Part shown: piece by piece, positions 1-49,938 of the stretch
Numbering within the stretch: the stretch's first letter is position 1
How the letters are laid out: every line of letters begins with the position of its first letter
Assembly: GCA_022823775.1 (NCBI GenBank)
Contig: JAJEHI010000173.1
Location: 1-49,938 of the forward strand
DNA: 49,938 nucleotides
DNA from: Defluviicoccus sp.
Lineage (GTDB): Bacteria; Pseudomonadota; Alphaproteobacteria; MPNO01
Direction: 5' to 3'
Made by a program: the position numbers and the translations under genes
The notes under the pieces: model-generated
Seen by the model: the letters and a program-made list of their open reading frames with translations, nothing else
What the model was told of the DNA's origin: nothing
Databases searched by the model: none

Positions 1-58
1 CGTAAACCTCCCCGAACTTCATCAATCTCAGCCCCTGTGCCTGCTCCGTCCGACGCAT
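1..58 (-). CDS. Transposase N-terminus, ISNCY-like, partial
   Basis: Only the first 19 codons are present, starting at the ATG at 58 (minus strand). A GGAGG lies 7 nt upstream and decides this start. The visible residues MRRTEQAQGLRLMKFGEVY resemble the beginning of ISNCY-type transposases, where a stretch like LRLMKFEEVY precedes a helix-turn-helix and a DDE integrase core. The identification comes from recall of the family and not from a search. The catalytic part is outside the window. Confidence 0.55.
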   Translation of the reverse strand, partial: MRRTEQAQGLRLMKFGEVY

Positions 59-124
59 CCAAACCCTCCATGGCCTGGATGCCTTCTAAAACCGGACAGA
101 TCATCTGGTACATCGACCGGACAT
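1..124 (-). mobile_element. End of an ISNCY-like insertion sequence, cut by the window edge
   Basis: Seen: the octamer TGTCCGGT (minus strand) occurs twice, at about 124-117 and 99-92, and a transposase reading frame begins 34 nt further in and runs off the left edge. This arrangement fits the 5' end of an insertion sequence. The outer boundary near 124 is a guess, because the other end and any target duplication lie outside the window. Confidence 0.5.
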
Positions 125-270
125 ACCTCGTGTTACCGACAGGTATCCGCCGGATTCTTGTCCGCCGGCGGGGGAGGTGATACGGTCGCCGGCGCGGGAC
201 ATTGCGGTCGCCGGCCCGGAAACGCGCCCAACTGCTCTCGCTTGAGGTTGCAAGTTCGGGGACGCAAACG

Positions 271-684
271 ATGGTCGAGGCCAAACCCTTCTTCACCAAC
301 ATTCACAAGGCCCCGACCCGGAACATGAAGCTGGGGCGGGGCACCGGCATCAAGCTGATCAACCCGGAAATGGGCTGTCAGAAAGTCGATGTCCACATCA
401 ATATAATCAACGACGACAGCGGTCCCGGCGAGTTCCATTTCCACGAGAACGCCGACAACGTCTATATCGTGCTCGAAGGGGTGCTGGAGGTCGTCGTCGA
501 GGGCGAGCGCCATCTTCTCCGCAACGACGATGTCGGTTACATCCCCGCGGGCGTCGTGCACACCGCCGGCAGCGTCGGGGGCCACGGTCCGACACGGGTC
601 ATCGAGATCTACGCGCCCGGAGGCTACGACTTTCACGAGGTCGAAAGCTTCGACAACCCGGTCGAGATCACGTCATCGTCCTGA
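271..684 (+). CDS. Cupin-domain protein, small single-domain
   Basis: A 137-residue protein with one cupin barrel. Metal-binding motif 1 is seen at about residues 56-69 (HFHENADNVYIVLEG, His56 and His58) and motif 2 at about 92-97 (PAGVVH, His97). Such proteins bind a divalent metal and act as dioxygenases, isomerases or sensors of small acids; the substrate cannot be read from the sequence. The ATG at 271 was chosen because the barrel begins soon after it; the frame is open back to a TTG at 202, but no strong ribosome site favours that start. It is the first gene of a (+) run continuing into a hydrolase and an ABC importer, with a 20-nt gap to the next gene. Confidence 0.8.
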   Translation: MVEAKPFFTNIHKAPTRNMKLGRGTGIKLINPEMGCQKVDVHINIINDDSGPGEFHFHENADNVYIVLEGVLEVVVEGERHLLRNDDVGYIPAGVVHTAGSVGGHGPTRVIEIYAPGGYDFHEVESFDNPVEITSSS

Positions 685-704
685 ACGACTCCTGGAGGAT
701 GCGG

Positions 705-1559
705 ATGACGGAAATCTCGACCGTCTTCGTGGAGGGGACGCCGCGACTGGCCCTCGACAGGGCCGGGTCGGGCCCGCCGGTGTTCTTCATGCACGGTATC
801 GGCGGCAACCGGACGAACTGGACTTCTCAGATCGAGTCCTTGGGCGGTTCCTTCCACGCCATTGCCTGGGACGCGCGCGGTTACGGGGATTCCGACGACT
901 ACGACGGACCGCTCGATTTCGGGGATTTCGCGCGCGATGCGCTCAGGGTGCTCGACCGCTTCGAGGTCGAGACGGCACATTTCGTCGGGCTTTCGATGGG
1001 CGGTCGGATCGCCCAGGACTTTTGCGCCCGTTACCCCGAGCGGGTCGCCACGCTGGTGCTGTGCGATACGATGTCGGATTTCCGCGAATCCATGACGCCC
1101 GAGAAACGCGCTGAATTCATCCGGCTGCGCCAGGCGCCGCTTAAGGCGGGCAAGGAGCCGCGCGACATCGCCGACGCGCTGGTCGACAGCCTGATCGGAG
1201 CGGGCGCCGACGAGTCCGCGCGCCGACGGCTGTGGGACAGTATCGCCGCTCTCCACAAGGATTCCTATCTCAAGACCATTGAGGCCTCGCTCTCCTTCGA
1301 CCGGTCCGCCGAAATCGACCGCATCTCGGTTCCGACGCTGCTGCTCTACGGCGAGCATGACAGGCTGACCCCGCCGAGCATCGGAGAGGCTTTGCACCAA
1401 CGCATCGCCGGCTCAGAGTTCGCGGTTATCGAGAGCGCCGGACATCTTTCCAACATCGAACGGCCTAAAGCCTTCAACGCGGCGTTGCTCGCCTTTCTTT
1501 CGAAACACCGAGACCGCGCCGCCGCGAGCCGCGCGGAACCCGCAGGGAAAACCGAATAA
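705..1559 (+). CDS. Alpha/beta-fold hydrolase
   Basis: A protein of 284 residues with the complete alpha/beta-hydrolase signature: oxyanion loop FMHGIGG near residue 30, nucleophile elbow GLSMGG with Ser97, acidic residue in LLYGEHDRLTP near 220, and catalytic His in SAGHLSN near 250. It probably hydrolyses an ester, lactone or amide in the cytoplasm. Two in-frame ATGs exist at 699 and 705. The GGAGG ends directly at 699, so 705, with 6-nt spacing, is the better start. The stop overlaps the next start by one base (TAATG), so it is co-translated with the amidohydrolase. Which substrate it shares with the ABC importer downstream is unknown. Confidence 0.85.
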   Translation: MTEISTVFVEGTPRLALDRAGSGPPVFFMHGIGGNRTNWTSQIESLGGSFHAIAWDARGYGDSDDYDGPLDFGDFARDALRVLDRFEVETAHFVGLSMGGRIAQDFCARYPERVATLVLCDTMSDFRESMTPEKRAEFIRLRQAPLKAGKEPRDIADALVDSLIGAGADESARRRLWDSIAALHKDSYLKTIEASLSFDRSAEIDRISVPTLLLYGEHDRLTPPSIGEALHQRIAGSEFAVIESAGHLSNIERPKAFNAALLAFLSKHRDRAAASRAEPAGKTE

Positions 1560-3715
1560 TGAACCCCGATCTCCTCGTCCCCGATGCGACCGAAGCGTGT
1601 GCCGCTCTAGGGCCGGCGGACAGGACCGACTGCCTCGCGGTCGGTGCCCTAGTCAGCCCGGACGAGACGGCGACGCCGCTTGCCCAACGTCTCGACGGCG
1701 CCCCCGTCCGAGTTCGGGGCTATCTCGCGCCGTCGCTCAGCGCCCGGCCGGGACGGTTCCTGCTCACCGAGGCGTCGCTCGCGCCCTGCAATCTCTGCGG
1801 CAACATCCACGGCGTCGCCGTCGGCCTCGGAGTTGAATCGTCAGAAGCCTTGGCGCCCGAAATCGGGATGCACGAGGCGGTGGAGGTCGCGGGCGTGCTT
1901 TCCCTCGGCGCGCCCGAGCCCGCCGGCCCGATCCGCGACTTCGCGCTCCGCGACTGCACCGTGGTCCGCCTCCCGCGACCCAGCCCTGCGGCGGGGACGG
2001 AAGCGAGGGCCTGGCTCCGCCGCTTCCTCGACGAGCGCCCGGACGCCGTCGCGCGGACCCGCCCGCTGCGCCCGGCGCGACCGGTAAACGGCGCCGGTCC
2101 CGCCGACATCGTGCTCACCAACGGCAACATCCGCACGCTCGACCGGGTCTCCACGACAGCCGAGGCGGTTGCCATACGCGACGGGCGCATCATCGCGGTC
2201 GGCGACGCGGATGATGTCGCGACCCATGCGGGGCCGGATACCGAGATTCTCGACGTCGGCGGTAGGGCTGTGGTGCCGGGGCTGATCGATTCCCATATCC
2301 ACCAGTTCTATCTCGGTCTCAACCTGCCGACGGTGCAGCTGCTCGACGCCAGATCGGTCGCCGACGTGCAGGCGCGGATCGCAGAGCGGGCGGCCGCGAC
2401 GCCCGACGGCGAATGGATCGTCGGCACCTCCGGCTGGCACGAGAGCCTGCTCGCCGAAGGACGCATGCCCACCCGCTGGGAGCTCGACGAGGCGGCGCCT
2501 GACAACCCGGTAATCGTGCCGCGCGGCGGCCACGTCGTGACCGTCAACACCAGGGCGTTGGAACGCGCCGGGATCGCCGACGATACGCCGGACCCCGTCG
2601 GCGGTGTGATCGTGCGCGATCCCGCGACCGGCGCGGCCACCGGCGTGCTGCTCGAGACCGCCGCCTATTTCGCGCGCCGCGTCGCACCCCTGATCCCGCC
2701 CGAGGGCGAGATGGCGGACCTGCTCAAGGCGGCGATGAAAGAGCTCAACTCATACGGCATCGTCAGCGTGACCGATCCCGTCATCGACGAAACCAGCATC
2801 GCGGTCTATCGCCGGCTGCGCGACGAGGACGCAATCACGGTGCGTACCGAACTGCTCTACAAGGCCGCCGACAAAGCGGACACAGAGCGCGGCATCGCCG
2901 CCATGAAAGCGGAGACGAGCGACGACATGCTCTGTTTCGCCGGCATCAAGTTTATGCTCGACGGCGGCATCGAAGGGGCGAGGTTGAACGACCCGTACCG
3001 GGTCGTGCCGGGCGAACAGCCTCACCCCGATTATCGCGGTCTGCTGATGACGCCCCCCGGCGGCGAGGAAGAATTCGTCGAATGCCTCAAGCTGGTGGCC
3101 GAAGCGGGGATGCAGGCGCAGACCCATGGCGTGGGCGACGAGGCGATCGATGTGATCATCCGCTGCTATGCGGCGGTGGGCGAGGACGTCCCCATCGCCG
3201 ATCTGCGCTGGACCCTGATGCACGTGTTCCTGCCGACCGACGAGGCGATCGAGACCATGCGGCGGATCGGCGTTCTGGCGACGGTTCAGGACCACCCGGT
3301 GCTCCTCGGCCACAACCAGCGCCGCTGGTGGGGCGATGCGAGGGCCCACGCCGCTATTCCGATCCGTAAACTGATCGATTCCGGGCTTCTGGTCGGTGGC
3401 GGCACCGACGGCCCCGTGGTGCCGGTCGATCCGTTCCTGTCGATGTGGTGGATGATTACCCGCGGAACGCTGCTGGGATACAAGCTTGGGGAGGACCAGG
3501 CGATCGGCGCTCAGGAGGCGCTTGAGCTCTACACCATCAACAATGCGCGAATCATGGGTGTCGAGGACGAGCGCGGGTCGATCGAGCCGGGCAAGCTGGC
3601 CGACCTCGCGGTCCTGTCGCAGGACATCCTTGAAGTCGACGCCGACGAGATCAGGAATACCCGCGCGCTGCTCACCATGGTCGGCGGCAAGGTGGTCCAT
3701 CGCGACGGAATGTGA
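1559..3715 (+). CDS. Amidohydrolase (YtcJ-like) with an extra N-terminal domain
   Basis: A 718-residue protein. From about residue 180 it is a typical amidohydrolase of the YtcJ/AepA branch: ADIVLTNGNIRTLD, metal motif DSHIHQF, His in QAQTHGVGDEA, His in LMHVFLP, Asp in GGGTDGPVVP, and a C-terminal beta-sandwich ending GGKVVHRDG. This class cleaves amide or cyclic amide bonds. The first 180 residues are unusual: a separate module with RVRGYLAP, FLLTEASLAPCNLCGNIHG and a paired Cys-X2-Cys, which looks like a small beta-barrel of the DUF3299 or OB kind (inference). No signal peptide is obvious. It overlaps the preceding hydrolase by one base, and a 24-nt gap separates it from the ABC ATPase. 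Confidence 0.85.
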   Translation: MNPDLLVPDATEACAALGPADRTDCLAVGALVSPDETATPLAQRLDGAPVRVRGYLAPSLSARPGRFLLTEASLAPCNLCGNIHGVAVGLGVESSEALAPEIGMHEAVEVAGVLSLGAPEPAGPIRDFALRDCTVVRLPRPSPAAGTEARAWLRRFLDERPDAVARTRPLRPARPVNGAGPADIVLTNGNIRTLDRVSTTAEAVAIRDGRIIAVGDADDVATHAGPDTEILDVGGRAVVPGLIDSHIHQFYLGLNLPTVQLLDARSVADVQARIAERAAATPDGEWIVGTSGWHESLLAEGRMPTRWELDEAAPDNPVIVPRGGHVVTVNTRALERAGIADDTPDPVGGVIVRDPATGAATGVLLETAAYFARRVAPLIPPEGEMADLLKAAMKELNSYGIVSVTDPVIDETSIAVYRRLRDEDAITVRTELLYKAADKADTERGIAAMKAETSDDMLCFAGIKFMLDGGIEGARLNDPYRVVPGEQPHPDYRGLLMTPPGGEEEFVECLKLVAEAGMQAQTHGVGDEAIDVIIRCYAAVGEDVPIADLRWTLMHVFLPTDEAIETMRRIGVLATVQDHPVLLGHNQRRWWGDARAHAAIPIRKLIDSGLLVGGGTDGPVVPVDPFLSMWWMITRGTLLGYKLGEDQAIGAQEALELYTINNARIMGVEDERGSIEPGKLADLAVLSQDILEVDADEIRNTRALLTMVGGKVVHRDGM

Positions 3716-3739
3716 GGCTTCTGCGCCACGGCTGCGCTT

Positions 3740-4591
3740 GTGCCGGGGGAGACTGGGTGGAACACTCAGTGCAATGAAATCGGATGCGCGCGGTTGACTG
3801 AAGGCGTCATCACCTTTCACGAGGTCGAGGTCAGGTTCGCGACCGAGACGATCTATGACGACCTCAGCTTCGGTGTCCGGGAAGGCGAGTTCTTTTGCAT
3901 TCTCGGTCCGTCGGGCTGCGGCAAGTCGACCTCGCTCAGGGTCATGGGCGACCTGCTTGGTGCGTCGGGCGGCGAGGTGAGGGTCGACGGGCGGGCGCCG
4001 CAGGAGGCCTGGCAGGAGATCGCCTATATCTTCCAGTCGCCGCGCCTAGTGCCCTGGCGGAACGCGCTGGGCAATGTGGTGCTGGGCATGGAACTCCGTT
4101 TCGAGCGCATGCCAAAGGCGGCGATGGAAGAGCGGGCGTGCGAATTACTGGACCTCGTGGGCCTCGCCTCGGACATGCACAAATACCCGTCGATGCTGTC
4201 GGGCGGAGAGCGTCAGCGTGTGGCAATCGCGCGCGCGCTCTCGGTCGATCCCAAGATCGTCCTGATGGACGAGCCATTCTCGGCGCTCGATCTCAACACC
4301 AGGAGGCGGTTGCGAGAAGAGATCATCTCGATCTGGCGAAAGACCAAAAAGACCATCGTCTTCGTGACCCACGATATCGACGAAGCGCTGGTGCTCGCCG
4401 ACAGGGTGTTGTTGCTGTCCAACAAGCCGACCCGCATCCTGGAAACGATCGAGATCGGCGAGGACAGGCCGCGGACGATCGACGGTTCGGCCGATTTGAA
4501 GGCGCACAAGGCACATCTGCACGCGCTGTTCCGCACCCTCGAGGCGGGTGCGGCGGAAGACACGGAATACCAAAGGGAGGAGAGACCATGA
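3740..4591 (+). CDS. ABC transporter ATP-binding protein, NitT/TauT type (system 1)
   Basis: ATPase of a nitrate/sulfonate/taurine-type importer. Walker A GPSGCGKST, Q-loop IFQSPRLVPWRN, signature LSGGERQRVAIARAL, Walker B IVLMDEPFSALD and H-loop VTHDIDEAL are all intact. The GTG at 3740 gives 283 residues. A TTG at 3794 would remove 18 unconserved residues and place the start just before the first conserved strand (ITFHEVEVRF); neither start has a strong ribosome site, so the start is uncertain. The stop overlaps the ATG of the binding-protein gene (ATGA). The family imports small organic sulfur, nitrogen or aromatic compounds; the cargo here is unknown. Confidence 0.9.
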   Translation: MPGETGWNTQCNEIGCARLTEGVITFHEVEVRFATETIYDDLSFGVREGEFFCILGPSGCGKSTSLRVMGDLLGASGGEVRVDGRAPQEAWQEIAYIFQSPRLVPWRNALGNVVLGMELRFERMPKAAMEERACELLDLVGLASDMHKYPSMLSGGERQRVAIARALSVDPKIVLMDEPFSALDLNTRRRLREEIISIWRKTKKTIVFVTHDIDEALVLADRVLLLSNKPTRILETIEIGEDRPRTIDGSADLKAHKAHLHALFRTLEAGAAEDTEYQREERP

Positions 4592-5568
4592 AACGGATGC
4601 TACTCGGAACCCTGGCCGCCGTCGCGCTTGTCGCGGCGCCCGGGGCCGGCGCGAAGGAAAGGATCACCTACGCTTATCTCATCGAGCCGGCGATGGAAGG
4701 CGTGCTCTACGCGATCAAGAGCGGGGTCGTGAAATCGGACTTGATCGAGATCGAGATGTCCTCGCTCGGGATCCCGGCGTTGATCCAGTCGACGCCGACG
4801 CGCCGCTATGACGTGATTATGAACGCCGTGATGTCGATCCCCCGGGCCCAGGCCCGTGGGCTGCAACTCGTGGTCCTGTCGACCGCGCTTCGCTCGCCGT
4901 CCGGGCGTGAAGGTGGCGCCATCTGGGTGAAGGCCGACAGCCCGTACAAGACCGTCGCCGACCTCAAGGGCAAGAGGATGGGTAACGTCGCACTGCAGTC
5001 CACCGGAACGACATGGCAGCGCATCGCCCTCTGGAAGAAACACGGCATCAACGTCTCCTACAAGGGCGGCGACTTCAAATGGGTTCAGATGCCGGCCCCG
5101 GCGCTGCTCGGTGCCCTGGAGGCCGGCCGGGTCGATGCCGCCGGGCTGATCCACTCCCAGGCATACAAGGCCGACAAGTCCGGCAAGTACCGCGTGGTCG
5201 CCTATACCAGCCGCGACATCCACGAGCTCTTCGGGGTTGACGTGGTCCCGGCGGTCAATGTGAGCTACCCCAACAAGCTCAAAGCCCGCCCCGCCGCGTT
5301 CAAGGAGTTCAACCGGATGCTCAAGGCTTCCGTGGACTACGCGCTTGCCAATCGGCGCAAGGTTGGGGAGGCGATCAGCAAGGAGCACAACATCTCGCCG
5401 GACTTCTTCGAGGCGTGGCTGACCCGCTTCTCGTTCTTCCCGGCGACGGTGAGCAAGGCCGACGCCAAGGCGTTCGAGACCGTCTGGCAGGGCGCCAAGG
5501 AACTCGGGATCCTGAAGAGCTACCCCAAGGCCGAAACGGTCATCTGGGAACACGCGATCAGGGACTAG
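4588..5568 (+). CDS. ABC transporter substrate-binding protein, NitT/TauT type (system 1)
   Basis: A protein of 326 residues with a classic secretion signal (MKRM, then a hydrophobic stretch, cleavage probably near AGA-KE at about 23), followed by a periplasmic binding fold of the SsuA/TauA/NMT1 kind. Recognisable parts are TYAYLIEPAMEGVLYAIKSG, the VADLKGKRMG segment and ALEAGRVDAAGLIHSQAYKA. It delivers the ligand to the two permeases encoded next. The start is fixed by the ATGA overlap with the ATPase and by GGGAGGAGAG just upstream. The ligand cannot be deduced; the neighbouring amidohydrolase and hydrolase suggest an amide, ester or lactone. Confidence 0.88.
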   Translation: MKRMLLGTLAAVALVAAPGAGAKERITYAYLIEPAMEGVLYAIKSGVVKSDLIEIEMSSLGIPALIQSTPTRRYDVIMNAVMSIPRAQARGLQLVVLSTALRSPSGREGGAIWVKADSPYKTVADLKGKRMGNVALQSTGTTWQRIALWKKHGINVSYKGGDFKWVQMPAPALLGALEAGRVDAAGLIHSQAYKADKSGKYRVVAYTSRDIHELFGVDVVPAVNVSYPNKLKARPAAFKEFNRMLKASVDYALANRRKVGEAISKEHNISPDFFEAWLTRFSFFPATVSKADAKAFETVWQGAKELGILKSYPKAETVIWEHAIRD

Positions 5569-5590
5569 TCGCGGCCGAGTTTCCCTGACG

Positions 5591-6373
5591 GTGGAAAGCC
5601 CGAACACGGAAGCCGCGCGTCGCGACATGCGGCGCGCGGCGCATCTGTTCACCCTCGGGTTCCTGGTTCTGTGGGCGATCTACGCGCAGATCGTCGAACC
5701 CTTCATTATGCCCGGCCCGGTCTCGGTAGCGGTCCGGCTCTACGAGTTCTTCACCGACTACCACCTGGTGAAGCACATGTTCTGGTCGTTCGCCCATATC
5801 GGCGGCGCGATCCTGGCCTCCTTCCTGATCGGCAGCGCCTGCGCCTTCCTGGTCTTCTATCTGCCGTCCTTCCGCATCATGGTGCACGGGCGGCTGAGCC
5901 CGTTCCTCAACTCGTTCTCCGGCATCGGCTGGACCCTGCTCGCGATCATCTGGTTCGGGGTCAACGACTTCACCGTGATGTTCGCCATCAGCATGGTCCT
6001 GATCCCGTTCTCGATCATCAACATGCGCGAGGGGCTGGAGGCCATCGACCGCGAGATGCTGGAGATGGGGGCGAGCTTCGGGCGCGGGCGCTGGCGGGCG
6101 TTCCGCCTCCTGATCCTGCCGGCGCTGTTCCCGTTCGTCTTCGCCACGCTCAGGATCAGCTTTGGCGTCGCCTGGAAAGTGGCGCTCACCGCCGAGCTGT
6201 TCGGCGGCGACACGGGTCTCGGCTACCTGCTCAACCTGGCGCGGCAGGATTTCGACATGCCGATGATCCTGGTGGTGATCATCGTCATAATCATGTTCGT
6301 CTACAGCACCGACCGGTGGGTGTTCGCGCCCATTCAGACGCGGCTTGCGAGGCACCATGCGGCTATTAGCTGA
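5591..6373 (+). CDS. ABC transporter permease, NitT/TauT type (system 1, first of two)
   Basis: A 260-residue inner-membrane protein with about six hydrophobic helices and the ATPase-docking EAA-type loop at EMGASFGRGRWRAFRLLILP. The MPGPVSVAVRLYEFF segment after the first helix is typical of the SsuC/TauC family. The start is GTG at 5591. Its last 17 bases overlap the start region of a second, different permease, so the two are translationally coupled and probably form a heterodimer. Confidence 0.88.
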   Translation: MESPNTEAARRDMRRAAHLFTLGFLVLWAIYAQIVEPFIMPGPVSVAVRLYEFFTDYHLVKHMFWSFAHIGGAILASFLIGSACAFLVFYLPSFRIMVHGRLSPFLNSFSGIGWTLLAIIWFGVNDFTVMFAISMVLIPFSIINMREGLEAIDREMLEMGASFGRGRWRAFRLLILPALFPFVFATLRISFGVAWKVALTAELFGGDTGLGYLLNLARQDFDMPMILVVIIVIIMFVYSTDRWVFAPIQTRLARHHAAIS

Positions 6374-7151
6374 CCGCATTGCCGCCCGGGTGAAGCCGCG
6401 GCGCGGCTGGCGGTTACGCGAGAGCCTTCTGGCCGAGGGGCTCGTGGTGCTCGCCGTCGCCGGGTGGTGGCTGGCGGCGCGTGGAATGCCGGATTTCATC
6501 CTGCCCGGGCCGGTCGCGGTGGCGGAGCGAGTGGTCGACTTCTTCTTCCTCTCCGGCATCGTCGACGATTCGCTGGTCAGCACGCTGCGCGTCGCTTCGT
6601 CGGTCGTCGTCGCGGTCGCGCTGGGCGGCGCTCTCGCCTTCGTGCCCCGGCTGTGGCCGGCCGGCGAGGCGATCGTTCACGAGCGCATCAAGCCTTTCCT
6701 CAACTCCTTCCCGTCGGTCGGCTGGGCGATCCTCGCCTCGATCTGGTTCGGGCCGTCCAACCTGTCGGTGATCTTCGTGCAGGTCGCAATCCTGACCCCG
6801 TTCTGCCTGGTCAACATTTCCGAAGGCCTCAAGGAGCTCGACCGCGAATTGCTGGAGATGGCGCGCAGCTTTACCCGCAACCCCGTAAAGGTGTTCTGGC
6901 GTATCACGGTGCCACTACTGATGCCCTATGTCGTCGCGGCATTGCGCATCGCCTACGGGGTGGGGTGGAAGATCGCGCTGGTCTCCGAGCTGTTCGGCGC
7001 CGAGAGCGGAATCGGGTTCCTGATGCTGCGCGCGCTCACTGCGTCCGACGCCGTCACGCTGTTCGCCGCATGCTTCGCCATCGTCCTGATCTTCATCGCT
7101 GGCGAAAAGCTGGTGATCGAACCGCTGTCGCGCCGATTCGCGGTGAAGTGA
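6357..7151 (+). CDS. ABC transporter permease, NitT/TauT type (system 1, second of two)
   Basis: A 264-residue membrane protein, clearly paralogous to the permease just upstream: LPGPVAVAERVVDFF, KPFLNSFPSVGWAILASIWF and the EAA-type loop EMARSFTRNPVKVFWRITVP. The ATG at 6357 is preferred over an upstream TTG at 6345 because GAGG lies 4-5 nt before it. Most NitT/TauT systems use one permease as a homodimer. Two paralogues in one operon imply a heteromeric pore. The operon loses recognisable full-length genes right after this one. Confidence 0.88.
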   Translation: MRLLADRIAARVKPRRGWRLRESLLAEGLVVLAVAGWWLAARGMPDFILPGPVAVAERVVDFFFLSGIVDDSLVSTLRVASSVVVAVALGGALAFVPRLWPAGEAIVHERIKPFLNSFPSVGWAILASIWFGPSNLSVIFVQVAILTPFCLVNISEGLKELDRELLEMARSFTRNPVKVFWRITVPLLMPYVVAALRIAYGVGWKIALVSELFGAESGIGFLMLRALTASDAVTLFAACFAIVLIFIAGEKLVIEPLSRRFAVK

Positions 7152-7173
7152 GCGGAGCGGGGACCGCCGAGCG

Positions 7174-7332
7174 ATTCGATACGGGTTCTGGACGCCGCTG
7201 CCGCACGCGGTGCGCGGCGACGACGCCATGGCGGAAGCGGTCGCCGGCCTCCGGACAGCCGTCGTCGGCGACGCGGCAAAGAGCCTCGGCGCCGGGCTCG
7301 TCGGCATGCTCCGCCAAATCGCCGACCGTGTG
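7174..7332 (+). pseudogene. 5' fragment of an LLM-class (luciferase-like) flavin monooxygenase
   Basis: About 50 codons read IRYGFWTPLPHAVRGDDAMA followed by EAVAGLRTAVVGDA. This resembles the beginning of luciferase-like flavin-dependent oxidoreductases (xYGxWTPLPHxIRPE...), which often stand beside NitT/TauT importers. Where the start codon should be there is ATT (7174), and similarity stops at the repeat beginning at 7332. I read it as the truncated 5' end of what was the last gene of the system 1 operon. The identification rests on the N-terminal motif alone. Confidence 0.45.
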
Positions 7333-7476
7333 CGCTATTGCCGCCCCCGCAGGCGGGCTAGGAGCCGCCGGCCGGTTCGGTCCCCGCGACGACGCGACAA
7401 CCCACGCCAGCTCAGAGACTTGGAACAAATCAGATCGAGACTAGCAGAGAATGTCGGTCTCGATGCTTGCGAGCCC
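7332..7476 (+). repeat. Composite intergenic repeat, copy 1 (uninterrupted)
   Basis: Part A (7332-7375) matches 26061-26104 at 42 of 44 positions and contains nested palindromes around CCCGCAGGCGGG and GGCGGGCTAGGAGCCGCC. Part B (7390-7476) matches 26398-26418 joined to 27741-27806 without gaps. Part B ends in a hairpin (7434-7464) with 8-bp stem ATCGAGAC/GTCTCGAT. In this copy parts A and B are 14 nt apart. Both copies have the same orientation. The repeat's nature is unknown; it is not a coding sequence. Confidence 0.75.
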
Positions 7477-7485
7477 CCGCAACCA
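7474..7485 (+). other. 12-nt match to the 3' end of initiator tRNA (possible attachment-site scar)
   Basis: CCCCCGCAACCA is the acceptor 3' end of bacterial initiator tRNA including CCA. No T-arm, anticodon arm or 5' half precedes it; the sequence upstream is the composite repeat. A terminator-like hairpin follows 5 nt later, as expected behind a tRNA gene. It could be the residue of a tRNA gene displaced by integration, or coincidence. Confidence 0.3.
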
Positions 7486-7490
7486 AAGAA

Positions 7491-7521
7491 AACGACGCTA
7501 ATCCAATGGGTTAGCGGCGTT
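7491..7521. terminator. Hairpin resembling a bidirectional Rho-independent terminator
   Basis: Inverted repeat AACGACGCTAATCC / GGGTTAGCGGCGTT (12 of 14 pairs) around a 3-nt AAT loop. ATCATTTT follows on the plus strand and TTTTCTTT follows the stem on the minus strand. Confidence 0.5.
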
Positions 7522-8830
7522 ATCATTTTCGGAAGAGATCCTTGGAAATTCGTTTCGGAATGCATTCGGAACGGAAAAAGTGGGAATACAGGGGGATGTC
7601 AGCCCTCTTCCGACCGCGATCCGCTGCGTTGGCGCTAGTGCTGAAACTGACGAACCGGTCGCACTACGTTTCCAAGAAGCGCCTGAAACTCGAGGACTGG
7701 CCCTACTAACCCTGCCGCTGCTGACGAGAGTTTCCGCAGCATCCGACGGCGCTTCTTGCGCCTTCCCGAACATCCGCTCCGTCCCTTCAAATCGCAGTTC
7801 GCGAGTCGCCTGATTCGCGGCATATGACGCAAGCGGGGCGCACGATTTGTGGCCCTGCAGGATGGTCATGTCGGACTTTCGGGGCGAGACCGCGACCTGT
7901 CCGAGCGTGCGGAGCCGGGCCGGTTCGGAACTGCCCGGAATGCGCGGCGGCGGAACGGGAAAGGTTCGGTCGGCGAAATCACCGGCGCCCCACCCTATAC
8001 CTCGCGGGCATGAATCCTGAGCGAACCGGCATTTTCATTTTCCGCGCTGGGCGGCTAACGAGGAGAATCGGAAAGGCGAGAAGGCTGTCCGGACGGGCCG
8101 GCGCTGCGGCGGCGGCTTGCGGCGCGGGATAAGGGTTTCCAATCATGTCGATCGGCAAATCCAATTAGCGGCGGCAGGCCCGCATTCCCACCTGACTCCG
8201 TAGCGCGACCCCTTTGGACGCGCCCTTGCCGAGATACGGGGGAACCGGCGATGACCGCGCGAAGCGACGACAGCCGGACGGCCAGACGCAATCTTGGCCG
8301 CGGGACGCGTCAGCGTGCCCCTTCCCCGGCCGGTTGCGCCGGTCCCGGTTTGCGATTCGCTTGGATCGGAGCGCTGAGCAAGGGAACGACGCGCCATGAA
8401 CCTGGACGTTGGGTGAGCACGCGCACCCGGTCTTGGGCTCCTTCCGCTGAGTTGGGTCACGCCACGGGCGGTCCTAGCGCTCTTTCGCGAAGGAAAGCGG
8501 ATCGGGGTGTCCTCGAACAGCCACGAAGTGATCCGCAACGTGCAGATGGGATGAGCCCGCGCGCCGGGCACCGGAGGCAGGGGCCTCTCCGCCCACGACG
8601 TTCATATCGCTCACAAGGAGTCGGGCGGTCTGGAAGATCTACCCGACGAACTTCTTTCGCGATTTCCCGCGTGGAGAACACAATCGGTACGGACTTGCAT
8701 CATGAGACGAATGTAATTCGCGATGACGAAATACACTTCCACACCCGGCGCCGGTACGCGCATCCCGACATCGGTGGCGCAGCGGATCGGGAATGGAAGT
8801 CGAACTCGGGCCTGTCCGGGCGGCGACCGG
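7522..8830. other. Gene-free debris region
   Basis: About 1.3 kb without a convincing gene. Reading frames here are short and show no recognisable domain, apart from a helicase-like relic at 8456-8554. A run of 23 codons ending at the TAA near 7711 (..HYVSKKRLKLEDWPY) looks protein-like but could not be assigned. The segment appears to be decayed sequence between two (+)/(-) ABC operons. Confidence 0.6.
8456..8554 (+). pseudogene. Relic of a superfamily 1 (Dna2/TM0106-like) helicase
   Basis: About 32 codons end in ALFREGKRIGVSSNSHEVI and then RNVQMG-stop. The segment GKRxGVSSNSHxxIxN is characteristic of the strand after Walker A in Dna2/UPF1-type helicases fused to RecB-like nucleases. No Walker A precedes it in frame and the frame ends at the TGA at 8552. 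It is therefore a small orphan piece, and the assignment rests on one motif. Confidence 0.35.
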
Positions 8831-9658
8831 TTATTGCCGATGCTGCATCACCCGATTCTCGACATAAAGGATGATGAGGTACATCACCGTCGAGATCACG
8901 GCGAGGATGGTGATCGCGGTCATCACCAGGTTCATCGCGAAAATCTGGCTGCCGTAGATGATCAGGTGGCCGAGCCCCGCCTTGGCCGCCTGGAACTCGC
9001 CGACGATGACGCCTACCAAGGCCAGCCCGACATTGATCTTCAGCGCGGCGATCATTACCGGGACATTGCCCGGCAGCACCACCTTGCGCAGGATCTGCGC
9101 CTTGCTGGCGCCGAAAGTGCGGATCAGCTTGATCTTGTTGGGGTCGGATTCGCGGAACCCCGAATAGACCATCAGGATGGTGATGAACAGCGCGATGGCG
9201 ACGGCCATGGCGTAGATCGAGGCCTCGTCGCCGAGCCAGATATAGAAGATCGGCACCAGGGCGATCTTGGGCAGCGCGTTGGCCACGACCATGAACGGAT
9301 CGACGACACGGTAGAGGAATTCCCACCACCAGAGCGCCATGGCGATCGCTACCCCCATCACCATGGAGATCGCGAAGCCGACGACGGTTTCCACCAGGGT
9401 GATCCAGGTGTGGAACAGGATGTTGTTGTCCTCCGCCCCGATCATCTCGACGAAAGCCGGCCAGATCGCGGACGGGTAGCTGGTCAGCATCGGGTTCACC
9501 CAATGCGCCCGCGGCGCGATCTCCCAGACCAGCACGAAGGCGAGCAGGGCCAGCGCCTGGCAAACCAGGATCAGCCGCCGCCGGATGCGCACCCGGCGCA
9601 GGAACGCCGTGTACATCGCGCTCGGCGCGGAGCGGGACTCGCGGTCATCCGCCGACAT
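8831..9658 (-). CDS. ABC transporter permease, NitT/TauT type (system 2)
   Basis: A 275-residue inner-membrane protein with about six helices. The EAA-type loop is seen at RTFGASKAQILRKVVLPGN, preceded by ANALPKIALVPIFYIWLG, the usual SsuC/TauC pattern. The ATG at 9658 starts inside the end of the ATPase gene (14-bp overlap), so the two are translationally coupled. Unlike system 1, only one permease is present, presumably acting as a homodimer. It is the last gene of this minus-strand operon; no clear terminator is visible behind it. Confidence 0.88.
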   Translation of the reverse strand: MSADDRESRSAPSAMYTAFLRRVRIRRRLILVCQALALLAFVLVWEIAPRAHWVNPMLTSYPSAIWPAFVEMIGAEDNNILFHTWITLVETVVGFAISMVMGVAIAMALWWWEFLYRVVDPFMVVANALPKIALVPIFYIWLGDEASIYAMAVAIALFITILMVYSGFRESDPNKIKLIRTFGASKAQILRKVVLPGNVPVMIAALKINVGLALVGVIVGEFQAAKAGLGHLIIYGSQIFAMNLVMTAITILAVISTVMYLIILYVENRVMQHRQ

Positions 9659-10445
9659 GAATCTCCAGCTCCCCCCAGATCTGGTTGAAGTAGTCGCGGA
9701 ACTCGGGCTTGTTGCGCGCCTCGAAGGGGGTCGGCCGCCCGGCGCCGGCATCGGCGAAGCGGATTTCGTGCTCCGCCTTCACGAAGCCAGGCCGCTTGCT
9801 CATCACCACCACTCGGTCGGCCATGCTGACCGCTTCGGAAATGTCATGGGTGACCAGGATCACCGTCTTGCCCTCTCGGCGCAGGATCTCCCCCACCTCG
9901 TCGGCGAGCGCGAGGCGGGTCTGGAAGTCGAGCGCCGAGAACGGCTCGTCGAGCAACAGGATATCGGGCTCGGTACACAGCGTGCGGGCAAGCGCGGCGC
10001 GCTGACGCATCCCGCCCGACAGCTGGTGCGGGTAATGTTCGGTGAATTCGCCGAGACCGTAGCGGCGCAGCAATTCCAGCGCCCGGTCGCGCGCGCGCGC
10101 CATCTCGAGACCCTGGATCTCCGGTCCGATCAGGACGTTCTGCAGGATCGAGCGCCACTCGAACAGATAGTCCTGCTGTAGCATGTAGCCGCAGACCGGC
10201 GAGGGCCCGCGGACGGGCCTGCCGTCCACCAGCACCTCGCCGGCGGTGGGCTCCAGGATCCCGGCGATCAGCGAGAGCAGCGTCGACTTGCCGCAGCCGC
10301 TCTGCCCGACGATGCCGACGAATTCGCCCGGCCGGACCCTTAACGACAGCCCGCGCACCGCCTCCGTCTCACCCTCCAGGGTGAAGTAGCGGAGATGGAT
10401 GTCGCGCAGCTCGACCTTCGGGGTCGTCCCGTCCGCTTGCGCCAT
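9645..10445 (-). CDS. ABC transporter ATP-binding protein, NitT/TauT type (system 2)
   Basis: A 266-residue ATPase: Walker A GQSGCGKST, Q-loop MLQQDYLFEWRS, signature LSGGMRQRAALARTL, Walker B ILLLDEPFSALD, H-loop VTHDISEAV. The Phe-Glu-Trp-Arg after the Q-loop and the C-terminal segment with FEARNKPEFRDYFNQIW are typical of the NitT/TauT branch. It powers import together with the binding protein encoded 11 nt upstream and the permease overlapping its 3' end. Confidence 0.9.
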   Translation of the reverse strand: MAQADGTTPKVELRDIHLRYFTLEGETEAVRGLSLRVRPGEFVGIVGQSGCGKSTLLSLIAGILEPTAGEVLVDGRPVRGPSPVCGYMLQQDYLFEWRSILQNVLIGPEIQGLEMARARDRALELLRRYGLGEFTEHYPHQLSGGMRQRAALARTLCTEPDILLLDEPFSALDFQTRLALADEVGEILRREGKTVILVTHDISEAVSMADRVVVMSKRPGFVKAEHEIRFADAGAGRPTPFEARNKPEFRDYFNQIWGELEIHVGG

Positions 10446-10456
10446 GCCGCGCCCGT

Positions 10457-11470
10457 CTACATCATCGACTTCTTCGCGGCCTCCGAGAACTTCGTCGTCA
10501 CCACCCGCTCATAGGTGACCCGCTTGTCGGCCTTCAGAACGCCGCCCTCGACCAGAATGTCCTGCAGGGCGGAGATCGCCTGCGGATGGGTGGTCGGGTC
10601 GGTCTTCCAGATGCCGAACTTGCGGTAGCGCGTGACCGACGCGGCGATGTCGCCGAGCTCGACCTTGGGGAACCACTTGGTGATCGCCTTGGCCGCGGTC
10701 TCGGCATCGGCCTTCTGGATCCATTTCTGCGCCTTGTGGATGGCGTTGGCCCATCCCTGGATGATCTTCGGATTCTTCTCGATGTAGCTGTCCGTCGCCA
10801 TGAACACGGTGTAGTCGACCGGGCCGACCTCCTTGCCGACCGAGGCGACGGGATAGGCGATTCCCTGGCGCGAGAGCTTGCTCACATCGGGTTCGAAGAA
10901 CACCGAGAAGCTCGCCTTGTTGACCATCCAGGCACCGACGCGGGCGGGGATGGCAATGTTGGTGACGTGGTCGATATCCTTCTTCGGGCTGATGCCGTGC
11001 TTCTTCATGGCGTATTCGAGAAACAGGCCCGGGGTCGAGCCGGGGCGCCAGCCCATTACCTTCTTGCCCTTGATCATCGACCACTTGAACTGATCCATCG
11101 TCATCTTCTCGCGCGACATCAGGAACAGCCCGTCGGTGGCGGTGATGGCGGTGAACATCTTGGTCTTCTCGGGCGAGGCGCCGTTCTCCACATAGATCGC
11201 GGTTTCCGGCCCCTGGAGGACGATGTCGACCTTGCCCGACAGTAGCATCGCCGTGCCCTTGTCGCCGCCCCAGGCCGTGGTCATGTCGACCTCGATCCCC
11301 TGATCGCGGAAATAGCCGTTGGCGATGGCAACGTATTTCGGCAGGTAGAAGACCGAGCGAACGACCTCGGCGTACTTCACCTTGGTCGTCTTCTGGGCCC
11401 GGGCCTCGCCGACCCATGCCAGCGCGACCGCGACCGCGGCAACGCAAGATGCCGTCCGAACGAATTCCAT
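10457..11470 (-). CDS. ABC transporter substrate-binding protein, NitT/TauT type (system 2)
   Basis: A 337-residue protein with a signal peptide (MEFVRTASCVAAVAVALAWVGEARA-Q, cleavage near 25) and an SsuA/NMT1-type binding fold: VRSVFYLPKYVAIANGYFRDQGIEV, LLSGKVDIVLQGPETAIYV, GKKVMGWRPGSTPGLFLEYAMKKHG. The frame is open further upstream, but ATG 11470 has a strong GGGAGGT 4-5 nt before it and the signal peptide begins there. It is the first gene of the system 2 operon. The ligand is unknown. Confidence 0.9.
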   Translation of the reverse strand: MEFVRTASCVAAVAVALAWVGEARAQKTTKVKYAEVVRSVFYLPKYVAIANGYFRDQGIEVDMTTAWGGDKGTAMLLSGKVDIVLQGPETAIYVENGASPEKTKMFTAITATDGLFLMSREKMTMDQFKWSMIKGKKVMGWRPGSTPGLFLEYAMKKHGISPKKDIDHVTNIAIPARVGAWMVNKASFSVFFEPDVSKLSRQGIAYPVASVGKEVGPVDYTVFMATDSYIEKNPKIIQGWANAIHKAQKWIQKADAETAAKAITKWFPKVELGDIAASVTRYRKFGIWKTDPTTHPQAISALQDILVEGGVLKADKRVTYERVVTTKFSEAAKKSMM

Positions 11471-11596
11471 CGTTACCTCCCTTATCGGTGCTGAACGCGG
11501 AACCTCAGTAGAACAGATGGAACGCTCCGAACCAAGCCGGCGCGTGCGGGTCCGCCCCGCCCGCGGTGGGTGCAACCTCGTGCCTAGACTCCGACG

Positions 11597-11824
11597 GTGA
11601 CGTTCCACGAGATCACTCCCGAGGGCGTGCGCGCGGCGATGGCGAGCCCGCGCGCGCTCGACATGGGCTTGGTGCGCGCCCAGCAGCCGCGCCGCGCGCT
11701 GGATTACCTGGTCGGGTTCCACCTGTCGCCGCTGCTGTGGCGCAGGCTGCCGGGGAGCCGGTCGGCGGGATGGGTGCAGTCGGTGGCGCTGCGCTTGGTC
11801 TACGAGCGGGAGGCGGAGATGGAA
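11597..11824 (+). pseudogene. topA: Internal fragment of DNA topoisomerase I
   Basis: About 76 codons match the middle of bacterial type IA topoisomerase: VTFHEITPEGVRAAMASPR, then MGLVRAQQPRRALDYLVGF and LSPLLWRRLPGSRSAGWVQ followed by SVALRLVYEREAE. In intact enzymes the segment reads SAGRVQSVALRL; here the Arg is Trp. Neither the N-terminal Toprim domain nor the catalytic Tyr region is present, and similarity stops near 11824. It is a gene fragment stranded between two divergent catabolic modules, and a sign of past rearrangement. Confidence 0.75.
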
Positions 11825-11980
11825 ACATCTGACGGCGGTGTCATCGCTCTGAGGCGGCAGTGGCGATGTTCAGGGGATCCACCACCAATTCTCTGAGGGT
11901 GCTCTCTTGCATTCGGCGCGATTCGGTGACCTCGAGCGTTACCACGGAGAGGCTCCCGGCTGCCTGCCCGCAAGAGCTTC
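11825..11980. other. Unassigned spacer after the topA fragment
   Basis: On the minus strand, the 3' part of an open frame reads ESTLRELVVDPLNIATAASE and stops at 11841. It looks like a protein C-terminus but I cannot assign it, and no start or ribosome site is visible. Nothing else is supported here. Confidence 0.3.
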
Positions 11981-13312
11981 TTATGGTCGATGGACGCAGC
12001 CCACGTCCTCGCGCGTCCGCGTGCAGGTGTCGATGATGGAATAGACCAGCTTGCGGCAGGTATGCGCGAGGTCGGGAGCGCAGGTAACCCCCATGCCGCC
12101 CAAGCCCTCCCGAAATTCGTCCGGGGTCGTTTCCGGCACGCTGACCCAACCGGTACGCGCGGTCGGAATGCCGAGATTGCGGATGGTCGAGATGTCGGTC
12201 TGGCCGCTGGTCCGACGCGGCGTCTCATGAGGTCGCCCTTCCACCGCTTCCCACGCGACGATCGCGGACCGGACGATCCAGCTTTCCGGGTCGGTGCTCG
12301 CCCCGGGGATCGAGGCGGTCATCTCCCAGTCGAGATCGAAATCGGGATGGTTCGCGCGGATGTCGTCGATCGCCGCGCCGAACTGGGCGGCGACGTCCGC
12401 GGGCGGCGTCCGCGGATTGCAGCGGATGTCGAGATAGATTTCGGTCGTCGCGGAGGGAAAGGCCACCCGGTCGGGCCAGCCGCCCTGCACCGCCGCCACC
12501 CAGCCTTGCGGCATCACCTGACCCGAGCTGTTGCGCTCCGTATAGCCAGGCAGCCACGCCTCAAGCTCGGCGATGACGGAAGCCGCCGGCACGATCGAAC
12601 TCCGGAAGCCCGGAACGCCTCGGGCGATACCGGCATAACCCATTGTCCCCCCAACCGAAACCTTGAACCAGCAAAGGCCGGGCTCCTCGTGATAGACCGC
12701 GTTACCGGGCTTCATCACCAGCGCGAAATCGGCGCAGACGCCTCGGGTGAGGAGGTGGAAGACTCCGTCGGACAGCCCTCGGTTTCCCGGCACCGCAAGA
12801 TCCACCGGCATGCCGCCGCCGGCGAACCCGACGAGGAGATCTCCAGTGAGCGGGATACCCGCCTCGGAAACGACACGGGCGGCCTCCGTCTGAGTGGCGA
12901 CCATTGCCTTGGGATTGGCTGCCCCGAGCCCGATGATCAGCCCGTCGCGTACCACCGGGTCGGGAACCATGTCCTGCCGGAGGCCCGTGCCGACCCACGG
13001 AATGTCGGTTTCCGGATCGGCCTCGAGATGGGTGTCGATCGGCGCGTAGAGCAGCAGGCTCGGCCCGCCGCCGCTTCCCCGCAGCCGCGCGGCCGCGTTG
13101 CCCGACGCCTCGCCCATCGGCTGGTACCAGGACTCGAGACCCGCCTCCGAGAGCCGCTCCACCATGAATTCGCTGGCCGCGCGCTCGCGCCCGGTGGGGC
13201 TGTGGATCCCGGTGAGTTCGAACGCCAGTCGGTGGATGCGCTCCTCGTCGATCAGGGATACGGCCCTATCGAACCACGCCCGCCGGTCCGACCCGAGCTG
13301 GGGGTGCGTCAT
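11981..13312 (-). CDS. M20-like protein with all metal ligands replaced (predicted non-catalytic)
   Basis: A 443-residue protein with the M20 peptidase/ArgE fold order. Active-site positions have changed when compared with its neighbour at 13454: motif 1 is LLLYAPIDTHLEAD (family xHxDxx, His to Pro), the bridging-Asp motif is GLGAANPKAM (Asp to Pro), the Glu-Glu motif is GFAGGGMP, and the next ligand position is VMKPGN (Glu to Lys). The C-terminal His is also not evident. I infer a pseudo-enzyme or a partner subunit. ATG 13312 follows AGGAGG at 7-nt spacing, a strong start. It is divergent from the second M20 gene across about 140 bp. Confidence 0.8.
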   Translation of the reverse strand: MTHPQLGSDRRAWFDRAVSLIDEERIHRLAFELTGIHSPTGRERAASEFMVERLSEAGLESWYQPMGEASGNAAARLRGSGGGPSLLLYAPIDTHLEADPETDIPWVGTGLRQDMVPDPVVRDGLIIGLGAANPKAMVATQTEAARVVSEAGIPLTGDLLVGFAGGGMPVDLAVPGNRGLSDGVFHLLTRGVCADFALVMKPGNAVYHEEPGLCWFKVSVGGTMGYAGIARGVPGFRSSIVPAASVIAELEAWLPGYTERNSSGQVMPQGWVAAVQGGWPDRVAFPSATTEIYLDIRCNPRTPPADVAAQFGAAIDDIRANHPDFDLDWEMTASIPGASTDPESWIVRSAIVAWEAVEGRPHETPRRTSGQTDISTIRNLGIPTARTGWVSVPETTPDEFREGLGGMGVTCAPDLAHTCRKLVYSIIDTCTRTREDVGCVHRP

Positions 13313-13453
13313 TTCTCGCCTCCTAGTCCGATCTGGTCGATCGATCCGAGGCAAAACTACCCTGCCGCCGGGACTAGTGCGAACAGCCACTGGCGATCCC
13401 GGGCTGGCGGGTTCAAGATGTTCCACGAAACATCAATCCTGAAGGATCGACAG

Positions 13454-14776
13454 GTGACAGCGTCGGCGCCCGCGGATCGGATCATCGAAATCGTCGACGG
13501 GCAGAGGCAGGAGCTGGTCGACCTTTGCCTCGGTCTCGGCAATGCGCGCGATTACGCCGGGGACGAAATCGCGGTCGCTCAAGCGGTCGAAGCCTGGCTC
13601 GCCGAGGCGGGAATCGAGACCCGGCTGCAGCGGATCGACGAGGCCAGCGCCAACGCCGTCGGGATCCTGCGCGGGACGGGCGATCGGTCGAGCGGTGCCC
13701 GGTCGCTGATCCTCAACGCTCACATGGACACCCAGGGCGCGGCGCCCGCCGCCGGGGCGGAAGAGGAGCAGCGGCTGCGCGGCGCGCATGAGCAGGACGG
13801 GTTCCTGTTCGGCAACGGGCTCGCCAACGACAAAGCCCAGCTCGCCGCCCAGATGATCGCCATGCGCGCCATCGTCCGGGCAGGCTTGCGGCTGCACGAG
13901 ACCCTCTACGTCACCGGAGTCGCCCAGGAAACCGGCGCTCCGCCGGAGCGCGGCGAGGAGATCGAAGGCTGGTCCGGGATCGGGCCACGCATGAGCCAGG
14001 TGCGGGAAGGCTACGGCGCGCGCTGGCTGGTCGAGCACGGCATCGTTGCCGACTACGCTCTTGTCGGCGAGATCACCGACTTCAAGCTCGGTCTGGGCCA
14101 GGCTGGATATTTGCGGCTCAGGATCGCCGTGCCCGGCCATTTGCGATACACGCCCCTCCTGATCCGCGGCGAAGCCCCCACCGACAATCCCAACCCCTTC
14201 GAGCGCGCCGCCCATGCGATCCGGGCGCTCGAGTCCTGGGCGACGGATTACGAGCGAACCGACGCGCTCGACTTCGGACGGGGAACGATCGTGCCCCGAG
14301 CCCAGGTTTGCGAGGTGGCGGCGGGCGGCCTCCCGTTCACCGAAACTTCCGACAGCTGCAATTTGTTCTTCGACGTGCGTCTCGTGCCCGGCGCGCGCCC
14401 GGCGGAGATCGTCGACCGGGTGCGCCAAGCGCTTGGCGCGACGGGGCTGGATTGCGAGATTTCGCCTTACGACTATCGGCGGGGCTATCTCGCCGAGGAC
14501 GCGGACCCGTTGGGCGAGGCGCTCGACCGTGCGCACCGGCGGGTCTTCGACGAGGAGATGGCGTTCGCCGAGTCCGGTCCGATCAGCACCTGGCGGGACA
14601 CCAACGCGTTCAACGAGGCCGGAATCCCCGCCGTCTGCTACGGCGCGCCCGCGCGTTCGGCGCTTCTCGGCGGCGGGCTCGCCGGGGATCGGCGGCCGAT
14701 GGCGGTCGACGATCTCATGGCCCTGTCGAAGGTTTACGCGCTGACCGCGCTCGATCTGTGCGGCGTAGTATCATAA
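13454..14776 (+). CDS. M20/ArgE-family metallohydrolase
   Basis: A 440-residue protein (452 if ATG 13418 is used). Metal-site motifs are largely kept: LNAHMDTQ (His, Asp), GNGLANDKAQ (bridging Asp), GVAQETGAPP (Glu ligand, but the catalytic-base Glu position holds Gln), ALVGEITD (Glu ligand). The usual C-terminal His is not obvious. The family cleaves N-acyl or peptide bonds with two zinc ions in the cytoplasm. GTG 13454 is preferred because GAAGGA lies 7-8 nt upstream. It is 25 nt before the C-C hydrolase gene, so it probably belongs to the same transcript as the aromatic cluster. Confidence 0.8.
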   Translation: MTASAPADRIIEIVDGQRQELVDLCLGLGNARDYAGDEIAVAQAVEAWLAEAGIETRLQRIDEASANAVGILRGTGDRSSGARSLILNAHMDTQGAAPAAGAEEEQRLRGAHEQDGFLFGNGLANDKAQLAAQMIAMRAIVRAGLRLHETLYVTGVAQETGAPPERGEEIEGWSGIGPRMSQVREGYGARWLVEHGIVADYALVGEITDFKLGLGQAGYLRLRIAVPGHLRYTPLLIRGEAPTDNPNPFERAAHAIRALESWATDYERTDALDFGRGTIVPRAQVCEVAAGGLPFTETSDSCNLFFDVRLVPGARPAEIVDRVRQALGATGLDCEISPYDYRRGYLAEDADPLGEALDRAHRRVFDEEMAFAESGPISTWRDTNAFNEAGIPAVCYGAPARSALLGGGLAGDRRPMAVDDLMALSKVYALTALDLCGVVS

Positions 14777-14801
14777 GCGACCAGCGGAAGGAGAGCGGCT
14801 C

Positions 14802-15638
14802 ATGGCCCCACGCGGAGACCTGTCCGACAGCCAATTCGTGACCGCAGCCGGTGTGCGGGTGCACTACAAGGAGGTAGGCGAAGGCTACCCGGTCATCTGC
14901 TTGCACGGTGCGGGGCCCGGCGCGAACAGCGAGAGCAACTTCCGGCGCAATGTCGGCGCGCTCTCCGAACATTTTCGCGCGGTACTGGTCGATATGCCGC
15001 AATTCGGCAAGAGCGAGAAGGTGCCGATCGAGGAGGGCCGGCTCGGCTTCAACGCGACGGTGATGGACGCGTTCATGACGGAGACAGGCATCGAACGGGC
15101 GCATTACATCGGCAACTCGATGGGCGGGCAGGTGGCGCTGAAACTCGCCATCGACAAGCCGGAGCGGGTGGACCGGCTGGTGGTGCTCGGTCCCGGAGCG
15201 ATCAACAACCCGATCTTCGTGCCGAGCCCGCTTGAGGGCATCAAGCTGATCGCCGATTACTACAAGGGCGAGGGGCCGACCCGGGAGAAGCTGCGCAAGC
15301 TCCTCGATACGTTGGTCTACGACTCCTCCTTCCTCACCGACGAGGTCGTCGAGGAACGATTCCAGACGACGATCGAGCCCGACAATCTCGAACTCTTCGC
15401 CAAGCGTCAGGGCCGGTACAATAAGGAAGACCTGTACGGGAATCTCAGCAGTATCGAGTCCCCCACGCTGATCGTCTGGGGCATGGACGATCGGTTCGGC
15501 GCGCTCGATGTAGGACTTCAGATGACCCGGCTGATGAAGCGGGCCCAGATGCACATTTTCGCGCGATGCGGCCATTGGGCACAGGTCGAACACGCCGAAG
15601 CGTTCAATCGTCTGGTGGTCGGCTTCCTGTCGGATTGA
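14802..15638 (+). CDS. Alpha/beta hydrolase of the meta-cleavage product (C-C bond) hydrolase type
   Basis: A 278-residue protein with the features that set off BphD/HsaD/CarC-type hydrolases from other alpha/beta hydrolases: HGAGPGANSESNFRRN (oxyanion segment), GNSMGG (nucleophile Ser), WGMDDRFGALDVGL (Asp) and CGHWAQVEHAEAFNRLV (His). These enzymes hydrolyse the 2-hydroxy-6-oxo-dienoate made by ring-cleaving dioxygenases. AAGGAG lies 9 nt before the ATG. The three genes downstream encode a Rieske ring-hydroxylating oxygenase and a LigAB-type ring-cleavage dioxygenase, so the biochemical context matches. Confidence 0.85.
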   Translation: MAPRGDLSDSQFVTAAGVRVHYKEVGEGYPVICLHGAGPGANSESNFRRNVGALSEHFRAVLVDMPQFGKSEKVPIEEGRLGFNATVMDAFMTETGIERAHYIGNSMGGQVALKLAIDKPERVDRLVVLGPGAINNPIFVPSPLEGIKLIADYYKGEGPTREKLRKLLDTLVYDSSFLTDEVVEERFQTTIEPDNLELFAKRQGRYNKEDLYGNLSSIESPTLIVWGMDDRFGALDVGLQMTRLMKRAQMHIFARCGHWAQVEHAEAFNRLVVGFLSD

Positions 15639-15649
15639 AGGGGGTACGC

Positions 15650-16834
15650 ATGGCGGACAGCGAAACGGACGTGGCGACCGAGCCGGAAGCGGATTTCGAC
15701 AACAAGCCCTGGGCGCCCTATCTGAAGGCGGCGCTGGGCTTCCGCAATCACTGGTACCCCGCCTGCTTCTCGAAAGAGATCGCGGAAGGGGAATGCCTGG
15801 GGCTGGAGCTCCTCGCCGAACGGGTGCTGTTCAAGCGTATCGGCGGTCGCGTCTACGCGATTGAGGACCGTTGCGCCCATCGCGGGGTTCCGTTTTCGGC
15901 GCGGCCCGAATGCTACTCGGCCAACACGGTGACCTGCTGGTATCACGGCTTCACCTACGATCTCAGGGACGGCAGGCTGGTGGCGATCGTCACCGACCCC
16001 GAGAGTCCGCTGATCGGCAAGCTCGCGCTCAGGACCTATCATGTCGAGGAACGGCAGAACGTCGTCTTCGTCTTCATCGGCGACGGCGACCCGCCGCCGC
16101 TGGTCGAGGACGTACAACCCGGCTTTCTCGACGACGACCTCTATATCGCGCCCGACGGCGACCGGGGCGTGGTCGGGAGCAACTGGCGCCTCGCGGCGGA
16201 GAACGGGGTCGATGCGTCGCACATTTACATCCACCGCAACTCGCGGCTACTGAGCGCGCTCGGCCGCGCCGTTCCGCTGGCGAGCTATTTCGTCACCCGC
16301 GAGGACATGGTGGTGGATACGCCCGGGGGGCCGAAGGGCGTCGTCAAGGGGGCGGGCCGCAAGATCTCGGTCTGGGAGACCGAGATCGAGGGCGAGAGAG
16401 TTGCCGCCCGGACCATGCCCGATGAAGACCGCGCGGGCTCCAGGATCACCGATACGTCGCTGTGGATGCCCTGCGGGTTGAAGGTTGATCCGTTCCCGGC
16501 CCGCGACATAACCCATTTCGAATGGTACGTTCCGATCGACGAGCACTCGCATTATTACATGGTCACCTGGGGCAAGCGGGTATCCGACCCGGTCGAGCAG
16601 GAACGCTTCGCTCACGAGGTCGACACGTATTGGCGCGAAATGGTGGTCGACCGCTTCAACGACGAGGACGTGTTCGCCCGCGAGGCGATGGAGCGGTTCT
16701 ACAGCGAAGAGGACGGCTGGAATCGCGAGCGGCTTTACCGCCCGGACGTGGTGGTCACCGAATGGCGCAAGCTCGCCAGCAAGCACAATCGCGGCATCCA
16801 GGGCCGCGCGTCGGCCGGGGGGCGCGCTCCGTGA
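15650..16834 (+). CDS. carAa: Rieske non-heme iron oxygenase, carbazole 1,9a-dioxygenase (CarAa)-like
   Basis: A 394-residue terminal oxygenase subunit. Rieske [2Fe-2S] ligands are CAHRGVPFS (Cys-X-His) and CWYHGFTY (Cys-X2-His). The mononuclear iron site is NGVDASHIYIHRNS (Asp, His-X3-His), and a second acidic ligand is in FNDEDVFAREAM. Long stretches follow carbazole dioxygenase CarAa as I remember it: LGFRNHWYPACFSKEI, FEWYVPIDEHSHYY, ASKHNRGIQ. CarAa attacks the angular carbon next to nitrogen in carbazole; the substrate here may differ. No ferredoxin or reductase gene is present in the window. The start at 15650 follows GAAGGGGG, and the stop overlaps the next gene (GTGA). Confidence 0.85.
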   Translation: MADSETDVATEPEADFDNKPWAPYLKAALGFRNHWYPACFSKEIAEGECLGLELLAERVLFKRIGGRVYAIEDRCAHRGVPFSARPECYSANTVTCWYHGFTYDLRDGRLVAIVTDPESPLIGKLALRTYHVEERQNVVFVFIGDGDPPPLVEDVQPGFLDDDLYIAPDGDRGVVGSNWRLAAENGVDASHIYIHRNSRLLSALGRAVPLASYFVTREDMVVDTPGGPKGVVKGAGRKISVWETEIEGERVAARTMPDEDRAGSRITDTSLWMPCGLKVDPFPARDITHFEWYVPIDEHSHYYMVTWGKRVSDPVEQERFAHEVDTYWREMVVDRFNDEDVFAREAMERFYSEEDGWNRERLYRPDVVVTEWRKLASKHNRGIQGRASAGGRAP

Positions 16835-17112
16835 CCGCGCCGCCGCCCGCTTCGGCGCGCTACTGGCTCAACCGCGCCCTGTTCGATCTCGGCGACCCGG
16901 CATGCAGGCGGGAATTCGGCGCGGACCGGGCCGCATGGCTCGACCGTTACCCGCTGGACGCGGGCGCGCGCGCCGCCCTCGAGGCACCCGGATGGCGGGT
17001 GCTGCTCGACCGCGGGGCCCTCCCCAACCTCGTCTTCAAGTACTTCATGCTGAGCGGACACCCGCCCGGGAAATTCGCCGCCATCGCCGGGGAGACGGAC
17101 GAGCATGGCTGA
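16831..17112 (+). CDS. Extradiol dioxygenase small subunit, LigA/CarBa type
   Basis: A 93-residue protein resembling the alpha-helical small subunit of class III extradiol dioxygenases: a YWLNRALFDL start, RYPLDAGARAALEAPGWRVLLDRG, then LPNLVFKYFMLSGHPPGKFAAIAG. It has no metal ligands of its own; it caps the active site of the LigB-type partner. It starts with GTG overlapping the oxygenase stop (GTGA) and overlaps the LigB-type gene by 8 bp, so the three are translated together. Confidence 0.82.
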   Translation: MTAPPPASARYWLNRALFDLGDPACRREFGADRAAWLDRYPLDAGARAALEAPGWRVLLDRGALPNLVFKYFMLSGHPPGKFAAIAGETDEHG

Positions 17113-17932
17113 GCTCTGTCTGGGGCTGGCGACCTCGCACCTCGCCCATATAGTCAACGCGCGGGATGCCGGCGACTCGGCCAAGGTCGCCGCGTTCGAC
17201 GCCGGCTACGCCCGGCTTGCCGCGGCGCTCCGCGAGGCTGCTCCGGACGCCTGCCTCATCGTCTCCGCCGAGCACGTCAACAAGTTCTTCATCGACAACA
17301 TGCCGGCCTTCTGCATGGGCCTGTTCGAGAGCTTCTCCGGTCCGGTCGAGAGCAAGGCGCGCGACGTCGGCTATCCCTGGCGCGAAGTGCCGAGCGACCC
17401 CGGGCTCGCCCGCTACCTCATCGAACGCGGCCTCGACGAGGGCGTGGACTGGGCGGTGTCGGAGTTCTGGGAGGTCGATCACGGGATGATGGTTCCGCTG
17501 CACAAGCTGGACCCGGAGGGCCGGGTGCCGATGATCCCGGTATTCGTCAACTGCGCCTCGGCGCCGATGCCCTCGACCCGGCGGTGCTTCGCCGTGGGGC
17601 GCTGGCTCGCCGAAGCGATCGCCGACTGGCCGGGCTCCCGGCGGGTCGGCATCGTTGCGACCGGTGGGCTGTCCCATTCGGTCGGGACCCTGGACCAGGG
17701 CCGCATAGATGTCGCCTTCGACGAATGGTTCCTCGACCGGCTGTGCGCCGGAGACGGCGAGGCGCTCGCCGGGCTGGGCGATGCCGAGATGATGGAAGCC
17801 GGCAGCTCGACGGGCGAAGTCCGGTCGTGGATCGTCCTCGCGGGCGCCTTCGCCGGGCGCCGCGCGGAACGGGTGTTCTACGCGCCCATCGAGGGCTTCG
17901 ATACCGGCTGCGCGCAGGCGGTCTACCGCTGA
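17105..17932 (+). CDS. Extradiol ring-cleavage dioxygenase catalytic subunit, LigB/CarBb type
   Basis: A 275-residue class III extradiol dioxygenase. Probable Fe(II) ligands and base are visible: GLATSHLAHIV (first His), VSAEHVNKFFIDN (second His), ATGGLSHSVG (acid-base His) and STGEVRSWIVLAGA (Glu ligand near 240). It opens a catecholic ring meta to the hydroxyls. With the LigA-type subunit, the Rieske oxygenase and the C-C hydrolase it forms a complete upper pathway: hydroxylate, cleave, hydrolyse. The gene ends 8 bp before the convergent ABC ATPase gene. Confidence 0.87.
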   Translation: MAELCLGLATSHLAHIVNARDAGDSAKVAAFDAGYARLAAALREAAPDACLIVSAEHVNKFFIDNMPAFCMGLFESFSGPVESKARDVGYPWREVPSDPGLARYLIERGLDEGVDWAVSEFWEVDHGMMVPLHKLDPEGRVPMIPVFVNCASAPMPSTRRCFAVGRWLAEAIADWPGSRRVGIVATGGLSHSVGTLDQGRIDVAFDEWFLDRLCAGDGEALAGLGDAEMMEAGSSTGEVRSWIVLAGAFAGRRAERVFYAPIEGFDTGCAQAVYR

Positions 17933-17940
17933 GGCGCCGC

Positions 17941-19089
17941 TCAGTCGGCGACCAGGGTACAGGCTTCGCTGCGCAACTCGATGCCGACGGCATCGCCGGC
18001 GGCGAAGCGGCGTCCGCCCCGATCCGAACGCGCGCGAAGCAGGACGTCGCGCAGCCGGACGAAATAGACCACCGCGTCGCCCAGGAACTGTACCGAGTCG
18101 ATCGCACCGGACCAGGCATCGTCGATTCCGGTTTCGGCGCGCGGAACCACCTGCACGCCTTCGGGCCGGAGCGCGGCCGAGACGCGGTCGCCCGGCTTGA
18201 ACGGCACCCGGCCCACAGCATCGAAGCGGGCGCCCCATACGGTCTCCACACCGAACCGGTACAGGTCTGCCTCCCTGTTTTCGACCGAACGCACCCGGGC
18301 CTCGATCAGGTTGGCGGCGCCGAGAAAAGAGGCGACGAATCGCGTGCGCGGATAGTCGTAAAGCTCCTCCGGCGTGCCGCGCTGCTCGATCGCGCCATCC
18401 CGCATGACGGCGAGCGAGGACGACATCGCAAGTGCTTCGGCCTGGTCGTGGGTGACATAGATCGAGGTCACGCCAAGCCGTTCCTGGATGCGGGTAAGCT
18501 CCACCCGCAGGTCTTCGCGTAACCGCGTGTCCAGGTTCGACAACGGCTCGTCCAGGAGCAGAACCGGCGGCTCCATCACCAGTGCGCGGGCCACGGCGAG
18601 GCGCTGCTGTTGCCCACCGGAAAGCAGCGTCGCCTTGCGTTTCGCGAGATGGGCGATCTGGATCACGTCCAGCAGCTCGGCGACACGGCGGTCTATGTCC
18701 GCCCGGCCGTAGGTTCCCTTTCGACCGCGCACCGTCAACGGGTAGGCGACGTTCTCGGAGACATCCATGTGCGGCCAGATCGCGTAGGACTGAAAGACCA
18801 TGCCGAGGTCACGCCGGTTGGGTGGAACGTTGATGCCCCTGGCGGACGAAAAGAGTATCCGTTCGCCCAGCCGGATCTCGCCGCCGTCGGGGATTTCGAG
18901 CCCCGCGATGCAGCGGAGCAGGGTGGTCTTGCCGCAGCCCGACGGGCCGAGCAGGGTGAAGAACGCGCCGTCCTCGATGGCGAGACTCACCCCGTCGAGC
19001 GCGGGCCTGTCGTCTTCGCCGCGCCGCCGCGCCAGGCGGTGGTAGTCCTTGCGCAGGTCTTCGACGACCAGCTTCATGCCCGCACTCAT
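17941..19089 (-). CDS. ABC transporter ATP-binding protein, Fe3+/polyamine type (system 3)
   Basis: A protein of 382 residues. ATPase domain in about 1-245: Walker A GPSGCGKTT, Q-loop VFQSYAIWPHMD, signature LSGGQQQRLAVARAL, Walker B VLLLDEPLSNLD, H-loop VTHDQAEAL. A C-terminal TOBE-type regulatory region follows (about 280-382, RVSAALRPEGVQVV and later strands), as in FbpC and PotA. The start at 19089 overlaps the permease stop (ATGA). A methionine four codons later is an alternative. Together with the double permease and the Tat-type binding protein upstream it makes a complete importer. Confidence 0.88.
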   Translation of the reverse strand: MSAGMKLVVEDLRKDYHRLARRRGEDDRPALDGVSLAIEDGAFFTLLGPSGCGKTTLLRCIAGLEIPDGGEIRLGERILFSSARGINVPPNRRDLGMVFQSYAIWPHMDVSENVAYPLTVRGRKGTYGRADIDRRVAELLDVIQIAHLAKRKATLLSGGQQQRLAVARALVMEPPVLLLDEPLSNLDTRLREDLRVELTRIQERLGVTSIYVTHDQAEALAMSSSLAVMRDGAIEQRGTPEELYDYPRTRFVASFLGAANLIEARVRSVENREADLYRFGVETVWGARFDAVGRVPFKPGDRVSAALRPEGVQVVPRAETGIDDAWSGAIDSVQFLGDAVVYFVRLRDVLLRARSDRGGRRFAAGDAVGIELRSEACTLVAD

Positions 19090-20855
19090 CGGATCACCGC
19101 CGCGCGGTCGCCGATCCAGGTGACGAGCAGCGCCATTGCCATGGCAATGACCACGGTGATCACGCCGACCACCGCGGCGACTTCGAGGCGCCCGGACGTG
19201 GCGTATACGAACATCAGCAGCGGCAGGGTGAGGGTGTCGGGCGTCGACACCAGCACGGTCGCGCTGATGTCCTTGATCGCCGACATGAAGGACAACACGA
19301 ACACGGTCGCGACGACGGGGGCGACCAGCGGCGCGGTGATACGGAGGACGGTCTCCAGCCTTCCGGCCCCGCTCATCAGCGAGGACTCTTCGAGCTCGCG
19401 CGAAACCTGGCCGATCGAGGCCTCGAACAGATGGGTCGCGAAGGGCAGGCCCTGGACGATCAGCACCGTGACCAGGGCGACCGCCGTCCCGTAAAAGATC
19501 GTCAGCCCCGGCGCGTTGAGAAAGATCACCAGGAACGCCGTCCCGAGCAGAACGCCCGGCAGCGCCCAAGGCATCCATATCGCGAGCGAGAGCGCGCCCT
19601 TTCCCGGAAACGCGTTGCGGGCGATGAACCAGGCGAGGCCGAGATAGATCGTCGTACCGGCGATGGCCACCGCCGCGCCGGTCATCAGCGACTGGTTGAC
19701 CGCACGTAGGAACTCATCGCCTTCCAGCACCGTCGCCCAATGCCCGAAGGTCCATGGATCGGGCAAGTGGAAAAAGCCGAAAAGCCGGCTGAACGAACTC
19801 AGCAGCACCAACAGGAAGGGAAGCCCGATGGTCACCGCGACGGCCAAGAACAGGAAGGCCGAGACCGCGTAGGAGCCCTGCGTGCGCTGACGCGGCTGAA
19901 GCTTCGCGCCCCTGCCGGTCAGCGTCGCCGCCATACTGGCCCGCTGCAACCATACCCGGTAAACGAGGACCAGCACGAACATGATCGCGAGAAAGAAGGA
20001 ACTCAGCGCCATCGACTGCGGCGCGTCCGGCGGTATCACCCTCAGCAGGTGATAGATGCGCGTGGAATAGACTAGGATGTCGGCCGGCAGGCCGAGGAGC
20101 TGCTCGACCTCGAAGGCCTCAAGCGACCGGATCGTGCCGGCGATGAAAGCAGTCAGCAGGGTCGGCGCGATCAGCGGGACCGTCACCCGTCGAAGAGTCG
20201 TCAGCGTCCCGGCGCCGGACATGGTCGAGGCCTCCTCGAACGAGGCATCGATAAGCCGCTGGGCCGGCTCGATCAGGATCACCATGATCGGGATGGTGGA
20301 CAGGGTGATGTGCACCCAGGTGATTCCGCCCAACGAGTAGATGTCGAACAGCGGCCCGCTCACGAAGGGGAGCTTTTCGAGCCAGACGTTGACCAGCCCG
20401 AAATTGGGGTCGAGCAGCAGAATCCAGCCGAGGGTCGCCGGCAGAATCGGCAGGAAAAAGCCGACCCAGAGCGAGAACATGATGGCGCGCTTGCCGAACA
20501 CGTCGTTACGGGCGAGGTACCAGGCGATGAAGAAGGCGATCAGCATCGCCGTCGGCACGCGCAGGCTGAGAACGAACGACGTCACGATGGAGTCGATCGT
20601 GTGCTTGCTCTCCAGCGCACGCGCCCAGGGTTCCAGGGTCGGGACGAACGCGTTGATCGGCTCGCCCTCGCTGAACCCGCCGAGGACGATCAGCAGCACC
20701 GGCAGGATGCAGATCGCAGCCACCGCCGCCAGGCAGAGCCAGCCGAAGACGCGCAGCAGGGTCTCGGCGGCTTGGCCGGTTCTCACCGCGGCACGGTCGC
20801 CTTCGGACGTCGCCGGTTCGGCCGAAGCGACGCCCGTCCGTCCGTTAAGAATCAC
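19086..20855 (-). CDS. ABC transporter permease, fused two-domain, Fe3+/polyamine type (system 3)
   Basis: A 589-residue membrane protein consisting of two permease halves in one chain, each with an EAA-type loop: EEASTMSGAGTLTTLRRVTV in the first half and EESSLMSGAGRLETVLRITA in the second. The same organisation is known in FbpB and ThiP. About twelve hydrophobic segments are visible. It starts with GTG at 20855, inside the end of the decarboxylase gene (11-bp overlap), and overlaps the ATPase gene by 4 bp. Tight coupling to the decarboxylase genes suggests that cargo and decarboxylase substrate belong to one pathway (inference). Confidence 0.88.
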   Translation of the reverse strand: MILNGRTGVASAEPATSEGDRAAVRTGQAAETLLRVFGWLCLAAVAAICILPVLLIVLGGFSEGEPINAFVPTLEPWARALESKHTIDSIVTSFVLSLRVPTAMLIAFFIAWYLARNDVFGKRAIMFSLWVGFFLPILPATLGWILLLDPNFGLVNVWLEKLPFVSGPLFDIYSLGGITWVHITLSTIPIMVILIEPAQRLIDASFEEASTMSGAGTLTTLRRVTVPLIAPTLLTAFIAGTIRSLEAFEVEQLLGLPADILVYSTRIYHLLRVIPPDAPQSMALSSFFLAIMFVLVLVYRVWLQRASMAATLTGRGAKLQPRQRTQGSYAVSAFLFLAVAVTIGLPFLLVLLSSFSRLFGFFHLPDPWTFGHWATVLEGDEFLRAVNQSLMTGAAVAIAGTTIYLGLAWFIARNAFPGKGALSLAIWMPWALPGVLLGTAFLVIFLNAPGLTIFYGTAVALVTVLIVQGLPFATHLFEASIGQVSRELEESSLMSGAGRLETVLRITAPLVAPVVATVFVLSFMSAIKDISATVLVSTPDTLTLPLLMFVYATSGRLEVAAVVGVITVVIAMAMALLVTWIGDRAAVIR

Positions 20856-21432
20856 CGCTCAATTCCGCGCGCATCAGCACCGCGCAGTCGAGCTGGTGAC
20901 GCCTGGGAACGGGCCGGTCGGGCGAGGACGGCATGTCGCGGCTGGTGTCGGTCTTGCAAACCACGAGATGGGGACCCGGCGACTCCATCGCCGTGCCCAT
21001 CCTGTCGGCGACCTCGTTGGGGTCCGCCGCGCTGTGGACGTGGTCAGCGTCCCAGCCACTGGCGAGCGCGAGCCCGGCGATGTCCGCACCGCTGCCGGTC
21101 GCGGTCGGCTCGGTTCCTTCGCCCGTGCCCCAGACCTCGTTGTCGAGCACGGCAACGGCGAGGTTCTCGGGACGCATACGCCAGATTGTCGACAGCACCG
21201 CCGCGCCCGCGAAGAACGACCCGTCGCCCTCGATGGCGAGCACTTTGCGGTCCGGCCGCGCCAGCGCGATGCCGAGCGCGATCGCCGTCGCGTAGCCCAT
21301 GTCCATGTTGTAGATGGTCGCCGGCGCGTCGGCCCTTGCGTAGAGAAGACCGGAGTTCACACCGGGGCCGGTGATTGCCGCTGCGTCGCCGCGCGCCGCG
21401 GCGACGATGTCCATCGCCTCGATGCGGTCCAT
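20845..21432 (-). CDS. TPP-dependent 2-oxoacid decarboxylase, PP-domain subunit (ComE-like)
   Basis: A 195-residue protein with the pyrophosphate-binding half of thiamine-diphosphate enzymes: IEGDGSFFAGAAVLSTIWRM followed by LAVAVLDNEVWGTGE (GDG ... N, the Mg-TPP motif). It matches the beta subunit of sulfopyruvate and phosphonopyruvate decarboxylases, which are split into two short chains like this. ATG 21432 shares one base with the stop of the PYR-domain gene (TGATG), so the two are made in equal amounts. The actual 2-oxo acid is unknown. Confidence 0.8.
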   Translation of the reverse strand: MDRIEAMDIVAAARGDAAAITGPGVNSGLLYARADAPATIYNMDMGYATAIALGIALARPDRKVLAIEGDGSFFAGAAVLSTIWRMRPENLAVAVLDNEVWGTGEGTEPTATGSGADIAGLALASGWDADHVHSAADPNEVADRMGTAMESPGPHLVVCKTDTSRDMPSSPDRPVPRRHQLDCAVLMRAELSGDS

Positions 21433-21947
21433 CAGCACGCTCCCCGCATGACGTGGGGAGGAAGCAGAAGCCCGAAGCATGTGCGTTGGCCGCGCGCGGT
21501 CTGGACCGCCCGGAACATCTGGTCTTCCAACCCGTCGAAGCCGGTCGCGATCTCGAAGGGTATGCCGAGCCCCCTGAAGACGCCGTCGGACAGGAGCCGC
21601 GTGGCGCCGTGATAGTCCATCGGCTCGCCGCCGCCCGCGGTATGGCTCGCGAGGATCGTGACTGGCGTCCGCTGGACCTGGGCGCGAGCGAGGATCAGAC
21701 CGCTGTATCCGAGGCCCGAGGCCTCCATCATGCACACCGGATTACGCCCCCCGAGATCGAGTCCGACGGCAACAGCGATGCCTTCGTCCTCGCGCGCGCA
21801 GGGCACCATCAGCACCTCCCCGCTGGCACGGAAGGCCCGGATGGTGCCGAACAACACGCTGTCCGGCAGATAGACGCAGGCGTCCACGCCGGCGCGCAGG
21901 GCACCCCGCAGCAAAGCGCCCGCCGCGCCCTCGGCATCCCCCGTCAC
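21432..21947 (-). CDS. TPP-dependent 2-oxoacid decarboxylase, PYR-domain subunit (ComD-like)
   Basis: A 171-residue protein with the pyrimidine-binding half of a TPP enzyme: VDACVYLPDSVLFGTIRAF, then CAREDEGIAVAVGLDLGG with the Glu that activates the cofactor, and NPVCMMEASGLGYSGLIL. The split PYR/PP arrangement is that of sulfopyruvate decarboxylase (ComDE) and phosphonopyruvate decarboxylase. The start is GTG at 21947, 22 nt behind the binding-protein stop. There is no sulfolactate or phosphoenolpyruvate mutase gene nearby to choose between substrates. Confidence 0.78.
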   Translation of the reverse strand: MTGDAEGAAGALLRGALRAGVDACVYLPDSVLFGTIRAFRASGEVLMVPCAREDEGIAVAVGLDLGGRNPVCMMEASGLGYSGLILARAQVQRTPVTILASHTAGGGEPMDYHGATRLLSDGVFRGLGIPFEIATGFDGLEDQMFRAVQTARGQRTCFGLLLPPHVMRGAC

Positions 21948-21969
21948 ACGCCGTGCCTCGGGCGGACGG

Positions 21970-23112
21970 TCAACGTTTGCCGAGCGCGTCGGTGATCGCC
22001 CTCACCACTACGTGCCGGCCGAGGTAACGCTTCTCGTTATATGCCTCGAAGTACTTCACGCCCGGCCGCGGGACCAGGTAGCTCGGGATGCCGGTCTTCA
22101 CATCCTTGCGCCTGCTGGTGGCGAGCATGGTCTTCTCATAGACCTCCTGGCCGGGCCGGCTGACATACCAGTTGATGAAGACCTGGGCCGCATTGGGGTG
22201 CGGCACGTTCCTGGCCTGCTTGAGGACGGAGAAGCCGCCGGTCACGTAGCCCGGCGCGTCCTCGGGCAGCACCACGGCAAGGTTCTTGATGCCTTCCCTG
22301 CGGAACTTCTCGACGAAAAACTGGATGGACGCGAAGGCGATGGGCCTCGTGCCGCGCACGACCTCCTCCACCACCCCGCGGTTGCTGGTGGTGAATTTCG
22401 CCTGCTGCCCGAGATAGAACTCCTTCACGAACTCGATGCCAAAGGTGTTGTAGAGCCAGTTGGTCGCGCCCTGGCCGGGGCCTGGGCTGCGCGGGTCGTG
22501 CGAAATCATCTTGCCGCGGAACTCCGGCTTGAGGATGTCCTTCCACATCTTGATCTTGCCGGGGTCGACGATGTCCTTGTTGACCAGCAGCCAGCCGAAC
22601 ACCCATTCGGCGCCCTGCAACAGATATTGGTCGTCGTCGTCCATGAACTTGAGCTTGCCGTCGCGGAAGTTCTCCGGCCCGACGCCGGGAAGAATGAGCT
22701 GCGGCCGCACGGGGTTGAGATAACCCCCGGGCTTCATCTTGACGAGCTCGCGTCCGCCGCCGAGCATGATGTCCAGCGTCATCTTGTCGGCCATGGCCTC
22801 CGCCTCGAAGCGCGAGGACAGGTCGGACGGACGGCCGCCGAAGAATTTGAGCTCGATACCGGTGTCGCGCTTGAACGCCGCCGGCATGGTGCGCGTCAGC
22901 GCCGGAAAGCCGGCGACGGTGACTTGGCCTTCCTTACGTGCCTCGGCCAGGATGCGGCCCCACTCGTCCGGCGCCCCCGCCTGCCAGTCGGCCGACGCCG
23001 CGGCATGGCCCACGGGTGCCCGGGCCACGGATGCGGCACCCGTCGCCGCCGCGAGGACGGCCGAAGAACCGAGGCCGCTCAGAACGGTTCGCCGCGTGAA
23101 ACGCGTGTTCAT
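21970..23112 (-). CDS. Extracellular solute-binding protein, Fe3+/polyamine type (system 3), Tat-like signal
   Basis: A 380-residue protein. The N-terminus MNTRFTRRTVLSGLGSSAVL has a twin-arginine-like motif (RRTVLSG) and a long hydrophobic stretch up to about residue 38. The mature part matches family 1 iron/spermidine-like binding proteins: WGRILAEARKEGQVTVAG, AFKRDTGIELKFFGG, GWLLVNKDIVDPGKI, FINWYVSRPGQEVYE. ATG 23112 has GGGAGGTG 5 nt upstream, which decides the start over a longer open frame. Whether the ligand is iron or an organic acid cannot be read; the flanking oxidoreductase and decarboxylase favour an organic substrate. Confidence 0.88.
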   Translation of the reverse strand: MNTRFTRRTVLSGLGSSAVLAAATGAASVARAPVGHAAASADWQAGAPDEWGRILAEARKEGQVTVAGFPALTRTMPAAFKRDTGIELKFFGGRPSDLSSRFEAEAMADKMTLDIMLGGGRELVKMKPGGYLNPVRPQLILPGVGPENFRDGKLKFMDDDDQYLLQGAEWVFGWLLVNKDIVDPGKIKMWKDILKPEFRGKMISHDPRSPGPGQGATNWLYNTFGIEFVKEFYLGQQAKFTTSNRGVVEEVVRGTRPIAFASIQFFVEKFRREGIKNLAVVLPEDAPGYVTGGFSVLKQARNVPHPNAAQVFINWYVSRPGQEVYEKTMLATSRRKDVKTGIPSYLVPRPGVKYFEAYNEKRYLGRHVVVRAITDALGKR

Positions 23113-23211
23113 GCCACACCTCCCCTGCTTCATTTTGGCGATCGCTTTGTCGCCCCTATTTCCGGTTCGAGTATGAGTGCGATTCAGGGCCCGGTGCAAG
23201 GAGGGCCGGCG

Positions 23212-25527
23212 TCAGCCGGACTTGAGAGCCCGCAACACCCGCTCTGGCGTCATCGGTATCTCGCGCAGCCTTGTGCCGGTCGCGTCTGCCACCGCGTTGG
23301 CAATCGCCGGTGCCACGCCGATCAGCCCGGGCTCCCCGATCGCCTTGGCGCCGAACGGGCCGGAGGGCTCCGGATGTTCGACGACGATTGGATTGATCGA
23401 CGGGGGAACGTCCATCGCGGACGGGGCCTTGTAATCCATCATCGACGGGTTGGCGAGCGCGCCCCCTTCCCAGACCAGCTCCTCGGTCAGCGCGTAGCCG
23501 ATGCCCTGGACGAAACCGCCCTGGATCTGCCCCTCCACGCCGAGCGGGTTGATCGCGCGGCCCACGTCGTGCGCTGACCACCCCTCGACCACGGCGATGC
23601 TACCGGTGGCCTCGTCGACCTCGACCTCGACCGCCTGGGCGCCGAACACGTAGGTGCCGAGATTGGCGAAGGGAAAGCCTTTGACGATGGCCCGCTTGGG
23701 ATCGAACCGTTCGCCGTCATACATCAGCGCGTTCTGGCCCATGATCGGGCCTCCGACACCCCAATGGGCGCGGCGGGAGACCTCGGCGAAGCTGACCTCG
23801 CGGTCGGGGATGCCGGCGATCCCGACCCGCCCGCCCGGGCGGATTTCGAGATCCTCTGCGGCGCATTCCATCATTTCCGCCGCATGCTCGAAGATGCGTT
23901 CCTTCACCTCTTCCGATGCCGTGGCGACCGCGCGCCCCGCCATGTAGGTGGTGCGGCTGCCCGAGGTGCTCCAGTTGTAGGGCGAGGCGTCGGTGTCGGG
24001 GTTGACGTAATTCACCCTAGAGATATCGAGGCCGAGCGACCCGGCGCAAATCTGCGCGAGCGCGATGTCCGAGCCCTGGCCACAGTCGACCGCCCCGGTA
24101 CCGAGGGTCACCGAGCCGTCTTCCAGAAGGCGGACATTCGCGGCGGTCGACAGCAACCCGCAGACATGGGCGAGGCAGGCGATGCCGAGGCCCCGGCTCT
24201 TGCCGGCAACCGGTTTCGGTTTGCGGGACCGTCCTTCGGTCGCCGCGCGCAGCTTTGCGATGCAGTCGATCAGACCGCAGGCCTCCACCGTCTGGCCCCC
24301 GAGCCATGTGTCGCCGGCTTTTATCGCGTTCTTGAGCCGGATGTCGAAGGGATCGAGGTCGAGCGCGGCAGCGAGTTCGTCGATCTGCGACTCTCCGGCG
24401 AAAGTCGACTGCGGATTGCCGAAACCACGGAAGCCGCCAGCGCGGAGCTTGTTGGTGTAGACCGCGCGCCCCGTTACCCGGACATTGGGGATTCTGTACG
24501 GCCCTCTGGCCATCAGGAGCGCAAAGCCAAGCACGGCGGGGCTCTCGTTGCAATAGGCGCCGCCTTCCAGCGTCACTTCCACCTGGCGTGCGACCAGCGT
24601 CCCGTCGGCTTTGGCGCCCGTCTTGATGGAAATCTTCGCCGGGTGCCGCCGCAACATGGACATGAAGTCGGACGACCGCGGCAGGACCGCTTTCACCGGC
24701 CGGCCGGTTCTGCGCGCGAGCGCGACCGCCACCGGCTGGAGGTGCGCGCCGCCCTTGCCACCGAACGTTCCCCCGATACGGGGCGAGACGGCGCGGATCT
24801 TCGACATCGGCATGTCGAGCAGTTGCGCGACTTCGGCCTGGACGCGGAATACCGACTGGGTGGTCGACCACACTGTGGCCTTGCCGCCAGGATCGAACGA
24901 CGCCACGGCGCCGGTCGGCTCCAGCGCGTGATGGTATTGGGCGCCGGTCGCGAACTCGTTCTCGACGATCACGTCGCAGTCGGCCCATGCCGCGTCGACA
25001 TCGCCTTCAACGATCTCCTGGCGGGACAGCACGTTGCCGCTGTGCTCAACCGGATGGGAGAGCTCGTAGGCGCCGATGTCGTCGTGGACCAGCGGCGCGC
25101 CGGCCGCGAGCGCGTCCTCGATCGTGAGGACCGCGGGGAGCTCTTCGTATTCGACGTCGACGAGCAAGGCCGCGGCCTCGGCGATCGCCGGGGTCTCTGC
25201 CGCGACCGCCGCGACGGGTTCACCCATGTAGCGCACTTTCCCGCGGGCGAGAAACGGCATGTCCTTGATCGCCCCTCCGCCGAGCCGCGGCAGATCCTCG
25301 CCGGTCAGCACCCCATGTACCCCGGGATGGGAGCGCGCGGCCTCCGCGTCCACCGCGACGATTCGGGCGTGGGCGAGGGGGGACAGCGCGAAGGCGGTAT
25401 GGAGCATGCCGGGAAGCTGGATGTCGTCGAGGTATTGCGCGGCGCCGATGGCCTTTTCCGCCGCATCTTCGCGCGGCAGCCGGGCACCCACGGCGCGGAG
25501 GTCCCCGGTTGTCAACGACTCCACCAT
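23212..25527 (-). CDS. Molybdenum hydroxylase large subunit (xanthine dehydrogenase/CoxL family)
   Basis: A 771-residue molybdopterin-binding subunit. Seen: N-terminal hammerhead domain (KAIGAAQYLDDIQLPGMLHT, ARSHPGVHGVLTGEDLP), the IGGTFGGKGGAHLQPVAVAL segment, RAGGFRGFGNPQ, the CGQGSDIALAQ segment, and C-terminal AIGEPGLIGVAPAIANAVAD, whose Glu is the family's catalytic base. These enzymes hydroxylate aromatic heterocycles or aldehydes with water-derived oxygen. The gene follows the [2Fe-2S] subunit after 1 nt. The FAD-binding medium subunit normally found with it is missing from the operon. Confidence 0.9.
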   Translation of the reverse strand: MVESLTTGDLRAVGARLPREDAAEKAIGAAQYLDDIQLPGMLHTAFALSPLAHARIVAVDAEAARSHPGVHGVLTGEDLPRLGGGAIKDMPFLARGKVRYMGEPVAAVAAETPAIAEAAALLVDVEYEELPAVLTIEDALAAGAPLVHDDIGAYELSHPVEHSGNVLSRQEIVEGDVDAAWADCDVIVENEFATGAQYHHALEPTGAVASFDPGGKATVWSTTQSVFRVQAEVAQLLDMPMSKIRAVSPRIGGTFGGKGGAHLQPVAVALARRTGRPVKAVLPRSSDFMSMLRRHPAKISIKTGAKADGTLVARQVEVTLEGGAYCNESPAVLGFALLMARGPYRIPNVRVTGRAVYTNKLRAGGFRGFGNPQSTFAGESQIDELAAALDLDPFDIRLKNAIKAGDTWLGGQTVEACGLIDCIAKLRAATEGRSRKPKPVAGKSRGLGIACLAHVCGLLSTAANVRLLEDGSVTLGTGAVDCGQGSDIALAQICAGSLGLDISRVNYVNPDTDASPYNWSTSGSRTTYMAGRAVATASEEVKERIFEHAAEMMECAAEDLEIRPGGRVGIAGIPDREVSFAEVSRRAHWGVGGPIMGQNALMYDGERFDPKRAIVKGFPFANLGTYVFGAQAVEVEVDEATGSIAVVEGWSAHDVGRAINPLGVEGQIQGGFVQGIGYALTEELVWEGGALANPSMMDYKAPSAMDVPPSINPIVVEHPEPSGPFGAKAIGEPGLIGVAPAIANAVADATGTRLREIPMTPERVLRALKSG

Positions 25528-25528
25528 C

Positions 25529-26035
25529 TCACCCTCGCGTCGCCATTACGATTGCCTCGACAATCTTCACGTAACCGGAGCACCGGCAGATATTGCCCGA
25601 CACAGCCACGCGGATCTCTTCCACCGTGGGCTCCGGGTTCTCGTTCAGCAGCGCCCGGGCGGCGATCGCCAACCCCGGCGTACAGAACCCGCACTGGATT
25701 GCGCCCGATTCGACCAAGGCACGCTGCACCGGGTCCAGAATGCCGTCCTGCGCGAGCCCCTCAACGGTGACGATCTCCAAACCGGTGCAGTTGACCGAGA
25801 GCGACAGACAGGCACGCACCGCCTGACCGTCGACCATCACGGTACAGGTACCGCAGACACCTTGGTTGCAACCGCGCTTCGCACCCGTCAGTCCGAACCG
25901 GACACGGAGGGTATCGAGCAGCGTCTCGTCGGTCAGGATGGGCGCCTCCCGGGTCGCGCCATTGACCGTTAACGCGATATTAGGTCTATCCTCCACCACC
26001 GATGAATTATTGTTCGCTCGCGTAAGGGTGTCCAT
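25529..26035 (-). CDS. Molybdenum hydroxylase [2Fe-2S] small subunit
   Basis: A 168-residue electron-transfer subunit. N-terminal plant-type cluster ligands are in GCNQGVCGTCTVMVDG plus the downstream Cys of RACLSLS. The C-terminal helical cluster has CGFCTPG and GNICRCSGY. Typical length and order for CoxS/IorA-type proteins. ATG 26035 is the likely start; the frame also opens from a GTG at 26059. It is the first gene of the minus-strand operon down to 17941. Confidence 0.9.
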   Translation of the reverse strand: MDTLTRANNNSSVVEDRPNIALTVNGATREAPILTDETLLDTLRVRFGLTGAKRGCNQGVCGTCTVMVDGQAVRACLSLSVNCTGLEIVTVEGLAQDGILDPVQRALVESGAIQCGFCTPGLAIAARALLNENPEPTVEEIRVAVSGNICRCSGYVKIVEAIVMATRG

Positions 26036-26060
26036 GGGAAGACCTGTTTTCCGCCCCACC

Positions 26061-26418
26061 GCGCTATTGCCGCTCCCGCAGGCGGGCTAAGAGCCGCCGG
26101 CCGGACCGTCCCGGCGTCTGCTCCATCTAGCGGCGAATATCTTTCGATCTTCGCGACGGCTCTGAGGTCGTCGAGTGCGGACATGGAGGTCTCCGCGACG
26201 ACGGGGCCCACACCAAGCACTGTTATCGGCGGCCGGCAAACCGAGCCCTCGCTGGCCGGTTTGTGGAGCGGGCTCTCCAGGCTGGCCGGTTCCCGGCGCA
26301 AGCCTGCCCACGCGCGCAAAACCGGTCCGGCTGCGGCTTCCAGTATCGCGCCGCCCTCGATCGATTCCCGGACACGGGCCTCGTATCTGCGCCGCCACGA
26401 CGCGACAATCCACTCTAG
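26061..26418 (+). repeat. Composite intergenic repeat, copy 2, left portion with 293-nt insert
   Basis: 26061-26104 is part A, 42 of 44 identical to 7332-7375. 26105-26397 is sequence absent from copy 1, with no recognisable gene. A minus-strand open frame through it (..GVGPVVAETSMSALDDLRAV) looks protein-like but is unassigned. 26398-26418 is the start of part B, cut by the IS5-type element exactly at CTAG (26415-26418). The upstream boundary abuts the molybdenum-hydroxylase operon promoter region. Confidence 0.7.
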
Positions 26419-27736
26419 CAGGTTGCTGAAAAACTCGCTGGCCCGATTCTCGTTCTCGTGATTCTCTGGTTCCGCGTCGATCGGTTGCGGAGGTTGCGAT
26501 GCGGGGTGTGGACGAGCGGGGCTGCGGTCTGTTCAGCTACGTGGATCTGGAGGCGCGGGTCCCTGCGGATCATCCATTGCGGGCGATCCGGGTCCTGGTG
26601 GACGAGGCTCTGGCGGCTCTGTCGGCGGATTTCGCGGGTCTGTATTCGAAGACCGGCCGTCCCTCGATTGCGCCGGAGAAGCTGTTGCGGGCGCTTCTGC
26701 TTCAGGCCTTCTACACCATCCGTTCGGAGCGCCAGCTGATGGAGCAGCTGGACTACAATCTTCTGTTCCGCTGGTTCGTCGGCCTGTCGATGGACGCGCC
26801 GGTTTGGGACACGACGACCTATTCGAAGAACCGGGACCGGCTGGTTGCGGGCGACGTGGCAGCGCGCTTCCTTCGGGCGGTTCTGCGCGGTGCGCGGGTT
26901 CGCCGTCTGCTGTCGGACGAGCACTTCTCGGTGGACGGCACGCTGATCGAGGCGTGGGCGTCGATGGAGAGCTTCCGGCGCAGCGACGGCGGCGACGCGG
27001 ACCCGCCGGGCGGGCGCAACGCGGAGCGCGACTTCCGCGGCGAGCGGCGCTCGAACGCGACGCATGCGTCCACCACCGATGCCGATGCGCGTCTGTTCCG
27101 CAAGGGGGAGGGCCAGTCGAGCCGGCTGTGCTACATGGGCCATCTGCTGATGGAGAACCGCAACGCGCTGATCGTCGATGCCGCGCTGACCCGGGCTTCC
27201 GGCACCGCCGAGCGGGAGGCGGCGCTGGCCATGCTGGGGCGGCGGGGCAGGCGGCGCGGGGTGACGCTCGGCGCCGACAAGGCCTATGACGTGGCCACCT
27301 TCGTGGACGCCTTGCGGGACCATGGCGTCACCCCGCACATCGCGGTCGACGGCCACGTCAGGAAGACCGGCAAGCCGCGCGCGACGCGCATCGACCGGCG
27401 CACCACCCGCCATCCCGGCTACGCCGCCAGCCAGAGGCTGCGCAAGCGCATCGAGGAGGGGTTCGGCTGGATCAAAACCACCGGCGGGCTGGCCAAGACC
27501 CGGCATCGCGGGCTCGACCGGGTGGGCTGGATGTTCACACTCACCGCCGCCGTCTACAACCTGGTCCGGCTGCCCAAACTCATCGCCGAGGCGCCGACAT
27601 GATGCCCGCAAGCCGCAGAACCCGCCCCGATCCCCGCCGAGAGCGGGTCGCGAAGCCGAACCCACGCCACCGATAACCCGAAAAACAGCCCACACCCGCC
27701 ATACCAGCCACGCGTGGCGCGTTTTTCAGCAGCCTG
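26419..27736 (+). mobile_element. Complete IS5-family insertion sequence (1318 bp)
   Basis: Left end CAGGTTGCTGAAAAACTCGC and the reverse complement of the right end CAGGCTGCTGAAAAACGCGC agree at 18 of 20 positions. The 4-bp direct repeat CTAG flanks both sides (26415-26418 and 27737-27740), fitting the YTAR target of IS5-group elements. One transposase gene fills the element. The IS interrupts part B of the composite repeat; the uninterrupted copy at 7390-7476 shows the empty site, with CCAG where CTAG stands here. Confidence 0.93.
26499..27602 (+). CDS. IS5-family DDE transposase
   Basis: A 367-residue transposase. The N-terminal DUF772-type region is seen (LYSKTGRPSIAPEKLLRALL, SERQLMEQLDYNLLFRWFVG). 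Likely catalytic acidic residues lie in FSVDGTLIEAWAS (Asp), GADKAYD (Asp) and EEGFGWIKTTGGL (Glu, Y-2-R-like region). The frame is intact and full-length, so the element may still be active. ATG 26499 has CGGAGG 5-6 nt upstream. Confidence 0.92.
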   Translation: MRGVDERGCGLFSYVDLEARVPADHPLRAIRVLVDEALAALSADFAGLYSKTGRPSIAPEKLLRALLLQAFYTIRSERQLMEQLDYNLLFRWFVGLSMDAPVWDTTTYSKNRDRLVAGDVAARFLRAVLRGARVRRLLSDEHFSVDGTLIEAWASMESFRRSDGGDADPPGGRNAERDFRGERRSNATHASTTDADARLFRKGEGQSSRLCYMGHLLMENRNALIVDAALTRASGTAEREAALAMLGRRGRRRGVTLGADKAYDVATFVDALRDHGVTPHIAVDGHVRKTGKPRATRIDRRTTRHPGYAASQRLRKRIEEGFGWIKTTGGLAKTRHRGLDRVGWMFTLTAAVYNLVRLPKLIAEAPT

Positions 27737-27740
27737 CTAG

Positions 27741-27806
27741 CTCAGAGACTTGGAACAAATCAGACCGAGACTTCGATAAAATATCGGTCTCGGTGGTTGC
27801 GAGCCC
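27741..27806 (+). repeat. Composite intergenic repeat, copy 2, right portion with hairpin
   Basis: Aligns without gaps to 7411-7476. It contains hairpin 27764-27794 with 8-bp stem ACCGAGAC/GTCTCGGT and a further inner CGATA/TATCG pairing. Compared with copy 1, the second stem pair has changed from T-A to C-G on both sides, a compensatory exchange. Confidence 0.75.
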
Positions 27807-28106
27807 AGGTGTCGAACCCTTTCCCGGTTCATTTCTGAAGTCTCGGGCGTGATCGAGGGAGCCTGAGACATTTCTGTTCGGGTTCGAACCGCGTCCACGG
27901 TTCCCGATGCAGTTCCGGCATTCGTGCCATAGGATGGCGTCGATGAGCGCCCCGAGTTGTGGCTAGGTATGTCCGGGTATCCTCGGCGGAAGGTTTCCGG
28001 ACATCGCGCATACCACGCTCAATCCTTGCCGGAACTGTTCGGTCGCCAGGCTGCTCCGCCGCCATGGTCGGGTGGCGTGACCGCCGGTTGGAGGCAGTCT
28101 GCCGTT
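27807..28106. other. Unassigned spacer
   Basis: Three hundred bases between the repeat and the MetE-like fragment. I see no gene, no RNA and no clear terminator. Confidence 0.5.
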
Positions 28107-28418
28107 TCAGAACAGCTCTTCGCTCGCGATTGCCGCGCCCTCCGCGAGCGCCCGTAGTTTCGCGAACACGATCTCCGCATCTACCACTCTGTATCCCGCG
28201 AACGTCGCGAAGTCGCAATCGGTCCCGACGATCACCTGTTCCCGTCTGACGATGTCGACAAAGCACAGGATGCGGTCGGGGACGTTTCGGGGATGCTGGA
28301 CATAATTGGTCGTGCAGTCGATCACTTGGGGGATGAGCACGAGGTCATCGGGCAGGTCGGCGTGCCGCCATGTCCGCCATTCTTGACCGTGGCGCGGATT
28401 GGCGGCCTCGAAACGCAA
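28107..28418 (-). pseudogene. C-terminal fragment of a cobalamin-independent methionine synthase-like protein
   Basis: About 103 codons: RFEAANPRHGQEWRTWRHA, then LPDDLVLIPQVIDCTTNYVQ, IVRREQVIVGTDCDFATFAG and AKLRALAEGAAIASEELF-stop. This is the C-terminal third of the MetE-like (UROD/MetE barrel) family found in many proteobacteria; GTDC carries the zinc-binding Cys. Upstream in frame there is a stop near 28510 and no similarity, so the first two thirds are lost. It is a remnant in the second debris zone. Confidence 0.7.
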
Positions 28419-28557
28419 GCGGTTGCGCTCAAGGAACAGAGCAAACCGATCAGGCGCGAAATCACACAGCAGCGGAAACTGTCCGAGAAGGGATTGGCAC
28501 AGCTAGCTCGACTCCTGGTCCGAACGGGCAGCGAAAAACCCGGAAGGTTTATCAACT

Positions 28558-28602
28558 AACCGGCCGCTGGACGGGGTCTATCCGGTGGTGTTAGTCGATG
28601 GA
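28558..28602 (+). pseudogene. Possible relic of an IS256 (mutator) transposase
   Basis: Fifteen codons read NRPLDGVYPVVLVDG, matching the conserved NRPLDPVYPVVFIDA block that carries the first catalytic Asp of IS256-type transposases. Slightly further, GGCGAACGGCCC resembles the codons for VANRP, but in another frame, as if about 20 nt were deleted. Very short evidence. Confidence 0.35.
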
Positions 28603-28765
28603 GGCGCTTGGCGAACGGCCCGACGCGCTGCTCCGAGGGAGGTGCGTCGTCGCTCAAGTTCGCGAACACAAGGTCGATCCGCTGCACCGCGAGAGATCGC
28701 CGTACGAATCGAAGCTCTGAGGATCTCCGGACGACGGTAATGCCAGACGGGCCAGCCCAATCTGT

Positions 28766-29677
28766 CTACGAGAGCATTTGGGAACTGCCAGTCCGCTTCA
28801 CGGAGTCGAATGCCGCGCGCAACGTATCCGCGAAGGAACTGAGGATTGCCGAACGGAGCCTGTCGCGGGGGAAGACCATGGCGATCCTGTAGCTGATCGC
28901 CGCATCGAACCGGCGCACAGCAATGCCGTCCCGCGAGTATCGTTGCGCCGTAAACGGATCGAGCAGGCCGACCCCCGCCCCGTGCCGAATAAAGGAGGAT
29001 ACCGATTCCATGGTCTGGGTTTCGATTGCGATGTTCCAGGACGCGCCGTGGGCTGCGAACACGCTTTCCGTCTGCGGATAGACCATGTGTTCGGGCAAGA
29101 GGGAGACGAACGGCTCTCCGTCGAGGTCGGCCGGTCCGATCGAGGGCCGGTCGGCCAGCGCGTGGCCTTCCGGCAATCCGCAAACGCAAGGAAAGACGAA
29201 TTCTTCGACCTCCACCGAAACAAGCTCGATCGGCCATTCGATGATGGCGAGGTCGTAGAGCTGGGTAGGCAACAGCCCCTGCATCATCTGCGAGCGGCGG
29301 GCGAGGATTCGAACCTGCAAGTCGGGACGGTCGGCGCGAAAGCCGCTGACGATTCGGGGCAGGAAATCGACCGCAATGTCCGGATAGGTGGCGACGACGA
29401 GGTTGCCGAATTGCTGGTCGCGGATCTGCCGGGCGCGTTGCGTTGTTAGCTCGACGCTCTCAAGCGTCCGCTCGACGTCGCGCCACAAGTATTGCGCTTC
29501 TGGTGTCGCCGACAGGCGGCCGTTGACCCGCCTGAACAGAGCGAAGCCGAGTTCGCGCTCAAGATTGGCGACGAGAACGCTCGCCGAAGGCTGGGAAATA
29601 CCCATCGCCTTGGCCGCCCCGGTTACCGTCCCGGTGGCGAGAGTCTGCCTGAAACACTCCAGTTGCCGGAAATTCAT
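28766..29677 (-). CDS. LysR-family transcriptional regulator
   Basis: A 303-residue regulator. The N-terminal winged helix-turn-helix is seen (MNFRQLECFRQTLATGTVTG AAKAMGISQPSASVLVANLE), followed by a LysR substrate-binding domain (LVVATYPDIAVDFLPRIVSG; LRSAILSSFADTLRAAF at the C-terminal helix). It is transcribed away from the amidohydrolase/ABC operon starting at 29834, the standard arrangement for a LysR regulator and its target. Palindromes in the shared promoter (29700-29714, 29739-29750) are likely binding sites. The inducer is probably a metabolite of the imported substrate. Confidence 0.9.
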   Translation of the reverse strand: MNFRQLECFRQTLATGTVTGAAKAMGISQPSASVLVANLERELGFALFRRVNGRLSATPEAQYLWRDVERTLESVELTTQRARQIRDQQFGNLVVATYPDIAVDFLPRIVSGFRADRPDLQVRILARRSQMMQGLLPTQLYDLAIIEWPIELVSVEVEEFVFPCVCGLPEGHALADRPSIGPADLDGEPFVSLLPEHMVYPQTESVFAAHGASWNIAIETQTMESVSSFIRHGAGVGLLDPFTAQRYSRDGIAVRRFDAAISYRIAMVFPRDRLRSAILSSFADTLRAAFDSVKRTGSSQMLS

Positions 29678-29699
29678 CGATCAATCGTTTTCCATTTTC

Positions 29700-29714
29700 A
29701 TAGTGAAAAACTAT
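29700..29714. promoter_or_regulatory. Candidate LysR recognition site (T-N11-A)
   Basis: ATAGTGAAAAACTAT is a dyad ATAG-N7-CTAT containing the T-N11-A core typical of LysR-type regulators, 23 nt upstream of the regulator's own start. Confidence 0.55.
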
Positions 29715-29738
29715 AGCATGGATAATTCCGTTTATTGG

Positions 29739-29750
29739 AATCTATAGATT
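29739..29750. promoter_or_regulatory. Second palindrome in the LysR-operon promoter
   Basis: AATCTATAGATT is a perfect 12-bp palindrome, 25 bp from the T-N11-A dyad. LysR regulators commonly occupy a recognition site and a second activation site, so this is a plausible activation site or promoter element. Confidence 0.4.
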
Positions 29751-29833
29751 GTTTCCGTGTACCATTGGCCTGCGGAATCCGGTATCCGGATCGAGACGAT
29801 GGATCGGCAATTCCAGCGCCGACGCGCAAGGCG

Positions 29834-31264
29834 ATGACTGCCGCGTTGGCGGAAGTGTTCGCGGCGCGACGCTACGCCGTCGCGCCGGATGTGCTCCTTG
29901 CCCCGGACGGTGTCATGGAGAACGCCGTCATGCTGGTCGAGGAGGGGGCGATCGCTGCCGTCGCCGACCGGGCGGAATTTGCGCGGGCCTATCCCGGGAC
30001 GGAAATAGCGCCTCTCCCCGGCCGGGCGTTCATCCCGGGATTCATCGACGCTCATATCCATCTCGGGCAGGGTTTCGGGAAGTCGATCATCGGCGGCGAG
30101 CCGTCCCAGATCTGGCGGCGGATATGGATTCCCCTGGAGGGTCGGCTCGACCCCGAGCTCAGCTATGTCTGCGCCAAGTGGATGTTCCTCGAAGCCCTGC
30201 GCGGCGGTTTCACCGGGGTCGTCAACTTCGCGATCATCAACCGCGAAAAGACCGAAGCCATCCACCGGGCGGCGCGCGAAACCGGGGTTCGCCTGGTGTC
30301 CAGCACCGGAGCCGTCAACAAGCCCGTCGACCCGGGCGCGGCGGGCGACGGGTCCGGTTTGAAACAGATCGACGAGGCCCTGGCGCGCGCCGAGAGCCAC
30401 ATGGAGCTTTGCCGGCAGGATCCCGGCATCTATCCGTCCTTGTGCGTTTCCGGCGTCGAAGGGGCTTCGAAGGAGCTGATCGGGGGGCTGGCCGATTTCT
30501 GCGCGGAACGGGGGGCTCTGTTCCAGATCCACGCCAACGAGCACGTTCCGGAAGTTCATGCGAGCGTCGTCGAGCACGGCCGCCGCCCGGTCGAGTTTAT
30601 CGCGGATTGCCGCGCTCTGGGCCGCCATACGCTGTTGCATCACGCGACCCTCGTGACGGAGTCCGAAATCGAGCTCATCCGCTCGACGGAAAGCGCGGTC
30701 AGCTACAATCCGGTGGCCTCGCACTGGAAGGGCGATGCCGTATCGCCGGCCTGTGCCTATGTCGAACGGGGGGTCCGGCTGGGCCTCGGGACGGACAGCA
30801 CGCGCTGCGACGGTTTCCGCATGCTGGATGCGGCCGAGAGCTGCCAGCGCATCGCGTTCGGCATGCGGGTTAACGATTTTTCGTGCGGCGCCGCCTGGAC
30901 CTGGGTCGACGCCGCCACTCGGGGCAGCGCGGACGCCTGCGGTCTCGGCAAGGTCGCCGGCCGCCTGGCCCCGGGCTATCGCGCCGATTTTCTTGTCCTC
31001 GACATGGAGCTTCCCGAAGTTCTTCCGTCCTGGGACTTCGAATGGGATCTCGTGCGCCACTACAACCGGGACCAGATCAGGGCGGTGGTGGTCGACGGCG
31101 CCCTGGTCATGCAGGACGGGCGGGCGACCGGCTGGGACCAGGAGCGGTTTCTCAAGGAACAGTTGCCGGTGGCGATCGAGACCGTGCGGGAAGCGCCGAT
31201 CGTTCGACGCCACGGGACTTCCGGCCAGCATCGCGCCGCGCGCCGTACCACGGGAAACGCGTGA
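29834..31264 (+). CDS. Amidohydrolase, AtzA/TrzN/cytosine-deaminase-like (paralogue A)
   Basis: A 476-residue amidohydrolase of the mononuclear-metal deaminase/chlorohydrolase branch. Metal and catalytic motifs: GFIDAHIHLGQG (His-X-His), FQIHANEHVPEVH (His), LLHHATLV (His) and GLGTDSTRCDG (Asp). The N-terminal AVAPDVLLAPDG and C-terminal LAPGYRADFLVLD form the usual beta-sandwich. It acts on a deaminated or amide-containing small molecule, probably the cargo of the ABC importer encoded next. It is a close paralogue of the protein at 33901. The ATG at 29834 was chosen; the frame is open back to a TTG at 29735 in the promoter. Confidence 0.87.
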   Translation: MTAALAEVFAARRYAVAPDVLLAPDGVMENAVMLVEEGAIAAVADRAEFARAYPGTEIAPLPGRAFIPGFIDAHIHLGQGFGKSIIGGEPSQIWRRIWIPLEGRLDPELSYVCAKWMFLEALRGGFTGVVNFAIINREKTEAIHRAARETGVRLVSSTGAVNKPVDPGAAGDGSGLKQIDEALARAESHMELCRQDPGIYPSLCVSGVEGASKELIGGLADFCAERGALFQIHANEHVPEVHASVVEHGRRPVEFIADCRALGRHTLLHHATLVTESEIELIRSTESAVSYNPVASHWKGDAVSPACAYVERGVRLGLGTDSTRCDGFRMLDAAESCQRIAFGMRVNDFSCGAAWTWVDAATRGSADACGLGKVAGRLAPGYRADFLVLDMELPEVLPSWDFEWDLVRHYNRDQIRAVVVDGALVMQDGRATGWDQERFLKEQLPVAIETVREAPIVRRHGTSGQHRAARRTTGNA

Positions 31265-31288
31265 CCTGCGCGGGGAAGCCTGGAAACG

Positions 31289-32044
31289 ATGAAACCGATC
31301 GGAAAACTTCTCAACGTCGCCCTGTCGTTGATCGGCGTGACCGTCGTCTGGTGGCTGGTCGCGACATCGGGTCTGATCAGTCAGGAATTGTTTCCGACGC
31401 CGCACGCCGTGTTCATCGCCGCGCTGGAACTCTACGAAGACGGCATCCTGTTCAGCGACCTCGCGGTGTCGTTGGGACGGGCGGCTGTTGGCTTCCTGAT
31501 CGGCGCCAGCCTCGGCATCCTGGTCGGGCTGCTCACCGCACGGACCCGGCTGTTCGCATACGCGCTGGGGCCGTTTCTCAATCTCCTGAGACCCATACCC
31601 GCGATTGCCCTGGTGCCGGTCGCGATCGTCTGGTTCGGCATCGGCGAAGGTTCGAAATACTTCGTCATCGCTTATACGGTGTTTCTCGCGGTGTGGCTCA
31701 ACACCCATCACGGGACCGCGCATGTCGCGCTGACCTACATACGCGCCGCGCGCTCTCTCGGAGCGCGGCGCACGCGCGAGTTTTTCGAGGTGATCATCCC
31801 GGCGGCCGCGCCTCACATCGTCGTCGGGCTGCGGCTGGGCGCGGCGCTGGCGTTTCTTTCCCTGGTGGCGGCGGAACTGTCGGGCGCGTCCGCCGGTATC
31901 GGGTTCAGGCTGCAGGACGCGCGCGACTATGTCCGTACCGACCGGATGTTCGTCGGACTGATCGAGCTCGGCATTCTCGGCGCCCTGCTCGACCAGTTCT
32001 TCGTGGTCGTCGGCAACAAGCTGGTTCACTGGGAGCAGATGTGA
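31289..32044 (+). CDS. ABC transporter permease, NitT/TauT type (system 4)
   Basis: A 251-residue membrane protein with about six helices, LFPTPHAVFIAALELYEDG after helix 1, NLLRPIPAIALVPVAIVWFG, and EAA-type loop RSLGARRTREFFEVIIPAAA. It lies between the first amidohydrolase and the ATPase gene, whose GTG start overlaps this stop (GTGA). Confidence 0.9.
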   Translation: MKPIGKLLNVALSLIGVTVVWWLVATSGLISQELFPTPHAVFIAALELYEDGILFSDLAVSLGRAAVGFLIGASLGILVGLLTARTRLFAYALGPFLNLLRPIPAIALVPVAIVWFGIGEGSKYFVIAYTVFLAVWLNTHHGTAHVALTYIRAARSLGARRTREFFEVIIPAAAPHIVVGLRLGAALAFLSLVAAELSGASAGIGFRLQDARDYVRTDRMFVGLIELGILGALLDQFFVVVGNKLVHWEQM

Positions 32045-32859
32045 CGGACCCGTCCCGCATCGCGGAGCCGTCTCGCGGCCCGGGCAGGGTCGAAATGGAA
32101 GGCCTGACGATCACATTCAAGCTGCCCGGCGGCGAGACGCTCGACGCGGTGAAGGACGTCGATCTGGCCCTGGAGCCGGGTTCGTTCACGGCACTCATCG
32201 GGCCGTCGGGCTGCGGAAAGTCGACGATACTCAACGCCATCGCCGGTTTCGTGGAGATTTCCGGCGGCACCATCAGGATCGACCGGGAAACGGTGACCGG
32301 GATCAACCCCGAGGTCGGCGTCGTGTTCCAGCAATATGCGCTGTTCCCCTGGTTCACGGCGATCGGCAACGTCGAATTCGCCCTGAAACGGCTGCGGTTG
32401 CCCAAGGCGGAACGGCGGGACCGCGCGATCGAGGCGCTGCGCGAGGTCGGGCTGGAAGACCGCGCGAGGACCTTCCCGGGGCAGCTTTCCGGCGGCATGA
32501 AGCAGCGGGTGGCGCTCGCCAGGACCTTTGCGTCCGAACCCAAGGTCTTGCTGATGGACGAACCGTTCGGCGCCCTTGACGCCCAGACCCGGGTCTCGAT
32601 GCAGGAGCTCCTGCTCCGCGTCTGGGACATGCACCGGGCGACGGTGCTGTTCGTGACGCATGACGTCGACGAGGCGCTGCTGCTTTCGGATTGGGCGCAC
32701 GTGATGTCGGCCGGACCCGGACGCATCGTCGAATCGATCGATGTCGATACCCCGCGGCCCAGAAAGGTCGACGAGGTCACCGAGGACTTCCTCGACAACC
32801 GGAACCGGATCATGAGGCTTCTGCGGCCGGACGAAACCGGCGGCGGCGCGGAAGCCTGA
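32041..32859 (+). CDS. ABC transporter ATP-binding protein, NitT/TauT type (system 4)
   Basis: A 272-residue ATPase: Walker A GPSGCGKST, Q-loop VFQQYALFPWFT, signature LSGGMKQRVALARTF, Walker B VLLMDEPFGALD, H-loop VTHDVDEAL. The start is GTG at 32041, overlapping the permease stop by 4 bp; a longer open frame exists but is not supported by conserved sequence. The binding-protein gene follows after 70 nt. Confidence 0.9.
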   Translation: MTDPSRIAEPSRGPGRVEMEGLTITFKLPGGETLDAVKDVDLALEPGSFTALIGPSGCGKSTILNAIAGFVEISGGTIRIDRETVTGINPEVGVVFQQYALFPWFTAIGNVEFALKRLRLPKAERRDRAIEALREVGLEDRARTFPGQLSGGMKQRVALARTFASEPKVLLMDEPFGALDAQTRVSMQELLLRVWDMHRATVLFVTHDVDEALLLSDWAHVMSAGPGRIVESIDVDTPRPRKVDEVTEDFLDNRNRIMRLLRPDETGGGAEA

Positions 32860-32929
32860 GGAGCGGCCCGGAATGCAGGGCCGTGGCGAGAGTGCGTAAC
32901 CTGGACACCAAGAACCGAGGAGACGGAAG

Positions 32930-33904
32930 ATGCTTAGGTTGACGACAGGAACGATCGCCGGCCTTGCCGTCGTCGCTGCGGTAGCGATGTCGGCGACGGC
33001 GCAAGAGACCAAGATCACGATCGGCGGCGGTCCCTATCTGGACGTTCCCCAGATGACCCAGGCGATCGACAAAAATCTGTGGAAGAAGCATGGGCTGGAG
33101 GCCAAGGCGATCCCCTTCCGCACCGGACGGTCCGCGTTCGAGGCGATGATCGGCGGTCAGCTCGATTTCGCGCTCATGGCCGAGTTTCCGGCGGTGATCG
33201 GCGCCATGCGGGGCCTGAAGTTCGGCGTGCTGGCGGAGATGTCCCAGTACCGGGCGGGCCGGATCATTTCCAACGAGAAGGTCGATCTGAAATCGATCAA
33301 GGCCCTGGCCGGCCACAAGATCGGCACGACGATCGGCACGAATGTCCACTTCATGCTTTCCGACCTGCTGAAGAAAGCCGGCGTGACGGCCGAAATCGTC
33401 AATGTCGCACCGCCGGATATCGTCTCGGCGCTGGTCCGTGGCGACGTCGATGCAGCCGCGATGTTCCCGTCCTTCTACGGTGGCGCCAAGCGGGCGCTCG
33501 GCGACCGTTACCGCGAATTCCGCATCAGCAACTACAGCACGCGGTTCATCTTTGCCGGCACCGCCGAGGTGATCGAAAAGAATCCGAAAACGGTAAGCGC
33601 GGTGCTCGCGGCGCTGTTGGAGGGAGAAAAGCTGGTCAAGAGCGACCCCGCCGAGAGCCATATGGCGGTCGACCGGGTCACCAAGGGCCGGTTCAAGATG
33701 GAGTACATCAAGGCCGCGTGGTCCAACTATCACCACCGGATGTCGCTGGAGGAGAACCTGCTCGACCTGATGGTGCGCGAAGGCGCGTGGATCGCCAGCC
33801 GGGGCTCGATCAAAGGCGTGAAGTCGACGCGGGCTCTCTATCGCCCGTATCTGCGTGGCGAATTTCTCAAGGCGCTGGCGAGCGACCGGGTCAATCTCAA
33901 GTGA
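32930..33904 (+). CDS. ABC transporter substrate-binding protein, NitT/TauT type (system 4)
   Basis: A 324-residue protein with a signal peptide (MLRLTTGTIAGLAVVAAVAM-SATA-Q, cleavage near 24) and an NMT1/SsuA-type fold: YLDVPQMTQAIDKNLWKKHG, FEAMIGGQLDFALMAEFPAV, ALAGHKIGTTIGT, ALVRGDVDAAAMFPSFYGGA. GAGGAGACGG precedes the ATG. The stop overlaps the GTG of the second amidohydrolase (GTGA), so substrate capture and hydrolysis are translationally coupled. Confidence 0.9.
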   Translation: MLRLTTGTIAGLAVVAAVAMSATAQETKITIGGGPYLDVPQMTQAIDKNLWKKHGLEAKAIPFRTGRSAFEAMIGGQLDFALMAEFPAVIGAMRGLKFGVLAEMSQYRAGRIISNEKVDLKSIKALAGHKIGTTIGTNVHFMLSDLLKKAGVTAEIVNVAPPDIVSALVRGDVDAAAMFPSFYGGAKRALGDRYREFRISNYSTRFIFAGTAEVIEKNPKTVSAVLAALLEGEKLVKSDPAESHMAVDRVTKGRFKMEYIKAAWSNYHHRMSLEENLLDLMVREGAWIASRGSIKGVKSTRALYRPYLRGEFLKALASDRVNLK

Positions 33905-35310
33905 CCCTCGGTCTCGAAAGCCTGGGTTCCGTCGGGGCGTACGCGGTGCGCCCCGACATCCTTCTGGGCCCCGACGGGCCGATCCGCGATGCGGTAATGA
34001 CGGTCGAGAACGGCAGGATCGCCACGATCGAACCGGCGTGCCGGCGCGATGAAACGATCGATTCCGGTATCCCCACCCTTCGCCTCGAGAACCGCGCGAT
34101 CGTGCCCGGCTTCATCGACACCCATCACCATGTCACCGAACCCTTTGCCAAGGCGATCGCCTGCGGCGAGCCCGCCCAGATGTGGAAGAGGATCTGGATG
34201 CCGCTGGAGGAGGCGACTTCTCCCGAAACCGCATATATCGCCGCCAAGTGGACCTTCTTCGAAGCGCTGCGCGGCGGCTTCACGACCGTAGTGGATCACG
34301 GTATCCGGGGCGCCGAGCACACCGACGCCATTCAGAGGGCCGCCGAGGAGACCGGCTTGCGGCTCGTCTCGTCGACGGGTGTCTACGACCTTTCGGACTT
34401 CGATACGGATGCGAGGAAGCCTGCGGCCGCGTCGACCATCGACGATGCGCTCCGGACGGCCGACGACCACGTCGCGAGGACAGCGGAACGCCGCAATGTT
34501 ACGCCGTCCCTTGCTTGTGGCACCGTGCAGTCGAACAGCGGGGAGATGATCAAGTGCCTGTCGGACTATTGTGCCGAACGGGGCATGGTCTTCCAAATTC
34601 ACGCCAACGAGCACACGCCGGAAGTGCATCGCTGTATCGAGCGGGAAGGCTGCCGGCCCATCGAATATCTCCACCGGATCGGCGCCCTCGGTCCGACGAC
34701 GCTGATCGCGCACGCAACGCTGGTCACCGGCGATGAAATCGCCATGCTTCGCGATACCGATACCGCGGTCTCCTACAACCCGGTCGCCAGCCAGTGGAAG
34801 GGCAACGGTGTCGCTCCCGCCCTCGACTATGCACGCCGGGGCATCCGCTTCGGGCTCGGGACCGACGCCACGCGCAACGATGCGTTCCGGTTGCTGGATG
34901 CGGCGGAGGCCTGCCAACGTCTCGCTTACGGCATCCCCAACGACGATTTTTCCTGCGGCGCCGGCTGGGTCTGGCTCGAAGCGGCGACCAGGGCGGGTGC
35001 GCAAGCGGCGGGTCTCGGCGTGGTCACCGGTGCGCTGGAGCCCGGTCTGGCAGCGGATTTCCTGGTTCTCGAGACCCAGTGGCCGGAAGTCTTGCCATCC
35101 TGGGATTTTGCGTGGGAGCTGGTCCGCTACTACGACCGGGCCAATATCGTCGCGACGGTCGTCGCCGGGCGCCCAGCGGTTGTCGGTGGGGAACCCGTCA
35201 GCGTTTCGATGGAAGCGTTTACGCGGGAGCATCTGCAAACCGGGATCCGATCGGTCGAAAATGCCGATATAGTTCGCCTTCACGGGCCGAGCGACACCTA
35301 TCGGCCCTGA
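33901..35310 (+). CDS. Amidohydrolase, AtzA/TrzN/cytosine-deaminase-like (paralogue B)
   Basis: A 469-residue protein, clearly paralogous to the amidohydrolase at 29834: both have PGFID-H-H, a CGEPAQMWKRIWMPLE-like block, FQIHANEHTPEVH, a LxxHATLVT motif, VSYNPVASQWKG and WPEVLPSWDFAWELVRYY. Metal ligands are intact (DTHHH, IHANEH, AHATLV, GTDATR). The two copies differ around the pocket (QSNSGEMIKCLSDYC against GASKELIGGLADFC), so they may handle successive or alternative substrates of one importer. The start is GTG, sharing GTGA with the binding-protein gene. Confidence 0.87.
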   Translation: MTLGLESLGSVGAYAVRPDILLGPDGPIRDAVMTVENGRIATIEPACRRDETIDSGIPTLRLENRAIVPGFIDTHHHVTEPFAKAIACGEPAQMWKRIWMPLEEATSPETAYIAAKWTFFEALRGGFTTVVDHGIRGAEHTDAIQRAAEETGLRLVSSTGVYDLSDFDTDARKPAAASTIDDALRTADDHVARTAERRNVTPSLACGTVQSNSGEMIKCLSDYCAERGMVFQIHANEHTPEVHRCIEREGCRPIEYLHRIGALGPTTLIAHATLVTGDEIAMLRDTDTAVSYNPVASQWKGNGVAPALDYARRGIRFGLGTDATRNDAFRLLDAAEACQRLAYGIPNDDFSCGAGWVWLEAATRAGAQAAGLGVVTGALEPGLAADFLVLETQWPEVLPSWDFAWELVRYYDRANIVATVVAGRPAVVGGEPVSVSMEAFTREHLQTGIRSVENADIVRLHGPSDTYRP

Positions 35311-35322
35311 CGGCCGGGCCGC

Positions 35323-36414
35323 GTGAACGCCCATCCCATCCTCCGCGAGTTCCTGAGGGAGCAACTGCCCCTGGTCGCCATCGTCCTAGGCCTGGGTTTC
35401 GTCGCGGCCGAGTTGCAGCACGGTTTCCTCCCGGGCGGCGATGTCGCGTTTCCGCTCGCCGGCGTGAGGGTGCCTGTCTGGCACCTGATCTGGATGGGGT
35501 TCTGGACCGGGTACACCATGGCGGTGGTGGGCGAGGCGGCGGGGATTTTCGCGTTGCCATACACGATGTCCATCCTCCAGTTCACCACGCCGAGCGTGAC
35601 GCCAACAACGCAGCTATTGACCTTTCTCAACCCGTTCGGCGCCCTCTTCGGGTTTCGCCGCAGCGGTCAGTTCAACCGCGACCTCGCGCTTTGGGTATGC
35701 CTCGGCGGTGTCGCGGGCGGGCTGATCGGACCGTTCATCCGGATTACCGTCCTGTATGACGCGGGACCCTTTACCCTCGTCGTCGGTCTCGCGCTGGTCG
35801 TAGCAGGGGGGCATCTCGGCTGGGCGGCGATACGCGGGTTCCGCGCCCGCAAGACCGGCTCAGGGCTCGAAGCCCGTTTCTACCGCGAGTCCGAGGATCG
35901 GCGGGCGAAGGGTCTGGCGCCATCGGGCATTCCGGCAGGCGAGCGGATCGTGACGATTTCCCGGGACGCCAGGCGCATCGTCATCGGCTACTGGGGCGAG
36001 GAGTGGCGCCTGTCCCGGGCGGCGCTGACGCTGACGGGTTTCCTGGTCGGGATTATCTCGGCCGCACTCGGGGTCGGCGGCGGCTTCCTTCTGGTGCCCA
36101 TTTTCTCGGCGATCTACCGTCTGCCCATGTATGTGCTGGTCGCGGCGACGATCCCCTATGTCATCGTGCTGTCCGCCGTTGGGCTCTTCACCTACTCTGT
36201 GATCGTCCCGAGCCTGACCGGCACGCTCGTCGCCCCGGAATGGGCGTGGGGATGCTTTGCCGCCGCCGGCGGCATTCTCGGGGCCTGGTGCGCGGCGAAA
36301 ACGCAACGCTTTATTCCCGAGCATTCGCTGAAGCTCATGCTCGGCGGCATAACCGGGACGGTCGGAGCGCTCTATGTTGCCGGGTTCTTCTTCGATCTCG
36401 GGTTCGGGTTCTGA
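35323..36414 (+). CDS. TauE/SafE (TSUP)-family membrane permease
   Basis: A 363-residue membrane protein with the two-repeat TSUP pattern: GFWTGYTMAVVGEAAGIFAL in the first half and GIISAALGVGGGFLLVPIFS in the second (the Gly-rich GxGGG loop). A cytoplasmic loop of about 80 residues (RGFRARKTGSGLEARFYRES onward) separates them. The family exports or imports organosulfur or small acid anions. It follows the second amidohydrolase after 12 nt. The start is GTG 35323. Export of a degradation product such as sulfite or a sulfonate is possible but unproven. Confidence 0.8.
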   Translation: MNAHPILREFLREQLPLVAIVLGLGFVAAELQHGFLPGGDVAFPLAGVRVPVWHLIWMGFWTGYTMAVVGEAAGIFALPYTMSILQFTTPSVTPTTQLLTFLNPFGALFGFRRSGQFNRDLALWVCLGGVAGGLIGPFIRITVLYDAGPFTLVVGLALVVAGGHLGWAAIRGFRARKTGSGLEARFYRESEDRRAKGLAPSGIPAGERIVTISRDARRIVIGYWGEEWRLSRAALTLTGFLVGIISAALGVGGGFLLVPIFSAIYRLPMYVLVAATIPYVIVLSAVGLFTYSVIVPSLTGTLVAPEWAWGCFAAAGGILGAWCAAKTQRFIPEHSLKLMLGGITGTVGALYVAGFFFDLGFGF

Positions 36415-36422
36415 GGAGCGGG

Positions 36423-36518
36423 ATGAAGTTCCTGCGCACATTTCTGCCCCACCTGCCCTTCATCGTGCTGGGCCTCGCCATCCTTGTCGCGGTCGCCCAT
36501 GTCCGGTGGTACTGGTGA
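36423..36518 (+). CDS. 31-residue single-pass membrane peptide
   Basis: A small gene: MKFLRTFLPHLPFIVLGLAI followed by LVAVAHVRWYW. It has a short basic N-terminus, one hydrophobic helix and an aromatic C-terminal tail. The stop of the TauE/SafE gene is 8 nt upstream, and GAGGAG lies 5-6 nt before the ATG, a strong ribosome site. Likely an accessory peptide of the TSUP permease or of the transporter downstream. I do not know a family for it. Confidence 0.6.
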   Translation: MKFLRTFLPHLPFIVLGLAILVAVAHVRWYW

Positions 36519-36583
36519 CGATTCAGTGCGCTCGGCTATGCTGACGTGGCAGGGCTTCGAGGCCACAAGGGGGAGGACTCACC

Positions 36584-37555
36584 ATGAAATGGAATATGCG
36601 AGCGGTCGCGCGCATGCCGGCGATTGGGCTGTGCGCGCTGGTCGGAACTTCGGTTTTTACGGGACCCGCGCTGGCGGCAGCGTATCCCGACAAGCCGATC
36701 ACCATGCTCGTCGGTTTCCGCGCCGGCGGCGGCGTCGATACGGTCGGACGCCTGATCGCCAAGCACATGGAACAGACACTCGGCCAGCCGGTCGTGGCGA
36801 CCGCCAAGGCGGGCGCCGGCGGCGGCGTTCTGGCGGCGGCACTGGCGAAGGCGAAGCCCGACGGCTACACGATCGGGATCGCGGTCACCAGCACCTGGTC
36901 GTTCAACCCGGTGTTCGCGAAGAAGAAACGCTACGGGGTCGACGACGCAACCCTGCTGGCGTCGATCGCCCGGGCTCAGTGCGCGATCTTCGTCGCGGCG
37001 AACTCGCCCTACAATTCGCTGAAAGAGGCGTTCGCAGCGGCCAGGGGCGGCAAGGCCCTGTCCGCGTCCTCCCCGGCGCCACCGGCGACTTTCCTGCTTC
37101 GGCATCTGGCGGGCCAGAACGGGGTCAAGCTCCGCGTCGTCAACGTCAAGGGCACGCCCGCCGTCATCCCGCAGATTCTGGGCGGCCATGTCGATCTGGG
37201 CTGGAGCGGCGGCCACCACATCCCCTATCTGCGCAAGGGCGAAGTGCGGGTGATCGCGGCGACCGACGACCGGCGGCTCAACGCGCCGTCGCAGGACGTC
37301 CAGACGCTCAAGGAAATGGGCTACAAGATTTCCTTCTGCGGCGCCTACATCATGGCGGCGCCCAAAGGCCTGCCGGGCGACGTGAAGGCGAAGCTGGACA
37401 CGGCCCTAAAGGCGGCGATCGGTTCGGGTCCTGTCCAGACCTTCATCGAGCGCCGCAAGCTCGCCGGCAATTACCAGGGTAGCGAGGCACTGACCGCCGA
37501 AGTGCGTGCCGAAGCAGCGGCCTGGGCGAAGGTGAAGGCGGGGCTGAAGAAGTAG
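36584..37555 (+). CDS. tctC: Tripartite tricarboxylate transporter binding protein (TctC/Bug family)
   Basis: A 323-residue protein with a signal peptide to about residue 32 (..FTGPALAA-AYPDK) and the TctC hallmark YPDKPITMLVGFRAGGGVDT, then LAKAKPDGYTIGIA and GTPAVIPQILGGHVDLGWSG. It captures carboxylates or other polar compounds in the periplasm for the TctBA permease. GGGGGAGG precedes the ATG. The 65-nt gap behind the small membrane peptide is the largest inside this operon half, so an internal promoter is possible. Confidence 0.9.
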   Translation: MKWNMRAVARMPAIGLCALVGTSVFTGPALAAAYPDKPITMLVGFRAGGGVDTVGRLIAKHMEQTLGQPVVATAKAGAGGGVLAAALAKAKPDGYTIGIAVTSTWSFNPVFAKKKRYGVDDATLLASIARAQCAIFVAANSPYNSLKEAFAAARGGKALSASSPAPPATFLLRHLAGQNGVKLRVVNVKGTPAVIPQILGGHVDLGWSGGHHIPYLRKGEVRVIAATDDRRLNAPSQDVQTLKEMGYKISFCGAYIMAAPKGLPGDVKAKLDTALKAAIGSGPVQTFIERRKLAGNYQGSEALTAEVRAEAAAWAKVKAGLKK

Positions 37556-37586
37556 ATCGCGGTTCGGCCGCCCGGGTCGTCCGACG

Positions 37587-38027
37587 ATGCGGGCTATCGA
37601 CTGCGCGGCTGCCGTGCTGCTCGCGGCGGCGGGGTTGGCGACGATATTCGTCTTCATCCCGATGACGGTCGACGATCCGGGATTGGACGATCTGCCGCCC
37701 GCCTTCATGCCCGAGGTCGCCGCGGTCCTGATGACGGCGCTGGCCGTCCTGCTCGGGCTGCACGGCCTGCGGCGGCGGGAGGCGGCGGAAGAGCCGGCGC
37801 TCGACCGCCGCCACGCGACTTTCGTCCTCGTCGCGGCCGTTTGGCTCGCCACCGTCCTCGCGGTCGTCGCGCTGGCCGGCTACCTGATCGGCGGAGCGGC
37901 CGCCATCGCCGGGGCGATGCTGCTGATGCGGATCCGGCGGCCGTTACTGATCGGCGGCGTGGCCTGCGCCGCGCCGCTCGTGCTGTGGGCCGTGTTCTGG
38001 CAGGTTCTGACCATTCCGCTGCCGTAG
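37587..38027 (+). CDS. tctB: Tripartite tricarboxylate transporter small membrane subunit (TctB)
   Basis: A 146-residue protein with four hydrophobic helices, low sequence conservation and the typical position between TctC and TctA. Seen: AAAGLATIFVFIPMTVDDPG, FMPEVAAVLMTALAVLLGLH, ATFVLVAAVWLATVLAVVAL. Confidence 0.82.
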   Translation: MRAIDCAAAVLLAAAGLATIFVFIPMTVDDPGLDDLPPAFMPEVAAVLMTALAVLLGLHGLRRREAAEEPALDRRHATFVLVAAVWLATVLAVVALAGYLIGGAAAIAGAMLLMRIRRPLLIGGVACAAPLVLWAVFWQVLTIPLP

Positions 38028-38031
38028 ACGG

Positions 38032-39528
38032 ATGGAAGCCGTACTGGAGGGCCTGGCCCAAGCCTTCACACCGGTCACACTGGGCTTCGTCCTGTTCGGC
38101 GTCGTCCTCGGCATCGCGGTCGGCGCCATTCCCGGGTTGAGCAGCCCGATGGCGATCGCTATCGCGGTGCCGCTGACCTTCTACATGTCGCCGCTGGCGG
38201 CAATCGCGTTCCTTCTCGGCGTCAACAAGGGCGGGGAGTTCGGCGGCTCGATTTCCGCCATTCTGCTGAACACGCCCGGAACGCCGGAAGCCGCCGCGAC
38301 GGCGTTGGACGGCTATCCGCTGGCGCGGCAGGGCAAGGCCGGAAAAGCGCTCAAGACGGCGCTCTACTCCTCGGTCGCCGGCGACACGTTCAGCGACGTG
38401 GTGCTGATCCTGGTCGCCGCTCCGCTCGCCGTCATCGCCCTGAAGATGGGGCCGCCGGAATTGCTCGGCGTGCTGATCTTCGCCTTCACGTTCGTGACCG
38501 CGCTGCTCGGCAAATCGATGATCAAGGGGCTGATCGCCGCGGTGCTGGGCGTGCTCATCAGCATGGTAGGGATCGACCCGGAGGCGGCCATACCGCGGCT
38601 CACATTCGACGTGCTGGAACTGGAGGACGGGCTTTCCTTCGCCGGCGTCGCAATCGGCCTGCTCGCCTTCTCCGAAGTCGTCCTGCAGATCGAGCGGTCC
38701 TATTTGCGGGAAAGCGGGGCCGGGGACGGCATGGTTTCTTTCTCGCGCTCGCGGGAAGACAACGCTTTCACTCGCAGGGACTTTCGCCAGGTACGCGGGA
38801 CGGTCGCCCGCTCGGCGGTGATCGGGACGGTGATCGGCGCCATTCCCGGGCTGGGCACCAGCCTAGCCGGATTTCTCGGCTACGGTGCCGCCATGAAGGC
38901 ATCGAAACATCCGGAAGAGTTCGGCAAGGGCCGGCTGGAAGGGGTGGCAGCCACGGAGGCGGCCAACAGCGCCGTCGTCGGCTCCAATCTCATTCCCCTG
39001 CTGACCCTGGGGATCCCCGGCAACGTAGCCGCGGCGTTGCTGGCCGGCGCCTTTCTGATCCACGGAATCACGCCAGGCCCGATGATCTTTCGCGATCATG
39101 CCGCGCTGGTCTATGGCATGTTCGGCTGCCTGATCGTGGCCAATTTGATGAACCTGCTGGTTGGTAGCGTGGGACTGCGGATCTTCGCGCTCGCGGTTCG
39201 GGCGCCGCGCAGCGTCGTCATGCCGTCCGTCGCGCTGTTGTGCATCACCGGGTCGTTCGTCGCCGGCGGCGGGTTGTTCGCGGTGGCGACGATGATGGTC
39301 TTCGGGATCCTGGGCTATTTGATGCGCAAGCTGGATTTCTCGATCATCGCCTTCATCCTGGGCTTCATTCTGGGGCCGATGGTCGAACGGTCCCTTCGCC
39401 ACACCGTGATCCTGCTTGACGACGCCTCTGACTTGCTCGGCCACCCCTTCCTGATCCTCATGCTGGCGCTCAGCGCGATCGCCGTGTTCTGGCTGGGCCG
39501 CCGCCCGCGCGGGGAGCTCCGGCGATGA
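38032..39528 (+). CDS. tctA: Tripartite tricarboxylate transporter large permease (TctA)
   Basis: A 498-residue membrane protein with the TctA signatures GAIPGLSSPMAIAIAVPLTF near the start, GGSISAILLNTPGTPEAAAT, and a second GAIPGLGTSLAGFLGYGAAM in the C-terminal half. It forms the cation-driven pore with TctB. It ends with an ATGA overlap into the phosphoesterase gene. Confidence 0.93.
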   Translation: MEAVLEGLAQAFTPVTLGFVLFGVVLGIAVGAIPGLSSPMAIAIAVPLTFYMSPLAAIAFLLGVNKGGEFGGSISAILLNTPGTPEAAATALDGYPLARQGKAGKALKTALYSSVAGDTFSDVVLILVAAPLAVIALKMGPPELLGVLIFAFTFVTALLGKSMIKGLIAAVLGVLISMVGIDPEAAIPRLTFDVLELEDGLSFAGVAIGLLAFSEVVLQIERSYLRESGAGDGMVSFSRSREDNAFTRRDFRQVRGTVARSAVIGTVIGAIPGLGTSLAGFLGYGAAMKASKHPEEFGKGRLEGVAATEAANSAVVGSNLIPLLTLGIPGNVAAALLAGAFLIHGITPGPMIFRDHAALVYGMFGCLIVANLMNLLVGSVGLRIFALAVRAPRSVVMPSVALLCITGSFVAGGGLFAVATMMVFGILGYLMRKLDFSIIAFILGFILGPMVERSLRHTVILLDDASDLLGHPFLILMLALSAIAVFWLGRRPRGELRR

Positions 39529-40616
39529 CCGACGACGACCGGCCGTTCCATCTCTGGGCCAATGGCTGCGCCCATGTCATCCATGACAAGTCCAAGGGGC
39601 GGGAGAGTCTGGCGGACGCCTTGCGTCAGTCTGAGCTGGGTGACGGCACGGGCGCGCCTGCGTTCGACTGGGACATCTGCATCAACGTGGGCGACTACAG
39701 CGCCGCCTTCGGTCCCCCGAACGACGAGGAGGGCGCGGAGATCGTCCGGCAATTCGGCGCCCTCCGCGACCATCGGCGCGAGCAGGTCTACAGCATCTGC
39801 GGCAACCACGACCGCGATCCCATGGATCGGCCGGAAGGAAGCTGGTTCCGCAATTGGATCGATCCGATGGGAGAGAACCCGGCAACATCGGGTGTCGACC
39901 GCGGCCGCTACCCTTACCCCGTTCACGGCACCTGGGAACGCTACTGGTTCGACGTCGGCAACATCCGCTTTCTGATGATGAGCGACGTGAACGAGCGGTC
40001 GCAGGCGCTCGGCCGCGGCCCGCTCGGGGGCAATCCAGGTGGCGTGGTGACCTCGGAGACCTTCGATTGGTGGGTCGACATGGTCGAGCGCAGCCGGGAC
40101 GACCGGATCGTGGTGACGGTCCACCACTACGTCCTCAAGGAAACCACCGTCGCGAGCGGCGAATGGGAAGGGATGAAGAAGGATCCGGACGGCGCCTGGC
40201 AGACCGATTATCACGGATACTACGCCGAGGGGACGCCGAACGGCGCGTCCTATCTCTACTGGGTCGGCGGCGCGCCGGACTCAGGGCGGTTCGAGCGTTA
40301 CCTTTCCGACCGTCCCGGTTCAGTCGATCTCTGGTTCGGCGGCCACACCCACACCGACCCCGACGACGAGCGGGGCGGCAAGTCCCACGTCGAAAGGGGC
40401 TACGGCGGCACCACCTTCATCAACGCCGCCGCGCTCACCCGCTATTTCGTCGAAGACCACGCCATGCCGCACAGCCGCGTGCTGAGCTTCGCGCCGGGAA
40501 GCCGCGAGGTTCGAGTGCGCTGTTACATGCATACCGGCGAGTATCGGCCCACCGGTTGGTACGATGCGAAGGAACGGACTCTTTCGCTGACCAGACCGTT
40601 TTCCTGGACGCCCTGA
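39525..40616 (+). CDS. Calcineurin-like metallophosphoesterase
   Basis: A 363-residue protein with GDYSAAFG, CGNHDRDP, TVHHYVLKE and GGHTHTD, the second to fifth metal motifs of calcineurin-like phosphoesterases. The first motif, normally Asp-X-His, is read as NGCAHVIHD, so the usual first Asp seems to be replaced. No signal peptide is visible, so it is probably cytoplasmic. It is the last gene of the operon, coupled to tctA by ATGA. A role on a phosphorylated import product is possible; the substrate is unknown. Confidence 0.8.
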   Translation: MTDDDRPFHLWANGCAHVIHDKSKGRESLADALRQSELGDGTGAPAFDWDICINVGDYSAAFGPPNDEEGAEIVRQFGALRDHRREQVYSICGNHDRDPMDRPEGSWFRNWIDPMGENPATSGVDRGRYPYPVHGTWERYWFDVGNIRFLMMSDVNERSQALGRGPLGGNPGGVVTSETFDWWVDMVERSRDDRIVVTVHHYVLKETTVASGEWEGMKKDPDGAWQTDYHGYYAEGTPNGASYLYWVGGAPDSGRFERYLSDRPGSVDLWFGGHTHTDPDDERGGKSHVERGYGGTTFINAAALTRYFVEDHAMPHSRVLSFAPGSREVRVRCYMHTGEYRPTGWYDAKERTLSLTRPFSWTP

Positions 40617-40627
40617 ACCGGCGGACT

Positions 40628-41305
40628 TCAACCCGCCATGTAGCGGGCGGTGCTTTCCTTGAGCGCCGCCCGCACCGAACGGTCCTTGGTCGAGAACACG
40701 TGGTAGTCGTTGACGAGGTCGTTCTGCAGAACGCCGACGATGATCTGGAAGCAAAAGCTCAGCCGGATCTTCGCGTCTTCCGGAGTGAATTGGGGAAAGG
40801 CGTCCGGGAGCGCGGCGTGATAGTAGGCGACGATCCGCCTCGCGGACGCCCGCATCGGCGCCCAGGGATCGTCCGGCTCCAGTATCCTTAGCAACGCCTC
40901 GCGCAGGACGCCGCGATACCGCCCGGAAAAGATATCGGCCATCAGATCGACCAGCTCGTCGAGCGCCCGGTCGGGTCCCATCTCCCGGAGCAGATCTTCC
41001 GACACGCGTGCGTCGATCTGCCGGTTGCAGTCGGCGATCGTAGCCGCCGTGAGCGCGCGGAAATAGGCCTCCTTGTCCCGGAAGCGGGTGTAGAAGCTAC
41101 CGACGGAGCACTGGCAGGCTGCCGCGAGATCGGTAATCCGCAAGTCCCTGAAACGCCTGGCGTTAAGCGCTTCGAAACCGGCTTGGATGTAGGCGTCCCT
41201 GATACGGATGCTGCGCTGCTGCGTCGCCTTGAAGACGCCCGGTACGTTGTCCTCGATTACGGGCGCCTCCGCTTGCAAGTCTTCCATCCCGTGCCGTTCG
41301 ATCAT
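40628..41305 (-). CDS. TetR-family transcriptional regulator
   Basis: A 225-residue regulator. The N-terminal helix-turn-helix is ALNARRFRDLRITDLAAACQ CSVGSFYTRFRDKEAYFRAL, followed by an all-helical ligand-binding region. It is convergent with the phosphoesterase (11 bp apart) and divergent from the TRAP operon at 41482, which it probably represses from the palindrome at 41347-41360. The start is ATG 41305; ATG 41287 is an alternative with equally weak ribosome site. Confidence 0.88.
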   Translation of the reverse strand: MIERHGMEDLQAEAPVIEDNVPGVFKATQQRSIRIRDAYIQAGFEALNARRFRDLRITDLAAACQCSVGSFYTRFRDKEAYFRALTAATIADCNRQIDARVSEDLLREMGPDRALDELVDLMADIFSGRYRGVLREALLRILEPDDPWAPMRASARRIVAYYHAALPDAFPQFTPEDAKIRLSFCFQIIVGVLQNDLVNDYHVFSTKDRSVRAALKESTARYMAG

Positions 41306-41346
41306 GGATCGAAGCTAGCCCGTTACCCGCCGCGCCGTCAATATAG

Positions 41347-41360
41347 ATATGAATTCATAT
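41347..41360. promoter_or_regulatory. Candidate TetR operator
   Basis: ATATGAATTCATAT is a perfect 14-bp palindrome in an AT-rich island, 42 bp from the TetR start and directly upstream of a TTGACA promoter box for the TRAP operon. Position and symmetry fit an operator. Confidence 0.6.
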
Positions 41361-41369
41361 TCATTTTTG

Positions 41370-41399
41370 TTGACAGCCCTCCCTGCCGCCGCCTATGTT
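41370..41399 (+). promoter_or_regulatory. Sigma-70-type promoter of the TRAP operon
   Basis: -35 TTGACA (41370-41375), 18-bp spacer, -10 TATGTT (41394-41399). The dctP start is about 80 nt downstream. Confidence 0.5.
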
Positions 41400-41481
41400 C
41401 GGCGCCCGGTCCGAATAATGCGGGTCGGGACCAACGGTGCCGCCCATGCGACAAGACGCGGCGGGTTGAAGGGAGAGACAG

Positions 41482-42492
41482 ATGAACAGATTTGGCTTGG
41501 CGATCGCCGGTATGACGACCGCCGCGTTGCTTGCCACCGCACAGGACGGCGCCGCGGCGACGAAGCTGCGGATCGCGAACTGGCTGCCGCCGGTCCACCA
41601 CATGTCGCAAACGCTGCGGGCGTGGGCGGACGAGTTGGAGAAGGCTTCGAGCGGCGATCTCAAGGTCGAGGTAATGACCGCGCCGCTCGCCAAGCCGGAC
41701 GGGCAGTACGACCTCGCGAAGAAGGGCGTCGTCGACATCGCCTGGAGCGTGGCCGCCTACCACCCGAAGCGCTTCTGGAAGCTGATGGCGGTGGAGACGC
41801 CCTTCGCCGCCCCGACCGCGGAAGCCGCAGGCGTCGCCGCGTGGCGCTGGTACGAGAAGCACGGGTTCATGGCCGAGGACACCAAGGACACCAGGCTTCT
41901 GGCCCTGTTCGCGCACGCGCCACACCTCTATCACAGCGCCAAACCGTTGACGAAGCTCGCCGATTTCAAGGACATGAAGATCCGCACCGGCGGCAACGGC
42001 GTGAAGATCGCCAAGATTCTGGGCGCCGTGCCGGTATTCATGCCGCCCGGCGCGACCAACGAGTCGCTAGCCAAGGGAACGCTGGACGCCTCACAGTTCC
42101 CTTGGGAATCGGTCAAGGGCTTCCGGCTTGCCGGCGTGACCAGCCACCACCTCAAGATTCCCGGCGGGACCTATGCAGGCATCTTCTTCCTGACCATGAG
42201 CCCCAAGACCTGGAAGAAGCTCTCCGCCAACCAGAAAGCCGCGGTCGAGAAGGTCAGCGGCGAGTGGGGTTCGCGGTTCATCTCGAAGAAGTGGGACGCG
42301 GCGGAGCAGGCCGGGATGGATGCCGCCAAGGCGGACGGCAACACGATCACCGTGCTGAGCGACGCGGAAACCGCGAAGGTCAGGAAAATGGTGCAGCCGA
42401 TCACCGATGCCTGGGTCGCGAAAGCCGACAAGGCGGGGCTCGACGGAAAGGCGCTGCTGGCCGATTACCACGCCATCGTGTCGGGCCTCTGA
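41482..42492 (+). CDS. dctP: TRAP transporter substrate-binding protein (DctP)
   Basis: A 336-residue protein with a short signal peptide (MNRFGLAIAGMTTAALLATA.., cleavage near 25) and DctP-type fold: LRIANWLPPVHHMSQTLRAW, VVDIAWSVAAYHP, the DMKIRTGGNGVKIAKILGAV block with the Arg that binds the ligand carboxylate, and FPWESVKGFRLAGV. It delivers an organic acid to DctQM. GAAGGGAGAG precedes the ATG. Confidence 0.92.
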   Translation: MNRFGLAIAGMTTAALLATAQDGAAATKLRIANWLPPVHHMSQTLRAWADELEKASSGDLKVEVMTAPLAKPDGQYDLAKKGVVDIAWSVAAYHPKRFWKLMAVETPFAAPTAEAAGVAAWRWYEKHGFMAEDTKDTRLLALFAHAPHLYHSAKPLTKLADFKDMKIRTGGNGVKIAKILGAVPVFMPPGATNESLAKGTLDASQFPWESVKGFRLAGVTSHHLKIPGGTYAGIFFLTMSPKTWKKLSANQKAAVEKVSGEWGSRFISKKWDAAEQAGMDAAKADGNTITVLSDAETAKVRKMVQPITDAWVAKADKAGLDGKALLADYHAIVSGL

Positions 42493-42509
42493 CCGGCGGC
42501 CAGCGGGGT

Positions 42510-43010
42510 GTGATCCCCTTCCTCGATCGCGGGATCGGGCGGGCGGCGTCGGGGCTCGCCCGCTTCGCCGCCCTGGTGCTCGCGGGCATCATGGCGATGA
42601 CCTTCCTCGACGTGGTCGGGCGCACGTTCTTCGGGCGCGCGCTCGTCGGCACCGTGGAAAGCGTCGAGCTGATGATGGGCGTGCTGGTGTTCTGCGGCCT
42701 CGCGATTACCGAGATCAATCGTCGGCATATCGTCGTCGAGACCTTCCAGAACCTGTTCCCTCCGCGCGCCCGGCGCGCCTCCGAGATCGTCAACTCCGTG
42801 CTCGCCGTCGTCGTGACCGGGTTTCTCGCCTGGCGGCTCCTGGTGAAGACGGGAGAAATCGTCGAGGAGCAGGAATACACCCAAATCTGGGAGCTGCCGT
42901 TCTGGCCCACCGCTCTCATCATGTCTGTCGGCATCTGCGTCTTCCTGCTGGCCCTGGTCGCGCGCCTTATCGACGACCTGCGCGGCTCCCGGGACGGGGC
43001 GCGGGACTGA
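42510..43010 (+). CDS. dctQ: TRAP transporter small membrane subunit (DctQ)
   Basis: A 166-residue membrane protein with four helices. Seen: ALVLAGIMAMTFLDVVGRTF, VESVELMMGVLVFCGLAITE, NRRHIVVETF and ELPFWPTALIMSVG, the usual DctQ pattern. The start is GTG 42510, 17 nt after the dctP stop; the ribosome site is weak. Confidence 0.87.
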   Translation: MIPFLDRGIGRAASGLARFAALVLAGIMAMTFLDVVGRTFFGRALVGTVESVELMMGVLVFCGLAITEINRRHIVVETFQNLFPPRARRASEIVNSVLAVVVTGFLAWRLLVKTGEIVEEQEYTQIWELPFWPTALIMSVGICVFLLALVARLIDDLRGSRDGARD

Positions 43011-43015
43011 ACGCG

Positions 43016-44320
43016 ATGGAGACCGGGCTCCTCGTTCCTCTGGTGTTTGCGCTGCTGTTCGGCGCCCTGTTCCTCGGGGCCCATCTCGGGCTGGCGATGT
43101 CGGGCGCCGCCGTGTTCGGCACGGCGATGATCATCGGGCCGGATGCCGCGCTCTCGCTGGCCGGGATCTCGGTCTTCGAGTCGGCGCAGAGCTTCGATCT
43201 GGCGGTGATCCCGCTCTTCGTGCTGATGGGGGATTTCGCTGCGAGGTCCGGCATCAGCTCCGACCTCTACGCCGCTTTCAATGTCTGGCTGCGCCGCAGC
43301 CGGGCGGGCCTCGCCCATGCCAGCATTTCCGCCTGCGCCGCGTTCGGCGCGGTGTGCGGGTCTTCGCTCGCGACGGCGGCGACCATGGGCCGCGTGGCGC
43401 TCCCCGAGATGCGGCGCTTCGGGTACAGCGACCGGCTGGCGACCGGGGCCATCGCGGCGGGCGGGACCATCGGCATCCTGATCCCGCCCAGCGTCATCAT
43501 GCTGATCTACGGCATCTTGACCGAGACCAGCATCGGAGACCTGTTCATCGCGGGCGTCGTCCCCGGCCTCCTTCTCACGCTTTTCTTCATGATCACCGTG
43601 CTGGTCGTGGTGCGCATCAATCCGTCGAGCGCACCTCAACTTTCCGACGAGGAGGAGCATGACACCGACTCCGCGATCTTCGGAAAGATATGGTCGACCG
43701 TGGTGCTATTCGTCCTGGTGATCGGCGGAATCTATGCCGGGATCTTCACCCCGACCGAGGCGGCCGGCATCGGCGCGGTGGGCGCGCTGGCGATCGGAGC
43801 CGCCATGCGCCGGCTCGGTCTTTCCGACATTCTCCATTGCCTGATCGACACCGTCCAGACGACGGCGATGATCTTCCTGATCCTGATCGGCGCGATCCTG
43901 TTCTCCGGATTCCTCTCCTTGAGCGGCACGCCCGCGCTGCTTGGCGGCTGGATCGTCGGCCTCGACCTGTCGCCGACCATGACGGTGGTGCTGATAATCG
44001 GCATCTACATCCTGCTCGGCGCCTTTCTCGACACGATGGCGATGATCATCCTTTCGATACCCATCTTCTTCCCCATCGTCTCGGGCATGGGTCTCGATCC
44101 CGTCTGGTTCGGAATTATCGTGGTGATCTCGGTCGAGCTGGCGCTCATCACCCCGCCGATGGGGATCAATGTCTTCGTGATCCGCGGTCTCGCCAGCGAT
44201 GTCTCGCTCGCGCAGGTGTTCCTCGGCGTGCTGCCGTTCTGCGGCGCGCTGATCGCGTTGATCGCGCTCGTGGTGGCGGTGCCCGAGATCGTCACCGTCC
44301 TGCCTATGCTGGGTCGCTGA
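43016..44320 (+). CDS. dctM: TRAP transporter large permease (DctM)
   Basis: A 434-residue permease with about twelve helices. Signatures are VIPLFVLMGDFAARSGISSD, AAFGAVCGSSLATAATMG, GTIGILIPPSVIMLIYGILT and LITPPMGINVFVIRGLA. The stop shares a base with the next ATG (TGATG). Confidence 0.93.
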   Translation: METGLLVPLVFALLFGALFLGAHLGLAMSGAAVFGTAMIIGPDAALSLAGISVFESAQSFDLAVIPLFVLMGDFAARSGISSDLYAAFNVWLRRSRAGLAHASISACAAFGAVCGSSLATAATMGRVALPEMRRFGYSDRLATGAIAAGGTIGILIPPSVIMLIYGILTETSIGDLFIAGVVPGLLLTLFFMITVLVVVRINPSSAPQLSDEEEHDTDSAIFGKIWSTVVLFVLVIGGIYAGIFTPTEAAGIGAVGALAIGAAMRRLGLSDILHCLIDTVQTTAMIFLILIGAILFSGFLSLSGTPALLGGWIVGLDLSPTMTVVLIIGIYILLGAFLDTMAMIILSIPIFFPIVSGMGLDPVWFGIIVVISVELALITPPMGINVFVIRGLASDVSLAQVFLGVLPFCGALIALIALVVAVPEIVTVLPMLGR

Positions 44321-44751
44321 TGAAGATCGTCAAGAACAAATCCCGCCAGCGTGTCGAGGAAATCCCCCGGGATGCGGCAGCGGCGGAAACCGATTCCGAT
44401 CTCGCCCACAGGAAACTGATTGCGAAGTTCGAGGAGGGGTTCACCAGGCAGGACCTGCAAGCGATCGGCGAGTGCCTGCTTCCCTCCTTCGAATGGCGAA
44501 TGCCCAACGGCGAGGTTGCCTATGGCAGGGAAAACGCCCTTGCCGCCATGGAAAGGCGCTTCGGGATGCCGAACGGTCCCCGGTTCAGCCGCTCCGTCTG
44601 GCGGTTCCGGGGGCGGACCGTGATCCAGACCTATCGTGTCGAGTATCTCGGTCCCGACGGGCGGTGGCGGAAGTCGCGGGGCATGGACCTGTACAAGATC
44701 CGCGACGGCCTCATCGCCCGCAAGGACGCATACTGGAAGATGATCCCGTGA
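44320..44751 (+). CDS. NTF2-like (SnoaL-type) small protein
   Basis: A 143-residue protein. From about residue 28 it reads like an NTF2/SnoaL-fold cone: HRKLIAKFEEGFTRQDLQAI, CLLPSFEWRMPNGEVAYGRE, VWRFRGRTVIQTYRVEYLG and MDLYKIRDGLIARKDAYWK. Such proteins act as isomerases, dehydratases or ligand carriers. It is co-translated with dctM. The first 25 residues are basic and unconserved. The function in the pathway is not predictable. Confidence 0.7.
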   Translation: MKIVKNKSRQRVEEIPRDAAAAETDSDLAHRKLIAKFEEGFTRQDLQAIGECLLPSFEWRMPNGEVAYGRENALAAMERRFGMPNGPRFSRSVWRFRGRTVIQTYRVEYLGPDGRWRKSRGMDLYKIRDGLIARKDAYWKMIP

Positions 44752-44773
44752 CAGCCCAGCCGGAGACCCGCCC

Positions 44774-45022
44774 ATGAAGATCGCGTCGGCCGCCGGAGAG
44801 TTCGAGTTCCATGTCGAGACCCTGAAAGTGGCGGGAGATGACGTCGTCGTCCTCGGCAAGATGGGGGTGTGGGAGGCCGAGACCTCCATGGACCGGGACG
44901 ACGTGCTGAAGATGCTGCGGCTGACGGTCGGCAACCCGTCGTTCTGGGGATTCTCTCTGAGGCTTCTGCCATACGCGGTATTCGGCCGGAAGCGGAACCG
45001 AGGGAGCGCAACGGATGAGTGA
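44774..45022 (+). CDS. Small uncharacterised protein
   Basis: An 82-residue protein: beta-rich N-terminal half (GEFEFHVETLKVAGDDVVVL) and a C-terminal part with MLRLTVGNPSFWGFSLRLLP. I do not recognise a family. GGAG lies about 9 nt before the ATG, and the gene overlaps the next by 8 bp, so it is probably translated and works with the nitroreductase-like protein. Confidence 0.6.
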   Translation: MKIASAAGEFEFHVETLKVAGDDVVVLGKMGVWEAETSMDRDDVLKMLRLTVGNPSFWGFSLRLLPYAVFGRKRNRGSATDE

Positions 45023-46343
45023 GCAAAAGCCGCCGGGCCTGCCGCCCCAGGCCGAGGCCGCGTGGGACTTTCCCCTGTTCGACGCGATCATGGGCCGCCG
45101 GTCGCGGCGTTTCGGCCTCGGCATGGAGATGGCGAAGGGGCCGTTCCGCCACCGCTCCGACAAGGAACCGGTGCCTCTCGACGATCTGGAAACGGCGATC
45201 CTGATCGCCGCCGCCACCGCGACGACCGGTCCCATCCTGGCGGAAACCGAGCTGCCCGGCGGCATGGTCAAGACGATCGGCAAGCCCTACCCGTCGGCCA
45301 TGGGCTCGCACCGTGCACGGCTCTTCTTCACCGACGACAGCGGCGTCTACGTCGTGAAGGCGGACCGGGCGACGATGACCAAGATGCGGGAATACGAGAA
45401 CCCCGCCGACCGGGACAAGGTGGTCGGGTTCTACGAGACCTGCGTCGAGAAGCTGGATGACGGCCGCATGGACCTTCCCGCGGTCGAGCCCGGGGTCTGG
45501 CCGCACAACCAGTGGGTCACCAACAAACCCGGCACGACCCTGTTCATGCCCGTGATCGACGTCACCAAGGACATGATCAAGCTGGTCCTCAACCTCTGCG
45601 ACTCCAAGGCAGGACGCTATGCGCGCGACGGAGGCTACTACATCGTCGACGACCGCAACGGAATGCGGCCCTGCGGCAACGAGAGGTGGGTCGAGAGCGG
45701 GTTCCTGTCGAAGAGAAAGGTCCTGCCGCTCTCGCGGCTCGAGAAGATGCTGTCCGACGGGATGCTGGCCGAAGGCGCCTTCATGGGGCAGTTGATGGCG
45801 CTTGCCATGCAGGCGACCGGCATCGGCGGCTGGGTCTATGGCGGCTTCTCTTCCCTCGTGGTACTCGGGGGAACGCCCACCTGCCGCGGGCTCGGATTCC
45901 GTTTCGTGCAGTCGAGCTCCGATCCGTTCCCGGTGCCGGTCGGCCGGGACGGCGTGTTCGAGGCGTTCTGCCCCCCTTTCCACGCCGACATGGATGCCGC
46001 CGTCGACGCCGCGATCGAGGGCATGACCATGAGCATGGACGACTGGGAAGGGCGCGGGATGCTCAAGCCTCATGTCGCCGCCAACGCCGAATTCGACGCG
46101 GCGACGGTTCAGGCCTCTCCCGAGGGCATTCAATGCGTCAAGGATATCTGCGGTTACATCCTCGACACCTATGGCAAGTTCCCGGCGACGGTCGATCCGA
46201 TCCAGCTGACTTTGATGATCCAGGCCCATCACCTCGACCTCGATTTCTATGACGCGCACATGAAGCCAGGGGCATATCTGGAGACCCATCGAGACCATTT
46301 CCGCGATTGGCACGGCGGTGTCGAGCCGCGCAAGAGAAACTGA
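45015..46343 (+). CDS. Large nitroreductase-like protein
   Basis: A protein of 442 residues. The N-terminal part (FDAIMGRRSRRFG, VPLDDLETAILIAAATATTG) resembles the flavin-binding start of nitroreductases, and GAFMGQLMALAMQATGIGGW resembles their later helix. The protein is about twice the usual length, with an insertion-rich middle (about 80-240) and an unassigned C-terminal segment that includes QLTLMIQAHHLDLDFYDAHM. It may be an FMN-dependent reductase of unusual build, or an enzyme of another fold. Its position between the TRAP transporter and an aldehyde dehydrogenase suggests it acts on the imported compound. Confidence 0.5.
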   Translation: MSEQKPPGLPPQAEAAWDFPLFDAIMGRRSRRFGLGMEMAKGPFRHRSDKEPVPLDDLETAILIAAATATTGPILAETELPGGMVKTIGKPYPSAMGSHRARLFFTDDSGVYVVKADRATMTKMREYENPADRDKVVGFYETCVEKLDDGRMDLPAVEPGVWPHNQWVTNKPGTTLFMPVIDVTKDMIKLVLNLCDSKAGRYARDGGYYIVDDRNGMRPCGNERWVESGFLSKRKVLPLSRLEKMLSDGMLAEGAFMGQLMALAMQATGIGGWVYGGFSSLVVLGGTPTCRGLGFRFVQSSSDPFPVPVGRDGVFEAFCPPFHADMDAAVDAAIEGMTMSMDDWEGRGMLKPHVAANAEFDAATVQASPEGIQCVKDICGYILDTYGKFPATVDPIQLTLMIQAHHLDLDFYDAHMKPGAYLETHRDHFRDWHGGVEPRKRN

Positions 46344-46355
46344 GGGAGCCGGACC

Positions 46356-47777
46356 ATGGAACCGTTCCGTCTGGTCATCGACGGCAGGAAGATACCGACC
46401 AAGCGCTGCTTCGAAGTGCTCAACCCTGCGAACGAGAAGCGGGCGGGCCTCGCGCCCGTGGCCCGGAAGAAGGATCTGCACGATGCCGTGCTGGCGGCCC
46501 GCCGCGCGTTCGAGAAGTGGCGGGATGTGCCCGAAGCGCGCCGACAGGCGGCGTGCCTCAAGATCGCCTCGAAGATCGAAAAAAACGCCGAGGAGCTCGC
46601 GCAACTCCTGACCGCCGAGCAGGGCAAGCCCCTGAACGGTCTCGGTTCGCGCTGGGAGATCGGCGGCGCGGTCGCCTGGACCCGCTATACGGCCGGCCTT
46701 TCGCTGCCGGTAAAGGTGCTTCAGGACAACGACGAGGGCAGGGTCGAGCTTCACCGCAAGCCGATCGGCGTGGTGGGTTCCATCACGCCGTGGAATTTCC
46801 CGGTCCTGATCGCGATCTGGCACATCGTGCCGGCGGTGCTGTCCGGCAACACGGTGGTCTGCAAGCCGTCACCCTTCACACCCCTGTCGACGTTGAGGCT
46901 CGTCGAGTTGATGAACGAGGTGCTGCCCAAAGGGGTGGTCAACTGCGTCACCGGCAAGGACAAGCTCGGCGTGGCCATGACGGCCCATGAAGGGATCGGG
47001 AAGATCGTGTTCACCGGATCCTGCGCGACCGGCCGGAAAATCATGGAGAGCGCGGCAGATACCATGAAGCGGCTGACCCTTGAGCTCGGCGGCAACGACG
47101 CGGGTATCGTTCTTCCCGATGTCGATCCTCGGGAGATCGCGGAAGGCCTGTTCTGGGGCGCGTTCATAAACGGCGGCCAGACCTGCGCGGCGCTCAAGCG
47201 GCTCTACGTCCATGACGACGTGTACGACGAGGTCTGCGACGAGCTCGTCGCCTTCGCGCGAAAGATGAAGGTCGGCAAGGGGACGAACGAGGACGCCGTC
47301 ATCGGCCCCATCCAGAACCGGAAACAGTATGAAATCGTCGACGGCCTCGTGCGAAGCGCGAAGAAGAACGGGCGCGTGCTACTCGGCGGGAAACCCGCGA
47401 AGATCCGGAAAAAGCTGGGCCGGAAGGGGTATTTCTACCCCCTCACGATCGTCGCCGACCTCGACAACGGGGACCGGCTGGTGGACGAGGAGCAGTTCGG
47501 GCCCGTGCTGCCGATTATCCGCTATCGCCGGATCGAAGAGGCGATCGAAAAGGCGAACGACAATCCAAACGGCCTCGGCGGTTCGGTCTGGGGCCGCAAC
47601 GCCGAGAAAGCGAGAAGGATCGCCGGGAAACTGGAATGCGGCTCGGTCTGGATCAACAAGCACGGCATGATCCAGCCCAACGCCCCTTTCGGCGGGGTCA
47701 AACAATCCGGCTTCGGCGTCGAGTTCGGCGAGGAAGGCCTGGTGGAATACACCGACATCCAGGTGATGTTTTCCTGA
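46356..47777 (+). CDS. NAD(P)-dependent aldehyde dehydrogenase
   Basis: A 473-residue protein of normal family length. Seen: ITPWNFPVLIAIWHIVPAVL SGNTVVCKPS (cofactor segment), VFTGSCATGRKIM, catalytic Glu in TLELGGNDAGIVL, catalytic Cys in NGGQTCAALKRLYV, EEQFGPVLPII, and PFGGVKQSGFGVEFGEEGLVEY at the C-terminus. It oxidises an aldehyde to a carboxylate, most likely the terminal step for the TRAP substrate. GGGAG precedes the ATG. It is the last gene of the operon. Confidence 0.93.
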   Translation: MEPFRLVIDGRKIPTKRCFEVLNPANEKRAGLAPVARKKDLHDAVLAARRAFEKWRDVPEARRQAACLKIASKIEKNAEELAQLLTAEQGKPLNGLGSRWEIGGAVAWTRYTAGLSLPVKVLQDNDEGRVELHRKPIGVVGSITPWNFPVLIAIWHIVPAVLSGNTVVCKPSPFTPLSTLRLVELMNEVLPKGVVNCVTGKDKLGVAMTAHEGIGKIVFTGSCATGRKIMESAADTMKRLTLELGGNDAGIVLPDVDPREIAEGLFWGAFINGGQTCAALKRLYVHDDVYDEVCDELVAFARKMKVGKGTNEDAVIGPIQNRKQYEIVDGLVRSAKKNGRVLLGGKPAKIRKKLGRKGYFYPLTIVADLDNGDRLVDEEQFGPVLPIIRYRRIEEAIEKANDNPNGLGGSVWGRNAEKARRIAGKLECGSVWINKHGMIQPNAPFGGVKQSGFGVEFGEEGLVEYTDIQVMFS

Positions 47778-47869
47778 GTCGTCCCCCGCGACCGACGAGG
47801 CTCCAGGGACTCCTGCATCTCCTCCGGGGACACGACCGGTCGACACCGTCTCCGCGATACGGTCCCTAA

Positions 47870-49499
47870 CCTGATTTATTCATCACGGCGTGAGGGCGTA
47901 GTGGCGAACGTGGCGTAAGTCGTTGACATCGGGTAGAAATTCGTTGTCCAGCGCATTTCCGCCGAGGCAACGAAAGCGCCACGCCCGCCATGACCGAAGA
48001 TACTCTTCTCCCGTTCGATCTTCCAGCCGTACAACGCAAGAAGGTGACCGCCGATTTCGCCGGCGGGTCGATCTCGTCGGACGGCGGGCTGGTTCTGCTG
48101 CGCGCGGCGGAACGCCGGCTCGTCCTTGCCGAGACGCTGGCGGGCTGCATCCGGGAGTGGCGGGATCCGGAGCGGACGGTCCACACGCTGCCGGCGATGC
48201 TGCGGTTCCGCATGTTCGCGATCGCCTGCGGCTACGAGGATGCCGACGCCCTTCGACAAGCTCAGGAGCGACGAGCTGCGCGCCGATCCGCTGTTCAAGC
48301 TGGCGGTCGGCCGGGCGCCGGAGAGCGGGCGCGATCTGTGTTCCCAGCCCACCATGAGCCGGCTGGAGAACGCGCCCTCGCGCGTCGAGGTAGCGCGCCT
48401 GACGGCGGCCCTGGTCGACGTCTTCTGCCGCTCCTTCCCGATCCCGCCGGCGGCGATCACGCTCGACATCGACGACACCTGCGACGCGGTGCACGGCCAC
48501 CAGCAACTGTCGCTGTTCAACGCCCACCACGACACGCGGTGCTTCCTGCCGATCCATGTCTACCATGTCGAGAGCGGCAAGCCGGTGGCGGTTCTCCTGC
48601 GCCCCGGCAAGACGCCCTCGGGGGTCGAGGTCCGCACCCTTCTCAAGCACCTGACGCGGCGCATCCGCCGGCACTGGCCGCGCACCCGGCTGACCTTCCG
48701 GGGAGACAGCCATTACGGCCGCCGCGAGGCGATGGACTGGTGCGAGGCGAACGGCGTCGACTACATCTTCGGCCTGGCCGGCAACGCCGCGTTGCACAAC
48801 CTCTCCTACCAGGCCGGCGACGATCTCAAGGTGCGCCGCGCCGAGGCCGGCGCGGACCGGATGCGCGGCTTCGCCGACTTCGCCTACGCCGCCCGCTCGT
48901 GGAACCGCCAGCGCCGCGTCGTCGCCCGGCTGGAGGCGACCACCCGCGGCTTCGACGCCCGCTACATCGTCACCTCGCTCACCGGCGAGCCCCGCCGCCT
49001 CTATGAAGGGACCTATTGCGCCCGCGGACAGGCCGAAAACCTGATCAAGCAGCACAAAGTCCAGCTCGCCTCCGGCCGCACCTCCTGCCAGAGCCCGCTC
49101 GCCAACCAGTTCCGGCTGGTCCTGCACACCGCGGCCTACTGGCTGATGCTCGCGCTCCGCGACGCGGTGCCGCGCCGGATGCCGCTCGCCTGGTACGAGT
49201 TCGCTACCCTCCGCCAGAAATTGCTCAAGAATGGCGCCCGGGTGATCGAGAAGGCTGCCCGGGTCCGCATCCACTTCGCCTCGGCCTGTCCCGACGCTGC
49301 CCTGTTCCGCATGCTGGCGGGTCGCCTCGCCGCCTCGGGACCCTGACCGCCGGGGCGACGTGCCCCGCCAGGCCCAGACCCTTCAACCCGTAACCCCGAT
49401 ACCGAAAACCTCAGACCCCGGCACCACAAAGGCGCCGAACGGGAGCTTCTGCGCGCTCGAAATTAGCCGACAAAAGCGGCGTCTCACGAATAAGTCAGG
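47870..49499 (+). mobile_element. IS1380-family insertion sequence (about 1.63 kb)
   Basis: The left end begins CCTGATTTATTCAT and the right end, reverse-complemented, begins CCTGACTTATTCGT (12 of 14 identical). The inverted ends frame a single IS1380-type transposase gene, and the length fits the family. A target duplication is not clear (CTAA left, ATAG right), so the exact ends are uncertain by a few bases. Confidence 0.8.
47990..49346 (+). pseudogene. IS1380-family transposase, frame-disrupted
   Basis: The N-terminal 86 codons (FDLPAVQRKKVTADFAGGSI SSDGGLVLLR to FAIACGYEDAD) and the remainder (LRADPLFKLAVGRAPESGRD to SACPDAALFRML) lie in different frames. They are joined by 22 extra bases at 48248-48269 that contain CTTCGACAAGCTCAGGA. 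Removing 22 nt restores one frame of about 443 codons. Catalytic-region motifs remain: TLDIDDTCDAVHG, RLTFRGDSHYGRREAM and GQAENLIKQHK. The element is therefore probably inactive unless frameshifting occurs. Confidence 0.85.
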
Positions 49500-49861
49500 A
49501 TAGGTTCTTCGAACCCGCTGACGAGGCGAGAGTAACAAGGTTTCCAGCCATTCCATGCTGGTCTGAAACCAACCTGCGACGACCAGCCAATCGACTTCCA
49601 CGAACCTAGCTAGAACCGATAAACAGACTTGCCACCATGGCGGCCGTGGGTAAACCAGCTTCACCAGCGGCTCGTTAACACTGCTCAAGGTAGCGAAGCA
49701 GACGACGACGGGTTCTCGCCTGAATCTCAGCAACTATGTGCACCCTCGAAGGTGATCACGACTGTTTCGACATGGTGCCGCCACCGATTCGTCGCAAGTT
49801 GTGGCCTGGCTATAGCATTTCCCGACTTGGGCGGCTTGCGGCGTGAGCAGCCCTCCCCCGG
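49500..49861. other. Unassigned right-end region
   Basis: A minus-strand open frame (about 49733 down to 49383, ..VKLVYPRPPWWQVCLSVLAR..) runs into the IS end and has no recognisable domain or ribosome site. I see no supported gene between the IS1380 element and the terminal palindromes. Confidence 0.4.
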
Positions 49862-49937
49862 CCCCTCCCGCAAGCGGGAGGGGAGAGGGGAGAGGCGAAG
49901 GGGGAAAGCGAGTCCCCTCTCCCCCACGGGGAGAGGG
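49862..49937. repeat. Two palindromic intergenic repeats (REP-like)
   Basis: Hairpin 1 (49862-49883) has 10-bp stem CCCCTCCCGC/GCGGGAGGGG with loop AA. Hairpin 2 (49915-49937) has 10-bp stem CCCTCTCCCC/GGGGAGAGGG with loop CAC. Purine-rich GGGGAGAGG tracts lie between. This pattern is a common dispersed intergenic repeat in GC-rich proteobacteria; the window ends inside it. Confidence 0.7.
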
Positions 49938-49938
49938 T

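Follow-up and report, generated by a model that had tools for sequence, protein, structure and literature searches.

A Defluviicoccus gene cluster in which a CarAa-family Rieske oxygenase operon faces decarboxylase and molybdenum hydroxylase genes

Introduction

Rieske oxygenases of family PF11723 include CarAa and OMO, the latter of which uses a reductase without a separate ferredoxin. In another family, 5-nitroanthranilate aminohydrolase (5NAA-A; PDB 5k8m-5k8p) takes off an aromatic amino group, and we know of no gene assigned to the nitrogen-removing step of quinoline-type pathways. The car operons of pCAR1 (carAaBaBbCAcAd) and pCAR3 (carAaBaBbCAc) bring together a Rieske oxygenase, LigA-type and LigB-type subunits and a C-C hydrolase, the same four enzyme kinds as the locus described here. 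In pCAR3 and Sphingomonas XLDN2-5, the reductase gene lies outside the car operon (PMC2848856). Rhodococcus gordoniae breaks quinoline down via 8-hydroxycoumarin, with release of NH4+ (PMC9029321). In the reconstituted pathway of the lum (lumichrome) cluster of Nocardioides simplex, a two-subunit ThDP decarboxylase acts first, then a hydroxylase of xanthine-oxidase type, and after it a Rieske oxygenase followed by an extradiol enzyme; these enzymes form a pyrone without a C-C hydrolase, LumF was expressed with no role found for it, and the authors expect pathway variants (PMC12746152).

Results

The window, by which we mean the whole 49,938-nucleotide stretch of DNA analysed, is contig JAJEHI010000173.1 of a Defluviicoccus sp. 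assembly (GCA_022823775.1). The closest relatives of this bacterium are environmental assemblies, probably sponge-derived. Four genes on the forward strand encode an MCP (C-C) hydrolase of alpha/beta fold and BphD/MhpC/HsaD type (14802-15638), a PF11723 Rieske oxygenase (15650-16834), a LigA-type small subunit of 93 aa with a GTG start (16831-17112) and a LigB-type class III extradiol dioxygenase (17105-17932). Their Pfam matches are far above chance (Abhydrolase_1 2.7e-28, PF11723 4e-70, PF07746 2.3e-9 and PF02900 2.5e-36, respectively). The hydrolase and oxygenase are separated by 11 bp, the oxygenase gene runs with its stop codon into the GTG start of LigA, and the LigA and LigB reading frames share 8 bp. 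Coordinates, overlaps and Pfam matches thus agree with the preliminary description of a single tight operon. An ATG at 15566 falls within the hydrolase gene, which makes 15650 the most likely start of the oxygenase.

The oxygenase combines a Rieske domain (59.8 bits) with a PF11723 domain (236.5 bits, cut-off 24.4), and it matches CarAa in the PDB (1e-111). The Rieske ligands (C75, H77, C96, H99), the iron ligands (H191, H195, D340) and the bridging D188 are intact and invariant in an alignment of ten sequences. Identity is 47% to CarAa and 36% to an OMO proxy (L094). Within the alignment F275 of CarAa is retained. The pocket is more polar than in CarAa (I262 to T and Q282 to H, CarAa numbering), a point in favour of the reading proposed below. 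The ENGVDASHIYIH iron motif, proposed earlier as typical of the angular branch, is present but does not mark that branch, since the equivalent segment of an OMO-type protein, ENGFDNAHILVH, has the same iron ligands. In the tree, the oxygenase falls in an 11-row clade (support 100/99) that is sister to the clade of characterised CarAa (support 97/94) and lies outside it; a CarAa/OMO split with 100/100 support puts it with CarAa and outside the OMO clade.

The partner proteins are more distant from their Car counterparts. The hydrolase matches BphD (3e-65), MhpC (2e-58) and HsaD (about 1e-56) better than the CarC-type structure 1j1i (1e-30), scores under the cut-off of the NCBIfam HsaD/BphD models, and is 30-31% identical to its Car counterparts, whereas Car proteins are 40-70% identical among themselves. 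LigA shares 37% identity over 71 aa with CarBa of pCAR3. LigB matches the protocatechuate (PCA) 4,5-dioxygenase LigB at 6e-24 and is 27-30% identical to CarBb-type proteins. With the oxygenase in a sister clade and these proteins only 27-37% identical to Car proteins, membership in the carbazole pathway, as first suggested, is not supported. The case for an unusual gene order is weak: the hydrolase gene comes first here, unlike in the car operons, but several CarAa-type loci are arranged as OXY-HYD-LigA-LigB or LigB-HYD-OXY.

No CarAc-like ferredoxin gene was found in the window by tblastn, and no reductase gene is linked there to the oxygenase. This absence had been noted before and stands, but it is not diagnostic, given the placement of the reductase in pCAR3 and XLDN2-5. 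Electrons may come from a reductase encoded elsewhere; the two best VanB-type matches in the genome (C97 and C2) have other Rieske domains less than 3 kb away, so that no one reductase can be singled out as the partner.

Upstream of these four genes lie two genes for M20-fold proteins. The first, M20p (13418-14776, forward strand; start at ATG 13418 or at a GTG about 36 bp later), ends 25 bp before the hydrolase gene and probably encodes an aromatic aminohydrolase. Its presence had been reported, but it is a relative of 5NAA-A rather than peptidase-like: the phmmer match to 5k8m is full length (6.5e-69, against 1e-7 for the next M20 enzyme), with 34% identity over 434 columns. M20p retains the H, E, E and WRDTN positions; it keeps several M20 metal ligands and most putative metal-site positions, without the canonical C-terminal His motif. 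The second gene, M20m (11981-13312, reverse strand), is divergent and was missed in the preliminary description. Among aligned M20m relatives the metal ligands are replaced (H to P, D to N, EE to GG, E to K). Its profile match to 5NAA-A is 4e-44, and its AlphaFold model (pLDDT 88.7) is closer to 5NAA-A (TM 0.83) than to M20 peptidases (about 0.6-0.7). By profile and, for M20m, predicted fold, both proteins group with 5NAA-A rather than with peptidases, M20m being a paralogue in that group without M20 metal ligands. Both differ from 5NAA-A in having R289 replaced, and no nitrosalicylate dioxygenase was recognised near either gene. M20m relatives are conserved as neighbours of oxygenases of the CarAa/OMO type, a pairing that occurs in Actinomycetota, Myxococcota, Binatota and several classes of proteobacteria. 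M20p was rejected as a pathway marker, its orthologues in another genus sitting in an unrelated neighbourhood.

Further genes on the reverse strand flank this region. A nitrate/taurine-type (NMT1/SsuA) ABC importer (8831-11470; PF00528, PF00005, PF13379/PF09084) consists of a permease (8831-9658), an ATPase (9645-10445) and a binding protein (10457-11470). Facing the forward operon, an operon absent from the preliminary description begins with an ABC ATPase (17941-19089) and a double permease (19086-20855) of polyamine/aminoethylphosphonate type. It continues with ThDP decarboxylase-like beta (20845-21438; C-terminal TPP domain, PF02775 8.7e-17) and alpha (21432-21947; N-terminal TPP domain, PF02776 2.3e-6) subunits, an ABC substrate-binding protein (21970-23133; SBP_bac_8/6), and the large (23212-25527; MoCoBD_1 2e-79, MoCoBD_2 3e-77) and small [2Fe-2S] (25529-26035; Fer2_2 1.8e-29) subunits of a molybdenum hydroxylase of the xanthine dehydrogenase family. 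That two operons face each other does not imply co-regulation.

Sulfopyruvate/phosphonopyruvate decarboxylase models stay below cut-off for the beta subunit, as does TIGR03845 for alpha; the subunits are 37-43% (beta) and 41-46% (alpha) identical to those of a Bradyrhizobiaceae MAG (CANKHJ010000013.1, hereafter L049) and of genome G027. To LumK/LumL the pair shows remote homology (E 8e-6 and 8e-4), both pairs falling under the same NCBIfam cut-offs. This family occurs in 114 of 385 alphaproteobacterial genomes, with seven copies in the present one, often without a Rieske gene nearby; the ten contexts inspected were mixed, and we discarded it as a specific pathway marker. The molybdenum large subunit matches 4-HBCR alpha (5e-119) and the quinoline 2-oxidoreductase large subunit (4e-88), and is 35% identical to a LumJ-like protein (locus L146). 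No FAD subunit is encoded next to the hydroxylase, and the genome carries about 45 such enzymes in all.

Related loci share parts of this arrangement. L049, a Bradyrhizobiaceae locus with the same gene set, is collinear (OXY-RED-M20m-NMT1 ABC-ThDP beta-alpha-FAD/[2Fe-2S]/Mo subunits) and has LigB and hydrolase genes nearby; it differs in having an OMO-side oxygenase, a reductase gene and two molybdenum hydroxylases with FAD subunits. Locus L014 holds a related oxygenase, a hydrolase, M20m and one ABC transporter, relatives of the polyamine-type genes (42-47%) that likewise face the oxygenase, with no ThDP or molybdenum genes seen within 21 kb. In a locus with a true OMO (863 bits against 1z01) the order is OMO-RED-M20m-amidase, and an OMO-side oxygenase/M20m cluster (L062) is found in another strain of Rhodococcus gordoniae. 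In a lum-matching cluster of genome G319, an M20-fold protein occupies the LumF position and transport is of NMT1 type. NMT1-type transporters thus recur in the lum-like cluster and L049, with weakly similar binding proteins. The four genomes of the genus that carry the oxygenase also encode ThDP alpha (90-99%) and the molybdenum large subunit (72-100%), whose orthologues are both missing from the one genome that has no such oxygenase.

Discussion

We propose, with about even confidence, that the forward operon (13418-17932), M20m, the NMT1-type importer and the facing operon (17941-26035) work together as a single catabolic unit, whose substrate would be a carboxylic acid of a benzo-fused N-heteroaromatic (quinoline, quinoxaline or a related type). 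The cluster likely resembles, as judged from its genes, the kind of pathway known from vitamin B2 breakdown and quinoline, not carbazole. The earlier view was right in that the operon is one for aromatic meta-cleavage, that its oxygenase belongs to the CarAa family, and that the substrate is probably a different N-heterocycle.

From the gene identities, the intact oxygenase ligands, the clade and the conserved associations we infer a substrate, a set of steps, their order and the point at which M20p acts. A fused N-heteroaryl carboxylate would be imported by ABC transport; the two-subunit ThDP enzyme would take off the carboxylate adjoining the ring nitrogen, as LumK/LumL do; and the molybdenum hydroxylase would hydroxylate the freed carbon, giving a ring lactam. 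The oxygenase would then act on the benzo ring at a position next to the nitrogen, by angular dioxygenation or by 8-hydroxylation; M20p would remove the aryl nitrogen hydrolytically, M20m serving either as its partner or as a second hydrolase; and LigAB extradiol cleavage and C-C hydrolysis by the BphD/MhpC-like hydrolase would follow.

Several observations argue for a single unit: the lum enzyme order and the M20-fold protein of G319, the collinearity of L049 and co-occurrence in the genus, the grouping of M20p and M20m with 5NAA-A, and the M20m gene of the true OMO locus together with the R. gordoniae quinoline route and L062. The 8-hydroxycoumarin route, with its PF11723 oxygenase and adjacent M20m, is expected to include a molybdenum hydroxylase forming a 2-oxo lactam and an MhpC-type hydrolase, as in the window; the window differs in its CarAa-side oxygenase, unlinked reductase and LigAB. 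Against a single unit count the remoteness of the ThDP pair from LumK/LumL and the commonness of its family, the lack of a C-C hydrolase in pyrone-forming lum chemistry, the unrelated context of M20p orthologues, the molybdenum hydroxylase without adjacent FAD subunit among about 45 in the genome, and L014 without ThDP or molybdenum genes, together with the facing arrangement of the two operons, which leaves their co-regulation an assumption, and the lack of a linked reductase. A literature search on M20/Rieske/extradiol and kynurenate clusters found nothing useful.

If the proposal is true, the decarboxylase/Mo-hydroxylase/Rieske logic that the lumichrome work of 2025 brought to light has a different, CarAa/LigAB-based form in an alphaproteobacterial lineage, and M20m/LumF is a candidate gene family for nitrogen removal in pathways of the quinoline type. 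More tentatively, M20m may be a distinct M20-fold enzyme family, with LumF as a distant member, that removes nitrogen without the canonical metal centre after the Rieske step (for example from 8-hydroxy-2-oxo-quinoline to 8-hydroxycoumarin) and is used here in a new ThDP/Mo/Rieske/LigAB pathway. Since LumF was expressed with no role found, the M20m/LumF family poses a directly testable question.

It is unlikely, in our view, that the forward operon alone is a car-type pathway, acting on a biaryl or carbazole-like compound by way of angular oxygenation, with the facing operon an unrelated neighbour. Its enzymes are of the CarAa-CarBa-CarBb-CarC kinds, the oxygenase retains F275 and all catalytic residues at 47% identity to CarAa, and the C-C hydrolase suits car chemistry. 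However, the tree does not place the oxygenase within the CarAa clade, identity to Car proteins is about 30% for LigB and the hydrolase, a CarAc-like ferredoxin gene is absent, the aminohydrolase-like genes would have no role in an upper car pathway, and the ThDP decarboxylase and molybdenum hydroxylase of the facing operon are found together with an oxygenase of this kind both within the genus and in L049.

We find it rather improbable that the window encodes a lumichrome/riboflavin variant proper, in which a CarAa-type oxygenase and LigAB replace LumCD and LumE on a flavin-derived quinoxaline carboxylate as in Nocardioides simplex. The two-subunit ThDP enzyme, molybdenum hydroxylase, Rieske oxygenase and extradiol enzyme lie together at 15650-26035, the same kinds as in the lum cluster and in the same chemical order; both have an M20-fold protein (at the position of the putative metallohydrolase LumF in the lum-like cluster of G319), an importer of NMT1 type and TRZ/ATZ hydrolases (26% to LumM), and variants of this kind are anticipated by the lum authors. 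But LumC/LumD are an alpha/beta Rieske oxygenase and LumE a VOC-type protein, the ThDP pair is low in identity, the P450 LumU, LumH and LumI were not recognised among the window genes examined, and the window has a C-C hydrolase, which lum chemistry does not need.

That M20p and M20m are ordinary amidases freeing an aromatic acid from an amino-acid conjugate for breakdown by the oxygenase and LigAB is just as doubtful: Pfam places M20p in Peptidase_M20 (M20m slightly below cut-off) and importers flank both sides, but the far stronger match of M20p to 5NAA-A, an aminohydrolase acting on an aromatic amino group, and the 5NAA-A-like fold of M20m without metal ligands speak against it, and with these PDB profile and fold matches the earlier amide-conjugate peptidase reading is not supported.

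Two facing operons in the window

Five forward-strand genes follow one another with gaps near zero, encoding M20p, an M20-fold protein (13418-14776), a hydrolase (14802-15638), a Rieske oxygenase (15650-16834), LigA (16831-17112) and LigB (17105-17932). A second M20-fold gene, M20m (11981-13312, reverse strand), diverges from this operon, and an opposing reverse-strand set lies 8 bp past LigB. This set encodes the small and large subunits of a Mo-hydroxylase, an ABC binding protein, a thiamin-diphosphate (ThDP) decarboxylase-like enzyme in two halves, and a permease and an ATPase of ABC type. We give about even chances to the two operons acting jointly as a predicted pathway for a benzo-fused N-heteroaromatic carboxylate. 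An IS-type transposase gene (DUF772/DDE, 26499-27602) adjoins the Mo-hydroxylase end of the reverse-strand operon.

The oxygenase lies beside the CarAa branch

The preliminary description proposed a carbazole-type (car) operon. The oxygenase indeed falls in PF11723 (Pfam domain search, E 4e-70), is 46-47% identical to CarAa proteins and, in the alignment, keeps all its Rieske ligands, iron ligands and bridging Asp. A maximum-likelihood tree of 81 rows splits this family into a side with 2-oxo-1,2-dihydroquinoline 8-monooxygenase (OMO) and a CarAa side (support 100/100), and places the window on the latter. It sits in a clade of 11 rows (100/99) with lake, soil, Rhodococcus jostii and gammaproteobacterial MAG sequences, whose sister clade of 28 rows (97/94) holds the CarAa proteins of pCAR1, pCAR3 and Acinetobacter; judged by the phylogenetic criterion set in the preliminary description, it is close to, but outside, the CarAa branch proper. 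At positions lining the CarAa pocket, I262 is replaced by T and Q282 by H, and F275 is kept. The partner proteins are more distant: identity to their Car counterparts is 27-30% for LigB and 30-31% for the hydrolase, where Car proteins reach 40-70% with one another, and the hydrolase is closer to BphD, MhpC and HsaD. We reject membership of the car pathway. The gene order, earlier called unusual, and the missing reductase weigh little, since order varies among CarAa-type loci and known sphingomonads that degrade carbazole encode the reductase elsewhere than in the car operon (PMC2848856).

In four gammaproteobacterial MAG loci with window-clade oxygenases (L016, L018, L019, L087), no ring-cleavage partner was found. 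Three MAGs labelled Klebsiella pneumoniae (L025, L079, L088) carry CarAa- or OMO-type loci grouping with environmental Gammaproteobacteria, and these labels look wrong.

An M20 family lacking metal ligands

The metal-ligand-less M20m/LumF family is the piece of greatest interest in this analysis. In the alignment, M20m and its relatives have replaced the canonical ligands of the M20 metal site (H by P, D by N, EE by GG, E by K). A profile of these relatives matches 5-nitroanthranilate aminohydrolase at 4e-44, and the AlphaFold model of M20m (pLDDT 88.7) superposes on that enzyme with a predicted-structure TM of 0.83, against ~0.6-0.7 for M20 peptidases. M20p finds the same enzyme in the PDB at 6.5e-69 (34% identity, 434 columns), the next M20 enzyme scoring 1e-7. 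This aminohydrolase removes an aromatic amino group hydrolytically (PMC10306065). Its R289 is replaced in both window proteins, which sets them apart from true 5-nitroanthranilate enzymes.

M20m orthologues occur in ~28 loci, strongly conserved beside CarAa/OMO-type oxygenases. In Actinomycetota, Myxococcota, Binatota, Gammaproteobacteria, Burkholderiaceae and Bradyrhizobiaceae, orthologues at 52-60% identity come after the oxygenase and a reductase, and many of these loci also hold a BphC-like dioxygenase and an amidase. Even a diverged Rieske gene at another site in the window's own genome (L096) adjoins an M20m-family gene. M20m is also present in a true OMO locus, and an OMO-side oxygenase/M20m cluster (L062) occurs in another strain of the quinoline-degrading species R. 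gordoniae. By its established chemistry, the quinoline route via 8-hydroxycoumarin also requires an MhpC-type hydrolase. In that route, 2,8-dihydroxyquinoline yields 8-hydroxycoumarin and NH4+, then 2,3-dihydroxyphenylpropionate and meta-cleavage (PMC9029321); it needs a nitrogen-removing step, which M20m may catalyze.

A further parallel is the lumichrome (lum) pathway of Nocardioides simplex, in which LumK/LumL act first, followed by LumJ, LumA-D and LumE, and lumF encodes a putative metallohydrolase for which no essential role was found (PMC12746152). A cluster with the published composition was located in a Nocardioidaceae genome (L146, L147), and gene composition and protein sizes suggest that it is the lum cluster. 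Its LumF-position protein (L146:8964-10208) has the M20 fold and is related to M20m (30% identity over 200 aa), and it too is without most metal ligands. The window ThDP pair resembles LumK/LumL only remotely and belongs to a common family; shared logic is therefore better supported than orthology.

Proposed linkage of the operons and genomic setting

A collinear Bradyrhizobiaceae locus (L049) runs oxygenase, reductase, M20m, NMT1 ABC, ThDP beta-alpha and Mo-hydroxylase, with LigB and hydrolase genes close by. Within the genus, all four genomes with the oxygenase have orthologues of the ThDP alpha and Mo large subunits. Neither was found in the one genome without it, an absence that is not certain because that genome is 89% complete. 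A lake MAG locus (L014) retains M20m, the hydrolase, the oxygenase and a facing ABC transporter. No LigAB was seen there, and its operon (L014:4693-9981) places a second PF11723 oxygenase, a VanB-type reductase and a BphC-like dioxygenase ahead of M20m, the hydrolase and the window-type oxygenase.

The 4.8 Mb alphaproteobacterial genome holding the window has 74 Rieske-domain matches, ~45 Mo-hydroxylase large-subunit matches (at E 1e-60 or better) and seven to the profile of the ThDP beta subunit. For the oxidation of heterocycles or other aromatics this repertoire is extreme; Mo-hydroxylase numbers in genus relatives are similar. The Defluviicoccus sp. assemblies jk18x22, RHO1 and RHO2, which supplied one near-identical contig and close relatives, may be of sponge origin, judging from isolate names. 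Also in the window (29834-35307), two TRZ/ATZ-type amidohydrolases (~26% to LumM) alternate with ABC transporter genes and may belong to this pathway or to a sister one.
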